From the NCBI GenBank assembly GCA_022984795.1, contig JALIHJ010000028.1, positions 1 through 64,000 on the forward strand: a DNA stretch of 64,000 nt, in the 5' to 3' direction. The notes below the pieces were generated by a model. The model ran no database searches and was not told where the DNA came from. It was given only the letters and a program-made list of their open reading frames with translations. Position 1 is the stretch's first letter. Every line of letters begins with the position of its first letter. Source of the DNA: Fabrea salina. Its lineage: Eukaryota > Ciliophora > Heterotrichea > Heterotrichida > Fabreidae. Of the stretch, positions 1 to 64,000 are shown piece after piece. A program made the translations under genes and the position numbers.

Positions 1-1178
1 AACACCCTAACACCCTAACACCTTTAACACCCTAACACCCTAACACCTAACACCCTAACACCCTAACACCCAACACCCCAACACCCTAACACCCCTAACA
101 CCCTAACACCCCTAACACCCTAACACCCTAACACCCTAACACCCTAACACCCTAACACCCTAACACCCTAACACCCTAACACCCTCAACACCCTAACACC
201 CTAACACCCCAACACCCTAACACCCTACACCCTAACACACCCTAACACCTCCCTAACACACCCTAACACACCCTAACACCCTAACACCCTAATTTCAACA
301 CCCTAACACCCTAACACCCTAACACCCTAACACCCTAACACCCTAACACCCAACACCCTAACACCCTAACACCCCAACACCCTAACACCCTAACACCCCT
401 AACACCCTAACACCCTAACACCCTAACACCCTAACACCCTAACACCCTAACACCCTAACACCTAACACCCTAACACCCTAACACCCACCCTAACACCTCA
501 ACACCCTAACACCCAACACTCCTAAATGACTCCTAACACCCTAACACCCTAACACCCTAACACCCTAACACCCTAACACCCTAACACCCTAACACCCTAA
601 CACCCTAACACCCTAACACCCTAACACCCTAACACCCTAACACCCTAACACCCTAACACCCTAACACACCCTAACACCCTAACACCCTAACACCCTAACA
701 CCCTAACACCCTAACACCCTAACACCCTACCACCCTAACACCCTAACACCCTAACACCCTAACACCCTAACACCCTAACACCCTAACACCCTCAACACCC
801 TAACACCCTCTAACACCCAACACCCTAACACCCTAAACAATTCAACACCCCAACACCCTAACACCCTAACACCCTAACACCCTAACACCCTAACACCCTA
901 ACACCCTCAACACCCTAACACCCTAACACCCTAACACCCTAACACCCTAACACCCTAACACCCCAACACCCTAACACCCTACCACCCTAACACCCTAACA
1001 CCCCTAACACCCTAACACCCTAACACCCCAACACCCTAACACCCTAACACCCCAACACCCTAACACCCTAACACCCTAACACCCTGACTTAATAACACCC
1101 TAACACCCTAACACCCTAACACCCTAACACTCCTAACACCCTAACACCCTAACACCCCAACACCCCACACCTCTAACA
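1..1178. repeat. Telomeric repeat array (CCCTAACA)n
   Basis: Tandem copies of the 8-mer CCCTAACA (G-strand TGTTAGGG) fill the first 1.2 kb, C-rich strand leading inwards, as at a left chromosome end. This is the unit reported for heterotrich ciliates. The array is not uniform: CACCCCAACA, CACCCTCAACA, CCTAACACACC and short foreign words (ATTTCAACA near 292, AAATGACTCC near 525, AAACAATTC near 834, TGACTTAATA near 1085) interrupt it. True variation and long-read base-calling error are both possible sources of this noise. Confidence 0.97.
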
Positions 1179-1184
1179 ATCCTT

Positions 1185-1524
1185 ATTGAAAGAACAAGTT
1201 TTATTAAACTTAGGCCTTTGCACTTTTTGTCAACACAGTAGTTATTATCCGTACAGTCGCTGTCGTAAGTGCATTTTTCTCCTTGCTAGTTTCTGATAGT
1301 GTTGCACACTGGGTAAGTGCAGTTTGCTTCGGTTCTGCCGATTGCGTTGCAGATATACCCGTGCTCACAAGGTCTTGCATAGTAAGTGTTGCCTGATTGG
1401 TATAAACAGCTGCTAGAAAAGGAAACTCACTAATGTCCTGTGCACAGTCATACTTAGGACATTCTTTGGAAACCTCTAAACTAGCTTGGGCCAAACCAAG
1501 AATTAAAAGAGTGCTAAACACCAT
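1185..1524 (-). pseudogene. 5' fragment of a cysteine-rich secreted protein gene, cut off by the telomere
   Basis: The ATG at 1524 follows a TATATAATAA leader and opens a signal-peptide-like start (MVFSTLLILGLAQASLE) and a short Cys stretch (ECPKYDC). The homologous reading then continues in another frame: SCLYQSGNTYYARPCEHGYIC, then ANCTYPVC, an in-frame TAG, then KCTYDSDCTDNNYC and VDKKCKG, and after one more frame change TCSFNKDC. The spacing of cysteines matches the first module of the secreted protein at 28446-31364 (for example CVRSSDC...FCLNDICLG...KCSSHKDC). The match stops exactly where TGTTAG telomeric sequence begins (about 1185). No 15- or 16-nt GT-AG intron explains the frame changes; a 14-nt GT-AG segment would explain the first. 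Read as a truncated, probably dead paralogue. Confidence 0.7.
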
Positions 1525-4125
1525 TTATTATATACAAGTATTTACACCAGCCAGGAGGCCAGCAACTGCCTTCCTGAAAGAATGTGTAGCGCAGGCAAGA
1601 ACATTTTGCCCAGCTTCTTTCCCTGTCGTTGACTCGGCAAGTCTCCAGCCTTTGTGGAGCTGCTTTTGCCTTGCTATTTCTCCTGCTGCCTCAGGTCATG
1701 TCCTAGTAGTTCTTAGTAAGTCACCAGCCATGAGTCTTGTAAGCTTGCTTTTGGGAATTCAAAACTATGTGAGTGGTGCTTGTGGGTTGATGTCATTGAA
1801 AGCTAGAACTTGTTGGTCTTCATAAACTTTAGAGCATCTGACTTCTCCTTTAAGTATCTTTTCAAATATTGTTTCTGTGTAGGAAGATTGGACATTTATT
1901 TAATATTTCTTATTACAGTGTTTGGTGAACTGGTAAGTTGTAGCACCTCCTCCTAAGTCAGGAGTTCAGTGCTTATTTTTTCAGAAGGAGCCAAGGTCGC
2001 AATGAACTTTAAAGGCATGCGAGTGGAACCCTAGGTACCTCATCATAAGTACCGAGGCCAGTATCGAGCTCAGAGGGTCTGCAAAGGTTTTCAATATGTC
2101 TTTAGCTAGGGTGTTCAGAAGCTATCCCAAACACAGCAGTGTTGCCTAACTTAGCACCAGGTGCCATGCCTGGACTGCCAACCATCCAGCTCAACAAGTT
2201 TTCAAGAGCGTTTCCATCAATGTTGGGAGACATAAGAAGTCGTAGTTGCTAGGATTAGAAACTAAAGAAGAACATAAACTTTCTAAGTAAACTCTGTAGT
2301 CTATTTCCTGAGTGACCTGCTTGGAGCTCCATTGCACCTAAGAACTGTGAGTCTCCAACTGACTGTATGGAAACTGTGACTCTGCTGCTACTTTTGTGTT
2401 TGCTCTGGATACAGGAACTAAAGGAGTACTTTGCAAATTTTCTCAAAGCACTTTCGACACAAGTGAAGTGTTTGGACTTGGTTTCAGATAACTTTACTTG
2501 GCTTCAGAAGAGAAGTCCTTGTATAAGATGTTACCCTAGCGCCTGAAAGGACCCCTTACTCCAGGCAGGTTTCTGGCAAACACCAACTTAGCAAACAAGT
2601 TAAACTGTCTTTTGGTACCTTTTTCAAGGATCTGGAAAAGCTGTTGCTTTGAAACAGCTGGGAAGCCCTTAGTGTGACCTTCTCCCAGTGATTTTATGCC
2701 AATTCACAGGAGCCCCTACAGCAGCTACTACATCACGAGTTGCTTGAATATTTGGTCCAATGCCTTCCAAATAATACACCCACTGTGAGTTTTTTGCTAG
2801 GAGCCAGGTTTAGGACACTGAAGAAGTTTTTCTTCTGTGAATGCACCTCATAAAAATGTCTTACCCAGAGTTAGGGCTGGGTACCAAGACTTAATGTTTC
2901 AGGCAGAACACTCACTGACAGTCCAACAAAGCAATGGACACAAGACTTCGCCTCAAAGAACAAGAGTCCCTAAACCTCCAAGCGCAGATTAAATCTACAC
3001 AAGAAACACTAAGTCTGCACTGCACACTATGAAAGACACAAAAAAACCCCTACTTGTAGACCCAATCTCATCAACAACGAGTTCACTGAACTCAGGTACT
3101 TGATCCAAGACAAAAGGACCCAACTCAGCTGAATGCACATGAGATCGAAAGTTTTAGAGTACTGGCTGGAAAACCCTTTTTAAAAGGCACAAAACTCCTC
3201 ACGAAGTGGCAAGAACTATGGAAGAGGTTTACCTAGGTTCTCTGAATCTGCAGAGGGCAGAGCTCAGAACCTGCACCTGAAGGGGAACTAGCAAAGTTAC
3301 ACATTTCAGAACTCAAACAAAGAATAGAAGAGTCCAAAGAGTTAATTCAAGAACTAGAAAAAGAGTCCTTGCAGCAGTATGGAGTGCTTAACGAACTCCA
3401 CACCACACACAGCTACAAGACCAAATACAAATGCTTAAAAAGGAATCTAAGTAATAGTTATTTAAGAACTTTTTCCCTCTGTAAGTTTTTCTTAAAACTA
3501 GTAACAGGCACAGCTCCAGCTTGCAGCAAACCCGCTATTATAGCCCACATGTAACCGCAGTCCCTTTTCCTTCTTTAGGACAAACTCCTCCAGAAGCACA
3601 CCTGACATAAGTCCACTGACCACCATTGCTAAAAACAAAGGCAAGGTAGCTAAAGACATGTAAACCTTCAGGACTTGGGAGGCTACTTCATGGTGCGTAG
3701 TCTAGGAGTCTTGTCAAAGACTTTCTCCAAGCCACCCCCACTGCGAAAACTATGCAGGTCAAGTAACTTGCTTCGAAAAGGAGAGCTAAAGGCGAAATAC
3801 TCACTGACACTGAACCCACTATCATAACTATAGTACCTGTAGAAAAAGCTGCAAGACACAAACATCATAGTAATACTGCAGTGCCACATATGAATTGGGT
3901 TGCTGGGGCACCATCCCAAACATGGCACTCTCCCTAATTTTCTAGTCATGTGTATTTAGAAGGTAGCGTCTAAGTGTCTGAAAACACTTTTCACCACCAC
4001 TAGCACCAAAATTCAACCCAGTACCAAAACTTTTTTTCACTGCCACCTTTTTTTGATGCTAAAGTAACTTTTCTCCTGGTTTATTTAGTTTCAGTCTTCA
4101 TAAGAACTGCTCCTATAATGGATAA
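1525..4125. other. Subtelomeric DNA between two telomeric arrays, no intact gene seen
   Basis: About 2.6 kb with only short open frames, most of them without an ATG. The composition is not especially AT-rich, unlike true spacers elsewhere in the window, which suggests decayed coding DNA. Apart from the coiled-coil relic at 2934-3451, I could not assign any part of it. It is bounded on both sides by CCCTAACA arrays in the same orientation. Confidence 0.6.
2934..3451 (+). pseudogene. Relic of a coiled-coil gene
   Basis: The ATG at 2934 opens 32 codons (MDTRLRLKEQESLNLQAQ...) ending in TGA at 3030-3032. Further along, 3303-3400 reads ISELKQRIEESKELIQELEK in heptads, and near 3415-3450 another frame reads LQDQIQMLKKESK. 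The pieces lie in different frames with stops between them, and none of the gaps is a 15- or 16-nt GT-AG intron. The pattern fits a decayed long coiled-coil protein. Family unknown. Confidence 0.4.
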
Positions 4126-5147
4126 GCCTAACACCCTAACACCCCAACACCCTAACACCCTAACACCCTAACACCCTAACACCCTAACACCCTAACACCC
4201 AATAACACCCAACACCCTAACACCCTAACACCCCAACACCCTAACACCCTAACACCCTAACACCCTAACACCCCAACACCCTAACACCCCAACACCCTAA
4301 CACCCCAACACCCCCTAACACCCTAACACCTATCAACTGCACACCCTAACACCCTAACAATTCCAACACCCTAACACCCTAACACCCTAACACCCTAACA
4401 CCCCAACACCTCCAACACCCTAAACACCCTAACACCCTAACACCCTAACACCCCAACACCCTAACACCCTAACACCCTAACACCTCTAACACCCTAACAC
4501 CCTAACACCCTAACACCCTAACACCCTAAACACCCTAACACCCTAACACCCTAAACACCCCAACACCCTAACACCCTAACACCCTAACACCCCAACACCC
4601 TAACACCCTAACACCCTAACACCCTAACACCCTAACACCCTAACACCCTAACACCCTAACACCCTAACACCCTAACACCCTAACACCCTAACACCCTAAC
4701 ACCCTAACACCCCTAACACCCTAACACCTCAACACCCTAACACCCAACACCTCAACACCCTAACACCCTAACACCCTAACACCCTAACACCTCAACACCC
4801 TCTAACACCCCAACATCTTAATGTCACTCCTAACACCCTAACACCCTAACACCCTAACACCCTAACACCCTAACACCCTAACACCCTAACACCCTAACAA
4901 TTCCCAACACCCTAACACCCTAACACCCTAACACCCTAACACCCTAACACCCTAACACCCTAACACCCTAACACCCTAACACCCTAACAATTCCCAACAC
5001 CCTAACACCCTAACACCCTAACACCCCAACACCCTAGCACCCTAACACCCTAACACCCTAACACCAACACCCTAACACCCTCTAACACCATCACTCCAAC
5101 ACCCTAACACCCTAACACCCTAACACCCCCAACACCCTAACACCCTA
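4126..5147. repeat. Interstitial telomeric repeat array (CCCTAACA)n
   Basis: A second array of about 1 kb of the same CCCTAACA unit in the same orientation as the terminal one, 3 kb inside the end. It has the same noise, including AACAATTCC(C)AACACC at three places (near 4347, 4896, 4986) and a TTAATGTCACTCC patch near 4817. It begins after GGATAAG and ends at CCCTACAG. Possible causes are a true interstitial array, an older chromosome end onto which DNA was added, or an assembly join of two alternative telomere-addition forms. Confidence 0.95.
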
Positions 5148-5614
5148 CAGTGCAATAAACACCAGTAGTTACTAACCTAACAGAAGTAGTGATAAATAGA
5201 TAAGTAATAGTACTAAACAAGAGTCACGCTAAAGAACATAGTAATACTATTCACAAACATTTAAATAGTGTAAAAGGACTAGTTACATAGTTTAAGTAGT
5301 TGACACATAAACAACACAGTAGTTACTAATAATACTATAAGAATTGAAGAGTAGTTAAGTAAGAACTAGAACATGCATAATCACCGAGTACAAGAGTAAG
5401 TAGTTAATGCCAAAGACACTAACTAAATGGTTGTTTAGAAAACAGTACTAGTTCAATAACATCATTAGTAATCACTAAACACCTAGTAACGAGTTAATGA
5501 AGTGTCATAAGCACCCAAGTAGAATTGGTTAGTACTTAAGTCGAGCAATAAAGACAATAGAGAATCAAGAACAGGAAGAACTAGCAATAAACAAGTTAAT
5601 CAAGAATTCAATAA
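5148..5614. other. AT-rich spacer with recurrent AGTAGTTA-like words
   Basis: No gene is visible. The stretch is dense in TAGTA and AGTAGTTA words; CAGTAGTTACTAA occurs twice (5162-5174 and 5320-5332). It lies between the interstitial telomeric array and the 3' end of the first WD40 gene. Confidence 0.6.
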
Positions 5615-6956
5615 TTAAATTAAGTTAACTGACCGTACATTATGAGTATGGCCTTTTAGTTCTTGAGTCTGTTCACCTGTAGAGAGGTCCCAAACTCTAA
5701 CTGAGTAGTCTGGATAGCCACCTCCAGACACCAAGTACTTGTCATCACTTGATAGCTTGACTGAAAGTACCCCTCCAGTGTGTCCTCTGAGTACTTGAGT
5801 AGTTTCTCCGGAAGTGAGACTCCACACTCTGATGGTTTTGTCATAACTTCCTGAGACTACAAACTGATCGTCACTTGAAATAGCAACTGAGTAGACTTCA
5901 CCACCATGTCCTTTCAGCACTCTAATCAGGTCTCCAGAAGTAAGACTCCACACTCTAACAGTGCAGTCCCATACTCCCGGAGACAATGTATTGGTCACTC
6001 TTCGAAATGGCCACTGAGTAGACACAATCACTATGGCCTTGAAGGACTCTAATCACTTGTCCAGTAGCTAGACTCCACACTCTGAGTGTAGTGTCATCAC
6101 TACCAGAGACAATGAATTGGTCCTTGGTAGAAATGGCCACTGACCTAACCCAATGACTATGGCCATTGAGTACCTGAGTGGTTAGTCCAGAAGCTAGACT
6201 CCACACTCTAAGTGTATTGTCTCTACTCCCAGACACAACCCACTCGCCATCACTAGAAATGGCCACAGACAATACTCCACTACTATGTCCCCGGAGTACT
6301 TGGGTTACTTGTGCAGTAGCTAGACTCCACACTCGAACGGTAGTATCATCACTAGCAGACACTAGTATCCCTTTCTTCAGAGACATAGCAACTGACCAAA
6401 CGCATGCAGTATGGCCTGTAAGCACTCTAGCTTGGCCATCTTCCCAAATCCTTATGGTCTTATCAACACTACCCGATACAACCACAGGCTTTCTAGAGAG
6501 TACTTGGGGTAGTTGGTCTTTAGTCTCTAGTTGTTGGTGGAGAGTTGTTTCTTGGGACTCAGCAACTTGGTTTTCTAGGGCTTGGAGTTGGTTGTTGAAG
6601 CCCAGTTGGTTGATTAGTTGCTCGAAAGTGTCTTTGGATCTGACCTGGTTGACTCGTTGGATGGTTGAAGCAATGTTGGATTGGGAGCCAAGTAGGTCGT
6701 TCTTGAGTTGTTTGAGTAGAGCAAGTTGCTCAGAAGTCACTCTCTCAACTTCTGAGACAATGAGAGTGCTTAGTTGGATGACTTCTTTTTTCTGGCGGGA
6801 AATCATCCTCAGCACTTCATTCACTTGGTCACTTTCAGTCAGAGGGCTAGCAGTGTGGCCTTGAGTAACATGACTGGCAAGCATATGCTCACACAACAAC
6901 TCTCCACAGCTACACTTGGAAATAGCTTGGCACTTCGAAGGACAGTTGGCTTGCAT
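5615..6956 (-). CDS. Zinc-motif, coiled-coil, seven-bladed WD40 protein (WD40 copy 1, one frame break)
   Basis: The start ATG at 6956 follows TTATA. The N-terminus MQANCPSKCQAISKCSCG then CEH is a Cys/His cluster that looks like a small zinc-binding fold. Residues of about 45-150 form a heptad-rich coiled coil, then WD40 blades follow. The first frame runs to 5955 and covers four and a half blades (SGSVDKTIRIW, SASDDTTVRVW, SGSRDNTLRVW, SGSDDTTLRVW, DQYIVSGS). The rest lies in a +1 frame (WDCTVRVW, SGSYDKTIRVW, YPDYSVRVW) and ends at a natural stop after NVRSVNLI. Joined, this gives exactly seven blades, so the single extra base near 5975 is either recent or a sequencing error. WD40 propellers are protein-binding platforms; the partner is unknown. 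Paralogues lie at 7829-9698 and 57406-58752. Confidence 0.8.
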
Positions 6957-7354
6957 TATAAATGGGAGGTGGAAAATGGTGGTAAATTTAGGGGGCAGTA
7001 GTTAAGTTTTAGGGAGTAAGAAATCTGAGTAGTCGAGATACGTTAGTGACTAGTTCTAACCAACAATAGCTTGAGTAAGAGCAGAGCACTAATCTACCAC
7101 GTAGTACTTGAAGCAGACAAACAAAACCAAACAAATAGGTAAGAACAATGTCAACACTATCTTCAACTAGAAAAGAAGAAACAAAACTCAATGAAGAGAC
7201 TTATGAAAACAGAATTCACTCAGAAAGAACTTGCATGAAGTCGATAAATTACACCCCAACTAGTCTATAGACTCACATGAAGTAATGGTTACTACTAAAC
7301 AATGCTGAAGATTTATGCATCATTCAAGGGGCTTATGTTTTACAATGAGAACCA
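6957..7354. other. Spacer upstream of WD40 copy 1
   Basis: About 400 bp with only short open frames that lack an ATG. It holds the promoter region of WD40 copy 1 (minus strand) and the 3' flank of the small coiled-coil gene at 7355-7622. Nothing else is recognised. Confidence 0.5.
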
Positions 7355-7622
7355 TTAATTAATTCTTCGGATCAATTCCTGCACTAGTGCTTCGAGTCTT
7401 TGAACTGCTTCCTTTACTTCCTGGATCGCTTCACGGTTTTCTTGGATGGCTCTACGGTTTTCCTGGATCGCTCTACCGTTGCACTGTTAGCTTGGATAGC
7501 AGCACGGTTGTTTTGGATCTCTCTAGCGTTTGCTTCTATCGCTCTGGAGTTCCCTTGCACAGCCCTTGATATACAAAGATCTCTGAAGGTATAGTGCCTT
7601 CTTTAGTGACCTCCCTAGTCAT
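7355..7622 (-). pseudogene. Small coiled-coil gene, cassette copy 1, frame-broken
   Basis: Read on the minus strand from the ATG at 7622: MTREVTKEGTIPSE, then in another frame RAVQGNSRAIEANAREIQNN, then in a third frame REAIQEVKEAVQRLEALV and a clean end QELIRRIN-stop at 7355-7357. The sequence is built of about 7-11-residue units of the type RAIQEN, which predict one long amphipathic helix. A homologue with the same start (EGIVPEK against EGTIPSE) and the same end (EELLRRIN) lies at 10036-10248. Each copy sits upstream of a WD40 gene on the same strand. Two frame changes in 90 codons suggest decay; no 15- or 16-nt intron fits them. Function unknown. Confidence 0.5.
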
Positions 7623-7828
7623 ATTTTTTCTTTCTTCAGATGAAACTACTTGAAGACTTGGGAGACTGTGTACTAAGCAAGGATTAATCAACTAGGGAAG
7701 AATGCATAACGCGCCATTTGAGACAAGCTTAAAATGGTATCTTTACTGAGTATCAACACTTGAAAAGGAGACTCAAAGACAAGCTAGTTGAATCAACAAC
7801 AACACCTATTTCACAGGTATTCCAAGAT

Positions 7829-9698
7829 TTAATATATTTTGAAAGAATTAGGGGGATCTATTAGCCTGATGGAGTGAACTGAATTAGTATGACGTTCTAG
7901 AACTGCAACTTGTTCTCCAGTAGCTAGCTTCCGAACCTTGATGTTTCCACGCTCATCTCCAGACACTAAGAACTTTCTCCTCTTTGATATTCTTACTGAC
8001 TTGATAGCTGCTGTGTGACTCATCTCAACTCCAACTTGACTCTTGGTTTCAGTGCTCCAAATCTTAATACGCCCATCCTTGCCGCCAGAAACTATGAAGG
8101 CTCCAAACTTTTCAGGAATGTCCACTGAAAGCACAGGTCCAGCATGACCTCTAAACACATGAATTTGTTCTTCAGTTGCGTAGTTCCACAGCCTAACAGT
8201 TTCATCCTCACTTGCAGAAACCAATAATTTTTCATTTGAAGCAAGAGCCAAGGAACAAACAGTAGAGGTATGGCCTTGCAGAACTGCTTCTTTTCCAAGC
8301 CAAAACCTGATTGTGCTATCCTTGCTGCCTGAGAAAACAAACTGTTCTTTTTTCGAAAGAAGCACTGCAGAAACACTGTCAGTGTGCCCTCTATACACCA
8401 TATACTGCTCTTCACTACCAGAATCCCACAACCTAACGGTTCTGTCCTGGCCTCCGGAAGCCACCACTAGGTCTGACTTAGGCACGGACAAACACAAAAC
8501 AGGACCGTCGTGGCTGCCGAAAGTTCTAAGTAGGTTCCCACTAACAACATCCCAAACCCTAATGCTGCCGTCGGAGTTTCCAGTAATAGCAGAATGGTTG
8601 TTAAACATGCACATTGACTCAATTTTAGAAGAAGATTCTTGCATAATTACAGTTGGTATAGCGTTCTCCCAAACTCTAACAGTGTTGTCTTCGGCACTTG
8701 AAACAATGACAGGCATGTCTTCTTGAACGTCTTCTTGGTTGAATGGAGAGATTCCAGAAGGAACGCTGCTGGCAGAGGGTTCCTGAACAACGTCATACTC
8801 ACTTTGAGTTCTTGAGTACTCGGTAGTATTTTGCTGGGTTAATTGTGCGCAGGATGAATCTTCACTTGAAGCAGAAGAACTACTAGAAGAACTAGCAATG
8901 AAAGGAGGCCGTGGAATGCAGATCTTCCGACTTGCAGGACCACTTTCAAGACCACCGGGTTTCTTTACCTGGCTCTTTTTGTCGTCTGAGCTTGAATCCG
9001 AAATTTCTTGCTTTTTGAATCCAAATGGACCCTTAGCCTTGGGTTTCTTTATCTGCTTCTTCTTGTCGTCTGAGCTTGAATCCGAAATTTCTTGCTTTTT
9101 GAATCCAAATGGACCCTTAGCCTTGGGATTTTTTCATTCCAAATGGACCTTTAATTTGTTGAACAAGCTCAACTGTTGGAACAGAGTTCTTTCCACTTGA
9201 AGAACTAGAAGAATCAAGAGTACGAGGAGGGACAACTTCTGGAAAGGAGTTATTTTGAGGACCCAGAGAGCCTTTCTGAGCTGGAACAATTTCTTCTCCG
9301 AGGTCGGTATCTTGAATGGACTGCTTGAATTCTGCCACCTGGCTCTTGAGGGAACTCTTGAGTGAATTTAGTTCTTGGTTGAATTTGTCACGGTCAGCTT
9401 CGGTAGGTCTGGAGTGCAACAAGAACTTGACAAGCCTTTCTTCTAAATCTCTGAGTCCAGTTAGTTGGTGCAAACTCAACTTTTCAACGCCACTGATCAA
9501 AGACTCACACAACTTCAAAACAGTTCCCTTCTGACGGGAAGTTTCAGCAAGAACTTGGTTTAAGTCAGTTACCTCGCGTGGCAAAGGGTCGATAGAGTGA
9601 CCTTGTTCAAGGCGAGTTGGTATTTTGTGAGAGCAAAGCAACTCCCCACAACGACACTTGGACATAAAAGGGCAGACCTGGGAACAAGTAGTTTGCAT
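7829..9698 (-). CDS. Zinc-motif, coiled-coil, Ser/Lys-repeat, WD40 protein (WD40 copy 2, one frame break)
   Basis: I choose the ATG at 9698 (MQTTCSQVCPFMSKCRCGEL) because it follows TATCCACTAATA, a motif shared with copy 3. The order is a Cys/His cluster (residues 5-30), a coiled coil, then a low-complexity linker with two units of FGFKKQEISDSSSDDKKK, a Ser-rich stretch, and WD40 blades (EDNTVRVW, NSDGSIRVW, GQDRTVRLW, SKDSTIRFW, SEDETVRLW, GKDGRIKIW). One base too many after KGPFGMKKS (near 9130) ends the first frame; after it the frame is open from about 9128 to the stop at 7829. It is more similar to copy 3 than to copy 1. Probably a cytosolic scaffold; partner unknown. Confidence 0.8.
8985..9145 (-). 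repeat. Minisatellite coding FKKQEISDSSSDDKKK units
   Basis: About two and a half copies of a roughly 75-bp unit within WD40 copy 2, coding KGPFGFKKQEISDSSSDDKK. The DNA closely matches the repeat of the Kelch gene at 16410-19110 (shared stretches such as TTTGGATTCAAAAAGCA). The frame break of this gene falls in the first, partial copy. Confidence 0.85.
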
Positions 9699-9710
9699 TA
9701 TTAGTGGATA
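9697..9710 (-). promoter_or_regulatory. Start-proximal motif TATCCACTAATAAT of WD40 copy 2
   Basis: Read on the minus strand, TATCCACTAATAAT runs directly into the ATG at 9698. The same 14 bases stand one base before the ATG of WD40 copy 3 (57391-57404), although the DNA further upstream differs. It may be a promoter or initiator kept between paralogues, or simply inherited flank. Confidence 0.45.
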
Positions 9711-10035
9711 GTAAATGGACAGATTTAAACAAGACAATGTAATTAGCGAGTATAAGTAGACTAATTAACTTTACTTAAGCACATGGAAGTTTATTCCTTT
9801 GAGAGGTTCAGAGTGTGCAGAGAATATTCGCCTAACAAGGAAGCAGTTCTGCCCAGACTTTCAAGTGTACTTGAGTTCGAGAAAATAAACAGCACAAAAA
9901 CACGTCAAGGATTTGAGTCAATGATTGTCTTTAACGTGCCAAAGAAACACTGATACAATCTTCTTTACAAGAGAAGCAGAAAAGCAACACTCAGAACTTA
10001 AACCCTGCTTATAAAACTAATAGTTAATTAGTGAA
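9711..10035. other. Spacer upstream of WD40 copy 2
   Basis: About 325 bp without a credible open frame. It separates WD40 copy 2 from the small coiled-coil gene copy 2, mirroring the arrangement at 6957-7354. Confidence 0.5.
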
Positions 10036-10248
10036 TTAGTTGATTCTTCTCAAGAGCTCCTCTAGTAATTTTGTATTGCTCTCGGTTGCTTGTCTGACTT
10101 CGTGTATCGCCCTTGCGTTCCTGTCAGTTGCCTTTGTGTTTCTGTCAGCTTCTTACTGACTTGTCTTCTATTTTCTTGGATGTCCTGGAAATGCCAACTA
10201 TTTCTCAGGAACAATTCCTTCGTGTACAGGTCCTCTCATCATATTCAT
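10036..10248 (-). pseudogene. Small coiled-coil gene, cassette copy 2, frame-broken
   Basis: On the minus strand the ATG at 10248 gives MNMMRGPVHEGIVPEK and then a stop. In other frames follow DIQENRRQVSKK and ADRNTKATDRNARAIHEV, then RQATESNTKLLEELLRRIN with a stop at 10036-10038. Start and end match the small coiled-coil gene at 7355-7622. A 16-nt GTGAGT...AAAAAG segment just upstream (about 10279-10294) could be an intron of a longer 5' part. Probably decayed; it is the second half of a duplicated subtelomeric cassette. Confidence 0.45.
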
Positions 10249-10391
10249 TTCAGATGGTGGCTCATTTGAGACTTCAGTCTTTTTGGAGACTCACCTTCTT
10301 TGGTCTGGTTTTTTAAATATTATGAACGATCTAACTAACTAAATAAGATACGTAATTCAAACGCGCAAGATCAGGAAGCACCTAGAATTGA

Positions 10392-10580
10392 TCAACAATG
10401 AGAAGAAAAGACAACTAACAAAGCAAAAACAACTTCTTCATAAGACCAGAAGACACTAATACTATTTGAACATAACCATTCAACCAGATTCAATGCAGAA
10501 CTGAATTCTAACTCGTTGCTCCAAATAGTTACTCCACTGACGACAGAACACAAAGTACTCCTTGGAATTTGATTCGCCAT
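10392..10580 (-). CDS. Possible 62-residue protein, hydrophobic C-terminus
   Basis: The ATG at 10580 opens 62 codons (MANQIPRSTLCSVVSG...) and ends at TGA. The last 20 residues are hydrophobic (VVFALLVVFSS). It would be divergent from the GTPase gene with 45 bp between starts, a normal spacing here. No family is recognised and a chance frame is as likely. Otherwise the stretch 10249-10620 holds only the promoter of the GTPase gene. Confidence 0.25.
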   Translation of the reverse strand: MANQIPRSTLCSVVSGVTIWSNELEFSSALNLVEWLCSNSISVFWSYEEVVFALLVVFSSHC

Positions 10581-10625
10581 TACGAGTTTAAGTTTTCGGG
10601 TAGGTTCTGAAAACTCAACAATGGA

Positions 10626-11981
10626 ATGATGAACTCAACCGAAGAAAGCGAGTCAAAATTCAAACAATCAGAACCCAGAACTGCTCGAGAAGACACAAGA
10701 GTAGCAGTAATAGGCAATGTGGATTCAGGGAAATCCACACTTGTAGGAGTGCTTACGAGAGGCGTAGTTGACGACGGAAGGGGCTCTGCTAGGAGACTAG
10801 TGTTTAACTTTTCACACGAAGAGGCCAACGGCAGAACTTCGAGCATTGGACAAGAAATCATGGGCTTCGACAGCGGAGGCTCGCAAGTCACTCCCGAACG
10901 CTTTACTGAAAACAAAAACAAAACTTGGTCTTACGTAGCAAACCACTCCCAGAAACTAGTGACTTTCCTCGACTTGTGCGGCCACGAAAGGTACTTGAAA
11001 ACAACAGTTTTCGGACTAGTAGGACTGATGCCCGACTACGCAATGATAGTGGTAGGAGCTAACATGGGAGTGACCAGAATGACGCGGGAACACATTGGCT
11101 TGGCTCTTTCCATGAAGATCCCCATGTTCTTTGTAGTCACCAAAGTAGACATTGCTCCAGACAACGTGTACAAAAAGACCCTAGAGACTCTCCAGAAAAT
11201 ACTCCGCAGCCCAGGAGCAGGGAACAGAATGCCTTTGCTGGTGGACAGCCAAAGCGAGTTCGAAGAAATGGCTGAAATGGTAGAAACCAAACTGTGCCCC
11301 ATCTTCAGAGTTTCGAACGTGACAAGTGAAGGACTGGAGGAACTGAAGAAGTTTGTGCACTGCTTGAAGGCAAGAACCCTGAACACAGGAGCTTTTGGGT
11401 CTGCAGAAGAGCCTGTGGAGTTTCTGATCGACGGAGTGTTTCTAGTGACTGGAGTAGGCGTGGTGGTTTCGGGAATAATGAAGGCAGGGACAGTGCACCT
11501 GAACCAAAGTCTCTGTTTGGGACCTGACAAAAGTGGGAACTACCGAACAGTGACTGTGAGGGGAATCCACATCAAACGGACCAACGCAGAAGAAGCACGG
11601 GCAGGGCAGTCTGCTTGCTTCAACATCCGTGCTGCCAACAAGAAAGAACAACTCAAGAAAAACCAGATCAAAAAGGGCATGGTGGTGGTGGACAGAAGTC
11701 TGACTCCTGAAACAGCTTGGGAGTTCGAAGCTAAGGTTGTGATTCTGCACCACGGCACCACAATCAGGCCTAACTACCAACCCATCATCCACTGTGGAGT
11801 TGTAAGGCAAGCTGCAAGGGTAGTTTGGATGTCTTCAGGGCTCTTGCGCACAGGAGACGAAGGGACTCTAAGGTTCAGGTTCATGTTCCGTCCGGAACTC
11901 ATTCACAGAGGCATGAAGATCCTTTTCAGAGAAGGAAGAACCAAAGGACTAGGGGAAATATTCAAGGTTTACCCTATTTAA
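10626..11981 (+). CDS. GTPBP1/GTPBP2-type translational GTPase
   Basis: 451 residues. The P-loop GNVDSGKST is at residues 30-38; the G2 region includes GRTSSIGQE, G3 is DLCGHE, and G4 is TKVD in place of the usual NKxD. The order and the distinctive SSIGQEIMGFD stretch identify the GTPBP1/2 family, EF1A-like cytosolic GTPases linked in animals to ribosome stalling and mRNA decay. The C-terminal half holds the two beta-barrel domains (GVFLVTGVGVVVSGIM). It is shorter than the animal proteins (over 600 residues), lacking their N-terminal extension. I used the ATG at 10626; an ATG five bases earlier meets a stop at once. Convergent with the SINA-like gene, 14 bp away. Confidence 0.9.
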   Translation: MMNSTEESESKFKQSEPRTAREDTRVAVIGNVDSGKSTLVGVLTRGVVDDGRGSARRLVFNFSHEEANGRTSSIGQEIMGFDSGGSQVTPERFTENKNKTWSYVANHSQKLVTFLDLCGHERYLKTTVFGLVGLMPDYAMIVVGANMGVTRMTREHIGLALSMKIPMFFVVTKVDIAPDNVYKKTLETLQKILRSPGAGNRMPLLVDSQSEFEEMAEMVETKLCPIFRVSNVTSEGLEELKKFVHCLKARTLNTGAFGSAEEPVEFLIDGVFLVTGVGVVVSGIMKAGTVHLNQSLCLGPDKSGNYRTVTVRGIHIKRTNAEEARAGQSACFNIRAANKKEQLKKNQIKKGMVVVDRSLTPETAWEFEAKVVILHHGTTIRPNYQPIIHCGVVRQAARVVWMSSGLLRTGDEGTLRFRFMFRPELIHRGMKILFREGRTKGLGEIFKVYPI

Positions 11982-11995
11982 TGTAATTGGTTATG

Positions 11996-12784
11996 TTATA
12001 TTGTGTAGAACTCAGGGTTGGAGAAGTGCACTTTGATCCCAAAGGCTTTGCATTTTTGGATGGTTCCGTTGGTATCTGGTTGTTTGGTTTCGTAGGAGTA
12101 GTAGTTAAGTACTTGTTGGAAACTTAAGTTTAAACAAGGCCCAGTTTGCTCCTTGGAAAGAGTCTGTCCCACAAAGATTAGTTGGGGAATAGAGCCTCTT
12201 TCGCCTTCACTGTTATTATACAAAGCAATTTTTACATCTTCAGGTTTGTGTGTGAGTGAAATTACTTGTACGTATATGTTTGAGTTTTCTAGGTAGCAAT
12301 TCAAAGCATAAAACTTTTCTTGGTTCATGTCAATGCGTTTATAAAGCTTAAGAGGCCACTCTGTTGTGGAAGCAGAGGAGACACACAGCAGCGCAAAAAA
12401 AGACTGTGAGGCATAAAAAGGACCTTGGGCAGAATGACTCGAAATAAGATGGGAGGCGTGGTGTCTGGCAAGTCCATTCCAATTGCACTGGAAGCATTTA
12501 GCAGGGGGTTGGGAGTACTCGCAAATCTGGTGGTGCTGAAGGACTTCTGCTAGTCTACCTCTGAAGTTGCAACCATTGTGTTGGTTTGCACAAGTGATGC
12601 TTTCAGACTCTTTCGCAAGTTCTTCGAGTTCTGAGTTCCTTTGAGGACGTCTCATGTCCACTTGGCACTTGGGACACCAAGTCATTTGGCTTTTGCACTG
12701 GTTGCACAAAGGATGGCCTTCTAAGCACTGCCACACCGGAGGGACCATTACTTGTTCGCAAGCTTTGCATAAAAGTCTTTCCAT
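11996..12784 (-). CDS. SINA/SIAH-like RING E3 ubiquitin ligase
   Basis: 262 residues. An N-terminal RING-type finger (CKACEQV...CLEGHPLCNQC...CPKC, about residues 6-40) is followed by the SIAH-type zinc finger (ITCANQHNGCNFRG...HHQICEY...CFQCNWNG) and a C-terminal region in the place of the SINA substrate-binding domain. SIAH ligases pass ubiquitin from an E2 to bound substrates. The RING is C3HC4-like, with GHPLC at its centre. The start ATG at 12784 lies 25 bp from the end of the MFS gene behind it on the same strand. Confidence 0.85.
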   Translation of the reverse strand: MERLLCKACEQVMVPPVWQCLEGHPLCNQCKSQMTWCPKCQVDMRRPQRNSELEELAKESESITCANQHNGCNFRGRLAEVLQHHQICEYSQPPAKCFQCNWNGLARHHASHLISSHSAQGPFYASQSFFALLCVSSASTTEWPLKLYKRIDMNQEKFYALNCYLENSNIYVQVISLTHKPEDVKIALYNNSEGERGSIPQLIFVGQTLSKEQTGPCLNLSFQQVLNYYSYETKQPDTNGTIQKCKAFGIKVHFSNPEFYTI

Positions 12785-12809
12785 TAATCTAGCTTACAAA
12801 AGGTTTAAC

Positions 12810-14117
12810 TTATACAGTGTTTAAAAAGGGTTCTATTAGAACGTCGTTGTCTTGCTGGATTGAAAGTTTGCATTTTTCGTTCAAGCGCCATATCAATAGG
12901 ATGCTTATTAGTATAACGCAGGCCATTCCCATAAACACACACAAAAAGCCTAGTGACTTGGCCAGCATCTGTAGAAATATAGTGGTGACTGAAGCTAAAC
13001 TAATTCCAACAAAAACTAGTGGCCAGACTTGGGAACTGAGTGAACCAAAAACATGCCCAGTCTCGACAGCCATCGCGGGATAGTTGCAAGCTGTGGAAAA
13101 GAAAAGAGTAACGATAAGACCGCCGTACAAAGCTGGACTCTGCACGAAGTAATAGACTAAGCAACAAGCCACTAGTTGGTAGGTCATACTGAGGGTCATG
13201 ACCTTTTTGAAGGGGAAGTAATCAAGCAAAGAAGACCAAAGCCAGCCTCCCAGAGTCCCTGCGATGTTTGCTAAGCACCCTATGTAAGAAAGCAGGTGGT
13301 CGTCTGAAATGTGCATCAGTCCGAAGGATTTGTAGCAACCCCCTATAAAGTACCAAAATACGAAGCAGGTATACCCCACTCCGAAGAGTCCCCAAAAGTT
13401 TTCTGACTTCAGAATTTTGAGAGTTGGGATGGATTTGTTTGAAGCAGTCCCAATTTGTGTGTTTTTGGAGCGAGGCTGGATAAGGGCAACTCCGAGACAA
13501 GTCATCAAGGCAAAGATAGTTCCGACCCAAAGGAAAGCCAAGGGCACGTTCTGGTTAACTAAAGGCCCAAAATTGACTTCGTTGAAATGGCGAGTAGGCG
13601 GAACGTTATTTGGGTTTACTAAAAACGTGAATACAAGACTAAACACCATCGAGGCGCAACTGTAACCGCCAAGAATCAGGCCAGTGATTTTCCCCTTTGA
13701 GTTGGGAAAGTACTCCCAACAAGGCCACAAGCACGTGATAGACACCATGCCGCTTCCGATTCCCACTAAGAAAGCGTAACTCAAGACCAAGAAGTGGACG
13801 TTTTGGATAACCGAACAAAGCAGGTAACCTCCTGCCATCATGATTCCGCCTAAGAATAAGCAAGCTCTAATACCTAATAATCTCGAGATGTAGGGTGCCG
13901 ACATGACTCCAATGTTTTCTGCGAGGAAGGAAAACGGTTGGGCGTTGTACACAGAAGTAGATGTCACTTGGGGGTCGAAGCTTGAAAGGCTGGAGTACAC
14001 GTAGGGAAAAAGAGCTCCCCAGTTGTTCAAGTTGCCTGCTACACAGTTGAGAATCATGCCTCCTAGCACTGTCATGATTGCAGGTAGTCTTTCTCGAATT
14101 TTCTGGCTAGTATCCAT
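12810..14117 (-). CDS. Major facilitator superfamily transporter
   Basis: 435 residues with about 12 hydrophobic helices and a hydrophilic loop near the middle (QPRSKNTQIGTASNKS). The first helices (ILNCVAGNLNNWGALFPYVY) and the motif after helix 2 (SAPYISRLLGIR) are typical of the oxalate/formate-antiporter and monocarboxylate-like MFS branch that is abundant in protists. The substrate cannot be read from sequence. Probably plasma membrane or an internal membrane. The start at 14117 is preceded by an AT-rich leader; the 750-bp spacer upstream is the longest gap in this part of the window. Confidence 0.85.
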   Translation of the reverse strand: MDTSQKIRERLPAIMTVLGGMILNCVAGNLNNWGALFPYVYSSLSSFDPQVTSTSVYNAQPFSFLAENIGVMSAPYISRLLGIRACLFLGGIMMAGGYLLCSVIQNVHFLVLSYAFLVGIGSGMVSITCLWPCWEYFPNSKGKITGLILGGYSCASMVFSLVFTFLVNPNNVPPTRHFNEVNFGPLVNQNVPLAFLWVGTIFALMTCLGVALIQPRSKNTQIGTASNKSIPTLKILKSENFWGLFGVGYTCFVFWYFIGGCYKSFGLMHISDDHLLSYIGCLANIAGTLGGWLWSSLLDYFPFKKVMTLSMTYQLVACCLVYYFVQSPALYGGLIVTLFFSTACNYPAMAVETGHVFGSLSSQVWPLVFVGISLASVTTIFLQMLAKSLGFLCVFMGMACVILISILLIWRLNEKCKLSIQQDNDVLIEPFLNTV

Positions 14118-14869
14118 TTTATTTTTATTAGGTGTCAGAATAATATGCTATTTAAAATTTCGGGGTTTTTTCACCAGTCTTAGGTTTGCTGAGTTTCTGC
14201 TTAGGATAATAATTGCAACAGAAACACACTGAGTTAAGTTCAATTCGGAACTTTCTGCAACTAAAGGACTAATCTCTATGTGAACAGGAGAGGAACTACT
14301 TTAAAGCAATATCTACTGATAGATAGCAAGGTATAACGATACAGCAAACGTCCAATACTAAGAAACTTAAAATGAAAACAACGGAGAAGACCTAAGACAC
14401 TCAATAAAGTAGTGTCAGATACTGCTTTGAACGAGGAATCCTTATGGAGTATAGAGCCTTCAATGTTTAGGTAACTTAGGTCTATACGGTATATATTTTT
14501 CAGGGGCACTAAACCAAAGTACCAAGATTGACGCAAAGCATTAGGCAAGCCAGCTGAAAACTTTGTGAACTACGCAAACCAGCCCAGGGTGAATAACATA
14601 ATAATAATAAATTTGGAACTTTCCTTAGTTTTTAGAAGAACTCTAAGCTGCACAAGAACTAATTAATTTTCCAAAGCCCAGGCTTAGGACTTTGGTCCAA
14701 CAGTTTGAAATGAAAATATTCGTTATAGCTGCTCATCTTTACCACTGAAACAAAATTGACAGAGAGTCCCGAAAACCTTTTGAAGTACTTAGGTAAGCTT
14801 TAAGTAAACTATGCGTTTGAACTGAAAGCCCAAAGGGGATTTACGGCCAGTATGGCTTATAATAATTAA
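14118..14869. other. Long intergenic spacer between divergent genes
   Basis: 750 bp between the MFS gene (minus) and the Kelch gene (plus). Open frames in it lack an ATG. I saw no tRNA-like B box or other RNA gene by eye. It must hold both promoters; its length is unusual in a region where most divergent pairs share less than 60 bp. Confidence 0.55.
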
Positions 14870-17800
14870 ATGGGAAATTGCAGTTCCAAGAAAAGCACGA
14901 CCGTTAGCAATACTCAAGTGCAACAACACAAGCAACCAGAGTTCGTATGTCCGGAGCACTATTATCTGCATCGGGAAAAAAAGATCCTTTTGAAAGTCGA
15001 TAAGTCTGGTATCGAGAAATTCAAGTTCCAAAAAGACGTAAAAACCAGAAAAAAGTCAGCGGTAGGTATTATAGATGGGAGCTTTTACGTTGCAGGGGGA
15101 GAGGACAGTGCTTCTTGCCTGACCAAACAGTTTTTGAAAATAGACCCAGCCTCCAGAACCACAACCAAACTGAGTTCCCTGCCCGTTCCTACTAAGGGAG
15201 GAAACTTGCACAAGTACAACAACTGGATCTACTTAGTAGGCGCCAAGAACGACGACGCTGACGAGGAAAGTGCAGTGGCCAAGCAACCAGCCCCCCTTAT
15301 GCGGTACGACATCCGAAGTAACCGATGGCAGATCTTCAGTAGTTTCAAGCGAGAGCACACCAAAAACAAAGTCATGATGTTCATCAACCATTGCGTTACG
15401 GACAGACACAGAGAAGAACAAGAACAGGTTTCCAACGTCAAAGACTTTTCTTTGAGGGACTTGGTGTCTCCAGGTTCGTTCACCCTAGGGTCCAAAATCT
15501 ACCTCGTGGGTGGCTATCGTGTTAACTCAAAAGGCCAACTGAAGTGCACTAAAAGAATATACTCACTTGACATCTCCAACGACGAGGATATCAGGTTCGA
15601 GTGTGAAGAGCAACTTAGACTTCCGTTCAAAGTAGCCAAACCTCACTGTTTTGCAGGAACTGAAACTGTAATAGTGATGGGTGGAAAACTGGGCAAGTCC
15701 AAAAAATTCAACTACTGTGCATGCCAACTGCGTCCTAGAGACAACCAAACAGAGAAGCTCGTAAGGATGCTTGACCCTATTCCAGTTTCTGTGTCTGGAA
15801 ACTACCCTCCTATGAAAATTGACGACTACATTGCATTTTTCAGCTTCCCCAACATTCTACTGATCAATAAAAGCTCTAACTGGATCCAGTACTCTATAAA
15901 GGCAGAAAAGCACCAGCATTCTGCAGAAAGCGACACTCTGAGGTTCATTCCTGGACAAGAAACTAAACCTGAAGAAGTTCCACTTTCCTTAGCCACTAAG
16001 TACCCAAGGTCGCCTGAGAAGAAAACCCAAAACTACTCCAACGTCAAAGTAGATGTAGTTGAGGCCAAAGCCTCCAAAGACCACTCTTCTGACAGTTCGT
16101 CTTCTTCCAGTCAAAAAAAGTCCAAACAAAAGAACTTGCCTCCTGTGAAGAACTCCTCCCGGTTCAAGGATGAAGCTTCGAGTTCTGATGAAGAAAAACA
16201 AAAGTCCAGAAAGCCCCAAATAAAACCTCCTGAAACTCAAAAACAATTCCGGCCTTCTTTGCCTGTTAAAAAGAAGTCTAACAGTTCGTCTGACTCAAAA
16301 GAAGTTGAGATCAAAAAGTCCCAGCACAAAGCAGATCAAAAAGAAGCTGCCCCGGAAGTCAATATCAACTTTGCCATCACTAAAAAGCCTCCTACTGAGG
16401 ATGTTGAAACTAAAGGTAGACTTGGTTATAAGAAGCAGGAAAAGTCAGACTCAAGTTCAGATAATGAAAAGAAGCAGGTCGAGAAACCTCAAGCTAAGGG
16501 TGGATTTGGATTCAAAAAGCAGGAAAAGTCAGACTCAAGTTCAGATGACAAGAAGAAGCAACTCGAGAAACCCCAGCCTAAGGGTGGGTTTGAAGTGAAC
16601 AAACCACAGGCTAAAGGTGGATTTGGTTTCAAAAAGCAGGAAAAGTCAGACTCAAGTTCGGACGATAAAAAGAAGCAACTCGAGAAACCCCAGCCTAAGG
16701 GTGGATTTGAAGTGAACAAACCAAAGGCTAAAGGTGGATTTGGTTATAAGAAGGAAAAGTCAGACTCAAGTTCAGATGACAAGAAGAAGCAACTCGAGAA
16801 ACCCCAGCCTAAAGGTGGATTTGGATTCAAAAAGCAGGAAAAGTCAGACTCAAGTTCAGATGACAAGAAGAAGCAACTCGAGAAACCCCAGCCTAAAGGT
16901 GGATTTGGATTCAAAAAGCAGGAAAAGTCAGACTCAAGTTCAGATGACAAGAAGAAGCAACTCGAGAAACCCCAGGCTAAGGGTGGATTTGAGGTGAACA
17001 AACCACAGGCTAAAGGTGGATTTGGTTTCAAAAAGCAGAAAAAGTCAGACTCAAGTTCAGATGACAAGAAGAAGAAACCCCAGGCTAAGGGTGGATTTGA
17101 AGTGAACAAACCACAAGCTAAAGGTGGATTTGATTTCAAAAAGCAGGAAAAGTCAGACTCAAGTTCGGACGATAAGAAGAAGCAGTTCGAGAAGCCCCAG
17201 TCTAAGGGTGGATTTGAAGTGAACAAACCCCAAATGAAGTCTGGCTTTAATTTAAAGAAACAAGAAAAACCAGATTCAAGTTCAGAGGATGATAAACGAA
17301 AAGCACCAAAAAAGGAGGGCTTTAAGGTAAGTAAGCCTGAAGCTAAGGGTGGATTCGTATTGAACAAAGAAAAGTCAGACTCAAGTTCGGACGATAAGAA
17401 GAAGAAACCCCAGGCTAAGGGTGGATTTGAGGTGAACAAACCACAGGCTAAAGGTGGATTTGGTTTCAAAAAGCAGGAAAAGTCAGACTCAAGTTCGGAC
17501 GATAAGAAGAAGAAACCCCAGGCTAAGGGTGGATTTGAAGTGAACAAACCACAAGCTAAAGGTGGATTTGATTTCAAAAAGCAGGAAAAGTCAGACTCAA
17601 GTTCAGAGGATGATAAACGAAAAGCACCAAAAAAGGAGGGCTTTAAGGTAAGTAAGCCTGAAGCTAAGGGTGGATTCGTGTTGAACAAAGAAAAGTCAGA
17701 CTCAAGTTCGGATGACAAGAAGAAAGGGACATTCAGCATTAAAAAGAAATCTCCGGAGTTGAATGAACCTAAGAAACCACAAATTGAACTGAAGAAAAAG

Positions 17801-19753
17801 GCGTTTGCTGAAGACTCTTCATCAAACACTCCAGAAAAGAAAAACTTCCATGGAAAACCAATTGGAGAACCTCAGAAGAAAGAATTACCTAATGCCAGCA
17901 AAGAGGAAGGTAAATTCAAAAAGTCCGAGTTCAAAGCTAAAATCGAAAAGCAGGAAAAGTCAGACTCAAGTTCAGATGACAAGAAGAAGAAACCCCAGGC
18001 TAAGGGTGGATTTGAGGTGAACAAACCACAGGCTAAAGGTGGATTTGATTTCAAAAAGCAGGAAAAGTCAGACTCAAGTTCAGATGACAAGAAGAAGAAA
18101 CTCGAAAAGCCCCAGGCTAAGGGTGGATTTGAGGTGAACAAACCACAGGCTAAAGGTGGATTTGGTTTCAAAAAGCAGAAAAAGTCAGACTCAAGTTCAG
18201 ATGACAAGAAGAAGAAACCCCAGGCTAAGGGTGGATTTGAGGTGAACAAACCACAGGCTAAAGGTGGATTTGATTTCAAAAAGCAGGAAAAGTCAGACTC
18301 AAGTTCGGACGATAAGAAGAAGAAACCCCAGGCTAAGGGTGGATTTGAAGTGAACAAACCTCAAGCTAAAGGTGGATTTGATTTCAAAAAGCAGGAAAAG
18401 TCAGACTCAAGTTCAGATGACAAGAAGAAGCAGTTCGAGAAACCCCAGCCTAAGGGTGGATTTGAAGTGAACAAACCCCAAATGAAGTCTGGCTTTAATG
18501 TAAAGAAACAAGAAAAACCAGACTCAAGTTCAGAGGATGATAAAAATAAGCAGGTCGAGAAACCCCAGGCTAAGGGTGGATTTGGTTTCAATAAGAAGGA
18601 AAAACCAGACTCAAGTTCAGATGATAAGAAGAAGAAACCCCAGGCTAAGGGTGGATTTGAAGTGAACAAACCTCAAGCTAAAGGTGGATTTGATTTCAAA
18701 AAGCAGGAAAAGTCAGACTCAAGTTCGGACGATAAGAAGAAGCAGTTCAAGAAGCCCCAGCCTAAGGGTGGATTTTGGTTCAAAAAGCAAGAAAAGCCAG
18801 ACTTAAGTTCAGAGGACAAAAAAGCTGGAGAGAAGAAACAATTTAGTTTCGGTGCAAAGAAAGAGTCTCCAGGGTTGAATGAACCCAAGAAACCACAAAT
18901 TGAGGCAAAGAAAAAGGCATTTAAGGAAAGCTCTTCATCAGATTCATCAAACACTCCAGAAAAGAAAAAGTTTTACGGAAAGCCTGTAGGTTCCTATGAC
19001 CATGAAAATAAAGAAGAAGAGAAAAAAGCATTTGGGAAGCCCCACATAGAAGGCGAGTTAGGGTTCAAAAAGCAAAAGGAGTCAGACTCAAGCTCAGAAA
19101 ACAAGAAGTCTCCAGGAAAGAAAGAATTCAGTTATAGAGTGAAAAGAGACTCAAAGAAAGAAGAACTGAAGATTCCTGAGAAGCACGACTTGCACATTCC
19201 AGCAAGGAAAGTTTCTTCGAGTCAAGAAAAACAAGTGTTAGGGAAGCTAGAACACAAAGAGAGTTCAGAAGAAGAAAAGCACGACAAAAAGTCTCCTTAC
19301 AACTTCAAAAGCGAACATGCTCACATGGGAGAAGTAGACATTTCTGGCAAAGGAAGTATCCAGAGCTCTCCAAACAAGCCTGCTTCGGCCAAACTGCAAA
19401 GTGCCAAGAAGAAAACTGGGTTTTTGCACATAATAGGGTCTGCTTTGAAGAAAAGACTAGGGAGGGAGTCTTCTTCTTCGTCCTCAGAAAGTCCCAAAGC
19501 CCAAATGCAAATTGAATTCGAGAAACCCCAAAGACAAGCCAAAGCGAAGGAAAGTTCTTCAGAGTCCAGCGAAGAAGCAAAGGCAAAACCAAGGAAAGTC
19601 CAAGCTTTTTCACCTGAAGAAAAAGTAAAAACCCCTCCTTGGGCCCAAAAGCTCAAAGAAAAACAGTCCAAAAAGAAGTCCAAAGACGGAAGTTCTTCAA
19701 GCAGCGACGACAAAAAACGCAAGAAAAAAGAGTCGTCTTCAAGTTCATCTTAA
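14870..19753 (+). CDS. Giant N-myristoylated Kelch-like protein with SDSSSDDKKK repeat tail
   Basis: 1627 residues. The N-terminus MGNCSSKK is a strong myristoylation signal (Gly2) with a neighbouring Cys4 for palmitoylation. Residues of about 40-340 are Kelch-like (GSFYVAGGEDS, NWIYLVGA, GSKIYLVGGYRV, TVIVMGGK). From about residue 380 to the end the chain is disordered and very rich in Lys, Ser, Asp and Glu, with about 23 copies of a (F)KKQEKSDSSSDDKKK unit alternating with KPQAKGGFEVN. The S-D/E-rich units are ideal casein kinase 2 sites. Inference: a membrane-tethered propeller with a long, phosphorylatable, highly charged tail. The stop codon overlaps that of the convergent ENTH gene. Confidence 0.85.
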   Translation: MGNCSSKKSTTVSNTQVQQHKQPEFVCPEHYYLHREKKILLKVDKSGIEKFKFQKDVKTRKKSAVGIIDGSFYVAGGEDSASCLTKQFLKIDPASRTTTKLSSLPVPTKGGNLHKYNNWIYLVGAKNDDADEESAVAKQPAPLMRYDIRSNRWQIFSSFKREHTKNKVMMFINHCVTDRHREEQEQVSNVKDFSLRDLVSPGSFTLGSKIYLVGGYRVNSKGQLKCTKRIYSLDISNDEDIRFECEEQLRLPFKVAKPHCFAGTETVIVMGGKLGKSKKFNYCACQLRPRDNQTEKLVRMLDPIPVSVSGNYPPMKIDDYIAFFSFPNILLINKSSNWIQYSIKAEKHQHSAESDTLRFIPGQETKPEEVPLSLATKYPRSPEKKTQNYSNVKVDVVEAKASKDHSSDSSSSSSQKKSKQKNLPPVKNSSRFKDEASSSDEEKQKSRKPQIKPPETQKQFRPSLPVKKKSNSSSDSKEVEIKKSQHKADQKEAAPEVNINFAITKKPPTEDVETKGRLGYKKQEKSDSSSDNEKKQVEKPQAKGGFGFKKQEKSDSSSDDKKKQLEKPQPKGGFEVNKPQAKGGFGFKKQEKSDSSSDDKKKQLEKPQPKGGFEVNKPKAKGGFGYKKEKSDSSSDDKKKQLEKPQPKGGFGFKKQEKSDSSSDDKKKQLEKPQPKGGFGFKKQEKSDSSSDDKKKQLEKPQAKGGFEVNKPQAKGGFGFKKQKKSDSSSDDKKKKPQAKGGFEVNKPQAKGGFDFKKQEKSDSSSDDKKKQFEKPQSKGGFEVNKPQMKSGFNLKKQEKPDSSSEDDKRKAPKKEGFKVSKPEAKGGFVLNKEKSDSSSDDKKKKPQAKGGFEVNKPQAKGGFGFKKQEKSDSSSDDKKKKPQAKGGFEVNKPQAKGGFDFKKQEKSDSSSEDDKRKAPKKEGFKVSKPEAKGGFVLNKEKSDSSSDDKKKGTFSIKKKSPELNEPKKPQIELKKKAFAEDSSSNTPEKKNFHGKPIGEPQKKELPNASKEEGKFKKSEFKAKIEKQEKSDSSSDDKKKKPQAKGGFEVNKPQAKGGFDFKKQEKSDSSSDDKKKKLEKPQAKGGFEVNKPQAKGGFGFKKQKKSDSSSDDKKKKPQAKGGFEVNKPQAKGGFDFKKQEKSDSSSDDKKKKPQAKGGFEVNKPQAKGGFDFKKQEKSDSSSDDKKKQFEKPQPKGGFEVNKPQMKSGFNVKKQEKPDSSSEDDKNKQVEKPQAKGGFGFNKKEKPDSSSDDKKKKPQAKGGFEVNKPQAKGGFDFKKQEKSDSSSDDKKKQFKKPQPKGGFWFKKQEKPDLSSEDKKAGEKKQFSFGAKKESPGLNEPKKPQIEAKKKAFKESSSSDSSNTPEKKKFYGKPVGSYDHENKEEEKKAFGKPHIEGELGFKKQKESDSSSENKKSPGKKEFSYRVKRDSKKEELKIPEKHDLHIPARKVSSSQEKQVLGKLEHKESSEEEKHDKKSPYNFKSEHAHMGEVDISGKGSIQSSPNKPASAKLQSAKKKTGFLHIIGSALKKRLGRESSSSSSESPKAQMQIEFEKPQRQAKAKESSSESSEEAKAKPRKVQAFSPEEKVKTPPWAQKLKEKQSKKKSKDGSSSSSDDKKRKKKESSSSSS
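16410..19110 (+). repeat. Coding minisatellite of the Kelch gene (about 23 SDSSSDDKKK units)
   Basis: Two interleaved motifs repeat in frame, FGFKKQEKSDSSSDDKKKQ and KPQAKGGFEVN, in units of about 75-130 bp that are nearly identical in DNA. Local variants (EDDKRKAPKKEGFKVSKPE at about 17284 and 17604) occur twice, showing that larger blocks have been copied. The unit is shared with WD40 copy 2 (8985-9145). Confidence 0.95.
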
Positions 19754-20961
19754 TAGTAATACTTATTAAAAGGCATAGTTCTGGAGTTTGTGGAAAGTGC
19801 ACTTGCTAATTCGTCCATGTCAAACAGTTTTTGCTCAAAGCGAGCAGGGTCTACCTTGGTCTCTGGGGCTTTTTCAGTAACCATGTTTGACTTTACTTTA
19901 ATAGGTTCACTGGACTGGGTTGGTTTGGGTTGAGAAAACAAATCTGCAGGTAGGCTTGTCTTTTGTGTCTCTGTTTTGGTTGCATCAGACACGTTTGGTT
20001 TTTGGAACAGAGTTAAGTTTTCGAAAATGTTTTGGGTTTGTTTTGGTTTTTTTAGGTTAATGTTGCCAAACAAACCTGCAGACAGAGGTTTCTGGTCAGT
20101 TTGCAGCAAGTCAATTTGGTCAATTGTGTTTTGTTCACTTTCATAGTTTTTGGGTTTAAAAATGTCTTGAGGGAAAACTTCAGTAGTTTGTTTTTGAGCA
20201 GGAAAGATGTCAACTTGAGGCGCAGTGTTTGTGAAGATGTCAGGCAAGTCTGCAGAAGCTGGTTCTAGTGCTTTGGGAGCTGAAAAAATGTCTGGTTGTT
20301 GAGTTTTGGGAAGTCCAGCAGACTTAGAAGTGCCAGTGTTTCTTTTAACAGTAGTGTTGGCAAACAAGTCTACTTTGTTGGGCTTTTGGTCGGTGGCAGG
20401 GGGTTCGTAGGCACTAGGAGCTAAATAACCAGACTCTTGAGACGAAGAGTAAACAGACTCTGAGGGCAAGTAGCTGCCAGGGTCTCTCGAAGAAATTCCG
20501 ACGAAGCGTTCTCTTTGGTTGATGGCGTTGTTGCGTTCCATTTCAAGAATTCCTTTGTTGGAAAGCATGTAGCATATGCTTGTGGCTTTTTGTTTGACAA
20601 AGTCTGCTTTCTCAACTCCGTTTTCTTTGTAAGAAAAAGACTCTAGCACTCTGATCTTAAGTATTGAGTCCCTGAGTTGATGCAGCGCTCGAGGGTCCCC
20701 TACTTTGATGATGGTGTCCAATAAAGCAAGGGTTTTGCTGACCTTTTTCCACTCTTTAGCTGGACTTTTGAGTGCTTTCCATACGAATTCCAGAATTTCT
20801 TCGACATCAGCAGGGTCTGAGGTTCTGTCTGCTATTTTGTAAAGCAAAGACTTAGAAGCTACAGTGTCGTTGTTGGACACAGCTTCCTTGAGCATGCTCT
20901 TTAGACTTTGTTTGGAAAGTTTTTCCTTAAACTGCAAAGCAGCTTTTTTTATGTTTTCCAT
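19750..20961 (-). CDS. Epsin-like ENTH-domain clathrin adaptor
   Basis: 403 residues. Residues of about 15-150 form an ENTH domain (KEWKKVSKTLALLDTIIKVG, ESFSYKENGVEKADF, VKQKATSICYML), which binds phosphoinositides and bends membrane. The tail is disordered and carries adaptor-binding motifs DIF or DLF (QPDIFSA, LPDIFTN, QVDIFPA, PQDIFKP, ADLFSQP) and near the C-terminus a clathrin-box-like LFDMDEL. This is the classic epsin layout, without an evident ubiquitin-interacting motif. It probably acts in clathrin-coated vesicle budding, possibly with the AP-1 gamma subunit coded at 44855-47179. The stop (TAA, 19752-19750) overlaps the Kelch stop by 4 bp. Confidence 0.85.
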   Translation of the reverse strand: MENIKKAALQFKEKLSKQSLKSMLKEAVSNNDTVASKSLLYKIADRTSDPADVEEILEFVWKALKSPAKEWKKVSKTLALLDTIIKVGDPRALHQLRDSILKIRVLESFSYKENGVEKADFVKQKATSICYMLSNKGILEMERNNAINQRERFVGISSRDPGSYLPSESVYSSSQESGYLAPSAYEPPATDQKPNKVDLFANTTVKRNTGTSKSAGLPKTQQPDIFSAPKALEPASADLPDIFTNTAPQVDIFPAQKQTTEVFPQDIFKPKNYESEQNTIDQIDLLQTDQKPLSAGLFGNINLKKPKQTQNIFENLTLFQKPNVSDATKTETQKTSLPADLFSQPKPTQSSEPIKVKSNMVTEKAPETKVDPARFEQKLFDMDELASALSTNSRTMPFNKYYY

Positions 20962-21003
20962 TATTAGTTCAACACAGACATTAAGTTTAATTTTTTCACC
21001 TAC

Positions 21004-23067
21004 TTAGATGTACTGCTTAAACTCAGACTCCCACAGGCTCAACATCTCTTCGTCGTACTCGTAGCGGTCCAGGTAAGACTTGATTATTCCGTCGAAGTTT
21101 TCTTCGTACTTCACAAGCTGGGGTTCTCCTTGCATCTTGATGTTGCACTGCACATTGCACCTCCTGGGTTTTTGGTTCTCAATTATTATGTTTCGGATCC
21201 TCAGAATAGTGTCATCTGTCTGGGTGTAGTGCATAAACAGTTCCCTACCTCTTTTGACGTCCCCGCAACTTTTGTAACAGTGCAGTTTGGTCAAGAAGTC
21301 AGAAATGGCTTGGAACCCTGTAGTGGGGATCTGACTGAAGTCCATGTGCAGCAAAAACAACCCGTCGTCAGTGAATTCCACTGTAAGAAAGTTGTTGGGG
21401 GCTTCGAGCATCACTTTCAAGATCACAAACCTTGCCCAGCAGTGGGCTTGGCCCCACTTTTGTTGTTCTGCAGAGTACATCAGCAGTCCCTTTACTCCTG
21501 CGTAAGCCATGTAAAGCCAAATCATGTTCCTGGCCTTTTCCCAGTCTTGAATTCCAAAGATTTCGTGGGGTTCTTTGAAACAGGATAGGTAAACTGCTAC
21601 AGTTTCAGCCCGGCACTCTTCGTAGGCACTGCTTAAGTCTGCAAACTTGGAACTCCAAGTTTCGTCGTGTTGGTACCAACTGTCGATTTGCTCTCCGGTT
21701 GCAGGGTTGACTGCTGAGGTTTCGAAGTTAAACGAACCATCCTGGTTCTTGTAAAGGAGTTTTCCTGAACCGTGGCCCAAGAGTTCGTGGAGAGCCACTG
21801 CTACCGTTTCGGCTGACTCGTACATTTCCAGAACTAACTGCATGTCTTCTTTAGTTAAGAACTGGAGGTTGTCTGGAGTCACTTTGGGGTAGGCGTTTCC
21901 TAAGTTCACGTTTTTAAACCCTTCGTTACAGCGAATGTCGTCATAGTTAGGAATGTTAATGCCGATGGGCACTCCTGCACTTGCAAAGGCCACTACATCT
22001 AGAGAAGTGAAGTCAGGAGGAGTGAAGCTGTCTTTTTCGAAGGTCTTTCCCCAGGGCAACTTAGGAATAATTTCTTCAGCTTTGTTAACTAAGTGAGTGA
22101 ACTTGGCAGAAATTTCTTTGTCGACAATGCTCACGAACCCTTCGAACTCAGCCCTTATGTTGAGGGGGTCTACGTAAGTTTCAATGAACCCTATGTTGGT
22201 TTCTACTACTGGGCCTAAGTCTTTGATCCATTCCCTTTGCGAGTCTTTGTGCTCGTTGATTTCTCCAGTTGTAAAGTGCTTTATGTAGTGCAGAAGCATT
22301 TTTTCTTGGGTGGGGTTGGATACGTAGGGCAAAGCTTCAGTTAAGTTGGAAACTAAAGACCTCATGAAAACAGAGTAGTCTCCGTTCACTATTTTGATGG
22401 TGTTTCCTTCGAACTGGTGCTCTCCTAAGTAAGGCAGAGGGTGCTCCTTCAAACTAGCAATTCTTACTTCGTAGCAATTGTTTACTTTGCACAAGCGGGA
22501 GTTTATGTGCACGTCCGTAAGGTTTTTGCTTTGGAGGAACCTTTTCACCATCTCAGCTTCTTGAAGAGTGATGTCTGGGGAGTAGTAAGAAGTCACTCCT
22601 CCTTTATCAGGAAAGTTCAGCTGTTTCTTGTTGTCACTGTGGTCGTACACAACATTCCCTATGGCACTCCAGATTCTGTCAATTCGCGGAGAGACTCCTT
22701 GGAGTACCTTTTCAAACTTCTCTTTAGGCAACTCGGGGATGATTTTCGTGTCTCCGAAGCTCCTGTAGTTCCCCATGTTTGAGTAAACTCCTGCAGCGTA
22801 AGCTTTGAACTGGGCCCACTCTTCTGGCGTCAGTCCTTCTTGGAAGGCCTTTTCTTCCAAGCCTTCCTTAGCAAATAACTCCTGAAACAACAGAAACAGT
22901 CCAGGAGACTCGTAAGAGCGCTGGAACCAACAAACCTTGCTTCCTTCCCAGGCTGCTTTTGCGAAGTAGTACGAGTAAAGTTTCTCGTTTAGAGAAAGTG
23001 CTCCCCAAGCTCTTTCGCAGTCAAGCAACTGCACAGGACTTTCTGTCTGGAAATAAGGACTAGCCAT
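21004..23067 (-). CDS. DPP3: Dipeptidyl peptidase III (M49 metallopeptidase)
   Basis: 687 residues from the ATG at 23067 (MASPYFQTESP), chosen because it follows AAAATA and stands 13 bp from the divergent start at 23081; an upstream extension would run into that gene. The M49 zinc motif HELLGH is at residues 427-432 and the second motif EECRAE at 483-488, so the zinc ligands (two His and one Glu) and the catalytic Glu428 are present. DPP III removes dipeptides from the N-terminus of short peptides in the cytosol. Length is close to the human enzyme (737). Fully intact. Confidence 0.95.
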   Translation of the reverse strand: MASPYFQTESPVQLLDCERAWGALSLNEKLYSYYFAKAAWEGSKVCWFQRSYESPGLFLLFQELFAKEGLEEKAFQEGLTPEEWAQFKAYAAGVYSNMGNYRSFGDTKIIPELPKEKFEKVLQGVSPRIDRIWSAIGNVVYDHSDNKKQLNFPDKGGVTSYYSPDITLQEAEMVKRFLQSKNLTDVHINSRLCKVNNCYEVRIASLKEHPLPYLGEHQFEGNTIKIVNGDYSVFMRSLVSNLTEALPYVSNPTQEKMLLHYIKHFTTGEINEHKDSQREWIKDLGPVVETNIGFIETYVDPLNIRAEFEGFVSIVDKEISAKFTHLVNKAEEIIPKLPWGKTFEKDSFTPPDFTSLDVVAFASAGVPIGINIPNYDDIRCNEGFKNVNLGNAYPKVTPDNLQFLTKEDMQLVLEMYESAETVAVALHELLGHGSGKLLYKNQDGSFNFETSAVNPATGEQIDSWYQHDETWSSKFADLSSAYEECRAETVAVYLSCFKEPHEIFGIQDWEKARNMIWLYMAYAGVKGLLMYSAEQQKWGQAHCWARFVILKVMLEAPNNFLTVEFTDDGLFLLHMDFSQIPTTGFQAISDFLTKLHCYKSCGDVKRGRELFMHYTQTDDTILRIRNIIIENQKPRRCNVQCNIKMQGEPQLVKYEENFDGIIKSYLDRYEYDEEMLSLWESEFKQYI

Positions 23068-23080
23068 TATTTTTATAAGT
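23068..23080. promoter_or_regulatory. 13-bp divergent intergenic region
   Basis: Only TATTTTTATAAGT separates the start codon of DPP III (minus) from that of the 142-residue protein (plus). The promoters of both genes must therefore lie inside each other's coding sequence or be almost absent. It holds a TATAA word like most start-proximal leaders in the window. Confidence 0.5.
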
Positions 23081-23509
23081 ATGTTTGACGAAGACCCTCC
23101 TTTTAAAGCCCCTGACAACCACCACACAGCTAAAGAAAAGCGCAAACTCAAAAAGATACTTTTCAAAAAGGCCCGAGAAGAGTTTTCTGACTTAAGAGGC
23201 TACAAACTCAAGTACTACGGATGCGTGCACGAAGCCTTGACTAACCCCCTACTTGAGGGAAAAGAACTTGACAAACAAGTAGTTAAGTGCAAAGCCCCTC
23301 TGATTGAAGTAGCTAACTTCATTGAAAGAACCAACAATCACGCCAGAATCAAAGTTAAACGCTGTGTAAAGTCCAAACGTGAAAAAGTCAGGGACCAAAA
23401 GGGCGAGTTGTCTAAAGAAGAGATGGCAGAGTGGGAGTGCATCAACAGATACCACCGGAGGTACTTGTACTACTACCCTGCACAAAGAGACAAGATTTCA
23501 CAACTTTAA
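23081..23509 (+). CDS. Unrecognised basic protein of 142 residues
   Basis: MFDEDPPFKAPDNHHTAKEK opens a very basic, mostly helical protein with four scattered cysteines (around residues 48, 69, 92 and 123) and a Tyr-rich end (RYHRRYLYYYPAQRD). No signal peptide or membrane segment. The gene is certain by its open frame, ATG after TATAAGT and tight fit between neighbours, but I do not recognise the family. The Cys spacing does not match CX9C proteins. Confidence 0.7.
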   Translation: MFDEDPPFKAPDNHHTAKEKRKLKKILFKKAREEFSDLRGYKLKYYGCVHEALTNPLLEGKELDKQVVKCKAPLIEVANFIERTNNHARIKVKRCVKSKREKVRDQKGELSKEEMAEWECINRYHRRYLYYYPAQRDKISQL

Positions 23510-23522
23510 TGCTTATTTAACT

Positions 23523-24185
23523 TCACTTACACTTATCAAAGGTGAAGCCGCCACAAGAAAGTACTATCACAAAAAAGATAATTAGCAGCAGAATTGAAGC
23601 TACTAAGAGAGTTAACTTGAAGTTTTTCCACCACATGTGTCTTTTGACCTTAGTGGCTTGTTTTCTGAGAGTCACAGCACTTTCACTCATGTACTCAGTT
23701 TTGCTGACAAGCAGTTCAATCTTTTCGCCCCTTGCAAGGACTTTGTCGATGTTTTCGATCATGATGTCCTTGGTTTTTTCAATGTTATCTCTAGCTACTT
23801 TGATTTTGTCGGTGGAATTGTTGTACTGGACCATTTTGGATTTCATGACTTCTGAGAACTCCCTGTTGGCTCCGTACCCCAGCATTTTGCTTGCTTCTTC
23901 TTCGCCGTAGCGCTCGAAGAACTTGCCTTTCATGTCTACTAAGAAAGAGTAAGCTGTTCTGTTTGGAAAGCCTGAGTCAGTCATGCACAAAAAGGTAAAC
24001 CCACTTTGGTTGTGGTAGTGGAACATATACTTGTTTTCGTAAGTATAGGAAATGGATGTATTGGGTCTGACTTTGTCCAGCAGTCTAACAGCCAGTAACT
24101 GGAAGTTCCCCTCTGCAAGTGCAACCTCTGCAAGTGGAGTGCTGCTGTCGTCCCTTGCCACCAAGCTGTATATGATAGAAGCCAT
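23523..24185 (-). CDS. VAMP7-like longin R-SNARE
   Basis: 220 residues. A longin domain (residues 1-115; IYSLVARDDS, FLCMTDSGFPNRTAYSFL) is followed by a SNARE helix (about 125-185) with the zero-layer arginine R152 (KVLARGEKIEL), a single C-terminal membrane helix (LTLLVASILLLIIFFVIVL) and a short lumenal tail. This is the complete VAMP7/YKT6-class layout, anchored by a helix as in VAMP7. It acts in fusion of vesicles with lysosomal, vacuolar or plasma membranes. Same strand as the RING gene behind it, 11 bp apart. Confidence 0.93.
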   Translation of the reverse strand: MASIIYSLVARDDSSTPLAEVALAEGNFQLLAVRLLDKVRPNTSISYTYENKYMFHYHNQSGFTFLCMTDSGFPNRTAYSFLVDMKGKFFERYGEEEASKMLGYGANREFSEVMKSKMVQYNNSTDKIKVARDNIEKTKDIMIENIDKVLARGEKIELLVSKTEYMSESAVTLRKQATKVKRHMWWKNFKLTLLVASILLLIIFFVIVLSCGGFTFDKCK

Positions 24186-24196
24186 TTATGCAACAA

Positions 24197-24886
24197 TTAA
24201 ACTTCAAACTGAATCTCGGTTCTGCAGTAAGGACAAATAGCGTTTCTAACTAACCAAGGACTCACACACTCGTCGTGGAACTTGTGGAAACAGTTAGGCA
24301 GAACTATTACTTCGTTCCCAACCACCACGTTTTCTAGGCAAATAGAACAAACAAAGGGAGACTCACAAACTTCTCTCTTCAAGTTCTGGATTCCTTCTTG
24401 GTCCAAACCCTCTCTCACTACTTGTGGAAAGTCTCCGTTGATAGCCGCAGTGTCTGCTGCAACTAGGTATGTCAGTGCAATTGAAAACACTACAACTAAA
24501 CAACAAGTCAAGCACCAATATACACACGAAGTAACTAGTCTAGTAATCACTTTGTATCTAGGTTCTGGAAGGCACTCTGGAGTGCTTTTGAGCACTTCAA
24601 CTGTCCAAAAGATTCCTAAAATAGTCCAAACTAAGCTTAGTCCCAGCAGAAAGGGAACTATGCCGAAGAGCTTTGCGTGGCGCCTTAGTGTTCGGCTTTG
24701 ATACAACTCAATACTGAGTAAGTTCAGCACTAGAACTAAAGTAATTGAACAAAACTCCACACAACTCCAAAGACTAAGTGGGAACTTGCAGTCTGTCCAC
24801 TCTCCTTTCCTTCTGAAGTACTCTGAAATGTTTCTTTCTGTCACAATAAACAGCAGCACTACCCATACAGCCTTTTGGGAGACCAT
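24197..24886 (-). CDS. Multi-pass membrane RING-H2 E3 ubiquitin ligase
   Basis: 229 residues. About four hydrophobic helices (residues 5-20, 42-62, 72-95, 115-145) are followed by a C-terminal RING-H2 finger: CSIC, then NCFHKFHDEC, then CPYC (about residues 180-222). The Cys-x-His-x2-His core is the H2 type found in membrane-anchored ligases of the secretory pathway. The substrate is unknown. The ATG at 24886 follows TTATAATAT. Confidence 0.85.
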   Translation of the reverse strand: MVSQKAVWVVLLFIVTERNISEYFRRKGEWTDCKFPLSLWSCVEFCSITLVLVLNLLSIELYQSRTLRRHAKLFGIVPFLLGLSLVWTILGIFWTVEVLKSTPECLPEPRYKVITRLVTSCVYWCLTCCLVVVFSIALTYLVAADTAAINGDFPQVVREGLDQEGIQNLKREVCESPFVCSICLENVVVGNEVIVLPNCFHKFHDECVSPWLVRNAICPYCRTEIQFEV

Positions 24887-24916
24887 ATATTATAATCATG
24901 TTTAAGATTATAAACA

Positions 24917-25789
24917 CTAGGATATTTGTGAGTAATTTTGGGGGTCTCCTTGTTTGAAATTCAGTGCAAACTCAGGAGCGCAGCACCTGTTGTGCTTGCA
25001 AGCCGGAGTTCCTGGCTCTTGGAGTTTCTTGATTACTTCTACAGGAATGGAGTGGCCTTCTCTGATCTTTTTAGAGTACTGTTGGAGGGCTTTGAACTTC
25101 TTTACATAAGCCCTCAGCACACCTACTTTGTCGTCTTTGTGTTCTTGGAAGTTAAAGCCAAACTTCCTGCCGAACCTGAGCTGAAGTAAGTAGTCGTCAA
25201 GAGACTTTTTGGAAATGCTGACTTTATTGGCAGCTTCTTCAAGGGTGAGTTTAACCAACTCACCCTTTGCGTTGGGAGTGCCGTTGTAGAGTTTCCTCCA
25301 CTTAGAAACCTTTTCTATTATGTAGCCTATTTTGCGTTCTTTGGTGCGTCTGGAAGTTTTGTGGTTGTGGGAAACGTCTTCTTCCTGTCTTATTTTGACA
25401 GTAGGACTGCTTCCGATGGTGACCATGGTTCCAAACTCATTTTTAATGGGTTCTTTGCAAATGACTTTGAGCAGACTGTTTTGGATCTCAAATTCCGGAA
25501 TGGACACACTTGAAGGAAGAGGGTCGTTTCCGCAGTACACTTCCAAACGTGCACAGGGCGAGTAGTACCAAACCATTGAGTTATCTAAAGGGAAACCAAG
25601 GTGTTTCAAGTGGCTTAGTATAGGTGCTAACAGTACTTCGCAGGCACAGTTGAACATAAGGAATGGTTCACTTACGTTGGGAATGACCTCCACTTCCTTT
25701 TGGGGGTGAGTTCCGAACTGCAACTCTATGTCTATTGATTTTGGACGTGCATGTGAAGAATCATCTTTATCATACTTGCCAGAATCCAT
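24917..25789 (-). CDS. Putative DNA-binding-like protein with a conserved helical domain
   Basis: 290 residues. Residues of about 150-235 form a well-ordered helical domain: KVSKWRKLYNGTPNAKGE, LTLEEAANKVSISKKSLDDY, LLQLRFGRKFGFNF. 'LTLEEAANKVSISKKSLDDYL' reads like a helix-turn-helix of the kind used to recognise DNA. I believe similar domains occur in other ciliate proteins, but cannot name the family with certainty. The C-terminus has a small Cys/His cluster (PACKHNRCCAPEF). The N-terminal half is unassigned. Confidence 0.65.
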   Translation of the reverse strand: MDSGKYDKDDSSHARPKSIDIELQFGTHPQKEVEVIPNVSEPFLMFNCACEVLLAPILSHLKHLGFPLDNSMVWYYSPCARLEVYCGNDPLPSSVSIPEFEIQNSLLKVICKEPIKNEFGTMVTIGSSPTVKIRQEEDVSHNHKTSRRTKERKIGYIIEKVSKWRKLYNGTPNAKGELVKLTLEEAANKVSISKKSLDDYLLQLRFGRKFGFNFQEHKDDKVGVLRAYVKKFKALQQYSKKIREGHSIPVEVIKKLQEPGTPACKHNRCCAPEFALNFKQGDPQNYSQIS

Positions 25790-25799
25790 ATTATGTAGG

Positions 25800-26018
25800 C
25801 TACTTAAAGGGAGGCTTGACTTGTTCCTTGTACTTATCTAAGTCAGTCAAGAAGTGAGCTTTTTTGGGGTCGCTACTCAAACACTTGTGGTAGTTGTCGA
25901 GTTCTTCTCGGCAAGGAACCATCGGGCCTTTTGCTTTGCCTTTGAAGAAATCGCTGTCAAGCCACTCCTGGAAGCACTTTTCGTAGTTTTCACGTAAGTC
26001 TTTGCACTTGTCACTCAT
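25800..26018 (-). CDS. TRIAP1/Mdm35-type twin CX9C protein
   Basis: 72 residues with two CX9C motifs, Cys5-Cys15 (CKDLRENYEKC) and Cys36-Cys46 (CREELDNYHKC), and FQEWLDSDFFKG between them, as in TRIAP1/Mdm35. In yeast and animals this intermembrane-space protein partners PRELI/Ups proteins to move phosphatidic acid inwards for cardiolipin synthesis. That fits the TAM41 gene found in the same window (39743-40657). Start at 26018, 12 bp after the end of the membrane-protein gene on the same strand. Confidence 0.85.
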   Translation of the reverse strand: MSDKCKDLRENYEKCFQEWLDSDFFKGKAKGPMVPCREELDNYHKCLSSDPKKAHFLTDLDKYKEQVKPPFK

Positions 26019-26030
26019 TTTTATAAAGAA

Positions 26031-28271
26031 TTATTTAAGGTTCAACTTGGAAATGAAGTTTTGGAGTTCCTTCAAAGACTCGTTTATAAAGGCTTTTTCT
26101 GGAATGAACGACTCTGTGTCTAACATGGTCTTGAAAATACTTGACAAGTGGTCTGACTCGGTTATTTGGTGCTCAATTGCTTCAAAAAGACTTCCTGAGT
26201 CCATGCTGTACTGGGTGTAGTAGAGCAGAGTTCCTAAAGTAAACACTAAAACCATTAACTTCCAGTTATTTTGGTTGAGTTTTTTAGCCACTACTACAAA
26301 CAAACTAAACAAAGCAACAACTAACACCCAGAAGTTCTTGAGGCAAACTGAGTGAACTACGAAAGCCAAGCAGTATACTAAGCACAAAACGTACAGAATG
26401 AAGTTGTGTTTCCCTACTTGGTAAGTCCGGTATATAGCTACAATCATCATTGCAATTCCTAGAAAGGAAAAAAGCCAAGTGCTAGAAGACGAAAGTAGGG
26501 ATATGCGCATTCCTAGCAAAAGCACTACTACTGAAAGCACTAAGTTTTCCAGGTCAGTTTCTGCTGAAGTGGCGAACAAAATAGGTTGGTAGTTAATAAT
26601 CACAACCACGAAGTTGTAAAAGATAGAAATCACCCAAGAGTCTTCTTGTTCTGCAAGCGAAATCAGCACTAGTGTTATGAGGTACCTCACAAAAAAGTTA
26701 ACTACTGAGTCAGTCACTGTGAACTCAGGGTCTTTGTGTCCTTGGTCACTTGACTGGGGGAGTTCTGACTCTTTAGCTGAAAGCAAGTGTGAACTGCCTA
26801 CACTGAACCAAGCTATGAATGTACTTCCGAACCTCAGCATTGCAGTGCAAAAAGTCCAAAAGTAAGAGTTGTCCAGAAAAGAAGCCACGAAGTGTGAAAA
26901 AGAATCTTCCAGGAACCCCAAAGCAAAAGGGGTCAGAATCACAGGGGTGTAAAACAGAGGAAACAGTATGAAGTCAGGGAAGTAACTTTTTGTTTTAGGC
27001 AAGAACAGGATTGAAATGGACAGTCCTGTGTGGCCAGCTAAACAAACTGCCCAGATCCTCATGTAGAATCCATAAGCAATCAAAGCAACTTGAATTAGCA
27101 TGTAAAGCAGTATCCATAGGTCTTTGAGTTGCCAATCTCTGAAAACACACTTTGCGTCCCTTTTGCCTTTGTTGAGTCTTTGGTCAATGAATTCAGAAGT
27201 GAAGTAGTTAGACTCGAAAAGGTCGTGTTCTTTGTAGTAGTTTACATAAATAATCACAGGCAAACTAGTTATTCCAAAAAGCAAAGAAGTGAGGTAGCCC
27301 ATAAGTCTAAAGTCCACAGGCTTTTTAGTATTCAGAACTTCAGTCACTGCTGCCAACAAAAAAGCTTGAGACCCAGAGTAGTGCAAGTAAACCATCAAAC
27401 CTACAGAGTACACCAAAAGCAAAAGGATCCAAAAGGGCTGGCAGTGCAGAGGCATGTAGCTGTGCAGGTGCAAACCAACTAAAGAAACCAAGTAAGTCAT
27501 TCCTCCGTAAAAAGGCAACTGGACTAGCGGAAAGTTGCACTGGAAGCTTAAGTAGTAAGACACTGCCATTCCAACAGAACAAAGCAGTACTTTGAATTCT
27601 AAGTTCTGGACAGGCAGCAGGTCTGCACTCCTCACTTTCAAAGAGCTAATTCCAATCAAACTGAAAACTGCGTGTGTAAACATGATGCACCCTGAAGTGG
27701 TGGCTAAAAACAAGCAACTAGAAATAAGGCCTGATCCTTGGGACACGTGCAAAGAGTACCCTCCTAAGTAGCTAATGAAACCCAGCACAGCACTAGAAAA
27801 AAGCAACCCAACTGGTGTGTCTTGGTTGTAAGAAGAAACACAAAGAGCTATGATGAACGTCAGGAAAACGTAAGACCCTATACTATAAAACAAAGAGGTG
27901 ATAGGCAAGATGCCTAGTATAAGTTGGTCTTCAGCTAAGTAAAACCCCTGGGAAGACACCCTTCCGTAGCTTTCTTCGGCCTTTTTGATTAGGATTTCCC
28001 ACATTCTCTGTGCTTGATCTCGAGTTAGGATGTTTTGTCGGATAAGGTGTTCCAGGTCGTCTACACTGATGACTGCTTCTGCGTCGGCTCTGTAGAACTT
28101 CTTGAGGTCTGCTATGAACTTTTGGTCTTGTTGTTTTTTGATTTCAGAAATGTCCTCTTTGGTGATTTTGTGGCTGGGCTGTCCGCCAAAAAGGTTTTCT
28201 ATTTCTTCGTCAGTGAAGCCTTGAATCCCTAACACAGTCAGGGCCAGTGCTGTCACCCAAATCCCTTTCAT
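26031..28271 (-). CDS. Large multi-pass membrane protein, unrecognised
   Basis: 746 residues from the ATG at 28271 (MKGIWVTALALTVLGIQGF), which gives a clean signal peptide and follows TTAATAAAA. A soluble segment (residues 20-110; LEHLIRQNILTRDQAQRMWEIL) is followed by some 16-18 hydrophobic helices and a short soluble end. The segment before the membrane part resembles the 'gliding' helical pair of bacterial DUF2157 membrane proteins (line of residues around LIRQNILTRDQA), but this is only a resemblance. Function unknown; probably in the secretory pathway or plasma membrane. Confidence 0.75.
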   Translation of the reverse strand: MKGIWVTALALTVLGIQGFTDEEIENLFGGQPSHKITKEDISEIKKQQDQKFIADLKKFYRADAEAVISVDDLEHLIRQNILTRDQAQRMWEILIKKAEESYGRVSSQGFYLAEDQLILGILPITSLFYSIGSYVFLTFIIALCVSSYNQDTPVGLLFSSAVLGFISYLGGYSLHVSQGSGLISSCLFLATTSGCIMFTHAVFSLIGISSLKVRSADLLPVQNLEFKVLLCSVGMAVSYYLSFQCNFPLVQLPFYGGMTYLVSLVGLHLHSYMPLHCQPFWILLLLVYSVGLMVYLHYSGSQAFLLAAVTEVLNTKKPVDFRLMGYLTSLLFGITSLPVIIYVNYYKEHDLFESNYFTSEFIDQRLNKGKRDAKCVFRDWQLKDLWILLYMLIQVALIAYGFYMRIWAVCLAGHTGLSISILFLPKTKSYFPDFILFPLFYTPVILTPFALGFLEDSFSHFVASFLDNSYFWTFCTAMLRFGSTFIAWFSVGSSHLLSAKESELPQSSDQGHKDPEFTVTDSVVNFFVRYLITLVLISLAEQEDSWVISIFYNFVVVIINYQPILFATSAETDLENLVLSVVVLLLGMRISLLSSSSTWLFSFLGIAMMIVAIYRTYQVGKHNFILYVLCLVYCLAFVVHSVCLKNFWVLVVALFSLFVVVAKKLNQNNWKLMVLVFTLGTLLYYTQYSMDSGSLFEAIEHQITESDHLSSIFKTMLDTESFIPEKAFINESLKELQNFISKLNLK

Positions 28272-28445
28272 TTTTATTAACTTTAAAGGTGCTGCTTTAT
28301 AAATATAAATGGCACTTTCGTTTGTGGACAAGACATCTTATTCGCTTCCATGGGTGCCTATAGTAAAATGCTTGCAACTTTGCCTAGCTCACACCTAATA
28401 ATATCAGATTAAATTGATAAATCCAGTTAATTGTGGCTATTAAAA

Positions 28446-31364
28446 ATGTTGAAGAAAATGCCTTTTAGTCTTCTACTTGCTGTAGTGGGAGTTTGGGCTG
28501 ACTGCTGGCAGTACAAGTGCCATGAAGGCGGTATTGACTGGGGAAATACCTGCATGGTCCCCCAGTCTGGAAAGTACCTTCTTCAGGTGTGTGAGTCAAA
28601 CCTTGCACCCTACTGTGATGTGACTCCAACCACCACCAAGAACTTCACTTGCACTCAAATGCCTAGGCCTGAAAACCAACTGGCCTACCCCGGAGAACCT
28701 TGTGTAAGGAGTTCTGATTGTTTGTCTGGTTTTTGTTTAAATGACATCTGCCTCGGAAGTGCCCTTGGCGAAAAGTGTTCTTCTCACAAGGACTGCAATG
28801 TTGGTCTTTACTGCGATCCCAAAGGCCTGTGTAGGTTCCAAAAAGCCCGTGGCATGCCATGCGAGTCAGAGTACGAGTGCCATAACGAACTCTCATGCAA
28901 CAGAACTATTTATGAAGGTGGCGCTTGTATACCCTACTTCAGCATTGAAAACGACCAACCTGTAGGAATGTGCGTTTCAAGGTTTACTGAGGGCTACAGC
29001 AACCTTTGTCAGTCTGGAACCTGCTTGCAAAATACTTACGCAGAGAACGGACCAGGCATTTGCAAAGCTCCTCTAACCACTTACGGAGGTTTCCCTAAAA
29101 AGTGTGAATCCAACTCTGATTGTTTGGGCAAAAATCCCAATGCCATTTTGGAGGGTGTTTGCAGCTGCGGAATGAGTCCTGAAGGAACTTCTTACTGCGA
29201 GGCATTTTCTGGAGACCCCCCTACTCTTGAGACAGCTGAGCTTCTTAAACAGCATTTTAACTCAAAGGGAATAACTAACTGCCACACTGAAAGGAGAAAT
29301 GACGGCTACTGCTTCACTCAAACTCTTCTTGCTCATGACTTTTACAACTACACCGAACAAAAACTCCTAGCAAGCAACACTCCTAGGTACCAAGATAACG
29401 ATGACTGCACCAAAGCTATTTACAACTCCAACTACTGGCATATAACCGAAGGAGACTTTTCTTGCAAAGCTTACAGGTGCGACAACTCTACTTCCTGGAA
29501 GGAAGGAGTGTGCGTTTCTTACATGGAAAGCATCAACACTTTTGGAATCCAAGAATGTTCCAATAACCAATACTGCGACTATGAACTCGCTGTTGCCAAC
29601 CAGTGGCTTAATGTGACCTGTGGAGGAACTATGCCTCAAAAAGAAGCCTACCCTGGAGAGCCTTGTGACCAAAGCACGCACTGTTTGCACAGCAGCTGCG
29701 TTTCTGGAACTTGTGAAGGAACTCCCCAAGGAAGTTCATGCGAAACTACCCAAGAGTGCAACCCTGGATTGTACTGCGACTTAGATCCTAACAATTCTAC
29801 TCTTAGCTTTGTGTGCCTTCCTTTAAAGGGATATGGAGAGCCTTGCAACTCAGAATTCCAGTGCAAAACTACTGCTGGTTGTGGGTATGCCAATGGCAGC
29901 AACGGCAAGATCTGCGTTGAGTACTTTACCCTTGAAGACTCCCACCCTGTAGAGTGTACTAAGTCTGGTGAAAACGACTTGTGCAAAAGTGGAACTTGCT
30001 ACAACGTTCCAGGAAAAAGTTTAGGTTACTGTACTTCTCCTCCTTCTTATGACGTGTTCCCTAAAGAGTGTAGGAGTTCAGGGGAGTGTTTGGCCCAGAA
30101 TGTTTTAGGAGAAGAGTTTGTGGGAGAGTGCAGTTGCGGGTACAACCCCCAAGCCAAGTCTTACTGTTCTCCCTTCTTGGCTGACGAAGCAGGAATGGCT
30201 TACTTCCAAGAAATTCAGTCTTACTTAACCAACCCTTCTATGGTTGTTTGCCAAACTACAAGACGCCACTCAGCTACTTGTGCTAAAATGGTTGCAGAGC
30301 AAATGAAAAGGAATCCCTTGGTTCCTTATATTAAAATCCTCAACTACACTAACTTTGCCAAATACATTGACAACGACCAATGTGTGAAAGATGTGTTTAC
30401 AGCAAACTTTTGGAACAACATACCTCCTCCTCCTCCCCCTGTTAACTTCAGTATGAGTGGTTTGGGTTCAGGTGCCACTTTTGCAGTTCAAATGCAGTTT
30501 GCGTTTTCAGAGAGCGTGATTGGTTCAGGAGTAATAGCTGGAGTTCCTTACTACTGTGCTGAAGACTCTTTGCAGAAGTCTAGAGATTGTGCACAACAGC
30601 CTTCTTCAATTGACCTTTCAGTGATCCAAAACGTTATAAGTGACTACGAAACTCGGAACTTAATAGACAGCACTAAAAACCTGACCAACACCAAAATGTG
30701 GGTGTTTGGAGGAATGGCTGACTTTAATACCTACATCAAAAGCGTGAAGCAGGTAGAAACCCTTGCAAAAATGTACTTGAATCCAAGCAACGTTGGTTCC
30801 ATGTTCAATGTTACAGCTGGACATGCATTCATTACTAGTGACTGGGGGACTTATTGTGCTTACTCTGGCTACCCCTTCATTAACAACTGCAACATTGACT
30901 CTGCAGGTGATATTCTTAGCTTCCTTTACGGAAACTTGAACCCAAAAGGCCCAGAAAGAAGTGAAAACGTCCACACTTTCAGTCAAAAAGCTTATGTAGC
31001 TGATGAAAATTGGGTTGAGTCTAGCATGGCTGATACCGGGTACATGTATCTTCCTAAGAGTTGCCAAAACCAAAAATGCTCAGTGCACGTGGTGTTCCAT
31101 GACTGCAACCAAGACCATGATTCTACTTCAGGCTCCGTAATTCATCACACTGGTTACAACGAGTGGGCTGAAACCAATAAAATGATCATTTTGTATCCAC
31201 AGGTCAAAATAACAGATGGATCTAACCCTGAAGCTTGTTGGGACTGGTGGGGTTACACTGACGAGAACTACGCCACCAAGCAGGGAGTCCAAATGAAGGC
31301 TGTTTACAACATGGTGCAGAACCTTCCTAAGCCCAACAACTCAGTTAAGTTAGTAGAGTTTTAA
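28446..31364 (+). CDS. Secreted protein: two Cys-rich modules plus a PHB-depolymerase-like domain lacking the nucleophile
   Basis: 972 residues. Start ATG 28446 (MLKKMPFSLLLAVVGVWADC), a clear signal peptide. Residues of about 19-330 and 330-640 are two copies of one Cys-rich module (YPGEPCVRSSDCLSGFC and YPGEPCDQSTHCLHSSC; GEKCSSHKDCNVGLYC and GSSCETTQECNPGLYC). After a poly-Pro linker, residues 665-972 resemble the fungal and bacterial extracellular PHB-depolymerase/esterase fold: AVQMQFAFSE, GSGVIAGVPYYCA, GHAFIT, PFINNCNIDSAGDIL, VHVVFHDC, CWDWWGY (931-937). The GxSxG site reads SGLGSGA (671-677), with Gly674 where the nucleophile is expected, while the candidate Asp and His remain. Probably an inactive binding protein. 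A truncated paralogue abuts the telomere (1185-1524). Confidence 0.85.
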   Translation: MLKKMPFSLLLAVVGVWADCWQYKCHEGGIDWGNTCMVPQSGKYLLQVCESNLAPYCDVTPTTTKNFTCTQMPRPENQLAYPGEPCVRSSDCLSGFCLNDICLGSALGEKCSSHKDCNVGLYCDPKGLCRFQKARGMPCESEYECHNELSCNRTIYEGGACIPYFSIENDQPVGMCVSRFTEGYSNLCQSGTCLQNTYAENGPGICKAPLTTYGGFPKKCESNSDCLGKNPNAILEGVCSCGMSPEGTSYCEAFSGDPPTLETAELLKQHFNSKGITNCHTERRNDGYCFTQTLLAHDFYNYTEQKLLASNTPRYQDNDDCTKAIYNSNYWHITEGDFSCKAYRCDNSTSWKEGVCVSYMESINTFGIQECSNNQYCDYELAVANQWLNVTCGGTMPQKEAYPGEPCDQSTHCLHSSCVSGTCEGTPQGSSCETTQECNPGLYCDLDPNNSTLSFVCLPLKGYGEPCNSEFQCKTTAGCGYANGSNGKICVEYFTLEDSHPVECTKSGENDLCKSGTCYNVPGKSLGYCTSPPSYDVFPKECRSSGECLAQNVLGEEFVGECSCGYNPQAKSYCSPFLADEAGMAYFQEIQSYLTNPSMVVCQTTRRHSATCAKMVAEQMKRNPLVPYIKILNYTNFAKYIDNDQCVKDVFTANFWNNIPPPPPPVNFSMSGLGSGATFAVQMQFAFSESVIGSGVIAGVPYYCAEDSLQKSRDCAQQPSSIDLSVIQNVISDYETRNLIDSTKNLTNTKMWVFGGMADFNTYIKSVKQVETLAKMYLNPSNVGSMFNVTAGHAFITSDWGTYCAYSGYPFINNCNIDSAGDILSFLYGNLNPKGPERSENVHTFSQKAYVADENWVESSMADTGYMYLPKSCQNQKCSVHVVFHDCNQDHDSTSGSVIHHTGYNEWAETNKMIILYPQVKITDGSNPEACWDWWGYTDENYATKQGVQMKAVYNMVQNLPKPNNSVKLVEF

Positions 31365-31382
31365 GTTAAGAATTCTGAGAAA

Positions 31383-32036
31383 ATGGACATCCCAGAAAAA
31401 GCAGTAGTGGTGTTGAGGCACGGCCAAAGTGCCAACAAAGTAAACCTCAACTTCCGGCCAGATTACTCGTGTTCTGACGACCCTTCTTTAACTGAACTGG
31501 GAAAAGAACAGGCCCAAAATTCATCTTTGTTGCTTTCAAACTTAATCCCCCCAAACAAGTCCATCAAAGTTGTTACCTCTCCTTTCCAACTTTGCTTAGA
31601 AACTGCTTATTTCCTTTCACAGAAGTTCCAACTCAAGCCAACACTTGACTACCAGTTCAGTGAGTTCTTGAATGACAGGGAGTACTTTGAGGACCCCCTG
31701 CCCAAACTTTCTCTAAACAGTTGCTTGTTTAACGTCCAAGAAGAATTCACACTCAAAGAACCCACCAAAACTCCCCAGTTCCCAGAGACTTATCAAGAGA
31801 TGGAAAAAAGAGTCACAGAAGCTCTTAAGCAAGCACTGGAAGAACTTGAAGAAGACGTGCTTGTGATAGTTACTCACTACTACGTTTTAGAAGTGCTTAC
31901 TTCCTACATGCTTGGCAGGCCTGAAAGGAACCTAGGAGACGGTTACTGTGCACTGACTTTAGCTACCTTTGAAAGCAATCAATTCAATGTCAAGGTAAAA
32001 GGAGACTATACTCACGCCCCTCAGTATATTCGTTGA
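31383..32036 (+). CDS. Histidine-phosphatase (phosphoglycerate-mutase-like) protein
   Basis: 217 residues. The RHG motif (VVLRHGQSANK, residues of about 10-20) holds the phospho-accepting His; a second core His lies in VIVTHYYVLEVL, and a Glu in the FSEFLNDREY region is a candidate acid. This is the compact histidine-phosphatase fold, as in phosphoglycerate mutase, SixA or ecdysteroid-phosphate phosphatases. The substrate cannot be told. Ends in TGA, one of the genes showing that TGA is a stop here. Same strand as the gene before it, 18 bp away. Confidence 0.85.
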   Translation: MDIPEKAVVVLRHGQSANKVNLNFRPDYSCSDDPSLTELGKEQAQNSSLLLSNLIPPNKSIKVVTSPFQLCLETAYFLSQKFQLKPTLDYQFSEFLNDREYFEDPLPKLSLNSCLFNVQEEFTLKEPTKTPQFPETYQEMEKRVTEALKQALEELEEDVLVIVTHYYVLEVLTSYMLGRPERNLGDGYCALTLATFESNQFNVKVKGDYTHAPQYIR

Positions 32037-32068
32037 ATTAATCTTTGTAAGTTATTTATTAAGGTAAG

Positions 32069-32485
32069 ATGGACCAAAGCCGAAACCAAAGTCCCACACT
32101 AGAAACCTTCAGAGACCCCCTCAAGCGAGAAGAGTACCACGAGTCAGCTAGTGTGAAACTACTTTACAAAAACCTTTCTCAAGCTGCAAATGAAGGAAAA
32201 AAAGTCCTTGACTCTTATAAGAGGAACTGCAACAGGTGCAAAAACGAACTTGAAGCTACTAGTTCTAGACTAAACACCTTACTTGACGAAACGACTCCTG
32301 AAATTAACAAACTTTTAGAAGGAGTGACTGAAAAACTGAGGAGTGAACTCATTGCACAACAGGCAGAAAACATGAAAATGAGAAGACAAATCCAAACTAT
32401 TTCTAAAGAAAACGAAGTGCTTACGAACCAGTCTGAAGAGTCCCAAGCTAGAGCCCAAAGAATTGAAAAGTGGTTAAATCAGTAA
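32069..32485 (+). CDS. Small coiled-coil protein
   Basis: 138 residues. After an unstructured start (MDQSRNQSPTLETFRDPLKR), almost all of the chain is predicted helix with heptads (LNTLLDETTPEINKLLEGV, KMRRQIQTISKENEVL). No family is recognised. Convergent with the kinase gene, 19 bp away. Confidence 0.65.
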   Translation: MDQSRNQSPTLETFRDPLKREEYHESASVKLLYKNLSQAANEGKKVLDSYKRNCNRCKNELEATSSRLNTLLDETTPEINKLLEGVTEKLRSELIAQQAENMKMRRQIQTISKENEVLTNQSEESQARAQRIEKWLNQ

Positions 32486-32504
32486 GACTACATAAGTTAA
32501 ATTA

Positions 32505-34799
32505 TTACCTAGCGAAGTTAAACTCTGCAACACAGTCAATGAACTCTTCTTCTTCTGGGTAGTCTTCGTCCACTAAGATGTTTCTGGACTCAGCTGGCAT
32601 TTCAGCAACTTCTTCTTCGTGCTCGTTCATTTGGATCCACCTGTGACCTAGTCTAGGAGGTCTTACTCTCTTTTTTTCAAGCTCTTCCCAGTCTATTCCC
32701 CTGAACCACACGTGTGCCTTCACTTGGCTCATTGTAGGGCGCTTGTTAGGGTCTTTGTTAAGCAGCTTGCGAATGAGGTCTTGGGCGTCAGCTTTGATAG
32801 TTTTGGGGAACTGCAGCATTCCTCTGCTGATGTTTTTGAAGAGTTCTTTAATGTTGTCGGAGTAGTAAGGAGGCATCCCCGAGAGCAACTCGTAAAGGAT
32901 TGCACCTATTCCGTAGACGTCGGCTGACTTTTCAGAACCTGACTTGCCAAGGAGCTCAGGTGCAAGGTAGGCAGGCGACCCGCAAAAAGACATAGCAGGG
33001 TTCAAGGGGTTAACGTTTTCTTTAGCCAAACCAAAGTCTGCAAGCCTTATATGTCCTGCTCTGTCCAGCAGGATGTTTTCAGGCTTCAAGTCTCGGTAAA
33101 CAATGTCTAGAGTGTGCAGGTACTCTAAGGCTAATATAGTTTCTGCTACGTAGAACCTTGCAACGCTTTCTGCAAACCTGGTTCTTTCTGAAAGGTGCAT
33201 CATTAAGTCTCCGTTGGGACAGTACTCCAGAGCCATGTAGAGGTTCCTACGGGTTTGGAAAGCATAGTCCATAGTGATGATGAAGGGGTGGCTAAGGTTC
33301 CTGAGGATCTTGCACTCGCCTATTGCGTATTTAAGCTGTTTGTGCTTTATAAGGGTTTCTTTGCTAAGCACTTTAAGTGCGTATACGCGGTTGGTGTCTT
33401 TTTTAACAGTTTTGTACACAACTCCGAAACTGCCACTTCCTAGTTCGTTCAGAACGTTGAAGCTTTTGAAGTTAACTACTTCTTTGGAAACAGACTCTTC
33501 TTCGTTATTCAAAAAAAACATGTCTTCTTTAGTTCCGACTTTAATGATTTCTTCTGGCTTTTGTTCGCCTGTGGGCAACAAAGCCATCCCTATTTTGTGG
33601 AGTTGGCAAAACTCAGTTCCTTGCTGGATCTTTTTGACCCAGTCGTTAGTAGTGCTTTCTTCCATGGTGTAGTACTTAAAGTTCCCTTGTTTGGATATAA
33701 TCACAAAGCACGCTGCGTTTGGGGCAGAGTAAATATTGCCTTTGGTAGTTTTGATGTCCCAAATGTCAATTAGCATCACAAAGTACTCAGGTTCTTCCAT
33801 GTTTTCAAAGTCTGCTTTGCTTTTGTAGCAGTTAAGCACTCCTTGTCCAAAGTTCAAGTTTAGGTAAACTTCTCTGTCGTGGATTACCAAACTTCCGGTG
33901 TAGTAAACCTCTCCAGAGTAGGAAGGAGCGTTAGCTTCGGGGTTGGAATCCACACCTCTTAGTTCCCTTTCGCCCATGTACTTAGGAATCATTTCTATGA
34001 TTTCTTGGCTTATGGAAATTTGCAAAGGAATGTCTCCTTGCTGGTCTGCTAGAGTCATAGACACTCCGTGGTCAAGCAACAGCTGCACTACAGGCACGTG
34101 GGCTCTTTTGCAGGCTTGGTGTAAAGGAGTTCCTTTGGTGTCAGTCATTTTGTTAGGTTGAATGCGGGGATGCTTAAGTAAAGCCCTTACGCACTCTAGG
34201 TGTCCATGGAAACTAGCTAAAAGTAACGGAGTCCATGAGTCGTAGCTTTCTCTGTTGCAGTTAGCTTGGCGGGCTACAAGGAGCTGCACAATGTTAGAGT
34301 GGCCGTGATGACAAGCAAAGTGCAAAGGAGTCCATCCGTTTTCGTCAGCTGAGCTAAGTAGGTCTTCTTCTTCGTCAACAGTTTTAGAACCTTCTTCTTT
34401 TTCGTATTCGCCTATGATTTTAAGCAGTCCAGACAGGCTTCCTTCCTTAATTTTTTCCACAATGATTCCCAGCCAATCCTTTCCGGGTGCTGCTTCTTGT
34501 TGGTCTTGGAAGCGTGACTTAGCTCTGTTGCGCATAGCAATCTCTTGGTCGCGTTCTGGAGTGTGGATGTCTAGCATCAAAAAGGCTCCTTCCACTACTC
34601 CGTAAGACTCTAGGGTGTAATCGTCACCCAGAAGCATTTCGTGTTCTTCTCGAAGCAAAAGGATCCTCAGGGCTTCTAGGGGCTGAGAGACCTGAGGTGA
34701 AATTTGCTCCTTTACTTTGGCTATGGTGTCAGTTGGTTCAGCTTCTAGTTTGAGTTCGGTACTTTCAGAGGAGTCTAATAGCTTGAATATTAACTGCAT
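32505..34799 (-). CDS. AGC-type protein kinase with ubiquitin-like, ankyrin and PH domains
   Basis: 764 residues. Order: ubiquitin-like fold (1-78; MQLIFKLLDSSESTEL, IAKVKEQI, LESYGVVEGAFLML); ankyrin repeats (about 150-275; GWTPLHFACHHGHSNIVQLL, TPLHQACKRAHVPVVQLLL); PH domain (about 295-400; YYTGSLVIHDREV...DWVKKIQQGTEF); kinase (about 448-705) with GSGSFG at 454-459, YALKVLSK, YRDLKPEN (catalytic D570), DFG (D588) and CGSPAYLAPE. The kinase is closest to the AKT/SGK/S6K group and all catalytic residues are present. PH suggests membrane lipid control; the ubiquitin-like and ankyrin parts suggest protein partners. The four-part combination is unusual. Confidence 0.9.
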   Translation of the reverse strand: MQLIFKLLDSSESTELKLEAEPTDTIAKVKEQISPQVSQPLEALRILLLREEHEMLLGDDYTLESYGVVEGAFLMLDIHTPERDQEIAMRNRAKSRFQDQQEAAPGKDWLGIIVEKIKEGSLSGLLKIIGEYEKEEGSKTVDEEEDLLSSADENGWTPLHFACHHGHSNIVQLLVARQANCNRESYDSWTPLLLASFHGHLECVRALLKHPRIQPNKMTDTKGTPLHQACKRAHVPVVQLLLDHGVSMTLADQQGDIPLQISISQEIIEMIPKYMGERELRGVDSNPEANAPSYSGEVYYTGSLVIHDREVYLNLNFGQGVLNCYKSKADFENMEEPEYFVMLIDIWDIKTTKGNIYSAPNAACFVIISKQGNFKYYTMEESTTNDWVKKIQQGTEFCQLHKIGMALLPTGEQKPEEIIKVGTKEDMFFLNNEEESVSKEVVNFKSFNVLNELGSGSFGVVYKTVKKDTNRVYALKVLSKETLIKHKQLKYAIGECKILRNLSHPFIITMDYAFQTRRNLYMALEYCPNGDLMMHLSERTRFAESVARFYVAETILALEYLHTLDIVYRDLKPENILLDRAGHIRLADFGLAKENVNPLNPAMSFCGSPAYLAPELLGKSGSEKSADVYGIGAILYELLSGMPPYYSDNIKELFKNISRGMLQFPKTIKADAQDLIRKLLNKDPNKRPTMSQVKAHVWFRGIDWEELEKKRVRPPRLGHRWIQMNEHEEEVAEMPAESRNILVDEDYPEEEEFIDCVAEFNFAR

Positions 34800-34964
34800 T
34801 TTATTTTCAACAAGGATAACTTAACATTAGGCACTTATAAATATAAATGGTGCAATGATGAAAGATTGTCACTACCAATGACTCTTGATTTCTTTTGTTT
34901 TCTGATCCACTTAAACTTAATAACTTAACTAGCGTAGCTTAGAACCTCACAGTCCCCATAATAA

Positions 34965-35213
34965 ATGGAAATCGATTTATTACATCCTGCGGCAGAGGAA
35001 GCAAGAAGGCAACACAAGAAAAAGAGATTAGTACAAAGCCCCAACAGTTACTTCATCGACATTAAGTGCCCTGGGTGTTACAGTTTGACTACAACTTACA
35101 GTCATGCACAAACAGTAATCAAGTGCGAAGGGTGTCAGTTCGTTCTTGCACAGCCTACAGGGGGGAAATGCAAGCTCACAGTTGGGTGTTCGTTCCGCAG
35201 AAAGCAGGATTAA
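34965..35213 (+). CDS. RPS27: Ribosomal protein eS27
   Basis: 82 residues, full length for the family. A C4 zinc ribbon, Cys35-x2-Cys38 (CPGC) and Cys54-x2-Cys57 (CEGC), with the typical [20 protein letters not shown] stretch. Small-subunit ribosomal protein. The ATG follows CATAATAA. The 165 bp between it and the kinase gene hold both promoters. Confidence 0.96.
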
Positions 35214-35275
35214 ATAAGTCTTATATTCTCTAAGCTTCTAGAGTTAATCTTAAGGTATTCCTAACCATTATATAA

Positions 35276-35797
35276 ATGCTGCGGCAAGCAATTAGAAACT
35301 ACACCTCCATATCTGGCTCCAAGGCAAGAATCATAGATAACTTCGACGTGCACTACCAGTGGATGAACCAAAACAAGCCAGCCCTGAGTTTGTTTTACTT
35401 CAAAAACAGTTGGAACCCAGAATGCTCCCGATCTCTTCAAAAAGACTTCCTTAAAATGATAGAACACGAACCCTTCGCAACCTTTGTAGTCAACTCGGAC
35501 TTGGGAGCTCAGGGCGAAAAGGTCAAGCGTTATTACTGCGTCAAGTACGAACCAACTTTCCTCTTTTTGTCCGACGGAATGGAAGTGCTTAGGGTTGTGG
35601 GCAGTGACTTGGAAGAACTAACCAAACAAATCAAAAGAGTAAAGGAGTTCAGAAGGAAGGTTAGTTCAAAACTCAACTTTGAACCTGGAGTTGATGTTTG
35701 GGAGAACTTCCACGATGAGTACATTCAGGAGTGGCATGAGTGGAGTAGACAGGAGTCCTGGGAGGGAGAAGGAACTATTATCTTTGATAGGAACTAA
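35276..35797 (+). CDS. Thioredoxin-like mitochondrial protein without a redox pair
   Basis: 173 residues. Basic, Ser/Thr-containing N-terminus (MLRQAIRNYTSISGSKARII), suggesting mitochondrial import. Residues of about 35-120 have a thioredoxin-fold pattern (ALSLFYFKNSWNPECSR, FATFVVNSD, KYEPTFLFLSDGMEVLRVVG), with WNPEC in place of WCGPC, so the N-terminal Cys is missing. The last 45 residues are acidic and Trp-rich (EWHEWSRQESWEGEG). Similar fold proteins serve as structural subunits in ciliate mitochondria; that role here is only a guess. Confidence 0.7.
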   Translation: MLRQAIRNYTSISGSKARIIDNFDVHYQWMNQNKPALSLFYFKNSWNPECSRSLQKDFLKMIEHEPFATFVVNSDLGAQGEKVKRYYCVKYEPTFLFLSDGMEVLRVVGSDLEELTKQIKRVKEFRRKVSSKLNFEPGVDVWENFHDEYIQEWHEWSRQESWEGEGTIIFDRN

Positions 35798-35830
35798 CTT
35801 AACAACTTAAAAGCTTACCAAGCTTAGTTA

Positions 35831-36013
35831 TTATAGAATCAAGTTAGATTCATACATGGTCAGTTTCAGGTTCTTCTCGTTCGGAGAAGTTGCAGAGTCA
35901 GCAAAACTTCCTTGCTCACTGCTGAACTTGAGGTTCTTCAAGTTAAGTTTCTTGTTTACTGCTATCATAGCAGTTTGTTGCTTATCGAGCTGTACACTTA
36001 GTTTGGCTCCCAT
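35831..36013 (-). CDS. Small protein with possible N-myristoylation signal
   Basis: 60 residues, MGAKLSVQLDKQQTAMIAVN, then a Lys/Ser-rich end. MGAKLS fits the myristoylation pattern (Gly2, small residue at 6). It fills an otherwise unexplained 440-bp gap between two plus-strand genes and has an ATG start with an AT-rich leader. No homologue is recognised; a chance frame cannot be excluded. Confidence 0.45.
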   Translation of the reverse strand: MGAKLSVQLDKQQTAMIAVNKKLNLKNLKFSSEQGSFADSATSPNEKNLKLTMYESNLIL

Positions 36014-36277
36014 GATTTCAAATTAAAATTATAATGCTCTCCCTAAAACCATCTTTTATCTTTAAGCATCTATAATACAGTGTGCTTAAAACAGCACTTT
36101 AAAATGAGTTATTAGCTAAAATTTAAAATTAATAACTCTTTTAGGAGTTTAAGGCATCTGGAAGTTTTGCTATAGAAAGTTATAAAAACTCAGTAAGCCT
36201 AAGGCAATTCAGCCTCAGCAAGTTAAAGAAGGACCTTGAATCTGCTCCAATTGACTCCATTTAACATTTATAAGTAT

Positions 36278-37855
36278 ATGAGCTCAAACCGCCGGTCTAC
36301 GCCTCGGTCAAGAATAGAAGAACTAAAAGCTCTAAGAAAGCCCAGGAAGAAAAGGCCTTCTACTTCACGTCACTCTGGCAAACTAAACAACTCAGCAAAT
36401 GTTTCGAGCTACGTCAAACAAGAAATTTCACCTAAATTTAGTGCGAAAACTACTTCGAAACAAGTAGTGCCTATGATTCCTGTTCAGCGACTACACACTC
36501 AACGCAACCCCCGCAGAAAGCCAAACCTGAACTTAACGAATCCTTCTTTGAACTCAACTCTAAATTCCTCTAGAAGACTTAACTTGAGCCAAAGAACTGT
36601 TGCTCCCCAGCCTCCTGAAAACCCCAAAAACGACAGTTTCACTAGATCTAACTACTCTGCTCCCCAGGAAACTCAGATGCCTCTTTCTGCACTAAGTGCT
36701 TTGAAAAAATTCAAGGAGCAACTTTCTGACTACGAAAAAGCTGAGATTCTGGACTACAAAGAAGTGTACTACATGGGGTTGCGTGTGCCAAAAGAAAAAC
36801 TAGGCAGTGGGCCTAACTTTGGGTTTGACGACGAAAAAGGCGACTACAAGTTGTACAAAGGAGACCACATTGCTTTTAGGTTTGAAATTAAAAAACTACT
36901 AGGAAAAGGGTCATTTGGACAAGTGTGTGAGTGCTTTGACCACAAGAAAAAAGAAACTGTAGCTATTAAAATCATTAAGAACCAAAAAAGGTTCGAACAC
37001 CAAGCAGGAGTTGAAATAAAGGTACTCCATGCCTTGAAATCACGTGACCCCAACGACACTAATAACGTTATCCACATGAAGAGTTACTTTATTTTCAGAA
37101 AGCACATATGCATAAGCTTTGAACTCTTAAACAGTAACTTGTACGACCTACTTAAACTCAACAAGTTCAAAGGACTTTCTCTTAACTTGCTCAGAAGGTT
37201 TGCTGTGCAAATACTCTTAGCTCTGAAGTACTGCCAAAAACTCAAAATAGTTCACTGCGACCTAAAACCAGAAAATATTTTACTTAAACAGCCAAATAAA
37301 TCAGGCATTAAAGTAATTGATTTTGGGTCAGCGTGCTTTGAGTCCGAAAAAGTTTATACTTACATCCAGTCTCGGTTCTACAGAGCTCCTGAAATAATAC
37401 TCGGAATAGAGTACACTACTGCAATAGACATGTGGTCTTTAGGCTGCATGCTTGCAGAACTGTACTTGGGCAAGCCACTTATGCCTGGAGAAAGCGAACA
37501 CGAACAACTACAACTTATCATGCAGTTAAGAGGTTTGCCTTCAGCTTGCTTACTGAGACAAGGCACTAGAATAAGGAACTTTTTTGCTGGAAACGAACCT
37601 AAACTCAAACCCAACTCAAATGGCAAGGTGCACCTTCCTGCAACTAAAAACCTAAAAGCGAGTTTAGGGTGCAAAGATGATAACTTTACTGACTTCGTGG
37701 ACAAGTGCTTAACTATGGACCCACAGCAAAGAATGACTCCGGAACAAGGCTTACAACATCCCTGGGTAGTAGAAGGTATGAAGAACAGCAGTTCCAAGTC
37801 TCCTCGAAAAGTTAAGCATATTCCCACAGTTAAGAATTTGATGTTTTCCAGCTAA
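36278..37855 (+). CDS. DYRK-family dual-specificity protein kinase
   Basis: 525 residues from the ATG at 36278 (MSSNRRSTPRSRIEEL). A disordered basic N-terminus is followed by a kinase from about residue 195: GKGSFGQV, VAIKIIKN, HCDLKPENILL, IDFGSACFE, the YTYIQSRFYRAPE activation loop with the DYRK Tyr-x-Tyr pair, and DMWSLGCMLAELYLG. All catalytic residues are present. DYRKs autophosphorylate the second Tyr of the loop while folding and then act on Ser/Thr; roles include cell-cycle and morphogenesis control. Convergent with the PKA-like gene, 25 bp away. Confidence 0.93.
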   Translation: MSSNRRSTPRSRIEELKALRKPRKKRPSTSRHSGKLNNSANVSSYVKQEISPKFSAKTTSKQVVPMIPVQRLHTQRNPRRKPNLNLTNPSLNSTLNSSRRLNLSQRTVAPQPPENPKNDSFTRSNYSAPQETQMPLSALSALKKFKEQLSDYEKAEILDYKEVYYMGLRVPKEKLGSGPNFGFDDEKGDYKLYKGDHIAFRFEIKKLLGKGSFGQVCECFDHKKKETVAIKIIKNQKRFEHQAGVEIKVLHALKSRDPNDTNNVIHMKSYFIFRKHICISFELLNSNLYDLLKLNKFKGLSLNLLRRFAVQILLALKYCQKLKIVHCDLKPENILLKQPNKSGIKVIDFGSACFESEKVYTYIQSRFYRAPEIILGIEYTTAIDMWSLGCMLAELYLGKPLMPGESEHEQLQLIMQLRGLPSACLLRQGTRIRNFFAGNEPKLKPNSNGKVHLPATKNLKASLGCKDDNFTDFVDKCLTMDPQQRMTPEQGLQHPWVVEGMKNSSSKSPRKVKHIPTVKNLMFSS

Positions 37856-37880
37856 ATTAAATGTAATTGAGTTACTTAAT

Positions 37881-38834
37881 TTACCACTCAAGAAAAGGAT
37901 CGTCACCTGGCCTTACTGAAGGAGCTTTAGAAGTTGAGTCAGGGTAGTGCTGGTAGTTGGAAGTATCGTTTGGAGAGTGCACAGTAGGTCTGTAAGACAT
38001 TTGGACTTCTTTTCTGATGATTCTTTCCCAGTCCAAGCCTGCGAACCACCTGTGCCTTTTGATGTCCTCTACTCCGCGTTTCAGATTCCCGTAGCGCTTA
38101 GTTAAGTCAGCTTCAAGCAGGTGCTTGACGAGGCTTCTAGCGTTTTTGTCAAAGTTCCTAGGGAACTTAACCTTTCCTTTGAGAATTTTCTGGTAAATAG
38201 CCATGGGGTCTTCGTCACTAAAAGGGTCAATCCCAGCAAGCATTTCGTAAATAATAATTCCTAGTGCCCACCAGTCCACTGGCTTTCCGTGGCCTTTGTT
38301 CAGGAGTATTTCGGGAGCTAAGTACTCTGGAGTGCCACAAAGAGTGTAGGTCCTGGACTCTACTACTTTGGCAAATCCAAAGTCAGTCAGTTTTAAATAC
38401 CCGTCTTCGCAAATCAGTAAGTTTTCGGGCTTCAGGTCCCGGTACACTACATTCAAGGAGTGCATATACTCAAACATAAGCACTATCTGGGCGGAGTAGT
38501 GCTTCGCCATCTCGTTTTCTAGTTTGCCCACTGTGCGGAGGTAACTGAATAACTCCCCTCCAGGCACGTACTCAAGTGCAAAGTACAAGTATCTTTCGTC
38601 TTGAGCGTAACTTAGCAAGTTAACCAGAAAAGGGTGCTGGATCATTCTGAGAATTGAAAACTCGGAAATAACATGGTCTACTTGCTTCATTCGTAGGATT
38701 TCCCCCTTTTTGAGAATTTTAAGCGCAACAAACTCGCCAGTGGTCTTTAGTCTAGCGAGTCTCACTCGTCCAAATGACCCTACTCCAAGGGTTTGAAGTA
38801 TTTCTAAATCATCTGGCTCAACTTTACTCGCCAT
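37881..38834 (-). CDS. PKA catalytic-subunit-like AGC kinase
   Basis: 317 residues, little more than the catalytic core. GVGSFG at 17-22, VALKILKKGE, YRDLKPEN (catalytic D133), DFG (D151), activation loop YTLCGTPEYLAPE with the phosphothreonine site, PVDWWALGIIIYEMLAG, and an end DDPFLEW that takes the place of the PKA FxxF tail. Closest to the PKA/PKG group; regulation by a cyclic-nucleotide regulatory subunit is likely but not shown here. Divergent from the methyltransferase gene, 50 bp apart. Confidence 0.92.
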   Translation of the reverse strand: MASKVEPDDLEILQTLGVGSFGRVRLARLKTTGEFVALKILKKGEILRMKQVDHVISEFSILRMIQHPFLVNLLSYAQDERYLYFALEYVPGGELFSYLRTVGKLENEMAKHYSAQIVLMFEYMHSLNVVYRDLKPENLLICEDGYLKLTDFGFAKVVESRTYTLCGTPEYLAPEILLNKGHGKPVDWWALGIIIYEMLAGIDPFSDEDPMAIYQKILKGKVKFPRNFDKNARSLVKHLLEADLTKRYGNLKRGVEDIKRHRWFAGLDWERIIRKEVQMSYRPTVHSPNDTSNYQHYPDSTSKAPSVRPGDDPFLEW

Positions 38835-38884
38835 TTAACTTTATGAATGCTATGTTGGAATCCTTTCTATAGGAATCATTAAAT

Positions 38885-39724
38885 ATGATCAGAAGAAAGG
38901 TTATTAGGTATTTCGCTATGGCGTCTGAGTTTTCACAGTACGAAGAGGGCACGAGGAAGTACTGGAACCACATAGGGGACTGGTATGTGAAGTACAACCT
39001 TGAAAACTCCAACAAGATGTACAAAGCAATGGCTCCATTTCTCAAACTGGAGAATGCAAAGTCAATCATAGACGCTGGTTGTGGAGCTGGAAATGGAGCT
39101 CAAATTCTTCAGTCTTACGCCCCTAACGCTAACTTCACACTTGTTGACATAAGTGACGATTTAGTTACTAAAGCACAAGGACTTAATTTGCCTAGAACTC
39201 AAGTTAGGCGCGAAAATGCCGAGTTTCTCACTGACCCAGACGGAACGTTTGACGTTTACATCAGCAATGGACTTCTGGAGATAGTGGACAACCCTTCCTG
39301 GCTGATTCACGAAGCTTACAGAGTGCTGAAGCCAGAAGGAACAGCTGCGTTTTCTATCTACGGCAGAATGGGGATTTGCAACACCCTTAGAATTTACAAG
39401 TCAATCAAAATGAAGCTTAAACTCAGGAAAGGAATTTCAGAGCCTAGGTTTGAACTCTCAGACCCTGAAAAGGCAAAGGTCCTGATTAAAGATGCTGGTT
39501 TTAGGGATATAAAGTACTTCTACGAACAGTATCACTTTCCTTCGTTAGAGCCTAAAGATGTCTTTGGGTTGTACTGGGAAAACCCTGTGTTGAGGGAAGG
39601 TGCTGAACAGGAAGGAAAAACTAAAGAGTTGGAAAAAGCCATTTTGGAAGAGTTGGAGGACATTTTGTACGAAAAGGAAGAACCACTTATTTACGAAGCC
39701 TTAATCCTCACTGCTTCCAAGTAG
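38885..39724 (+). CDS. SAM-dependent class I methyltransferase
   Basis: 279 residues. Motif I IIDAGCGAGNGAQIL (about residues 61-75), acidic end of strand 2 VDISDDL, motif IV-like FDVYISNGLLEIVDNP and the post-motif EAYRVLKPEGTAAF identify a Rossmann-fold methyltransferase of the UbiE/methyltransf_11 type. The substrate is unknown. There are two possible starts, 38885 (MIRRKVIRYFAM) and 38918 (MASEFSQYEEG); the longer one adds a short basic helix that could be a mitochondrial signal. Stop TAG. Confidence 0.85.
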   Translation: MIRRKVIRYFAMASEFSQYEEGTRKYWNHIGDWYVKYNLENSNKMYKAMAPFLKLENAKSIIDAGCGAGNGAQILQSYAPNANFTLVDISDDLVTKAQGLNLPRTQVRRENAEFLTDPDGTFDVYISNGLLEIVDNPSWLIHEAYRVLKPEGTAAFSIYGRMGICNTLRIYKSIKMKLKLRKGISEPRFELSDPEKAKVLIKDAGFRDIKYFYEQYHFPSLEPKDVFGLYWENPVLREGAEQEGKTKELEKAILEELEDILYEKEEPLIYEALILTASK

Positions 39725-39742
39725 TTTAATTAATCATATATA

Positions 39743-40657
39743 ATGAAAATAGCCTCTGCATTTCTTAAAGAGCTCCCCCTTGTAGACCACGCTGTGCTTT
39801 ACGGGTCTTCTTACCTCAAGAAACCTTTGATTGGAGCAGACAGCTCTGCCCAAGTAGACTTGATTCTAGCTGTGAAGGACCCTTTGGACTGGCACAGACA
39901 AAACCTCAAAACAAACCCTAAGCACTACTCCTCAGTGTGCCAGTCAGAAGGCCCCGAGTTCATTGTAGACAGTGTTTCTAAGGCTGCAGGAATTCACTAC
40001 AACCCCTTCGTTTACTTCGAAGGAAAGCGCTTTAAGTACGGAGTCATTTCAGTACAGGACTTGTGTGAAGACCTAAGAAACTGGAAAACACTTTACATGG
40101 CAGGGAGGTTCCAAAAACCTAAGTTAGCCTTGGTGGAGGACAAACGTGTCACTATAGCTCAGCAAAAGAACTTGAGAATGGCTTTGGCTGTAGGCATGCT
40201 TACTTTGCCTGAAATAACTACAGAAGAAGACCTTTTTTTCAGAATAAGCAGCATTTCTTATGTGGGCGACAACAGAATAGAGGACCCTAGTAAGGTGAGG
40301 AACATAGTGAAAGGAAACATAGACAAGTTTTTGGACATGTACTTGCCTATGATAAAGGACTTTGGAGGGTTTGACATAGACAACGGAGCAGTTGAGGTAA
40401 TTTGTAAGTAGAGAGAAGGAGACATCCAAGTGTTTGTCAAAGAACTGCCTGAGTGGCTGCAGGCAAGACTGCCTAACCTCACAAACCTAGACTGGGAAGC
40501 AAGGGAGAATGAAATCTTTGCAGTCTTTGCAGAGAAGAACGCTGCTTACTCTTACCAGCAAATCCTCCACGCTTTAAGAACAACCTCGTACAATCACATT
40601 TTCAAGTATGCAGTTGAAAAACTCTTAAAGGCGTTTAATGGGTGGTCTAAAAGCTAA
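39743..40657 (+). CDS. TAMM41: TAM41 mitochondrial CDP-diacylglycerol synthase (one 15-nt intron)
   Basis: Two exons, 39743-40396 and 40412-40657, giving 299 residues. The nucleotidyltransferase-like start (FLKELPLVDHAVLYGSSYLK) and the GADSSAQVDLILAVKDPLDWH stretch, followed by NPKHYS, are diagnostic of TAM41/MMP37, which makes CDP-diacylglycerol from phosphatidic acid and CTP for cardiolipin synthesis on the matrix side of the inner membrane. The intron removes an in-frame TAG and joins NGAVE to REGDIQVFVKELPEWLQ, which continues the family's C-terminal part. TRIAP1/Mdm35 (25800-26018) acts in the same pathway. Confidence 0.92.
40397..40411 (+). other. 15-nt spliceosomal intron in TAM41 gene
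   Basis: GTAATTTGTAAGTAG, GT-AG ends, with an internal in-frame stop if retained. Exon phase 0 on both sides. Lengths of 15-16 nt are characteristic of heterotrich ciliates. Confidence 0.9.
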
Positions 40658-40694
40658 GTACTGAGTAGTTAAGTTTACAGTTATTTTTTAATTC

Positions 40695-41537
40695 ATGGCG
40701 AATAACGACACCAAAGCAAAAAGGAACAACTCAATGCCAGCTTCGAGAAACAACCCACGCACATGCCCTCTTTCCGACCCTTCAATTGGAATTGTTTCGG
40801 AGAACGACCACAAAGTAGGTCTTTGCCTCTGTAGGTTCTGCACTTGCTCCAAACACGTTTGTCCTTATTTAGAACATTCCGACCTTTATTTAAAATCAGC
40901 TTTCAAGTCTACTTACAACAACGAGTTCAAGAAGTCAGGTTTTGACAAGCCCATTAGGGTCGAGCCTAAACTCTACCAACCAAACAAGCAAAAGATGGAC
41001 TTAACCACCACTAACAATGTAGAGTACAAGCCTTTTTCAGTGCCTCCACAGGAACAGAAAGAAGCTAGGTACTCCAAACCAAAACCCTTCACTGTCAGTG
41101 GAGAGTCTTCTTACTCCAACCAGTTCCCCAACTGGGGTCCTTACTATGTTAACTACGAAAAAAGGTGGCATCCTCCCGTTAGGTCTACTGAAATTAGGTT
41201 CCAAGGAGATAGCAGCTACAGAAACAGCTTTTTGTCACTTTCTCAGGAGCAAATCAAGCACACCAAAACTAACTTCAGTACTTTTAGTGCTTTAGGAAGT
41301 AAGTTTTCTTTGGGGCCTAAGGTGGCCATGGACGCCAAAACTACCTACGCAGAAAAAATGCAGAACTACAACGGAACTAACCTGAACTACAGGGTCAAAG
41401 TAAAGGCTCCCAAGGTCAATAACCCCTCCACTCCCAAAGATCACTTTAAAACAAGCACAGGAAACTTCTTCAAAACCTTCACTCCCCAAACTAAGGACCC
41501 CAGAATGTTCAGGCACCAACTGATGTCCAGAGGCTAA
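40695..41537 (+). CDS. SAXO-type (MAP6-related) axonemal microtubule protein
   Basis: 280 residues. The N-terminal Cys motif CLCRFCTCSKHVCPY (residues 44-57) is the hallmark of SAXO/FAM154 proteins. It is followed by spaced Mn-type modules (LKSAFKSTYNNEF, DLTTTNNVEYKPF, SGESSYSNQF, GDSSYRNSFLS, DAKTTYAEKM), which bind and stabilise microtubules. SAXO proteins sit on centrioles, basal bodies and axonemes, fitting a heavily ciliated cell. Start ATG 40695 after TTTAATTC. Confidence 0.87.
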   Translation: MANNDTKAKRNNSMPASRNNPRTCPLSDPSIGIVSENDHKVGLCLCRFCTCSKHVCPYLEHSDLYLKSAFKSTYNNEFKKSGFDKPIRVEPKLYQPNKQKMDLTTTNNVEYKPFSVPPQEQKEARYSKPKPFTVSGESSYSNQFPNWGPYYVNYEKRWHPPVRSTEIRFQGDSSYRNSFLSLSQEQIKHTKTNFSTFSALGSKFSLGPKVAMDAKTTYAEKMQNYNGTNLNYRVKVKAPKVNNPSTPKDHFKTSTGNFFKTFTPQTKDPRMFRHQLMSRG

Positions 41538-41558
41538 TTAATCTAATTAAGCATAATA

Positions 41559-41979
41559 ATGAACGTGCATCAGGTTTCTAAGAAACTCTTGTTCTTTGAG
41601 TCTAGGTTCAGTTTGGCTTTCCTCAGTCCAGCTCCTATTTTACCAGGACGTAAGGCAATATCTAGACTCCCTAGTCACTTCCAAAGTCCAGGTCAAGAAC
41701 CTCCACGAACTGACTGCTGAACAAAACACTGACCTTTGGCTTACTGTCCAAAAAGTCAACTCTGTTTTGCAGGAAACTTACGAGTCCACTGCCTTCACAA
41801 TAGAAGTCAAGGACGGAGTAAACTCCCAGCTCTTCATCAACGTAATTCCTAGAAAACACGGAGACCTACCTGTGAACGACGTTATTTACAGACACTTAGA
41901 AACTCCTTCGGAACAACTAGACAACCCTGAGTTCCACGACTTAGCCCAGAATCTTTCTTTGAAACTTTCAAATGCTTAA
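41559..41979 (+). CDS. FHIT-like HIT-fold protein without the HIT histidines (one 16-nt intron)
   Basis: Exons 41559-41649 and 41666-41979, 134 residues. Spliced, it reads FFESRFSLAFLSPAPILPGHSLV and VQVKNLHELT, then DLWLTVQKVNSVLQETY, FTIEVKDG, and INVIPRKHGDLPVNDVIY; this follows human FHIT along most of its length (PILPGH, PRK.GD, ND.IY). FHIT cleaves diadenosine polyphosphates through the motif HVHVHVLPRK. Here the same place reads QLFINVIPRK, so all three histidines, including the nucleophile, are replaced. Probably a non-catalytic nucleotide- or protein-binding relative. Confidence 0.85.
41650..41665 (+). other. 16-nt spliceosomal intron in FHIT-like gene
   Basis: GTAAGGCAATATCTAG, GT-AG. 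Removing it joins PGR's first base to ACTCC and restores PGHSLV, the match to FHIT. It lies in phase 1 and shifts the frame if retained. Confidence 0.88.
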
Positions 41980-42009
41980 GTTAACACAATTACTGGCATA
42001 AATAATACA

Positions 42010-42984
42010 ATGGCTTTAAGAAAGTTAGTTTACATTGACTCCGACTTAGTTTTTGACTTCAGGGGCTTGCAGTTTTGCTTAGCTCGGGCCCACCAAAGCT
42101 TACAGCAGGAATCAATCAACACCCTGTACAACAAAAGCTTAACAGAGGGATTCAGAAACCTAGGCATAGAAGTAACCAAACAAGAAGTAACTAACTACCT
42201 CAGCTCTGTAAGACCCCACCTTAACTCTTACAGTGTTTTGAAAGCTTTGAAAGATAACCAAAACACTATTAAACTCATTAGTTTCCTGGAGCAGGAGTAC
42301 ACTGAGCATGTACTTCAGAGTTACTCGCCCTTTGCTGAGTTAATAGATGGAGTCGAGTACCTATCCCACCAAGACTTGCTGCAAATCAACCCTTCTTCAC
42401 TAGGCACTGACTGTCTTTATGTGCTAAATGACTTAAGTTTAACTACAAAGCTCAGAAAGCAAGGCCTAGAAGCTAAGCACGTTAAGTTTCCCAGAGAAGA
42501 GTCAGACGAACTAAGTCTGAACCACTTGGCAGACTTAGTTGAAACTACCCAAACTTGTGAATTCTTTTTGTGGAAGAACTCAGTTGTGCTTGAAAACACT
42601 CCAGTCATGGTTGGAAGCATTGTAAGCGGCTTTGGAAGGGGCTCGAAAGACCTAGGGTTTCCCACAGCCAACTTGGAGTTAACAAGTAGTGTCAACTCTG
42701 GAGGACTTGTTCCTGGGATTTACGCTGCAACTGCTTGTTTCGAAGGCTCTGAAACACCTTACAAGGCAGCAGTGTCTATAGGGTGGTGTCCTTACTACAA
42801 CAACCCTGAAAAAACAGTGGAAGCCCATATTATGGAAAAGTTCGAAGGAGACTTGTACGGAGAAGTGCTTACAGTGCGGTTAGTTGCCTACTTAAGAGCA
42901 GAGTGTTCTTTTAGGAACGTGGAAGACCTGATTAGGGCTATTGGGTACGATGTAAAGCTTACTGACGAGTTAGTTAAGATTTAA
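42010..42984 (+). CDS. Riboflavin kinase with a HAD-like N-terminal region
   Basis: 324 residues. Residues of about 198-320 are the flavokinase domain: GSIVSGFGRGSKDLGFPTAN, PGIYAA, and VSIGWCPYYNNPEKTVEAHI, with the conserved Gly/Lys/Thr-Asn nucleotide site and the catalytic Glu of VEAHI. It makes FMN from riboflavin and ATP. The first 190 residues look like a worn HAD-hydrolase domain (LVYIDSDLVFDF with D10 and D12, helical cap), as in plant FMN hydrolase/riboflavin kinase fusions, but later HAD motifs are not obvious. Cytosolic or mitochondrial. Confidence 0.9.
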   Translation: MALRKLVYIDSDLVFDFRGLQFCLARAHQSLQQESINTLYNKSLTEGFRNLGIEVTKQEVTNYLSSVRPHLNSYSVLKALKDNQNTIKLISFLEQEYTEHVLQSYSPFAELIDGVEYLSHQDLLQINPSSLGTDCLYVLNDLSLTTKLRKQGLEAKHVKFPREESDELSLNHLADLVETTQTCEFFLWKNSVVLENTPVMVGSIVSGFGRGSKDLGFPTANLELTSSVNSGGLVPGIYAATACFEGSETPYKAAVSIGWCPYYNNPEKTVEAHIMEKFEGDLYGEVLTVRLVAYLRAECSFRNVEDLIRAIGYDVKLTDELVKI

Positions 42985-43038
42985 GTAATCACGTGAGTTA
43001 ACAATCCGCTTTGTTAAATATGAATATAATTAAAAGAA

Positions 43039-43635
43039 ATGCTGAATTTGCTGAGTCGAAGGTTTTCACACAACTGCAAGTCTTTAATAAAGCACCCGCA
43101 CTACTGCAAGATCTTTTGTCCTCTCTGCTACGAAGAAGGCCAAGAGATGCTTGAGTCTGGAGTTAATTACTTCAAGCTTTTCTTGCTGCCTGAGACGTAC
43201 AGCATTGACAAAGCCGCACTTTCCCAGAAGTACCGGGCTTTCCAAAAAATTCTGCATCCCGACAAACTGCGAGCTCATGGGTTCACTAACCCAAACTACT
43301 CCAAGTTCTTGTACCAAGCCTACAAGACCCTAGAAGACGACGTTGAGCGGGGAAAGTACTTGATGGAGCTTATGCAGGAATCAGTGGGAGAACTCGAAGT
43401 GAAGGATGTAGACTTTTTAGAAGAACAACTAGAAAAAAGAGCTTTGTTGTTTGAAGAGGGCGAAGAGGAAGCTAAAGAAGTTCTGGACGAAGTCAAAGGT
43501 GCTATAGAAGAGATCACTGGGAAGATCGAGAAGTGCTTTGATAAAGGAGACTGGGCATCCGTCAAAGACTTACTTGGGAAACTGAGTTTTATGAGGAAAC
43601 TCGAACTGGAGGCTAGACACAAAGCCTGTGCTTAA
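43039..43635 (+). CDS. HSCB: HSCB/Jac1 mitochondrial iron-sulfur co-chaperone
   Basis: 198 residues. A basic mitochondrial leader (MLNLLSRRFSHNCKSLIKH) and a short Cys cluster (CKIFCPLC) precede a J domain with HPD (AFQKILHPDKLRAHG, about residues 70-80) and a C-terminal three-helix HscB domain (SVGELEVKDVDFLEEQLEK...). HSCB brings the ISCU scaffold to mitochondrial HSP70 for transfer of Fe-S clusters. Full length for the family. Confidence 0.93.
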   Translation: MLNLLSRRFSHNCKSLIKHPHYCKIFCPLCYEEGQEMLESGVNYFKLFLLPETYSIDKAALSQKYRAFQKILHPDKLRAHGFTNPNYSKFLYQAYKTLEDDVERGKYLMELMQESVGELEVKDVDFLEEQLEKRALLFEEGEEEAKEVLDEVKGAIEEITGKIEKCFDKGDWASVKDLLGKLSFMRKLELEARHKACA

Positions 43636-43701
43636 TAACATCTTTGATTAAAACTAAGTTAGAGAAAGAACGGGAGGCTACTATTAGTCAATAAAGAATA
43701 A

Positions 43702-44151
43702 ATGGTGAGGTTCATCAAACCAGGAAGGATAGTGATTCTTCTCACAGGACGCTACGCTGGAAAAAAAGCAGTTGTAGTTAGGTGCTATGACGAAGGAACC
43801 AAAGACAGAAGGTTCCCTCATTGCTTAGTAGCAGGAATTGAAAAGCCCCCCTTGTTCGTCACACCTAATATGCACGAGAAAAAGCAAGAACGTCGCACCC
43901 GAGTCAAGGCCTTTGTGAAATATGTTAACTACCAGCACATGATGCCAACTCGTTACCAAGTGGCTTCAGAGATCGACCTTAAAGGCATTGTTACAGACGA
44001 AAAGATGAGCACCCTGCAGTCAAGGAAGGCACTCAAGAAAGAACTCCGCAACTTGCTGACCCAGAAGTACACCTCCCAAGCTGCCCCCAAGAAAGGCGAA
44101 AAAGGCGCAACTCTCCACACCAAGTTCTTATTCGCTAAGTTACGATTCTAA
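43702..44151 (+). CDS. RPL27: Ribosomal protein eL27
   Basis: 149 residues, full length. KPGRIVILLTGRYAGKKAVV is the family's KOW-like start, followed by PHCLVAGIEKPP and KAFVKYVNYQHMMPTRY. Large-subunit protein. Same strand as eS8, 31 bp apart. Confidence 0.96.
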   Translation: MVRFIKPGRIVILLTGRYAGKKAVVVRCYDEGTKDRRFPHCLVAGIEKPPLFVTPNMHEKKQERRTRVKAFVKYVNYQHMMPTRYQVASEIDLKGIVTDEKMSTLQSRKALKKELRNLLTQKYTSQAAPKKGEKGATLHTKFLFAKLRF

Positions 44152-44182
44152 AAGGATGGCTTCCATTTTATAATTAGTGGCA

Positions 44183-44806
44183 ATGGGAATCTCACGTGAC
44201 AAGAGACACAAGCGTAGGAACACTGGAGGCAGAATGCCCATTCACCAGAAGAAGCGTGCCTTCGAAAAGGCCAGACAGCCCGCAATGACCAAGTTAGGCC
44301 ACAAACGTATTCACAGTATCCGGGTTCGTGGAGGAAACTACAAACAAAGGGCACTGAGACTTGACTCAGGCAACTTCTGCTGGAGCTCCCAGGAAACGAC
44401 TCGCAAGGCGCGTATCTTCGGAGTGGTGTACAACGCCACAAACAACGAACTCGTGAGGACTAACACTTTGACCAAAAACACAATAGTGGAGGTTGACGCT
44501 ACACCCTTCGTTCAGTGGTACTACAGAGAGTACGGGGTGTACCTCGGTAGGAAGAAGGAAGAAGAAGCCAAAGAACGCTCTGCCAAAGCCCAAGAAAAGT
44601 TCGAAAAAATCCAAGAGTCCTGGAAAGAAAAGCAAGACAAGCAGGTGCTGGACGAAAACTTGAAAGAAGTCCTTAAAAGTGGAAAAGCTCTGGCTTGCAT
44701 CAGGTCCAGACCTGGACAGTGTGGAAGAGCTGACGGCTACTTACTCGAAGGTCCTGAACTCGAGTTCTACAAGAAAAAACTTGAGAAGAAGAAGGGCAAA
44801 AAATAA
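44183..44806 (+). CDS. RPS8: Ribosomal protein eS8
   Basis: 207 residues from the ATG at 44183 ([20 protein letters not shown]), the family's invariant start. [19 protein letters not shown] and the C-terminal [20 protein letters not shown] complete a full-length small-subunit protein. Between them lies a charged helix ([20 protein letters not shown]). Confidence 0.96.
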
Positions 44807-44854
44807 CTAACTGGCTTTTATGCTTTAAGAAATTAAGTTGTCCATATTTAATCA

Positions 44855-47179
44855 ATGCAGCAGAAGAGGGAACAACCATTGCGCCTCAGAGAGTTAATCA
44901 AAGAAGTCAGGGCCTGCAAGACAGCTGCAGAGGAACGTGCAGTTGTTTCCCAAGAAGCTTCAGAAATCCGAGACAGCTTCCGCGACGAAAACTATAAGTT
45001 CCGCCATAGAAGTGTTGCCAAGTTGCTTTTCATTCAAATGATGGGGTACCCAACTAACTTTGGCCAGGTGGAGTGCTTGAAACTAATAGCCAGCACCAAC
45101 TTCACTGAAAAGCGAGTGGGGTACTTGGGACTCACTCAACTCCTCAACGAAAAAGACGACGTGTTAGTTATGGTTACCAACTCTATGCAGATAGACATGA
45201 ACAACAGCAACACCCGAATTTCAGGAATTGCCCTGACAGCTTTGGCCAACATCGCAACTGGAGAGATGTGCAGGGACCTTTCTAAGGACGTTTGTCGCTT
45301 AATGAGCCACTCTAACTCTTACATACGCAAAAAAGCTGCAATGGCTGGGTGCAGGGTTGTAAGAAAGTGCCCTGACATGATTGAAGAAATTGCAGAGGAG
45401 GTGCCTAAATTGCTCCAGGACAGAAGCCATGTGGTGGTTATGAACGGAGTTAACTTGCTTCTTGAGATTTTAAAGATTGAAAGCAGTGCAAAGCAGGGAT
45501 TTGAGCAGTACCTCGAACTCTTAGTTAGAGCTTTGAAGAACTTGCTGCACACAGTGCATTCTCCTGAGCACAGTATTGGGGGTGTCATTGACCCTTTCCT
45601 TCAAGTGAGTTTGCTTAAGTTACTGGGCCAACTAGGAGTGGGCAAAAACAACGAAGAACTTGCAGACTGCTTGGCTCAAGTTGCCACTAATACAGAGTCC
45701 ACTAAAAACCCTGGAAACTCAGTTTTATACGAGTGCGTTCGGACAATACTGGATATTGAAGGAACTAGTGGACTGAAGGTGCTTGCCACTAACATTATGG
45801 GAAGGTTCCTGATGAACAGGGACAATAACTTGAGGTACGTAGCACTGAATTCTTTGTTGAAGTTCGTTAAGTCCGACCAAATAGCTGTGCAGCGACACAA
45901 GCAAACAATTCTGGAGTGCCTTAAAGACATTGACATCACTATTAGAAAGAAAGCCCTAGAACTAACCTACAGCATCATCAACGAGTCCAACGTGACCCAA
46001 ATCGTGCAAGAGATGATTAACTTCCTTATAGAGTCTGAAGCTGAGTTTAAAGAAGCCCTTGTAACTAAGATCTGCTTAGCTGTAGAAATGCACAGTCCTA
46101 GCAGAGTGTGGCAGATCGACACTATTATTAGGGTACTGACTTTGGCTGGTGTTTACGTTCCAGAAGAGGTAGTGGCCTCAACTGCCCACATTATATCTGA
46201 CTCTTCAGAACTGCACTCCTACTCAGTCCACAAACTCTTTAGAGCACTTAGGGACAACAAAGACCAGCAAGGGCTAGTTTTACTGTCTATCTGGGCTATA
46301 GGGGAGTTTGGGAACTTTCTGCTCACAAGCAGTCAAGACGGGGACTTGGAGTACGAAGCAGTGCCTGGGGACCAGATTCTAAGTAGTTTAAGCGAAGTTA
46401 TGAAGAACGGAGACCAAACTTTGAAAGAGTACACACTTACTGCACTATTCAAGTTAAGTGTTAGGTTGCCTGAAATGTCAGAAACTATCAAAAAACTTCT
46501 AGAAAAAGAAAAGGCTTCAATCAACGTAGAGCTCCAGCAAAGGTCTTGTGAGTACCTGCAACTTCTAGAAAGCAACTGGAACCAAGTAAGGAAGCCCCTT
46601 TTGGAAAACATACCTCCTTACAAAAAGGCAGTCGAAAAACCTCAGTTGACAGAAATCAAAAGCCAACCAGCTTTGAAAAAAGAACATAACTTACTAGACC
46701 TAGACCTTATTTTCGACTCTGATACACAAGAAAACCCTTCCCAGCCAGTACCACCAACAGAGAGTTTAATTGATATTTTTGAGTCAAACACAGACAGGTT
46801 CTCTGAGTTCGAAGAAGCCAAACCCTCAGAAACCTTTGACTTAGTGGCTTTTGAAGACGAAGAAATCAAGGTTTCTTTTTCTTGTTCCAAACCTTCAGAA
46901 CCCAAAACTACCTTTATACAAGCAGTGTCTACCAACAAAACTTCTGCTGCCATTTCAAACTTTAAGTTATCAGTGGCAGTGCAGAAGCACCTAACTCTTT
47001 CGCTGTCAAACGCAACTTCGAACTACATAAATCCAGGAGAAAGCAGCCGCCAGGACATGAACATCACTAACACTCAGCAAGGCCAAAAGCCCATAGTGCT
47101 TCGACTCAAAATAGACTACACCTTAGGTTCTAACAAGTCCAAAATGACTACAGTTGACTCTTTCCCTAAAGATTTTTAA
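44855..47179 (+). CDS. AP-1 clathrin adaptor gamma subunit
   Basis: 774 residues. The trunk (residues 1-580) has the gamma-adaptin signature (LRELIKEVRACKTAAEERAV, RHRSVAKLLFIQMMGYPTNF, RVGYLGLTQLLNE) and continuous HEAT-like helices. The hinge carries a clathrin box (LLDLDLIFDSD), and the last 115 residues form the gamma-ear (VSFSCSKPSE...LRLKIDYTLG). AP-1 sorts cargo between trans-Golgi and endosomes; the ear recruits accessory proteins such as epsin-like ENTH proteins (one is coded at 19750-20961). Confidence 0.95.
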   Translation: MQQKREQPLRLRELIKEVRACKTAAEERAVVSQEASEIRDSFRDENYKFRHRSVAKLLFIQMMGYPTNFGQVECLKLIASTNFTEKRVGYLGLTQLLNEKDDVLVMVTNSMQIDMNNSNTRISGIALTALANIATGEMCRDLSKDVCRLMSHSNSYIRKKAAMAGCRVVRKCPDMIEEIAEEVPKLLQDRSHVVVMNGVNLLLEILKIESSAKQGFEQYLELLVRALKNLLHTVHSPEHSIGGVIDPFLQVSLLKLLGQLGVGKNNEELADCLAQVATNTESTKNPGNSVLYECVRTILDIEGTSGLKVLATNIMGRFLMNRDNNLRYVALNSLLKFVKSDQIAVQRHKQTILECLKDIDITIRKKALELTYSIINESNVTQIVQEMINFLIESEAEFKEALVTKICLAVEMHSPSRVWQIDTIIRVLTLAGVYVPEEVVASTAHIISDSSELHSYSVHKLFRALRDNKDQQGLVLLSIWAIGEFGNFLLTSSQDGDLEYEAVPGDQILSSLSEVMKNGDQTLKEYTLTALFKLSVRLPEMSETIKKLLEKEKASINVELQQRSCEYLQLLESNWNQVRKPLLENIPPYKKAVEKPQLTEIKSQPALKKEHNLLDLDLIFDSDTQENPSQPVPPTESLIDIFESNTDRFSEFEEAKPSETFDLVAFEDEEIKVSFSCSKPSEPKTTFIQAVSTNKTSAAISNFKLSVAVQKHLTLSLSNATSNYINPGESSRQDMNITNTQQGQKPIVLRLKIDYTLGSNKSKMTTVDSFPKDF

Positions 47180-47206
47180 ATGTTAGTTAAATTGCTGAGT
47201 TAGAGG

Positions 47207-48061
47207 TTACCTAAAAAACCGGTCTTCCTCTTCGCTCGAACTGGTACAAAACACGTAAGCTGAGTGACTATTAACTTTAGTTCTACCGTCCAAAGGAAGT
47301 TCTACCGGTTCTAGTCTGCGCGGAACGTCTTCAGGCAGGAGGTTTCTGAACTCTTCTTGGTAGAACTCCTTGACGTTCTGTGGCGGGTTATAGTTGGAAA
47401 AAGAACTTGACTCTGAAATGGCTTCTGAGTGTTTGGGGGAAAGTTGGGTGTCGGTGTTTCTGTAGAACCTTCCGAAGTCCCTTGAGAAGTCTGCTGTGCT
47501 CACAGGGGACTTGGCAGGTTCAGCTGTAGTGAACATTTCGGGTTCCTGGTTTCTTTGTCTTTTGTGTTTGTTTTCTTTGTCGTCGAAGTACTTTTTAGAA
47601 GGGGTACGCTTGTTTCTTTTTTTAAGTTTAGTTCCTACACAGGCGTCACGAGTTCTGGGTCTTTCTCGGAATTCTTGTTTGGACCTTTGGACTTGTTCTC
47701 TGATTTTAGGACCTACGTCGCGGAGGTACTCTGGGATTTTGCGTTTGTCAGTTTGTTTTTCTTTGCCTGTGAGTTTGAAAGGGGGTTGCTGGAGCTTTTT
47801 GGACTTGTGCTGGGATTCTGGAGGCGATGTTTCTGAGACCCACTCTAAGTTCCGGGCTTTTCTTTGATTGGGTGGGTGCGAAGAGACCCTTGCTGGTGCT
47901 TGGTGTTCTTCGTTTGGCAATTCGCTGAGTTCTTCAACTTCTTTAAGGGTCACTTTGAGGGGTTTTCCAGACTGGTTTAGGATCTGGAACACTCTTCCTT
48001 TTCTGGCGATTAGTAAGTGCCAGGTTTTGTCTTGTCTGTCGCCTTTCCTCTTCTTGTCCAT
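47207..48061 (-). CDS. Basic, disordered protein, unrecognised
   Basis: 284 residues from the ATG at 48061 (MDKKRKGDRQDKTWHLLIAR). Only the first 50 residues look folded (WHLLIARKGRVFQILNQSGK). The rest is Lys/Arg/Gln/Pro-rich with nuclear-signal-like clusters (KLKKRNKRTPSKK, KENKHKRQRNQ) and an acidic Ser end (TSSSEEEDRFF). A nuclear role is a guess. Divergent from the gene at 48086 with 24 bp between starts. Confidence 0.65.
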   Translation of the reverse strand: MDKKRKGDRQDKTWHLLIARKGRVFQILNQSGKPLKVTLKEVEELSELPNEEHQAPARVSSHPPNQRKARNLEWVSETSPPESQHKSKKLQQPPFKLTGKEKQTDKRKIPEYLRDVGPKIREQVQRSKQEFRERPRTRDACVGTKLKKRNKRTPSKKYFDDKENKHKRQRNQEPEMFTTAEPAKSPVSTADFSRDFGRFYRNTDTQLSPKHSEAISESSSFSNYNPPQNVKEFYQEEFRNLLPEDVPRRLEPVELPLDGRTKVNSHSAYVFCTSSSEEEDRFFR

Positions 48062-48085
48062 TTTAAATTTAAACAATTCCTAAAA

Positions 48086-49570
48086 ATGAGATTCTGTGTA
48101 GTGTTTATATCTATATGCATTATAGCAGGATTGATTTCAGTGGTTTTTCCTTACATTGAAAGGTTCACGTACTACACTCCGTCTATTGTGTACATGACTT
48201 CTTTCCAAGGAGCCCATACAAACACTGCCCCCCTCCTCAACGCTTTGCTCAAAAAGTTCTCAAATTACTTCCCTTCTGAACCCTCGCCGCCTTTGTTCAA
48301 CAGTTCAAGTTACCCTTTTTTGTTTTCTGACTCTAAAACACTTAACCTTTTGTTGGTGGCGAACACCATTCCTACAAACAACTCAGCGTCTCCTTACTCT
48401 TCTAAACTGAGTTACCAAGCAACAGAACTCCAAGGACTCCTAGGCACTTCACACGAGTCCTTAGCTTGGAAGTTCCTGTGGGAAGTCGACATCCCTGGAG
48501 TTGTTTATGGACTTACTGCTTCTAGGGAGGACTTACTTGCAGTTTACCGCAAACAAAACGAAGAAGTAGTAGTCCACGTTCTGAGGTACTTTGCCAACAG
48601 AACTGAAGGACTTTGGGAGGACTTTGAACTCCCAGGAAGTTTGCCTTTGTTGGGAATGACCATTGACCAAGACCTAATAGCTTACTCCAGAGAAGGAGAC
48701 ACTCGCACCTTTAGGACCCTCGAAAGAATCAACGGAAGTTGGACCCACGCCCAAAACGGTGAGTTCCACGACAGAGAAAAGTTTAGGGTGAGTGAAGTCA
48801 CTGGTCTTAAAATCATCAGGGTGAAGAACTTAAGGTTTTTAGCCCGTTCAACTGCCAAAAAACACATCCAAGATTACTCCTTCTTCGAAACTGACTTTTT
48901 GCTTCAGAACTCAACTACAAAGGACTGGAAGCTTTTTGAAGACTTTGGGTACAAAATACCACTTCCGGACTTGTGGACTCACGTTTCAGGAAGCGAAATT
49001 ATGGAGCCTCCTAAGATCAAAACGAGCCAAGAAGACTCTCAAATGTACATTGGGCACATGGGGGAGGTTATTTCTGCTGTGAACTTTACGTAAGCATTAC
49101 TTAGTGGAGACCTCTACACTATTCACTACTTAAGTCCAGCTTATGAAACAGACTTTGCAAGCTTTGAAATCTCCAAAAAGGGAGACATGATTCTTTTGGT
49201 AAGGCCTACACAGACACTTCCGGGCTACTATGAAAAAGAAAGGCTGCGGCTGATCAGAACTGCAGTGGACGGAGAAATCATTTTTGAGTCCTATGTAGAC
49301 CTGAGACTGGACCACTTGCCTCCACCTGCCTACACTTCTTCTATCAGAGCTTTTAAACTCATAGAAAAAGAACTCAAGCTCTACACAGTACTTATGTACG
49401 AAGGCGGAGGGGTAGTGGTTCTCGACTTAACTGAGATTGCTGACGAAACTACTGTTTACAGTGAGTTTTTGAACCTACTAGAAGAACTGATAACTACAGT
49501 TTTTACTATAGCGATCTTTGGGTACCTGTTGTTTGCAAGGCCTATTTTTATGAGGAGACAGAATAATTAA
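48086..49570 (+). CDS. Membrane protein with large extracytoplasmic domain (one 15-nt intron)
   Basis: Exons 48086-49089 and 49105-49570, 489 residues. An N-terminal hydrophobic helix (FCVVFISICIIAGLISVVF) acts as signal or anchor; a long domain with several N-glycosylation sequons (NSS, NNS, NRT, NGS, NST) follows; a second helix near the end (LLEELITTVFTIAIFGYLLF) is followed by a short basic tail. The middle is beta-rich and propeller-like in texture (GVVYGLTASREDLLAVYR), but I cannot place it in a family. Likely in the ER or at the surface. Confidence 0.78.
49090..49104 (+). other. 15-nt spliceosomal intron
   Basis: GTAAGCATTACTTAG. Retained, it would end the protein at TAA directly after NFT; removed, it joins NFT to GDLYTIHYLSP in the same frame and reaches the transmembrane end of the protein. 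Confidence 0.9.
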
Positions 49571-49590
49571 CTAATTTCATAGTAATTCTA

Positions 49591-50235
49591 ATGCACATGC
49601 CTAGTATCTACTTTAAAAGAGATTCGAAAAACAATATTGAATACAAAGAAATGCCTAAGCCCAAAGTTCCTAAAGAAAAGCCTAAAACTAAAAAGTCAAA
49701 TATCCAAAGTATTTTGGAAGAGTGCAAACTTTTAGAAAAGAAGCACCAAAACTTGTTCCAAAAAAACACTATAAGAAGAAGCTCTAGAGAAATATCAGTG
49801 GGAACCAACGACTACTACCCTCCGAAAAACAATATATCTTTTAGCATACCCTCACAAACCTCTGAATTGGAGTTTGCAAACATGCCTAAGAACCAACTCA
49901 AAAGGTTCCACTTAGGCAAGAAAAGACTAGAACTCTCCCTGAACTCTTCTACTGAGTCTGAGTCACTGAGTCTAGAAGCAAGCAGGAACTACCCTCTTAA
50001 GTCCACTTCTTCTAGAGACTACTACCCAGAAAACTCTTCACAGTCAATTTTGGACTTGATAAACCGCAGATTCAAGAACCTGTCTGAGTCACAGGAATTT
50101 AAAAACTACGTTCCCCTGAGCAAACGAGGAAAAAAAAAACCCAAAGAGTTAAAGATAGTTAATAAGAAAGACCCAACTAAGCGCAGAAGCAAGTCAATTT
50201 TCACTGTGAGCAACTGGCACCATAACGCTACTTAA
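49591..50235 (+). CDS. Disordered Lys/Ser-rich protein, unrecognised
   Basis: 214 residues, MHMPSIYFKRDSKNNIEYKE. Very basic N- and C-terminal ends (KPKVPKEKPKTKKS, KRGKKKPKELKIVNKK) flank a Ser-rich middle (SLNSSTESESLSLEAS). No domain recognised. Its stop is 2 bp from that of the convergent gene at 50238. Confidence 0.6.
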   Translation: MHMPSIYFKRDSKNNIEYKEMPKPKVPKEKPKTKKSNIQSILEECKLLEKKHQNLFQKNTIRRSSREISVGTNDYYPPKNNISFSIPSQTSELEFANMPKNQLKRFHLGKKRLELSLNSSTESESLSLEASRNYPLKSTSSRDYYPENSSQSILDLINRRFKNLSESQEFKNYVPLSKRGKKKPKELKIVNKKDPTKRRSKSIFTVSNWHHNAT

Positions 50236-50237
50236 GT

Positions 50238-50564
50238 TTAAGAACTTTTATTACAAAGCTTCTTTTTCATTTTCAACAGAGTTTTGTGTAAGCTGTGTAG
50301 GTCTTTAGAGACTTGTCTAATTAAAGGAATAGTTTTATTAAATCTGTGGGACACCTCAGCATACTTGATTTGGCACACTTCGTTGAACGAAGCTAGTTCG
50401 TCATTGGACTCAGTTAGTAACTTAAGAGTGGAGTACTGGGAGTTCACTATAGTGTTTAAAGTTTCTTTAGGAACTACCCAATTCATGCAATTGAACTCTG
50501 AAGAAAACTCCAACAGTAAGTCAGCACTGCCCTCTGAAGACACCAAAATGTGAACCTTTATCAT
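50238..50564 (-). CDS. Small helical protein, possibly KxDL-like
   Basis: 108 residues, helical throughout with little charge segregation. The end HRFNKTIPLIRQVSKDLHSL, then HKTLLKMKKKL, recalls the C-terminus of KxDL/BORCS4 proteins (subunits of lysosome-positioning complexes), but the exact KxDL signature is not there. Treat as unrecognised. Divergent from the next gene with 14 bp (AATTATTAACCAAC) between start codons. Confidence 0.55.
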   Translation of the reverse strand: MIKVHILVSSEGSADLLLEFSSEFNCMNWVVPKETLNTIVNSQYSTLKLLTESNDELASFNEVCQIKYAEVSHRFNKTIPLIRQVSKDLHSLHKTLLKMKKKLCNKSS

Positions 50565-50578
50565 AATTATTAACCAAC

Positions 50579-51649
50579 ATGGTTGACATCACTTCTGTTG
50601 AGGACCAACATAACGTCTTTGCACAAACGTTATCTTTAAACTTTGAAATCGAAGCACTTAAAACTAGTGCCTTCAAAACTCCTTTCAATAAAAAACGCGA
50701 CCAGGTTTGCAAAATCATCAGAGAAGTGGAAGCTAGTAAGAAGAAAACACAAAGCAAAACCCCTGAAAGCAAACCATTTGAAAGCAACAAAAAACCTTGC
50801 AGGCTCTTTAGAGACCCTTTTCCCAGAGTGAATGCTAGAAAAAAGTTGTTTGATGCCCTTAAGAACTCAGAGTCTAGACTCAAAAAAGACAGAGCAGGAC
50901 AGTTAGTGGCCTACGAACAAGTTTCAAAAGAACCTTCTCTTAAAGAGAAGATCCAAAGGTCAAGTCAACACTCTGCTTTTAGGTTTAGGTCAGAAAAGCA
51001 ACCTTTTCAAGAAAGCTTCAATAGAACCAGAAGCACTTCCTCCACAAGAAAGTACTTAAGCACCAAAAAGCTCCCAAAATCCAACTCGAAAACAAACCAA
51101 ACTTTTGTAAGCACTCCAAAAAAGTACTCGATAAACTCAATTCCTGAGTTTGTTGAGTCTGTGTTTGCTAACTCTTTAAAAGAAGGCTCTCTGAGTCCTT
51201 CCAATGTGTTCCGAAGGTGCAAACAACGCTTTGCCGAAGCAAAAGCTATCCAAAACAACAAACTTTACGATACACTTAACAAAGTTAACCAACAAAAGCA
51301 ATTTACAATCAAAAAACAACTTGAAGAAATGAACTTTAAAGACAAGTACAGTATCTTGAAAAAAATACTGATTTCAAGGCACCGGAAACTCCAAAAAAGC
51401 ATAAGTTTTCAAAGACTCAAAAGAATTAACCACCTTAAAAGGCAAAAAGAACTAGTTAAACTTCTAGAAAAGCACTTAAGGGCCCTGTACGAAGTTACTC
51501 CAGACCAAACTAGGCTCTTCAACATAATTTACTACCTTGTGAACGGAGACCACCTTATTTCCCAAAACGACGTTTGTGAAATAGAAAAGGAACTCCACAC
51601 TGACGAAGTCGACGAAATGCTTACTGTAATAAAGAATAACTTAGCCTGA
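50579..51649 (+). CDS. Basic helical protein, unrecognised, ending inside a hairpin
   Basis: 356 residues. Lys/Arg/Ser-rich, with a disordered middle (SRRSTSSTRK-type text around residues 140-170) and a helical C-terminal part (YSILKKILISRHRKLQKSIS, LEKHLRALYEVTPDQTRLFN, EIEKELHTDEVDEML). No family recognised; texture suggests a cytoskeletal or basal-body protein, which is only a guess. The stop is TGA and lies in the left arm of a perfect 8-bp stem (51644-51663). Confidence 0.65.
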   Translation: MVDITSVEDQHNVFAQTLSLNFEIEALKTSAFKTPFNKKRDQVCKIIREVEASKKKTQSKTPESKPFESNKKPCRLFRDPFPRVNARKKLFDALKNSESRLKKDRAGQLVAYEQVSKEPSLKEKIQRSSQHSAFRFRSEKQPFQESFNRTRSTSSTRKYLSTKKLPKSNSKTNQTFVSTPKKYSINSIPEFVESVFANSLKEGSLSPSNVFRRCKQRFAEAKAIQNNKLYDTLNKVNQQKQFTIKKQLEEMNFKDKYSILKKILISRHRKLQKSISFQRLKRINHLKRQKELVKLLEKHLRALYEVTPDQTRLFNIIYYLVNGDHLISQNDVCEIEKELHTDEVDEMLTVIKNNLA

Positions 51650-51663
51650 GAAACCTCTCAGGC
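51644..51663 (+). other. Perfect hairpin across a stop codon
   Basis: GCCTGAGA-AACC-TCTCAGGC: 8-bp stem, 4-base loop. The TGA stop of the gene at 50579-51649 is inside the left arm. Outside it, ACTTAG (51639-51644) can pair with CTAAGT further right. It lies between two convergent genes, so it could mark 3' ends on either strand. Confidence 0.6.
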
Positions 51664-51724
51664 ACAACCATTTTAACTAAGTCAGCTTCCAATACAAGAT
51701 TGGTAAATTAAAGGGGCGCCGACC

Positions 51725-52372
51725 TTAGCCATAAATACGCTGGGCCTTACCCATAGTGGTTTTAATATGGAGTGTGCGGATGTTATTCCACTGTTTCTTG
51801 AGCAAAGACGCTAAGAAGTTGATGGCCAGTGTGATGTTTTCTCTTTGTTGCTCTTCAGTCATGTTGAGGTTTGCAACCCCCACTCCCATGCAGAGTACTT
51901 TCTTGAGTTGGAACTTAATTGTGGCCTTGGCTTCGTCAATCTTTTCTTGGAGGTTGTCGTTGTGGGAAACAGTCATGGGGAACTTTCCAAGCTTAGTAAG
52001 GGAAGGTCCTACTAGTCTTGGAATCTGCTTGATGATGGACTCAGAAGCAAGCAGCACAGCGTAAGGCTTGAAGAACTTCTTCATGGGTTTGCGTTGTTTG
52101 TTGAACTTTTTGAGTCCTTCTGCGTCTATGTAGGGGATTCCTAGTTCTTTGGCTTGATCGCAGTGGATCTGGTCTCCCAAAATGATTGCTTGTAGCTTTT
52201 GACGAGGGATGTGCTTGAGCTTGATTGAACCTGAGAACCTCTTGTCTTTTTGGGGGTCGTAGTCTTTGAGACCAATCTGCAGTTCTACTGTTTCTACGAA
52301 CTTACGCTCCTTGCGCTCTGTGTTGATCGTGTGAATAGATCTTTTTAGAACTTCCTGATTAAGCTTCGACAT
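51725..52372 (-). CDS. RPL10A: Ribosomal protein uL1 (L10a)
   Basis: 215 residues from the ATG at 52372 (MSKLNQEVLKRSIHTINTER). RKFVETVELQIGLKDYDPQK, DKRFSGSIKLKHIPR, and the C-terminal NIRTLHIKTTMGKAQRIYG identify eukaryotic uL1, which forms the mobile L1 stalk at the ribosomal exit site. Full length. The 278 bp upstream (52373-52650) hold no other gene. Confidence 0.95.
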   Translation of the reverse strand: MSKLNQEVLKRSIHTINTERKERKFVETVELQIGLKDYDPQKDKRFSGSIKLKHIPRQKLQAIILGDQIHCDQAKELGIPYIDAEGLKKFNKQRKPMKKFFKPYAVLLASESIIKQIPRLVGPSLTKLGKFPMTVSHNDNLQEKIDEAKATIKFQLKKVLCMGVGVANLNMTEEQQRENITLAINFLASLLKKQWNNIRTLHIKTTMGKAQRIYG

Positions 52373-52650
52373 CCACTCTTTGTTTATTAAATATGAAACA
52401 CTTAGGAAACTAAAGTTAAGCCAGCTTAAACACAAGTTTTACTACTTAAACTACCAGAATTCAAGTGCATGCATATTTACTAACTTAGGAATCCTGATAG
52501 AAATAATTAATATGTCTGGGTCACCAGTTTCCGATTAAAAGAATGGGTTTTTAAAGGGTAGTTAATAGCGTAATTTTCCCATAAAAATTAGCTTTCATTT
52601 AGATGGACACCTAAAAATCATGGGCATCCAGATAATATAGATCGTAATAA

Positions 52651-53421
52651 ATGTCCGATACTTTCGACAATACAGAAGGAATAGTAAACCACTTCTGCAA
52701 AAAAGTGGACGGCAACAGAGTCATGCCTCTAAAAAAGCAAAGCATACTGTACAATCACGTTATAGGATTTAATTCCTTTTTAGCATCCAGATCTCCCTTG
52801 CCAACTCGGAAAAGGAACTCCTTAAGAGGCGAAAACAGCAATGAACCAGAGTACTCTAGAGAAATAGAGTTTGTTTGGAAAGAAGACTCGGAAACACTAC
52901 TCATGGTGTCTGAAAAACTAGATCGAAGTATTCAGAAAGATAAGTTTTCGAACTCTCATAAGAAGAACGTAATCAGTACGTTCAGGGAGCTCTACAAGTT
53001 CTCAGTAAGCATAAGAAAGATCTACTACTACTACGTGAGGTTTTTATTTTCTGAGTTTGACTTGGACAAGCTTACTGAGGACCTTGATATGAAGTGCTGC
53101 AACGAAGAGCACAACGTTAACTGTGAACGCAAGTGGGAGTGTCTGCAAAGCTACTTGCTTTTTACCTTTTTGAGAGACTTAGGACTAGAACCCTGGAAGC
53201 CTCTTAACCATCACCGTACTTCGCCTTCTTTTTTGCAATCCATAAATATTATCAGGCCTCAAGTCATTTGCCCTAAACCTAGCTCTGAAGTCATTTCTAC
53301 CCTTGAAAAGAAGCAAGGTAAAGTAAATTTTGTACCTATTTGCGACCCTTTGTGGGCAATCAAGCCCGAAGCAAATATTACAAATACTTCATTTTCTCTT
53401 TTCAAGGAGAACTCTGACTAG
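52651..53421 (+). CDS. Unrecognised protein of 256 residues
   Basis: MSDTFDNTEGIVNHFCKKVD. Residues of about 85-195 look folded and helical (KKNVISTFRELYKFSVSIRK, YYYYVRFLFSEFDLDKLTED, then a Cys cluster CCNEEHNVNCERKWEC, then LLFTFLRDLGLEPWKPLNHH). The Cys/His content of that cluster could bind zinc. No family recognised. Stop TAG. Confidence 0.65.
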   Translation: MSDTFDNTEGIVNHFCKKVDGNRVMPLKKQSILYNHVIGFNSFLASRSPLPTRKRNSLRGENSNEPEYSREIEFVWKEDSETLLMVSEKLDRSIQKDKFSNSHKKNVISTFRELYKFSVSIRKIYYYYVRFLFSEFDLDKLTEDLDMKCCNEEHNVNCERKWECLQSYLLFTFLRDLGLEPWKPLNHHRTSPSFLQSINIIRPQVICPKPSSEVISTLEKKQGKVNFVPICDPLWAIKPEANITNTSFSLFKENSD

Positions 53422-53498
53422 GGAGTTAGGTATTTTCGTAACGAAGTTTTAACTTCTAAGTAAAGCTTTTAACGTATTAAAACTTAATATTAAGTATC

Positions 53499-54137
53499 AT
53501 GGACAAGACACAAAAGTACCGAACCAAGAGTGTTTCTGACACTGAAAAAGAAAATCAAACAGTTCTTAGAACTAATCGCCAAAACACCCACTTAGGAATC
53601 ATTGTATCCTCTGAGTCAACTTTGTCAGAAAAAAGCGACTTGGGAAAAATAGCCCAAGAATTAGATATGCCTTCAGAAAGCGTATCCGAGAACCTTTCCG
53701 AGAACTACATTGAAACGAACAGTGCAATCGAAGCTAGTTTTTCATTCATCACCTGCGAAGCCAAGGGTTCGGAAGACTTCAAACAAGCCTACAAAAACAG
53801 ACAAACCATATCGCAAAGCACCGCAGACCCTTTCAGCGAAGGCAACTTCGAGAACTTCAGTCAAACAAACCGAAAAGGAACTATAAGGCGGGCTTCTTCG
53901 AACAGCATGCCTGACTTTTACTTGCAAGAACAAATTTCGAACCTGCAAAAAGAAATGAACTCTTTGAAATTGAGACTCGAAGAAAAAGAAACTAACTTAG
54001 AATCCAAGCGCGAAGAAAACAAGCAACTCAGGGACGCCGTTGTGCTTTTGAATAAAAAGCTAAAAAGAAAAAGAAAACTCAAGATCGAAAACCACTCCCT
54101 TTGTACAGGGTGTGGAAAGAACTGCAGTATATTTTAA
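53499..54137 (+). CDS. Protein with C-terminal coiled coil, unrecognised
   Basis: 212 residues. A Ser/Thr/Glu-rich unstructured N-terminal 145 residues, then a coiled coil (LQEQISNLQKEMNSLKLRLE, EKETNLESKREENKQLRDAV), a basic patch (KKLKRKRKLK) and a last Cys cluster CTGCGKNCSIF that might coordinate a metal. Convergent with the next gene, 9 bp away. Confidence 0.6.
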   Translation: MDKTQKYRTKSVSDTEKENQTVLRTNRQNTHLGIIVSSESTLSEKSDLGKIAQELDMPSESVSENLSENYIETNSAIEASFSFITCEAKGSEDFKQAYKNRQTISQSTADPFSEGNFENFSQTNRKGTIRRASSNSMPDFYLQEQISNLQKEMNSLKLRLEEKETNLESKREENKQLRDAVVLLNKKLKRKRKLKIENHSLCTGCGKNCSIF

Positions 54138-54146
54138 TGTAAGTAG

Positions 54147-54458
54147 TTATTCAATTTGCATAAACTCTTCAGAGTTAGATTGCGAGTTGAAGAACTCGTA
54201 CATCTCGCATGGGTCGAATTCAGTCTGGGAACTTAAGTATACTTCGTACTCTTCTTCAAAGTACTCAGGCTCCTCAAAATCGGCGGGAACACTTCTGCTC
54301 TCTAGTTTTTCTTCTGCTTCTCTGAGCCTGATGTCTCTTAGTTGGATTGCTTTGTTTTGCCTTTTAATTAAAGCTCGCTTTTTAACACTTGAAAGGTGCT
54401 GGGACTTTAAGTCAGGGGGTCTGAACTGGTTTATAGGAGACCTTTTGTTGTAATTCAT
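54147..54458 (-). CDS. Small acidic-tailed protein, unrecognised
   Basis: 103 residues: a basic helix (KKRALIKRQNKAIQLRDIRL, then REAEEKLE) followed by an acidic, aromatic tail (DFEEPEYFEEEYEVYL). The ATG at 54458 lies 21 bp from the end of the Ubl gene on the same strand. No family recognised. Confidence 0.55.
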   Translation of the reverse strand: MNYNKRSPINQFRPPDLKSQHLSSVKKRALIKRQNKAIQLRDIRLREAEEKLESRSVPADFEEPEYFEEEYEVYLSSQTEFDPCEMYEFFNSQSNSEEFMQIE

Positions 54459-54479
54459 TTATAAGTAAGCATTTTATAA

Positions 54480-55910
54480 TTATGACAGTTGTCTCCAACA
54501 AGGAGTTCTTTCAGGTTCTTGGGGCTGGGGCTGGTCTTCCCTGGGAACCTCTGCGTTTCGCTGGGCAAATATAGCGTGGATGTGGATGTCAATGTCAGGT
54601 CCAAAGACTCTGGGACTCGAAGAAAACAACTCAGAAGGAGGAGGCATCACTGGAACTTGCATGTTATGTCTTGGTCCACTGTTACTGCTTACTCCACTTT
54701 CATTAGTTATCAAAGAACTCGAAACAGAAGCTGTGTCGTCCACAACCCGAGAGTTCCCGCCTATGATTCCAGCCAAGTCACTCAGTAGCCTTCCTGCTCG
54801 GTCTAGAATAGGCGCGAGTTGCACTGTTAGAAGCGCTAGTTCCTGCTCAGTAGTCATGTCAGTTTCTTGTTGGGAAAAACTTTCCTCCAGTTCCATGCTC
54901 AGCGTGTCGTCTACTTGAGACCCAGCTGTGGCTTCAGAATCTGAACTGCGAGGAGCTTCTACCCACTGCTTTTCTTCTTCAGGCTGGATCATGTTAAGGC
55001 GTTCTCTTAAAGGCTGGACCCTTTCACTGGCTTGTTCGTGGCGCATAATGGTGTGGAGTGAGTAGAACCTTTCCATCATTCCTTTGACGTGCTCCAACAA
55101 AGAACTTGACTGAATGATGAACTCGTTGAGGTCGTAAGAGTTTTGTCCGCGCAAACCCTCAGCATCACAAGGAATCACAGGGTAAGGACTGTGCATAGGG
55201 GATGTTAGTGACTGTAAAGTGTGGGTTCTGATGGGCTGAATTCTGGGGGAACTCACTTCTATCCACTCGTCCCAGCGGTTAGGCCATCCATTGTAATGGA
55301 TAAAGACCATAGTGCCTTGAGGAGTGGTTTGTATATCTACAATCTGGGCTTCCAGCCACTGGTCCACAGTGTCCTTGACGTCAACCCACTGGCCCCTGTA
55401 AAACTCTCTGTTGGCAAAGTTGAAACCTTGGGGGTTTTCCGAGTCATGCGTGGAACCGTTCATGCAGGCCAGCATTCCTTCGATGGTTTGAAGGGTCTGT
55501 CTGATAGTTTCCAGTCTTTCGCTAGAGTCAATGTCTCGTCTGCGCTGAAATCTTCTGCGTCTCCTCGAAAAAAGGGCGCCGGGATTGTTTTCAAGGGCAA
55601 GCCGGATGATATCAGTTAATGAGTTGTTCCGGGGTTCTTCTTCTTCTTGGCGGGGGGCCTCAGTTTGTGCTGCGTTTCCTACGAGTTGTAGTACGTGGCC
55701 TTGTTTAATCTTGTACGTTGCCATTGACTCTTGGTTTTTGAGAAGCTTGCCTTGATAAATCAGACGCTGGCGATCTGAAGGAATTTGTGTGTGGGATGCT
55801 ATCATCTCTTTCACTTCAGATATAAGTGTACTCTCCGTTACGGACAATTCAAACTGCGAGGAGTCTAGAGTGCGGACTTTCACTCTAAAGTATTCTGAGC
55901 TTTCTACCAT
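54480..55910 (-). CDS. Ubiquitin-like protein with a Tudor-knot/chromo-barrel-like domain
   Basis: 476 residues. Residues of about 8-78 are a ubiquitin-like fold (VKVRTLDSSQFELSVTES, IPSDRQRLIYQGKLL, YKIKQGHVLQLVG), as at the start of ubiquilin and BAG6. Residues of about 168-230 form a small beta-barrel (YRGQWVDVKDTVDQWLEAQI, VFIHYNGWPNRWDEWIEVSS) of the Tudor-knot/chromo-barrel kind. The rest is helical and disordered, ending QPQEPERTPCWRQLS. It lacks the STI1 and UBA parts of ubiquilins. Inference: an adaptor that links proteasome or ubiquitin factors to a partner read by the barrel. Confidence 0.8.
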   Translation of the reverse strand: MVESSEYFRVKVRTLDSSQFELSVTESTLISEVKEMIASHTQIPSDRQRLIYQGKLLKNQESMATYKIKQGHVLQLVGNAAQTEAPRQEEEEPRNNSLTDIIRLALENNPGALFSRRRRRFQRRRDIDSSERLETIRQTLQTIEGMLACMNGSTHDSENPQGFNFANREFYRGQWVDVKDTVDQWLEAQIVDIQTTPQGTMVFIHYNGWPNRWDEWIEVSSPRIQPIRTHTLQSLTSPMHSPYPVIPCDAEGLRGQNSYDLNEFIIQSSSLLEHVKGMMERFYSLHTIMRHEQASERVQPLRERLNMIQPEEEKQWVEAPRSSDSEATAGSQVDDTLSMELEESFSQQETDMTTEQELALLTVQLAPILDRAGRLLSDLAGIIGGNSRVVDDTASVSSSLITNESGVSSNSGPRHNMQVPVMPPPSELFSSSPRVFGPDIDIHIHAIFAQRNAEVPREDQPQPQEPERTPCWRQLS

Positions 55911-55930
55911 TATGCCAATATTTAAGATTC

Positions 55931-56662
55931 TTAGTAATTTATTTCCCTCACCCAGAACCCGTTTACTTGGTACATACTTTGAGTGTCGTAGGGGTACATT
56001 TCTTTCAAGCTCAGTCCTTTTTCTAGGTTCATAAAGTCTTCTCTGAACTTAAGTTCTCCACACTCAGAGCACTCACACAAGTCCAAGCACACTACACAAG
56101 TGGCTTGCAGCATTGCGCCTTTGATCCACATTTTGTTTTCAGCCACACAGCCTTCACAGAAGCTTCTTTCGCACTCTGGACAAATAAACTCGGTTTCTTT
56201 GGACTTTTTGCCACAAATGTGGCAGGCTTCTCTGGCAAGTCTGCTTCTTCTTTTATTGGTTTCTTTTACTTCTTTGCGGCGGGTTTCTTCGTTGCACACA
56301 AAACACAGCCAGTCTTCGTCTAGTTCTGTTGGGTCTACTTTGTAGAACTTGCTCAAGCACTCTCCACAGAAGCTCCTTTTGCAGTTGGGGTCTGAACATT
56401 CAATGACTTCTTCAGAAGACTTTTGCTTCTTGCATCTGTGACAAATTGTTAAGTCTTGTTCTGAGTTTTCGGACTCTGTGGAGGTTTTGAGGTACTTTTG
56501 AGGAGACTGGGCGTCTTTAAAACGCTGGCATCTGTACTTGTTGCAGTATGGGTTTGAGGGGGATTTGGAGTAGTTGCAGCATTTAGGGTGGAAGTACTCC
56601 AAACAGTTAAGGCACTGAACTAGGTTTTTTCCTTCTGTTTTGCACTCTAGACACTTTTCCAT
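55931..56662 (-). CDS. Protein with several PHD/RING-like zinc fingers
   Basis: 243 residues with some 35 cysteines and histidines in three or four tandem fingers: CLECKTEGKNLVQCLNC...FHPKCC; CHRCKKQ...CSDPNCKRSFCGEC...WLCFVC; CHICGKKSKETEFICPEC...SFCEGC; CVVCLDLCECSEC. The spacing fits PHD-type cross-brace fingers and the zf-4CXXC (CDCA7-like) group. PHD-like fingers read histone tails or act in ubiquitin transfer; which applies here is open. Probably nuclear. Confidence 0.75.
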   Translation of the reverse strand: MEKCLECKTEGKNLVQCLNCLEYFHPKCCNYSKSPSNPYCNKYRCQRFKDAQSPQKYLKTSTESENSEQDLTICHRCKKQKSSEEVIECSDPNCKRSFCGECLSKFYKVDPTELDEDWLCFVCNEETRRKEVKETNKRRSRLAREACHICGKKSKETEFICPECERSFCEGCVAENKMWIKGAMLQATCVVCLDLCECSECGELKFREDFMNLEKGLSLKEMYPYDTQSMYQVNGFWVREINY

Positions 56663-56678
56663 ATTAGAGTAAGTTTAG

Positions 56679-57137
56679 TTAAAAGAATTCTGGGGTGCTT
56701 GAAGGCAAGTTCCTTTTTCTTGTGGGCTTGCTGAGCTCAACAAGGTCTTGGGTGTTACTTGCTGTAGGCTTCTGGGGCAACTTGGTGGGTGGAGGTCCGA
56801 ACGGAATATTTTGGAGCTTTCCTTGGAGTTCCTGGATTTTGGAAGGCTTTTTGGTTTCTTCAGGAGCTTCTTGTTTGGGAGGCTCCTCAGAGGACTTTTG
56901 CTTGATAGGTTCTTTGGAGAGTTCTGTTTGAGGAGGTTGCTTTGCAGAAGTCTCTGGTTTAGGGGCCTCTTCTTCAGAGGGCTGGGGTTTTGCTTGAGGA
57001 ACTGGTTCGCTCTTTTTAATTTCTTCAACAGGTGGTTTACTGGTTGAGGTAGGGTTACTCGCAAAACTCTTTTCAGAGTCTTTTTTGATGTCCTGTGCTC
57101 TTTTTTCGAACATCTCAGCCATTCTCTTAACTGACAT
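56679..57137 (-). CDS. Proline-rich protein with a possible capping-protein-binding motif
   Basis: 152 residues, MSVKRMAEMFEKRAQDIKKD. Pro/Glu/Lys-rich middle (disordered), then IQELQGKLQNIPFGPPPTKL and LSKPTRKRNLPSSTPEFF at the end. The last segment recalls the second half of the capping-protein interaction (CPI) motif of FAM21 and CapZIP, which also carry an 'xLQxKLxxxP' segment. If right, it would regulate actin capping protein. The evidence is short motifs only. Confidence 0.5.
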   Translation of the reverse strand: MSVKRMAEMFEKRAQDIKKDSEKSFASNPTSTSKPPVEEIKKSEPVPQAKPQPSEEEAPKPETSAKQPPQTELSKEPIKQKSSEEPPKQEAPEETKKPSKIQELQGKLQNIPFGPPPTKLPQKPTASNTQDLVELSKPTRKRNLPSSTPEFF

Positions 57138-57390
57138 TGTTTATAATCTATGATTTTTAGAGAGCAAATTGCTTCAGGTCTCGGTTTTTAGTTGCTTATT
57201 GGGTTTAATGATTGTTTTAGGGTGTTTAGCTCTAGATAAATTTATTCTTCTTTCAAGTAATTCTGATGAATTTCTCTGGTTTCTTCTTTGACACTAAGTG
57301 TATTACAATGCCATAGTATGCCATGCTTTATACCTTGGTTTGCACCTTTTTAATTAATTCTGTCAAATACCATACTTAACTCTTAATTCC
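57138..57390. other. AT-rich spacer upstream of WD40 copy 3
   Basis: About 250 bp without a gene. T-rich on the plus strand, clearly richer in AT than the coding block to its left; it marks the left edge of the looser island that runs to 60905. Confidence 0.5.
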
Positions 57391-57404
57391 TATCCACTAA
57401 TAAT
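57391..57404 (+). promoter_or_regulatory. Start-proximal motif TATCCACTAATAAT of WD40 copy 3
   Basis: Identical over 14 bases to the sequence joined to the start codon of WD40 copy 2 (9697-9710). One T separates it from the ATG at 57406. Confidence 0.45.
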
Positions 57405-57405
57405 T

Positions 57406-58752
57406 ATGGAAGCTAACTGTTCTGAAACTTGCCCAGCTATCTCCCAATGCCAGTGTTGTGAGTCACTATGCACTCACAGGTATCAATTCGTCTTGAGCAA
57501 GACCACTCTATCAGCCCTTTGTCCCAAAAAGTTATTAACTTCAACCAAATCCTCAAAGAAGTTTCGCATTATAAGGAAAGTGTCCTCAAGTTACGCGAGT
57601 CTTTAACTAGCGTTGAAAAGTTTAGTTCAGATCAACCCAACTTGAAGACCTGAAAGGAAAAGCTTCCAAACTCTTGTCAGATTCCAAACCCACCAATGCT
57701 GACTATGAACAATTCAGCCAAGAGTTTAATTCACTCAAGACTTCCCTGAATACCCAGTTGGCAGAACTCAAGCAGTTCATTGAAGGCATCGATTTAGAAG
57801 AAAGTTCCTCTAAAACCAATGAAGCACCCAAAACTGACTCCTTATCTGAAATCAAAGCAATCGATTCTAAATTCAACAAAGAGGGTCCTCAAGAGAAACT
57901 CCCTGTGGTTGTTTCAAGTGGGTACGACAATACCGTCAAAGTTTGGAAGAACAACCAAAAAGCCTTGGTCATAGAAGACCACCACTCCAAAATTGAATCA
58001 ATGTGCATCTACAATCAAGATTCTGTGCTGACTGGGAACTCCGATGGCAGCATCAAACTTTGGAGCATTGAAATAGGGAATCTATTAAAGACTCTTGCAG
58101 TCCACAGTGGTCGTGTTTTGTGTGTGTCAAAGACCATCGATGACACTATAATGGTTTCTGCGAGCGAAGATGGCACAGTTAGGGGATGGGATGTTGATGA
58201 GGAAGAAGGAAACGCAGTATTGAAAGGCCATACTGATCATGCTTGCATAGTACTCTTTCCTAAAATGAGGATTTTGTGTTTTCTGGCAGCAAAGATACTA
58301 CAATCAGAATATGGGCTGAAGGAGAAAAAGTCCTTGAAGGTCACACTGGAACTGTCTACTCGTTAGCTGTGGCAAGGAAAGATAAGTTATTGGTTTCTGC
58401 AAGCGAAGACGAAACCATTAGGTTGTGGAACTACAACACTGGGGATCAAATCCATGTTTTTAGTGTGTCTGCTCTTTCCGTGGGCATTCTTAGAAAGTAT
58501 GCAACCTTCATACTGTCTGGTGGGAATGATGGGACTGTTAGAATTTGGGATAATCAAAAGAAGACCCAAGCTGGAATTCTGGGGACTCATGGAGACTCTG
58601 TTAAGTCAATAGCGCTTTCGAAAAAACAACAGCTCGTGTTTTCTGGAAGTAAAGATGGAACAATAAATGTCCAACGCTTGCCTGGCCCAGAGTTAGTTGC
58701 AAGGCTGGATGCTCATCCAGGTGGAGTTCACTCTATCATACTGATAGAATAA
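57406..58752 (+). pseudogene. Broken WD40 copy 3
   Basis: Same plan as WD40 copy 2: Cys/His cluster (MEANCSETCPAISQCQCC), coiled coil, then WD40 blades (YDNTVKVW, NSDGSIKLW, SEDGTVRGW, SKDTTIRIW, SEDETIRLW, GNDGTVRIW) and an end matching copy 2 (GGVHSIILIE). Three frame changes split it: after CTHR (near 57481), after SSDQP (near 57630) and after VLFPK (near 58262). Compared with copy 2 it also lacks the SDSSSDD linker repeat and part of one blade (HVFSVSALSVGIL). None of the breaks is a 15- or 16-nt intron. Probably a dead copy moved into the housekeeping block, unless the breaks are sequencing errors. Confidence 0.75.
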
Positions 58753-59288
58753 ACTTAATTTATCCATAAGCTTTTTAGTTTCCATCTTGACTTTATAAGT
58801 TCTTTGTGTCACTTTGAGTCTATCTCTGAGCTTATTCGCATGCTATTATCAGGGATTCTCTTCCTTTGTTTTGAGCAATTCTGCAGGGTCCTTTGTTTGA
58901 GTAACTCTTTGCAAGCATATTACTCACCTTTATTCTAGTTAGGGTACCTGAGTTCCTGAATGGTCCAGTGTTATTTTAATTAAAGTTTATTAGTTATTAC
59001 GCTTGTAGACACTTGACAAGTCTTGCATTCAGGTGCTGGGCCATCTGACCTTTCTTCTAAAAGAGCAATTAAAACTTTCTTAAGGTGATCCTTGTTCTTT
59101 TGCCATCTTCTGGTTCAGAACTTTCCATTTATAAGCTTGAACTTTAAAATTTACTTTTAGGAACCCATGTAGAGTTTTTAATGATTCTTTTAGTTGGGTT
59201 TTTGCGTTGGCCCTTCGTAGTTTCCTGAGTTAATGAGTCTTTGTCGTAAACTTATTTAATTAACTTGGTATATTAACCATTTGAGTTA
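58753..59288. other. AT-rich spacer with a possible small decayed frame
   Basis: 536 bp with no intact gene. On the minus strand an ATG at 59128 after CTTATAA reads MESSEPEDGK and, one base out of frame, NKDHLKKVLIALLEERSDGP, then APECKTCQVST, to a TAA at 58980-58982. It may be a broken small gene; I recognise nothing in it. The rest is T-rich and uninformative. Confidence 0.4.
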
Positions 59289-60905
59289 TTATTCTTCTTG
59301 AATACGCCAGAGCTTGCCTCCCCACCCCGGTTTATGAACTATTGCGTAGAATGAATCTTCGTCTCGTTTGTCTTTTTTAAAGTAATTATGGCAAGACAAA
59401 AACCACCCAGTAACATCTTCACGACTGCACAAGTAGTCCTTTGCAAGAGTAATAGTAAAGAGTTCTTCAGTATAACGTTCTATTATCCACTCATGGTTTA
59501 TCCGTTGGCTAGGTGAGTGTATCATTGCGTACATTGCTTCTTTGCTCCTGTCATCTTTAGAAGTAGTCCAGTGAGCCGATAAAAACCAGCCTGTCTGGTC
59601 AACTTGATTTGCTTTGATTAAGTCTTTAGGAACTTGTATCGTGTAGCTATTCAACCCGCTTGGTAATATCCTCCAGGATGAATTACAACTGTCCCTTCTC
59701 CTGTGAGTTATTACAAAGGTAGAGACCTCATTTCTAAGATCCTTTTCAAAGCGACTATGGGCAGTCAAGAAGTAATTCTCTACACCACAGCGATTGTCCG
59801 AAAGCATGATCTTATAGGTTTTATTTGGATTGAATAAAAGATTCTGTGGAATTTCTTTTATTGTTTCTAGGGACTCAGAAAGTTCATTTTCGATACTTGT
59901 GATTTCTTGGCTGATTGTATCAATGCTTTGCTTCAGTTCTTCTACTCTTTTTCTGGATGTTTCTTTGAGGTATTTTATAGCATTTCGATTATCAAGAAAA
60001 GCCCTTAAAGAAATCCAAGGAGTGCAGTGAATTATGGCAGAAACGGTTTCACTTTCATAAAACTGTGAAGATTGTCTGCAGTACTGCGCATAAGAGTTAA
60101 GCAACTCAGCAAAGTTGCTTGGAGAAAGCGAAAACAAGTTTCTGATTCCGGTGGCTTGTACATTGTAGGTGCATCTGTAGTTTCTTAGCATTTTGATTGT
60201 TTCTTCATCAATAAACGGACCTTCTACTTCTAAAGATAACTTCATGTTCAAGTTGGCTCCGATTCTTTCAGCGATTTTTTGCTTTTCGTACTGAGAAGCC
60301 ACTTCAATTTCCATTAACCCAAAAAAAGCACTACACTTACTATACCCAGTAACTAAGTGGGTTCCCCAAGTATCCAGGAAGTCTTCCATTGACTCTTTTG
60401 AGTCGATCTCGCTTATTTCTTTTTCAAGGGATTCAGAAACTTGGACAGATGCTAAGTCTAGGCTTCTTTGAATAGGATAACCAATACCGTGGCAGATAAC
60501 TACACATACCTTGTTATTGGTATTTAAATTGTTGATACAATCCAGTGCCCCAGACACTTTCAATGCAAAAGACTTCAGCTCTGCAGTGGTGAAGCCCGAA
60601 ATCTCTAGAAGTTCCCTTTTCTGCTTTTCGTTTGTGATTACCCGTAAAAACGAATTGGATCCTCCAGTACAAAACTCCTTAGACTGTGAAGGCAAGTTCT
60701 GGTTGTCTGAAATGCAAATTGGGGAGTCTTCTCCTTTATCATTGATTCCAAAACCTAGTCCGGAGGTGGCTGTTGCTGGTATAGCGTGTTTATGGATAAG
60801 GTCTGCTAGTTTTCCGTAAGAGCTTTGATTGAAGTATTCATTTCTTAGAGCATTAAGTCTTTTCTGAAGTTTTATTTGGTTTTCCAGAGAATGACTGGTT
60901 ACCAT
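59289..60905 (-). CDS. MACPF (perforin-like) protein with three C-terminal trefoil-like repeats
   Basis: 538 residues, one open frame. The MACPF signature is DTWGTHLVTGY (W180-H183), with FGLMEIEVASQYEKQK and the later CTYNVQATG, PSNFAELLNSY segments typical of the domain (residues of about 25-310). A coiled coil follows (RVEELKQSIDTISQEITSIE). Residues of about 370-538 hold three repeats of the form YFLTAHSRFEKDLRNE, GWFLSAHWTTSKDDRSKE, GWFLSCHNYFKKDKRDED, each ending in a Trp-containing strand, which suggests a beta-trefoil. There is no signal peptide, so export, if any, is unconventional. MACPF proteins oligomerise to form membrane pores or act as scaffolds. It sits in the AT-rich island beside the broken WD40 copy. 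Confidence 0.85.
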   Translation of the reverse strand: MVTSHSLENQIKLQKRLNALRNEYFNQSSYGKLADLIHKHAIPATATSGLGFGINDKGEDSPICISDNQNLPSQSKEFCTGGSNSFLRVITNEKQKRELLEISGFTTAELKSFALKVSGALDCINNLNTNNKVCVVICHGIGYPIQRSLDLASVQVSESLEKEISEIDSKESMEDFLDTWGTHLVTGYSKCSAFFGLMEIEVASQYEKQKIAERIGANLNMKLSLEVEGPFIDEETIKMLRNYRCTYNVQATGIRNLFSLSPSNFAELLNSYAQYCRQSSQFYESETVSAIIHCTPWISLRAFLDNRNAIKYLKETSRKRVEELKQSIDTISQEITSIENELSESLETIKEIPQNLLFNPNKTYKIMLSDNRCGVENYFLTAHSRFEKDLRNEVSTFVITHRRRDSCNSSWRILPSGLNSYTIQVPKDLIKANQVDQTGWFLSAHWTTSKDDRSKEAMYAMIHSPSQRINHEWIIERYTEELFTITLAKDYLCSREDVTGWFLSCHNYFKKDKRDEDSFYAIVHKPGWGGKLWRIQEE

Positions 60906-61000
60906 ATATTACTATGGAAAGTTAGTGTGTTCTGAACTCTAATTGAAAGGGCAAATAATCACCTTAGCACCCAAAGACTACATAAACTATATAAATTAAA

Positions 61001-61834
61001 TCATAAAAGCGTAGTTAATTCAAGGAGTGCTTTAAAAGCAACAAACACTTGCTGAGGTGTGTTTAGCTTTCTAGAATTATACAACAAGCAAGGCTTTTTA
61101 ACTCTATGCTTTTCAAAGTAGTTTTTGGCTACCTGGGCTGACTCCGAGTTGTCCCCAGCGTACAAAAATAAAACTCCATCTTTTTCCTTGATGAAGTCAT
61201 CAACATCTGAATCTCCGTGCCGGATATTTTTGACTTCTAAAGAAGAAATCCTAAACAGCTTTTCCTTAACTACAATGTCTATAGTGTTTCTAAGCAGTAC
61301 GTCTCCACTCATAGTTACTAGCTTTTCTTCTTCATCCGATGCAGTTGAGTCACTGCGCATGTCAAATGGTTCTTTGACCATAAATAAGTTAACTACGTCC
61401 TCTTTGCCTGAAAAAGGACAACCCACAACACCTAGTTGTGTGTTCTTATCAGGCGAAACAAACTTCATGAGCTGTTCACTAGGGTTCAATTGACTTATGT
61501 TGAGGACTTCTTGGAAGTACTGGTTTAGTTTCGTAAGTCTGTCTTCTAGAAAGTTAGGGGTTTTGTTCATAAGGTACTTTTTAGGAGGGAACTGAGGTAT
61601 TTGGGAGCTGGGGCTGGAGTAACACAAACTATTGTGGAAATCTCTGAGGCAGCTGTACCTCGACTTGAAGGAAAAGGAAGCAAAGCAATCAGTTCCAAGG
61701 CTTAGCCTGTGCATAAACCTGGTGCGACCAACTACTCTGACGGTATACTGAGTGTACCCTCCTCTTTCAAAAGGCAAGACTTCGTAATTTGCAATCTCAA
61801 TTGACTGAATATATGGGGCGTCCGATCTTTCCAT
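61001..61834 (-). CDS. PX-domain protein with a P-loop, degenerate small-GTPase-like domain
   Basis: 277 residues from the ATG at 61834 (MERSDAPYIQSIEIANYEVL). Residues 10-120 fit a PX domain (YTQYTVRVVGRTRF, RYSCLRDFHNSL, FPPKKYLMNK, LEDRLTKLNQYFQEVL), which binds phosphoinositides. Residues of about 133-277 begin LGVVGCPFSGKEDVVNLF, with G138-C-P-F-S-G143-K144 as a P-loop lacking the Ser/Thr after Lys, then IDIVVKEKLFRISSLEVKNI, GVLFLYAGDNSESAQVAKNY, KKPCLLYNSR, which echoes Ras-family strand order with altered G motifs. Inference: a membrane-bound pseudo-GTPase. Stop TGA. Confidence 0.7.
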   Translation of the reverse strand: MERSDAPYIQSIEIANYEVLPFERGGYTQYTVRVVGRTRFMHRLSLGTDCFASFSFKSRYSCLRDFHNSLCYSSPSSQIPQFPPKKYLMNKTPNFLEDRLTKLNQYFQEVLNISQLNPSEQLMKFVSPDKNTQLGVVGCPFSGKEDVVNLFMVKEPFDMRSDSTASDEEEKLVTMSGDVLLRNTIDIVVKEKLFRISSLEVKNIRHGDSDVDDFIKEKDGVLFLYAGDNSESAQVAKNYFEKHRVKKPCLLYNSRKLNTPQQVFVAFKALLELTTLL

Positions 61835-61888
61835 TATTTTCAACAACTTTTCAACCTCAATAGTTAACTCAGAGCTTTAATATTAAAG

Positions 61889-62830
61889 ATGCTAACTGAA
61901 GTTGGTCAAGCAGTTGAAAACATACTGAATTTCTTGCAGCCAAACGAAGTTATTAAACTGCAAAGAGTATCTAAACTCCACTCTAAACTCTTTGGTTGGT
62001 TTAAAAACAGCATCTTGCACAGCTTAAAACAAAAAATCAACTTAACTTGCGATACAACTACTGACCTAAAACACTTCAAAGAATCAGTAAAACACAGTGT
62101 ATTTGAAGCAAAGTTGTACGAGTCCAAGTATGCCTTTTGCATAGACAGAGACGAAGACTACTTCTTCTGCAGGTACTTTTTAGGGTCAGCTTTAAAAAAA
62201 GAAATCATCAGCGGACTAGATGTTTCTTTAAGCCCAGGTCCCCACTGCAAGCTGCCTGACGGAAGGTTTTTTGTTTTGGGCGAAAAGTCTTCTTACAAAG
62301 ACACCTACATTCTGGAGCCTTCTTCTCTGCAAGTCCAAAAAGTCAAAGGAGGCCCTATTGTCCAAGGCTATAGTTGTGTGTATTTTCGCGGGGAAATATT
62401 CATATTTGGAAGCTTAGTGGACAACTTCACAGAAGTCAGTTGTAACTACAAACTAGACTTAGAAAAGCAAGAGTGGAAGTCCATTGCAAGCTTGCCGCAG
62501 GTGTGCCAGGACATCACAGCTGTTTTGTTTGGAGGGTGGATTTATGTGACTGGCAAAGAAACTGATGCAGTTTGGAAGTACTCTTCTGAGTGCAACTCTT
62601 TCGAAGTAGTTTACAAAACAGCTAGAGGCAAGAAGGTCCTTTTTAGGAGCGCAAGTAGTCTTTACTTCATTTTTGAAGAAGAAGTTTTTGTACTTCAAGA
62701 CAAGCAGTTAAAGAAACTTTTAAGTTTACAGAACCAAATCCAGGCTAAGTACTTCAATTTTATCAGTTGTGAAGGAAAACTGTTTTACGAAAACAAAGGC
62801 TCTTTGGAGTGCTTTGAGAACTTAAAGTAA
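61889..62830 (+). CDS. F-box-like and Kelch-like protein
   Basis: 313 residues. The first 45 (VENILNFLQPNEVIKLQRVS, KLHSKLFGWFK) fit an F-box, the SKP1-binding helix bundle of SCF ubiquitin ligases. From about residue 100 come Kelch-like strands (DGRFFVLGEKSSYKDTYILE, YFRGEIFIFGSLVDNF, WKSIASLPQVCQ, GGWIYVTGKE). Probably a substrate receptor of an SCF ligase. Divergent from the PX gene with 54 bp between starts. Confidence 0.7.
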   Translation: MLTEVGQAVENILNFLQPNEVIKLQRVSKLHSKLFGWFKNSILHSLKQKINLTCDTTTDLKHFKESVKHSVFEAKLYESKYAFCIDRDEDYFFCRYFLGSALKKEIISGLDVSLSPGPHCKLPDGRFFVLGEKSSYKDTYILEPSSLQVQKVKGGPIVQGYSCVYFRGEIFIFGSLVDNFTEVSCNYKLDLEKQEWKSIASLPQVCQDITAVLFGGWIYVTGKETDAVWKYSSECNSFEVVYKTARGKKVLFRSASSLYFIFEEEVFVLQDKQLKKLLSLQNQIQAKYFNFISCEGKLFYENKGSLECFENLK

Positions 62831-62851
62831 CCTAAATACCTTGTATCTACA

Positions 62852-63502
62852 TTAATCAAATAAGTTTAGAAAGTCTTTATCCAGAGTTGAAGCAAAAGGC
62901 ACTCTGTTTGAGTTCCTGTGGGCAGTTTTAACGCGTTTCTTGGAGTTCTTTTCTCTGGAGACTCTTACAGGCACGTTATAAGCTTTGCTGGTAGAAGGCC
63001 TGTTAGTTTTTTTAGAGATTGAACCTGTAGGAGGTGGGTTTTGCATGGCGTCAGCTTGGGTTTTGGGTCTAGGAATAAAGGGCTGGAACATGTTGTTGAC
63101 CCGGGGAGACTCAGGCGGAGTGCAAGGAAGGTCTGGGAGGTCCAAACCAACTGCTTTGGGAGGAGTCTTATGACGCGAAGGTGGCCGCATGCAAGTAGGT
63201 GAAGAACTGGGCCTGACTTTTCCGGTTTGTGGAGGAGCTTCTGGAGTAGGAGACAGCATGTTCTTTGAATACCAACCTGACCCTCTTGTTGGTCCGTTCT
63301 TGTTCATTGCTGTTACTGGAAATTTGTGGGAAGAAACTGGCATTCTCTGGCCAAATGAGTCAGGCTTTTCTGAGTAGCCTGGTGCTGTTACTCCTCGGCG
63401 CACTAAGTCCCTTTGTGGATATTACGTTCTTTGGAAGGAAATGCTTCCGTAGGCTGGAAGTTTTTTTTGAGCGGAATTTCTTAAGCCTCCTCTTGATTGC
63501 AT
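62852..63502 (-). CDS. Disordered basic protein (one 15-nt intron)
   Basis: Exons 63426-63502 and 62852-63410, 211 residues. The ATG at 63502 gives MQSRGGLRNSAQKKLPAYGS and, after the intron, TDLVRRGVTAPGYSEKPDSF. Rich in Pro, Ser, Arg and Lys throughout (TPEAPPQTGKVRPSSSPT, SREKNSKKRVKTAHRNSNRV); no folded domain is recognised. Without splicing there is no ATG for the main frame. Divergent from the last gene with 29 bp between starts. Confidence 0.7.
63411..63425 (-). other. 15-nt spliceosomal intron (minus strand)
   Basis: Read on the minus strand, GTAATATCCACAAAG. It contains an in-frame TAA (ACG TAA); its removal keeps phase and joins SFQRT to DLVRRG. It ends in AAG rather than TAG, the acceptor of the other three introns. 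Confidence 0.8.
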
Positions 63503-63531
63503 TTTATGATTTAGTTATTAGACTGTTATAA

Positions 63532-64000
63532 ATGCAAGCAGTTGAGTACAAACTTATTGAAGACCTGCAGGCTAGAGCATTTTGTGAGTGTGCTAGTCAA
63601 GTGAGACTGCCTGCAGTCTCTGGCTATGCTGATTTATTGAGCTTGCATAAATCAGCACAGGCCGGGAACTTCCTCACTAAAGGGATGAAGCGCAACTTTC
63701 CAGGTTACTCGCAAGCACTTTCAGAGATCAGAAAGGGCTCTAAGCAGTCCCACTGGATTTGGTACGTTTGGCCTTCCTTAGCTGCGATCAGGCCCAAAGT
63801 AAGGCTTCCTGAGTTTTTGTTGCCTAATTTTGAAGCTTCAGTAGCTTATTACGAAGACCGTTTGCTTTTGAATCGATTACTTGAGATCTCAAGGGCAGCT
63901 TCCACTCACTTAAAAAACGGCATTGCTCCTGAAGTCCTTTTTGGGAAGCAGCACAAATACGATGCAGCTAAGTTCCAAGAAACTACTACTCTATTTGCTT
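63532..64000 (+). CDS. DUF1810-family protein (5' part, runs off the window)
   Basis: 156 codons are seen from the ATG at 63532 (MQAVEYKLIEDLQARAFCEC), open to the window end. YSQALSEIRKGSKQSHWIWY, then VWPSLA, is the DUF1810 signature (calpastatin-like in older annotation), and EASVAYYEDRLLLNRLLEIS fits the family's middle part. Bacterial and eukaryotic members are about 150-200 residues; this one has an N-terminal extension of about 60 residues. Function of the family is unknown. The leader is GACTGTTATAA. Confidence 0.8.
   Translation, partial: MQAVEYKLIEDLQARAFCECASQVRLPAVSGYADLLSLHKSAQAGNFLTKGMKRNFPGYSQALSEIRKGSKQSHWIWYVWPSLAAIRPKVRLPEFLLPNFEASVAYYEDRLLLNRLLEISRAASTHLKNGIAPEVLFGKQHKYDAAKFQETTTLFA

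Follow-up and report, generated by a model that had tools for sequence, protein, structure and literature searches.

An old charged repeat unit shared by the tail of a Kelch-type protein and the linker of a WD40 gene in the ciliate Fabrea salina

Introduction

Coding repeats that are exchanged between genes have been described in ciliates. The account of the Tetrahymena LRR genes in PMC6564038 gives tandem arrays of a 90-bp exon that recombine ectopically, both inside a gene and from one gene to another; the youngest of these genes are found preferentially in pericentromeric and subtelomeric regions. Palindromic Amphipathic Repeat Coding Elements (PARCEL) are tandem coding units of 25 amino acids found in otherwise different proteins, and their spread is thought, according to PMC2996958, to have occurred by transfer and by shuffling inside genomes. 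For phosphorylatable charged segments, the closest described proteins are treacle and Nopp140, whose central repeats are presented in PMC9133508 as a long region of alternating CK2-phosphorylated acidic and basic blocks, and MARCKS, in which, according to PMC5964646, a myristoyl anchor is combined with a single short effector domain that PKC or ROCK phosphorylates.

Here we describe a 64-kb stretch of a Fabrea salina contig (64,000 nucleotides, hereafter the window) in which one repeat unit occurs both in the tail of a Kelch-type propeller gene and in the linker of one of three WD40 genes (Table 1). Our preferred reading, to which we give a probability of roughly 0.55, is that part of the Kelch array was copied long ago into the linker of WD40 copy 2, that it is probably untranslated there, and that in the Kelch protein the array forms a phosphorylatable charged tail.

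Table 1. Features of the window that bear on the shared repeat unit
Feature	Coordinates	Strand	Remarks
Telomere-type array 1	1-1178		8-bp repeat AACACCCT; 1.2 kb at window start
Telomere-type array 2	4127-5147		orientation as array 1; about 3 kb from array 1
WD40 copy 1	5615..6956	-	without module; two overlapping ORFs in different frames
WD40 copy 2	7829..9737	-	ORFs 9737-9117 and 8716-7829, in different frames
Linker unit W2, KGPFGFKKQEISDSSSDDKKSQVKKP	8957..9034	-	in WD40 copy 2, tandem with W1
Linker unit W1, KGPFGFKKQEISDSSSDDKKKQIKKPKA	9035..9118	-	in WD40 copy 2
34-bp short element adjoining W1	9119..9152	-	frame change falls here
Kelch gene	14870..19753	+	intact ORF, 1627 aa
Kelch-type propeller part, about aa 1-380	14870..16009	+	Pfam and PDB matches
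Kelch repeat tail	16412..19111	+	23 A units and interspersed B units
WD40 copy 3	57674..58752	+	without module; frame broken in the WD40 part
Second Kelch-like gene	61889..62830	+	Kelch_3, E 1.4e-04, 22.4 bits (cut-off 22); without module

Results and Discussion

Setting of the locus

Two telomere-type arrays lie near the start of the window. In the heterotrich ciliate Blepharisma the telomere repeat is described as a permutation of CCCTAACA (PMC9942806). The 2948 bp between the two arrays have no match elsewhere in the window at E 1e-5, and the inner array may represent a join made in assembly, an interstitial telomere or a site of alternative telomere addition. TGA serves as the stop in four of the 31 window ORFs examined, and therefore the genetic code looks standard, as has been reported for Stentor too (PMC9505925). 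Most of these 31 ORFs strongly prefer NAC over NAT codons for Asp, Asn, His and Tyr; the preference is weak in the WD40 copies, the Kelch tail and the ORF at 59289-60905.

A Kelch-type gene with a long repeat tail

Kelch motifs in the large ORF pass the curated Pfam cut-offs (Kelch_1, 5.4e-06 and 26.3 bits for a cut-off of 20.1; Kelch_6, 5.3e-06 and 26.7 bits for a cut-off of 25.3), and Kelch_KLHDC2_KLHL20_DRC7 was found at 5.7e-07, below its curated cut-off. The motifs lie at about residues 58-159 and, weakly, at residues 205-219, and the best PDB match by phmmer was Kelch-like protein 17 (E 3.3e-11, residues 59-157). The AlphaFold2 model of the Kelch part, built from the single sequence, had a mean pLDDT of 31.8, too low to inform on the fold. 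When relatives of the Kelch part were sought in viral contigs, two stretches fitted a pattern and neither was confirmed.

The ORF stays open across all its 1627 codons, the repeat tail included. Two kinds of unit make up the repeats: an A unit, KGGFGFKKQEKSDSSSDDKKK and variants, with 23 cores that fit [SP]D[SL]SS[DE].., and a B unit of 11 residues, KGGFEVNKPQA, of which 13 fit the pattern used and lie scattered among the A units. A sequence-only reading of this DNA had counted about 23 units in the Kelch tail, with further units in the linker of WD40 copy 2, and had proposed that the array was amplified. The 23 cores and the two tandem linker units agree with that count, and amplification is borne out by several identical units (pairs range from identical down to 52% alike) and by large overlapping self-matches at offsets of 84, 318, 399, 1116 and 1200 bp. 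Self-matches at several offsets point to growth by both single-unit and block duplications. The tail had no match among PDB sequences up to E 0.01.

From residue 381 onwards the tail comprises 1247 residues, including 314 Lys and 176 Ser, with a net charge of +126, and this lysine-rich segment is probably disordered. The CK2 substrate rule is S/T-x-x-D/E. Such sites number 65 in the tail, compared with 30.2 +/- 4.6 in 1000 shuffles (largest 45), and 47 of the 65 sit in the 23 cores. The cores hold 87 serines, and if all were phosphorylated, at -2 each, the calculated net charge would be about -48. The N-terminus of the protein, MGNCSSKK (14870-14893), was picked out by eye and presumably fits a signal for N-myristoylation/S-acylation, and the Kelch protein is probably lipid-anchored via MGNCSS. 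Most likely, we infer, the Kelch tail is a phosphorylation-controlled, membrane-bound charged tail: its serines would be phosphorylated by a CK2-type kinase, taking the charge from +126 to about -48, and the change of charge would switch the binding of the tail to membrane, cytoskeleton or partners. Treacle and Nopp140 are nucleolar proteins in which we know of no propeller, and the Kelch ORF gave no treacle/Nopp140-type match in Pfam.

Kinship of the WD40 and Kelch units

WD40 copy 2 consists of a Cys/His-rich N-terminus, a Ser-rich linker and a WD40 propeller (PF00400, 181.5 bits over five stretches, with several repeats above the Pfam cut-off). Its linker (8743-9282) exceeds the linker of copy 3 by about 475 bp, and it holds other Ser-rich runs besides W1 and W2.

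By blastn within the window, with dust off, the copy 2 linker and the Kelch tail gave a collinear match of 174 bp (79.3%, E 1e-39). Over 54 codons, 43 of the 54 residues and 129 of the 162 bases agree. Random back-translations of both proteins with window codon usage agreed at 111.3 +/- 4.5 of 162 positions, and none of 5000 reached 129; two other codon-usage settings likewise gave 0/5000. Both kinds of unit contain the block KGxFGFKKQE, which is not low complexity, the order of parts and the 84-bp period are the same over two units in both arrays, and the core serine codons fall in the same boxes. By these sequence comparisons, the WD40 linker units and the Kelch A units are homologous.

The DNA had been called near-identical. 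Mean identity of the two WD40 units to the 23 aligned Kelch units is in fact 61-83%, the best single pair (W1 and K02) reaches 86%, and dS is about 1.1. The distance had been given as 6 kb; the modules are 7.3 kb apart (9118 to 16412), in genes on opposite strands. At identical residues, one WD40 unit and K05 use the same codon in 15 of 22 cases, where 9.5 are expected, a value reached by 88 of 10,000 simulations with window codon usage and by 52 of 10,000 with WD40 usage. When W1 was free to take the best of 19 Kelch units, the observed maximum was reached in 525 and 622 of 10,000. This best-match test weakens the codon excess, and therefore protein likeness, order and period carry most of the case for homology, to which the DNA likeness adds moderate support.

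The 34-bp element shows 26 identities with the best Kelch B unit (33 bp) and 30 of 34 with a truncated A unit of the WD40 gene itself. In a tree of the 63-bp units (25 rows), the branch between W1/W2 and the others was weakly supported, and the tree does not give the direction of transfer because it is unrooted and has no outgroup.

State of the WD40 frames

In copy 2, the upstream ORF runs into a stop at 9117, where W1 has its left edge, and the first listed ORF after it that shares the frame of the module begins only at 8716, beyond the module. With the frame change just before them, W1 and W2 are therefore translated by neither ORF as assembled, and they are probably untranslated now. The idea that both propellers bear a CK2-like phosphorylatable tail thus survives for the Kelch protein, with its excess of sites, and fails for the WD40 units as assembled.

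Copy 2 could also be intact, the frame change being an assembly error or an intron, in which case both propellers would have a working phospho-tail; we regard this as possible but doubtful. The break is a single frame change beside a homopolymer run (seen by eye), pN of the module is low, and ten GT-AG segments of 43-79 nt, the shortest of 43 nt, would restore the frame. However, introns reported for Stentor are of 15 or 16 nt, as described in PMC9505925, and no GT-AG segment of either length restores the frame of copy 2, by which a tiny intron as the cause of the frame change was ruled out. The other two copies are broken too. Copy 3, the nearest to copy 2, has further indels upstream in its N-terminal part and is broken at more than one place. 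The 31 window ORFs are open, which also speaks against an intact copy 2, but the comparison is biased because these ORFs were chosen from an ORF list. The share of NAC in NAC+NAT points the same way. Five pieces of the three WD40 copies, all read in frame, have a share of 0.36-0.72 (a further copy 1 piece, with five stops in the frame read, was left out), and 23 of 32 other rows have at least 0.80 (the Kelch tail, at 0.62, is an exception); the low share fits decay or weak expression of the WD40 copies.

As seen by eye, the frame breaks of copies 1 and 3 adjoin homopolymer runs. GT-AG segments of 13-79 nt that would restore the frame number 35 in copy 1 and 16 in copy 3, and none of the 12 shortest of either set is of 15 or 16 nt.

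Carriers of the module

Five propeller genes, three WD40 and two Kelch-like, were found in the window. Of the 47 ORFs with 150 amino acids or more, the Pfam scan covered 42, the other five lying on the opposite strand of longer ORFs, and the piece 5615-6031 of WD40 copy 1 was left out. The module is present in two of the five genes; among the three WD40 copies it was found in the copy 2 linker alone. With three of the five lacking it, the suggestion that the module ties propeller proteins into one system is not supported in this window. Between the two carriers lie genes for an EF-Tu type GTPase, a Sina-type RING protein and an MFS-like transporter (the last just below the Pfam cut-off), and no unit was found in these three.

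The unit might still belong to a wider family of charged repeats dispersed among linkers in this genome, the Kelch and WD40 genes being chance samples and propellers not special. Our view is limited to 64 kb, such families exist in ciliates, as the ectopically recombining 90-bp exon arrays of the Tetrahymena LRR genes described in PMC6564038 indicate, and the far-diverged synonymous sites reported below would suit a long-standing family. Against this stands the lack of any other carrier in the window: with the copy 2 linker as query, blastn at E <0.1 matched only the linker itself and the Kelch tail, and tblastn with three unit queries gave only weak matches outside 16300-19300 and the WD40 units, the best of them (E 0.006) in the C-terminus of the Kelch protein itself. 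We consider such a family unlikely.

Stretches fitting the unit pattern numbered 20 in viral contigs and 142 in GTDB genomes, and none passed tblastn. Plasmids and phages likewise gave no confirmed relative, although low-complexity masking may hide weak ones in these collections. In the open PMC literature no report of the unit was seen among the matches listed. A wider proposal sees the SDSSSDD unit as a transferable phospho-linker under selection, moved by recombination across many scaffold proteins of the ciliate, with one kinase addressing the whole set. This appears improbable; if true, it would give each protein the same kinase-controlled charged segment.

Age and constraint of the shared unit

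Over the 54 codons, the Nei-Gojobori method gave 17.0 differences at 29.5 synonymous sites and 16.0 at 132.5 nonsynonymous sites (dS 1.10, dN 0.13), where dS is rough because W1/W2 and K05/K06 are near copies and the effective sample is one 28-codon unit. For a single unit compared with K05, pS was 0.52 (8 differences at 15.3 sites) and pN 0.12. The far-diverged synonymous sites indicate that the sharing event is old, and a recent transfer was ruled out on this ground. Between copies 2 and 3, the 114 codons of the WD40 part on which paralog-based dating rests gave pS 0.63 and pN 0.31. As pS is similar, the age of the sharing is of the order of the split of copies 2 and 3, with a wide error given how few sites there are. 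The module has been preserved better than the neighbouring propeller (pN 0.12 vs 0.31).

Between W1 and K05, the core SDSSSDD shows four synonymous changes and not one nonsynonymous change; under independent, neutral substitution with kappa 4, the probability of this pattern is about 0.005. Among 19 Kelch units compared in pairs (K04, K10, K13 and K14, shifted or shorter, were left out), pooled pN/pS was 0.19 for the core, 0.23 for the flank and 0.24 for the KKK stretch; these near-equal values indicate that the whole Kelch unit is constrained alike, not the core in particular. As judged from these substitution patterns, the unit is old and under constraint at the protein level.

The claim that a repeat moved between these genes is thus upheld as to shared ancestry, and not as to a recent or active move, which the synonymous divergence contradicts. 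An active mobile coding module, that is, a recombinogenic minisatellite inserting in frame into propeller genes and linking them functionally, might be suggested by its presence in one of three WD40 paralogs and by an array duplicated in many ways, but the divergence is old, most of the propeller genes lack the module and the units of WD40 copy 2 are out of frame, so that we hold it to be very unlikely. Pure convergence of two CK2-type acidic-serine/lysine tracts grown alike is hardly credible. In its favour, the shared protein alone explains much of the DNA likeness and the synonymous excess is modest; against it stand the KGxFGFKKQE block, the common order, period and serine codon boxes, and an identity that no back-translation reached.

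A possible origin of the shared unit

Under our preferred reading of an old copy from the Kelch array, the A unit would be native to the Kelch-propeller gene, whose tail would have expanded by repeated unequal exchange. Long ago, ectopic recombination or gene conversion would have placed a copy of two A units, perhaps with a B unit, in the linker of a single WD40 paralog, where W1 and W2 may later have been duplicated or homogenised. In the Kelch gene, purifying selection holds the tail in frame. The direction from Kelch to WD40 and the mechanism of recombination are what we infer from the two arrays, and a third, unseen gene could have been the donor to both the Kelch gene and WD40 copy 2.

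Repeat tails that can be copied would quickly hand a protein a ready-made regulatory segment. The locus is a clear ciliate case in which the protein sequence of a phosphorylatable core was kept and its synonymous DNA drifted, and it illustrates that a striking repeat common to two genes can go back to an old event, one of the copies being probably dead.

Comparison with known systems

On the side of function, the Kelch tail resembles the central repeats of treacle and Nopp140, as these are described in PMC9133508, in alternating acidic serine cores with basic blocks, CK2 phosphorylation being predicted here. With MARCKS, in the description of PMC5964646, the Kelch protein has in common a possible N-myristoyl anchor and a lysine-rich segment with phosphorylatable serines; MARCKS has one effector domain, whereas the Kelch protein has 23 acidic-directed clusters and a propeller.

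On the side of origin, PARCEL, as portrayed in PMC2996958, also consist of a tandem coding unit in unrelated proteins, here in two genes within 64 kb. PARCEL are amphipathic, palindromic and spread across taxa, whereas our unit is hydrophilic, with no bacterial, viral, phage or plasmid relative confirmed. The Tetrahymena LRR genes, following PMC6564038, are likewise from a ciliate, and their coding unit, of similar length (90 bp, compared with 84 bp here), is also arrayed in tandem in varying copy number. In that family of more than 1000 genes every unit forms an exon of its own, whereas the array described here is one uninterrupted reading frame of charged Ser/Asp/Lys units, with two unrelated carriers known within the 64-kb window. 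With these precedents in the Tetrahymena LRR genes and PARCEL, the locus is another example of coding-repeat exchange of an already known type.
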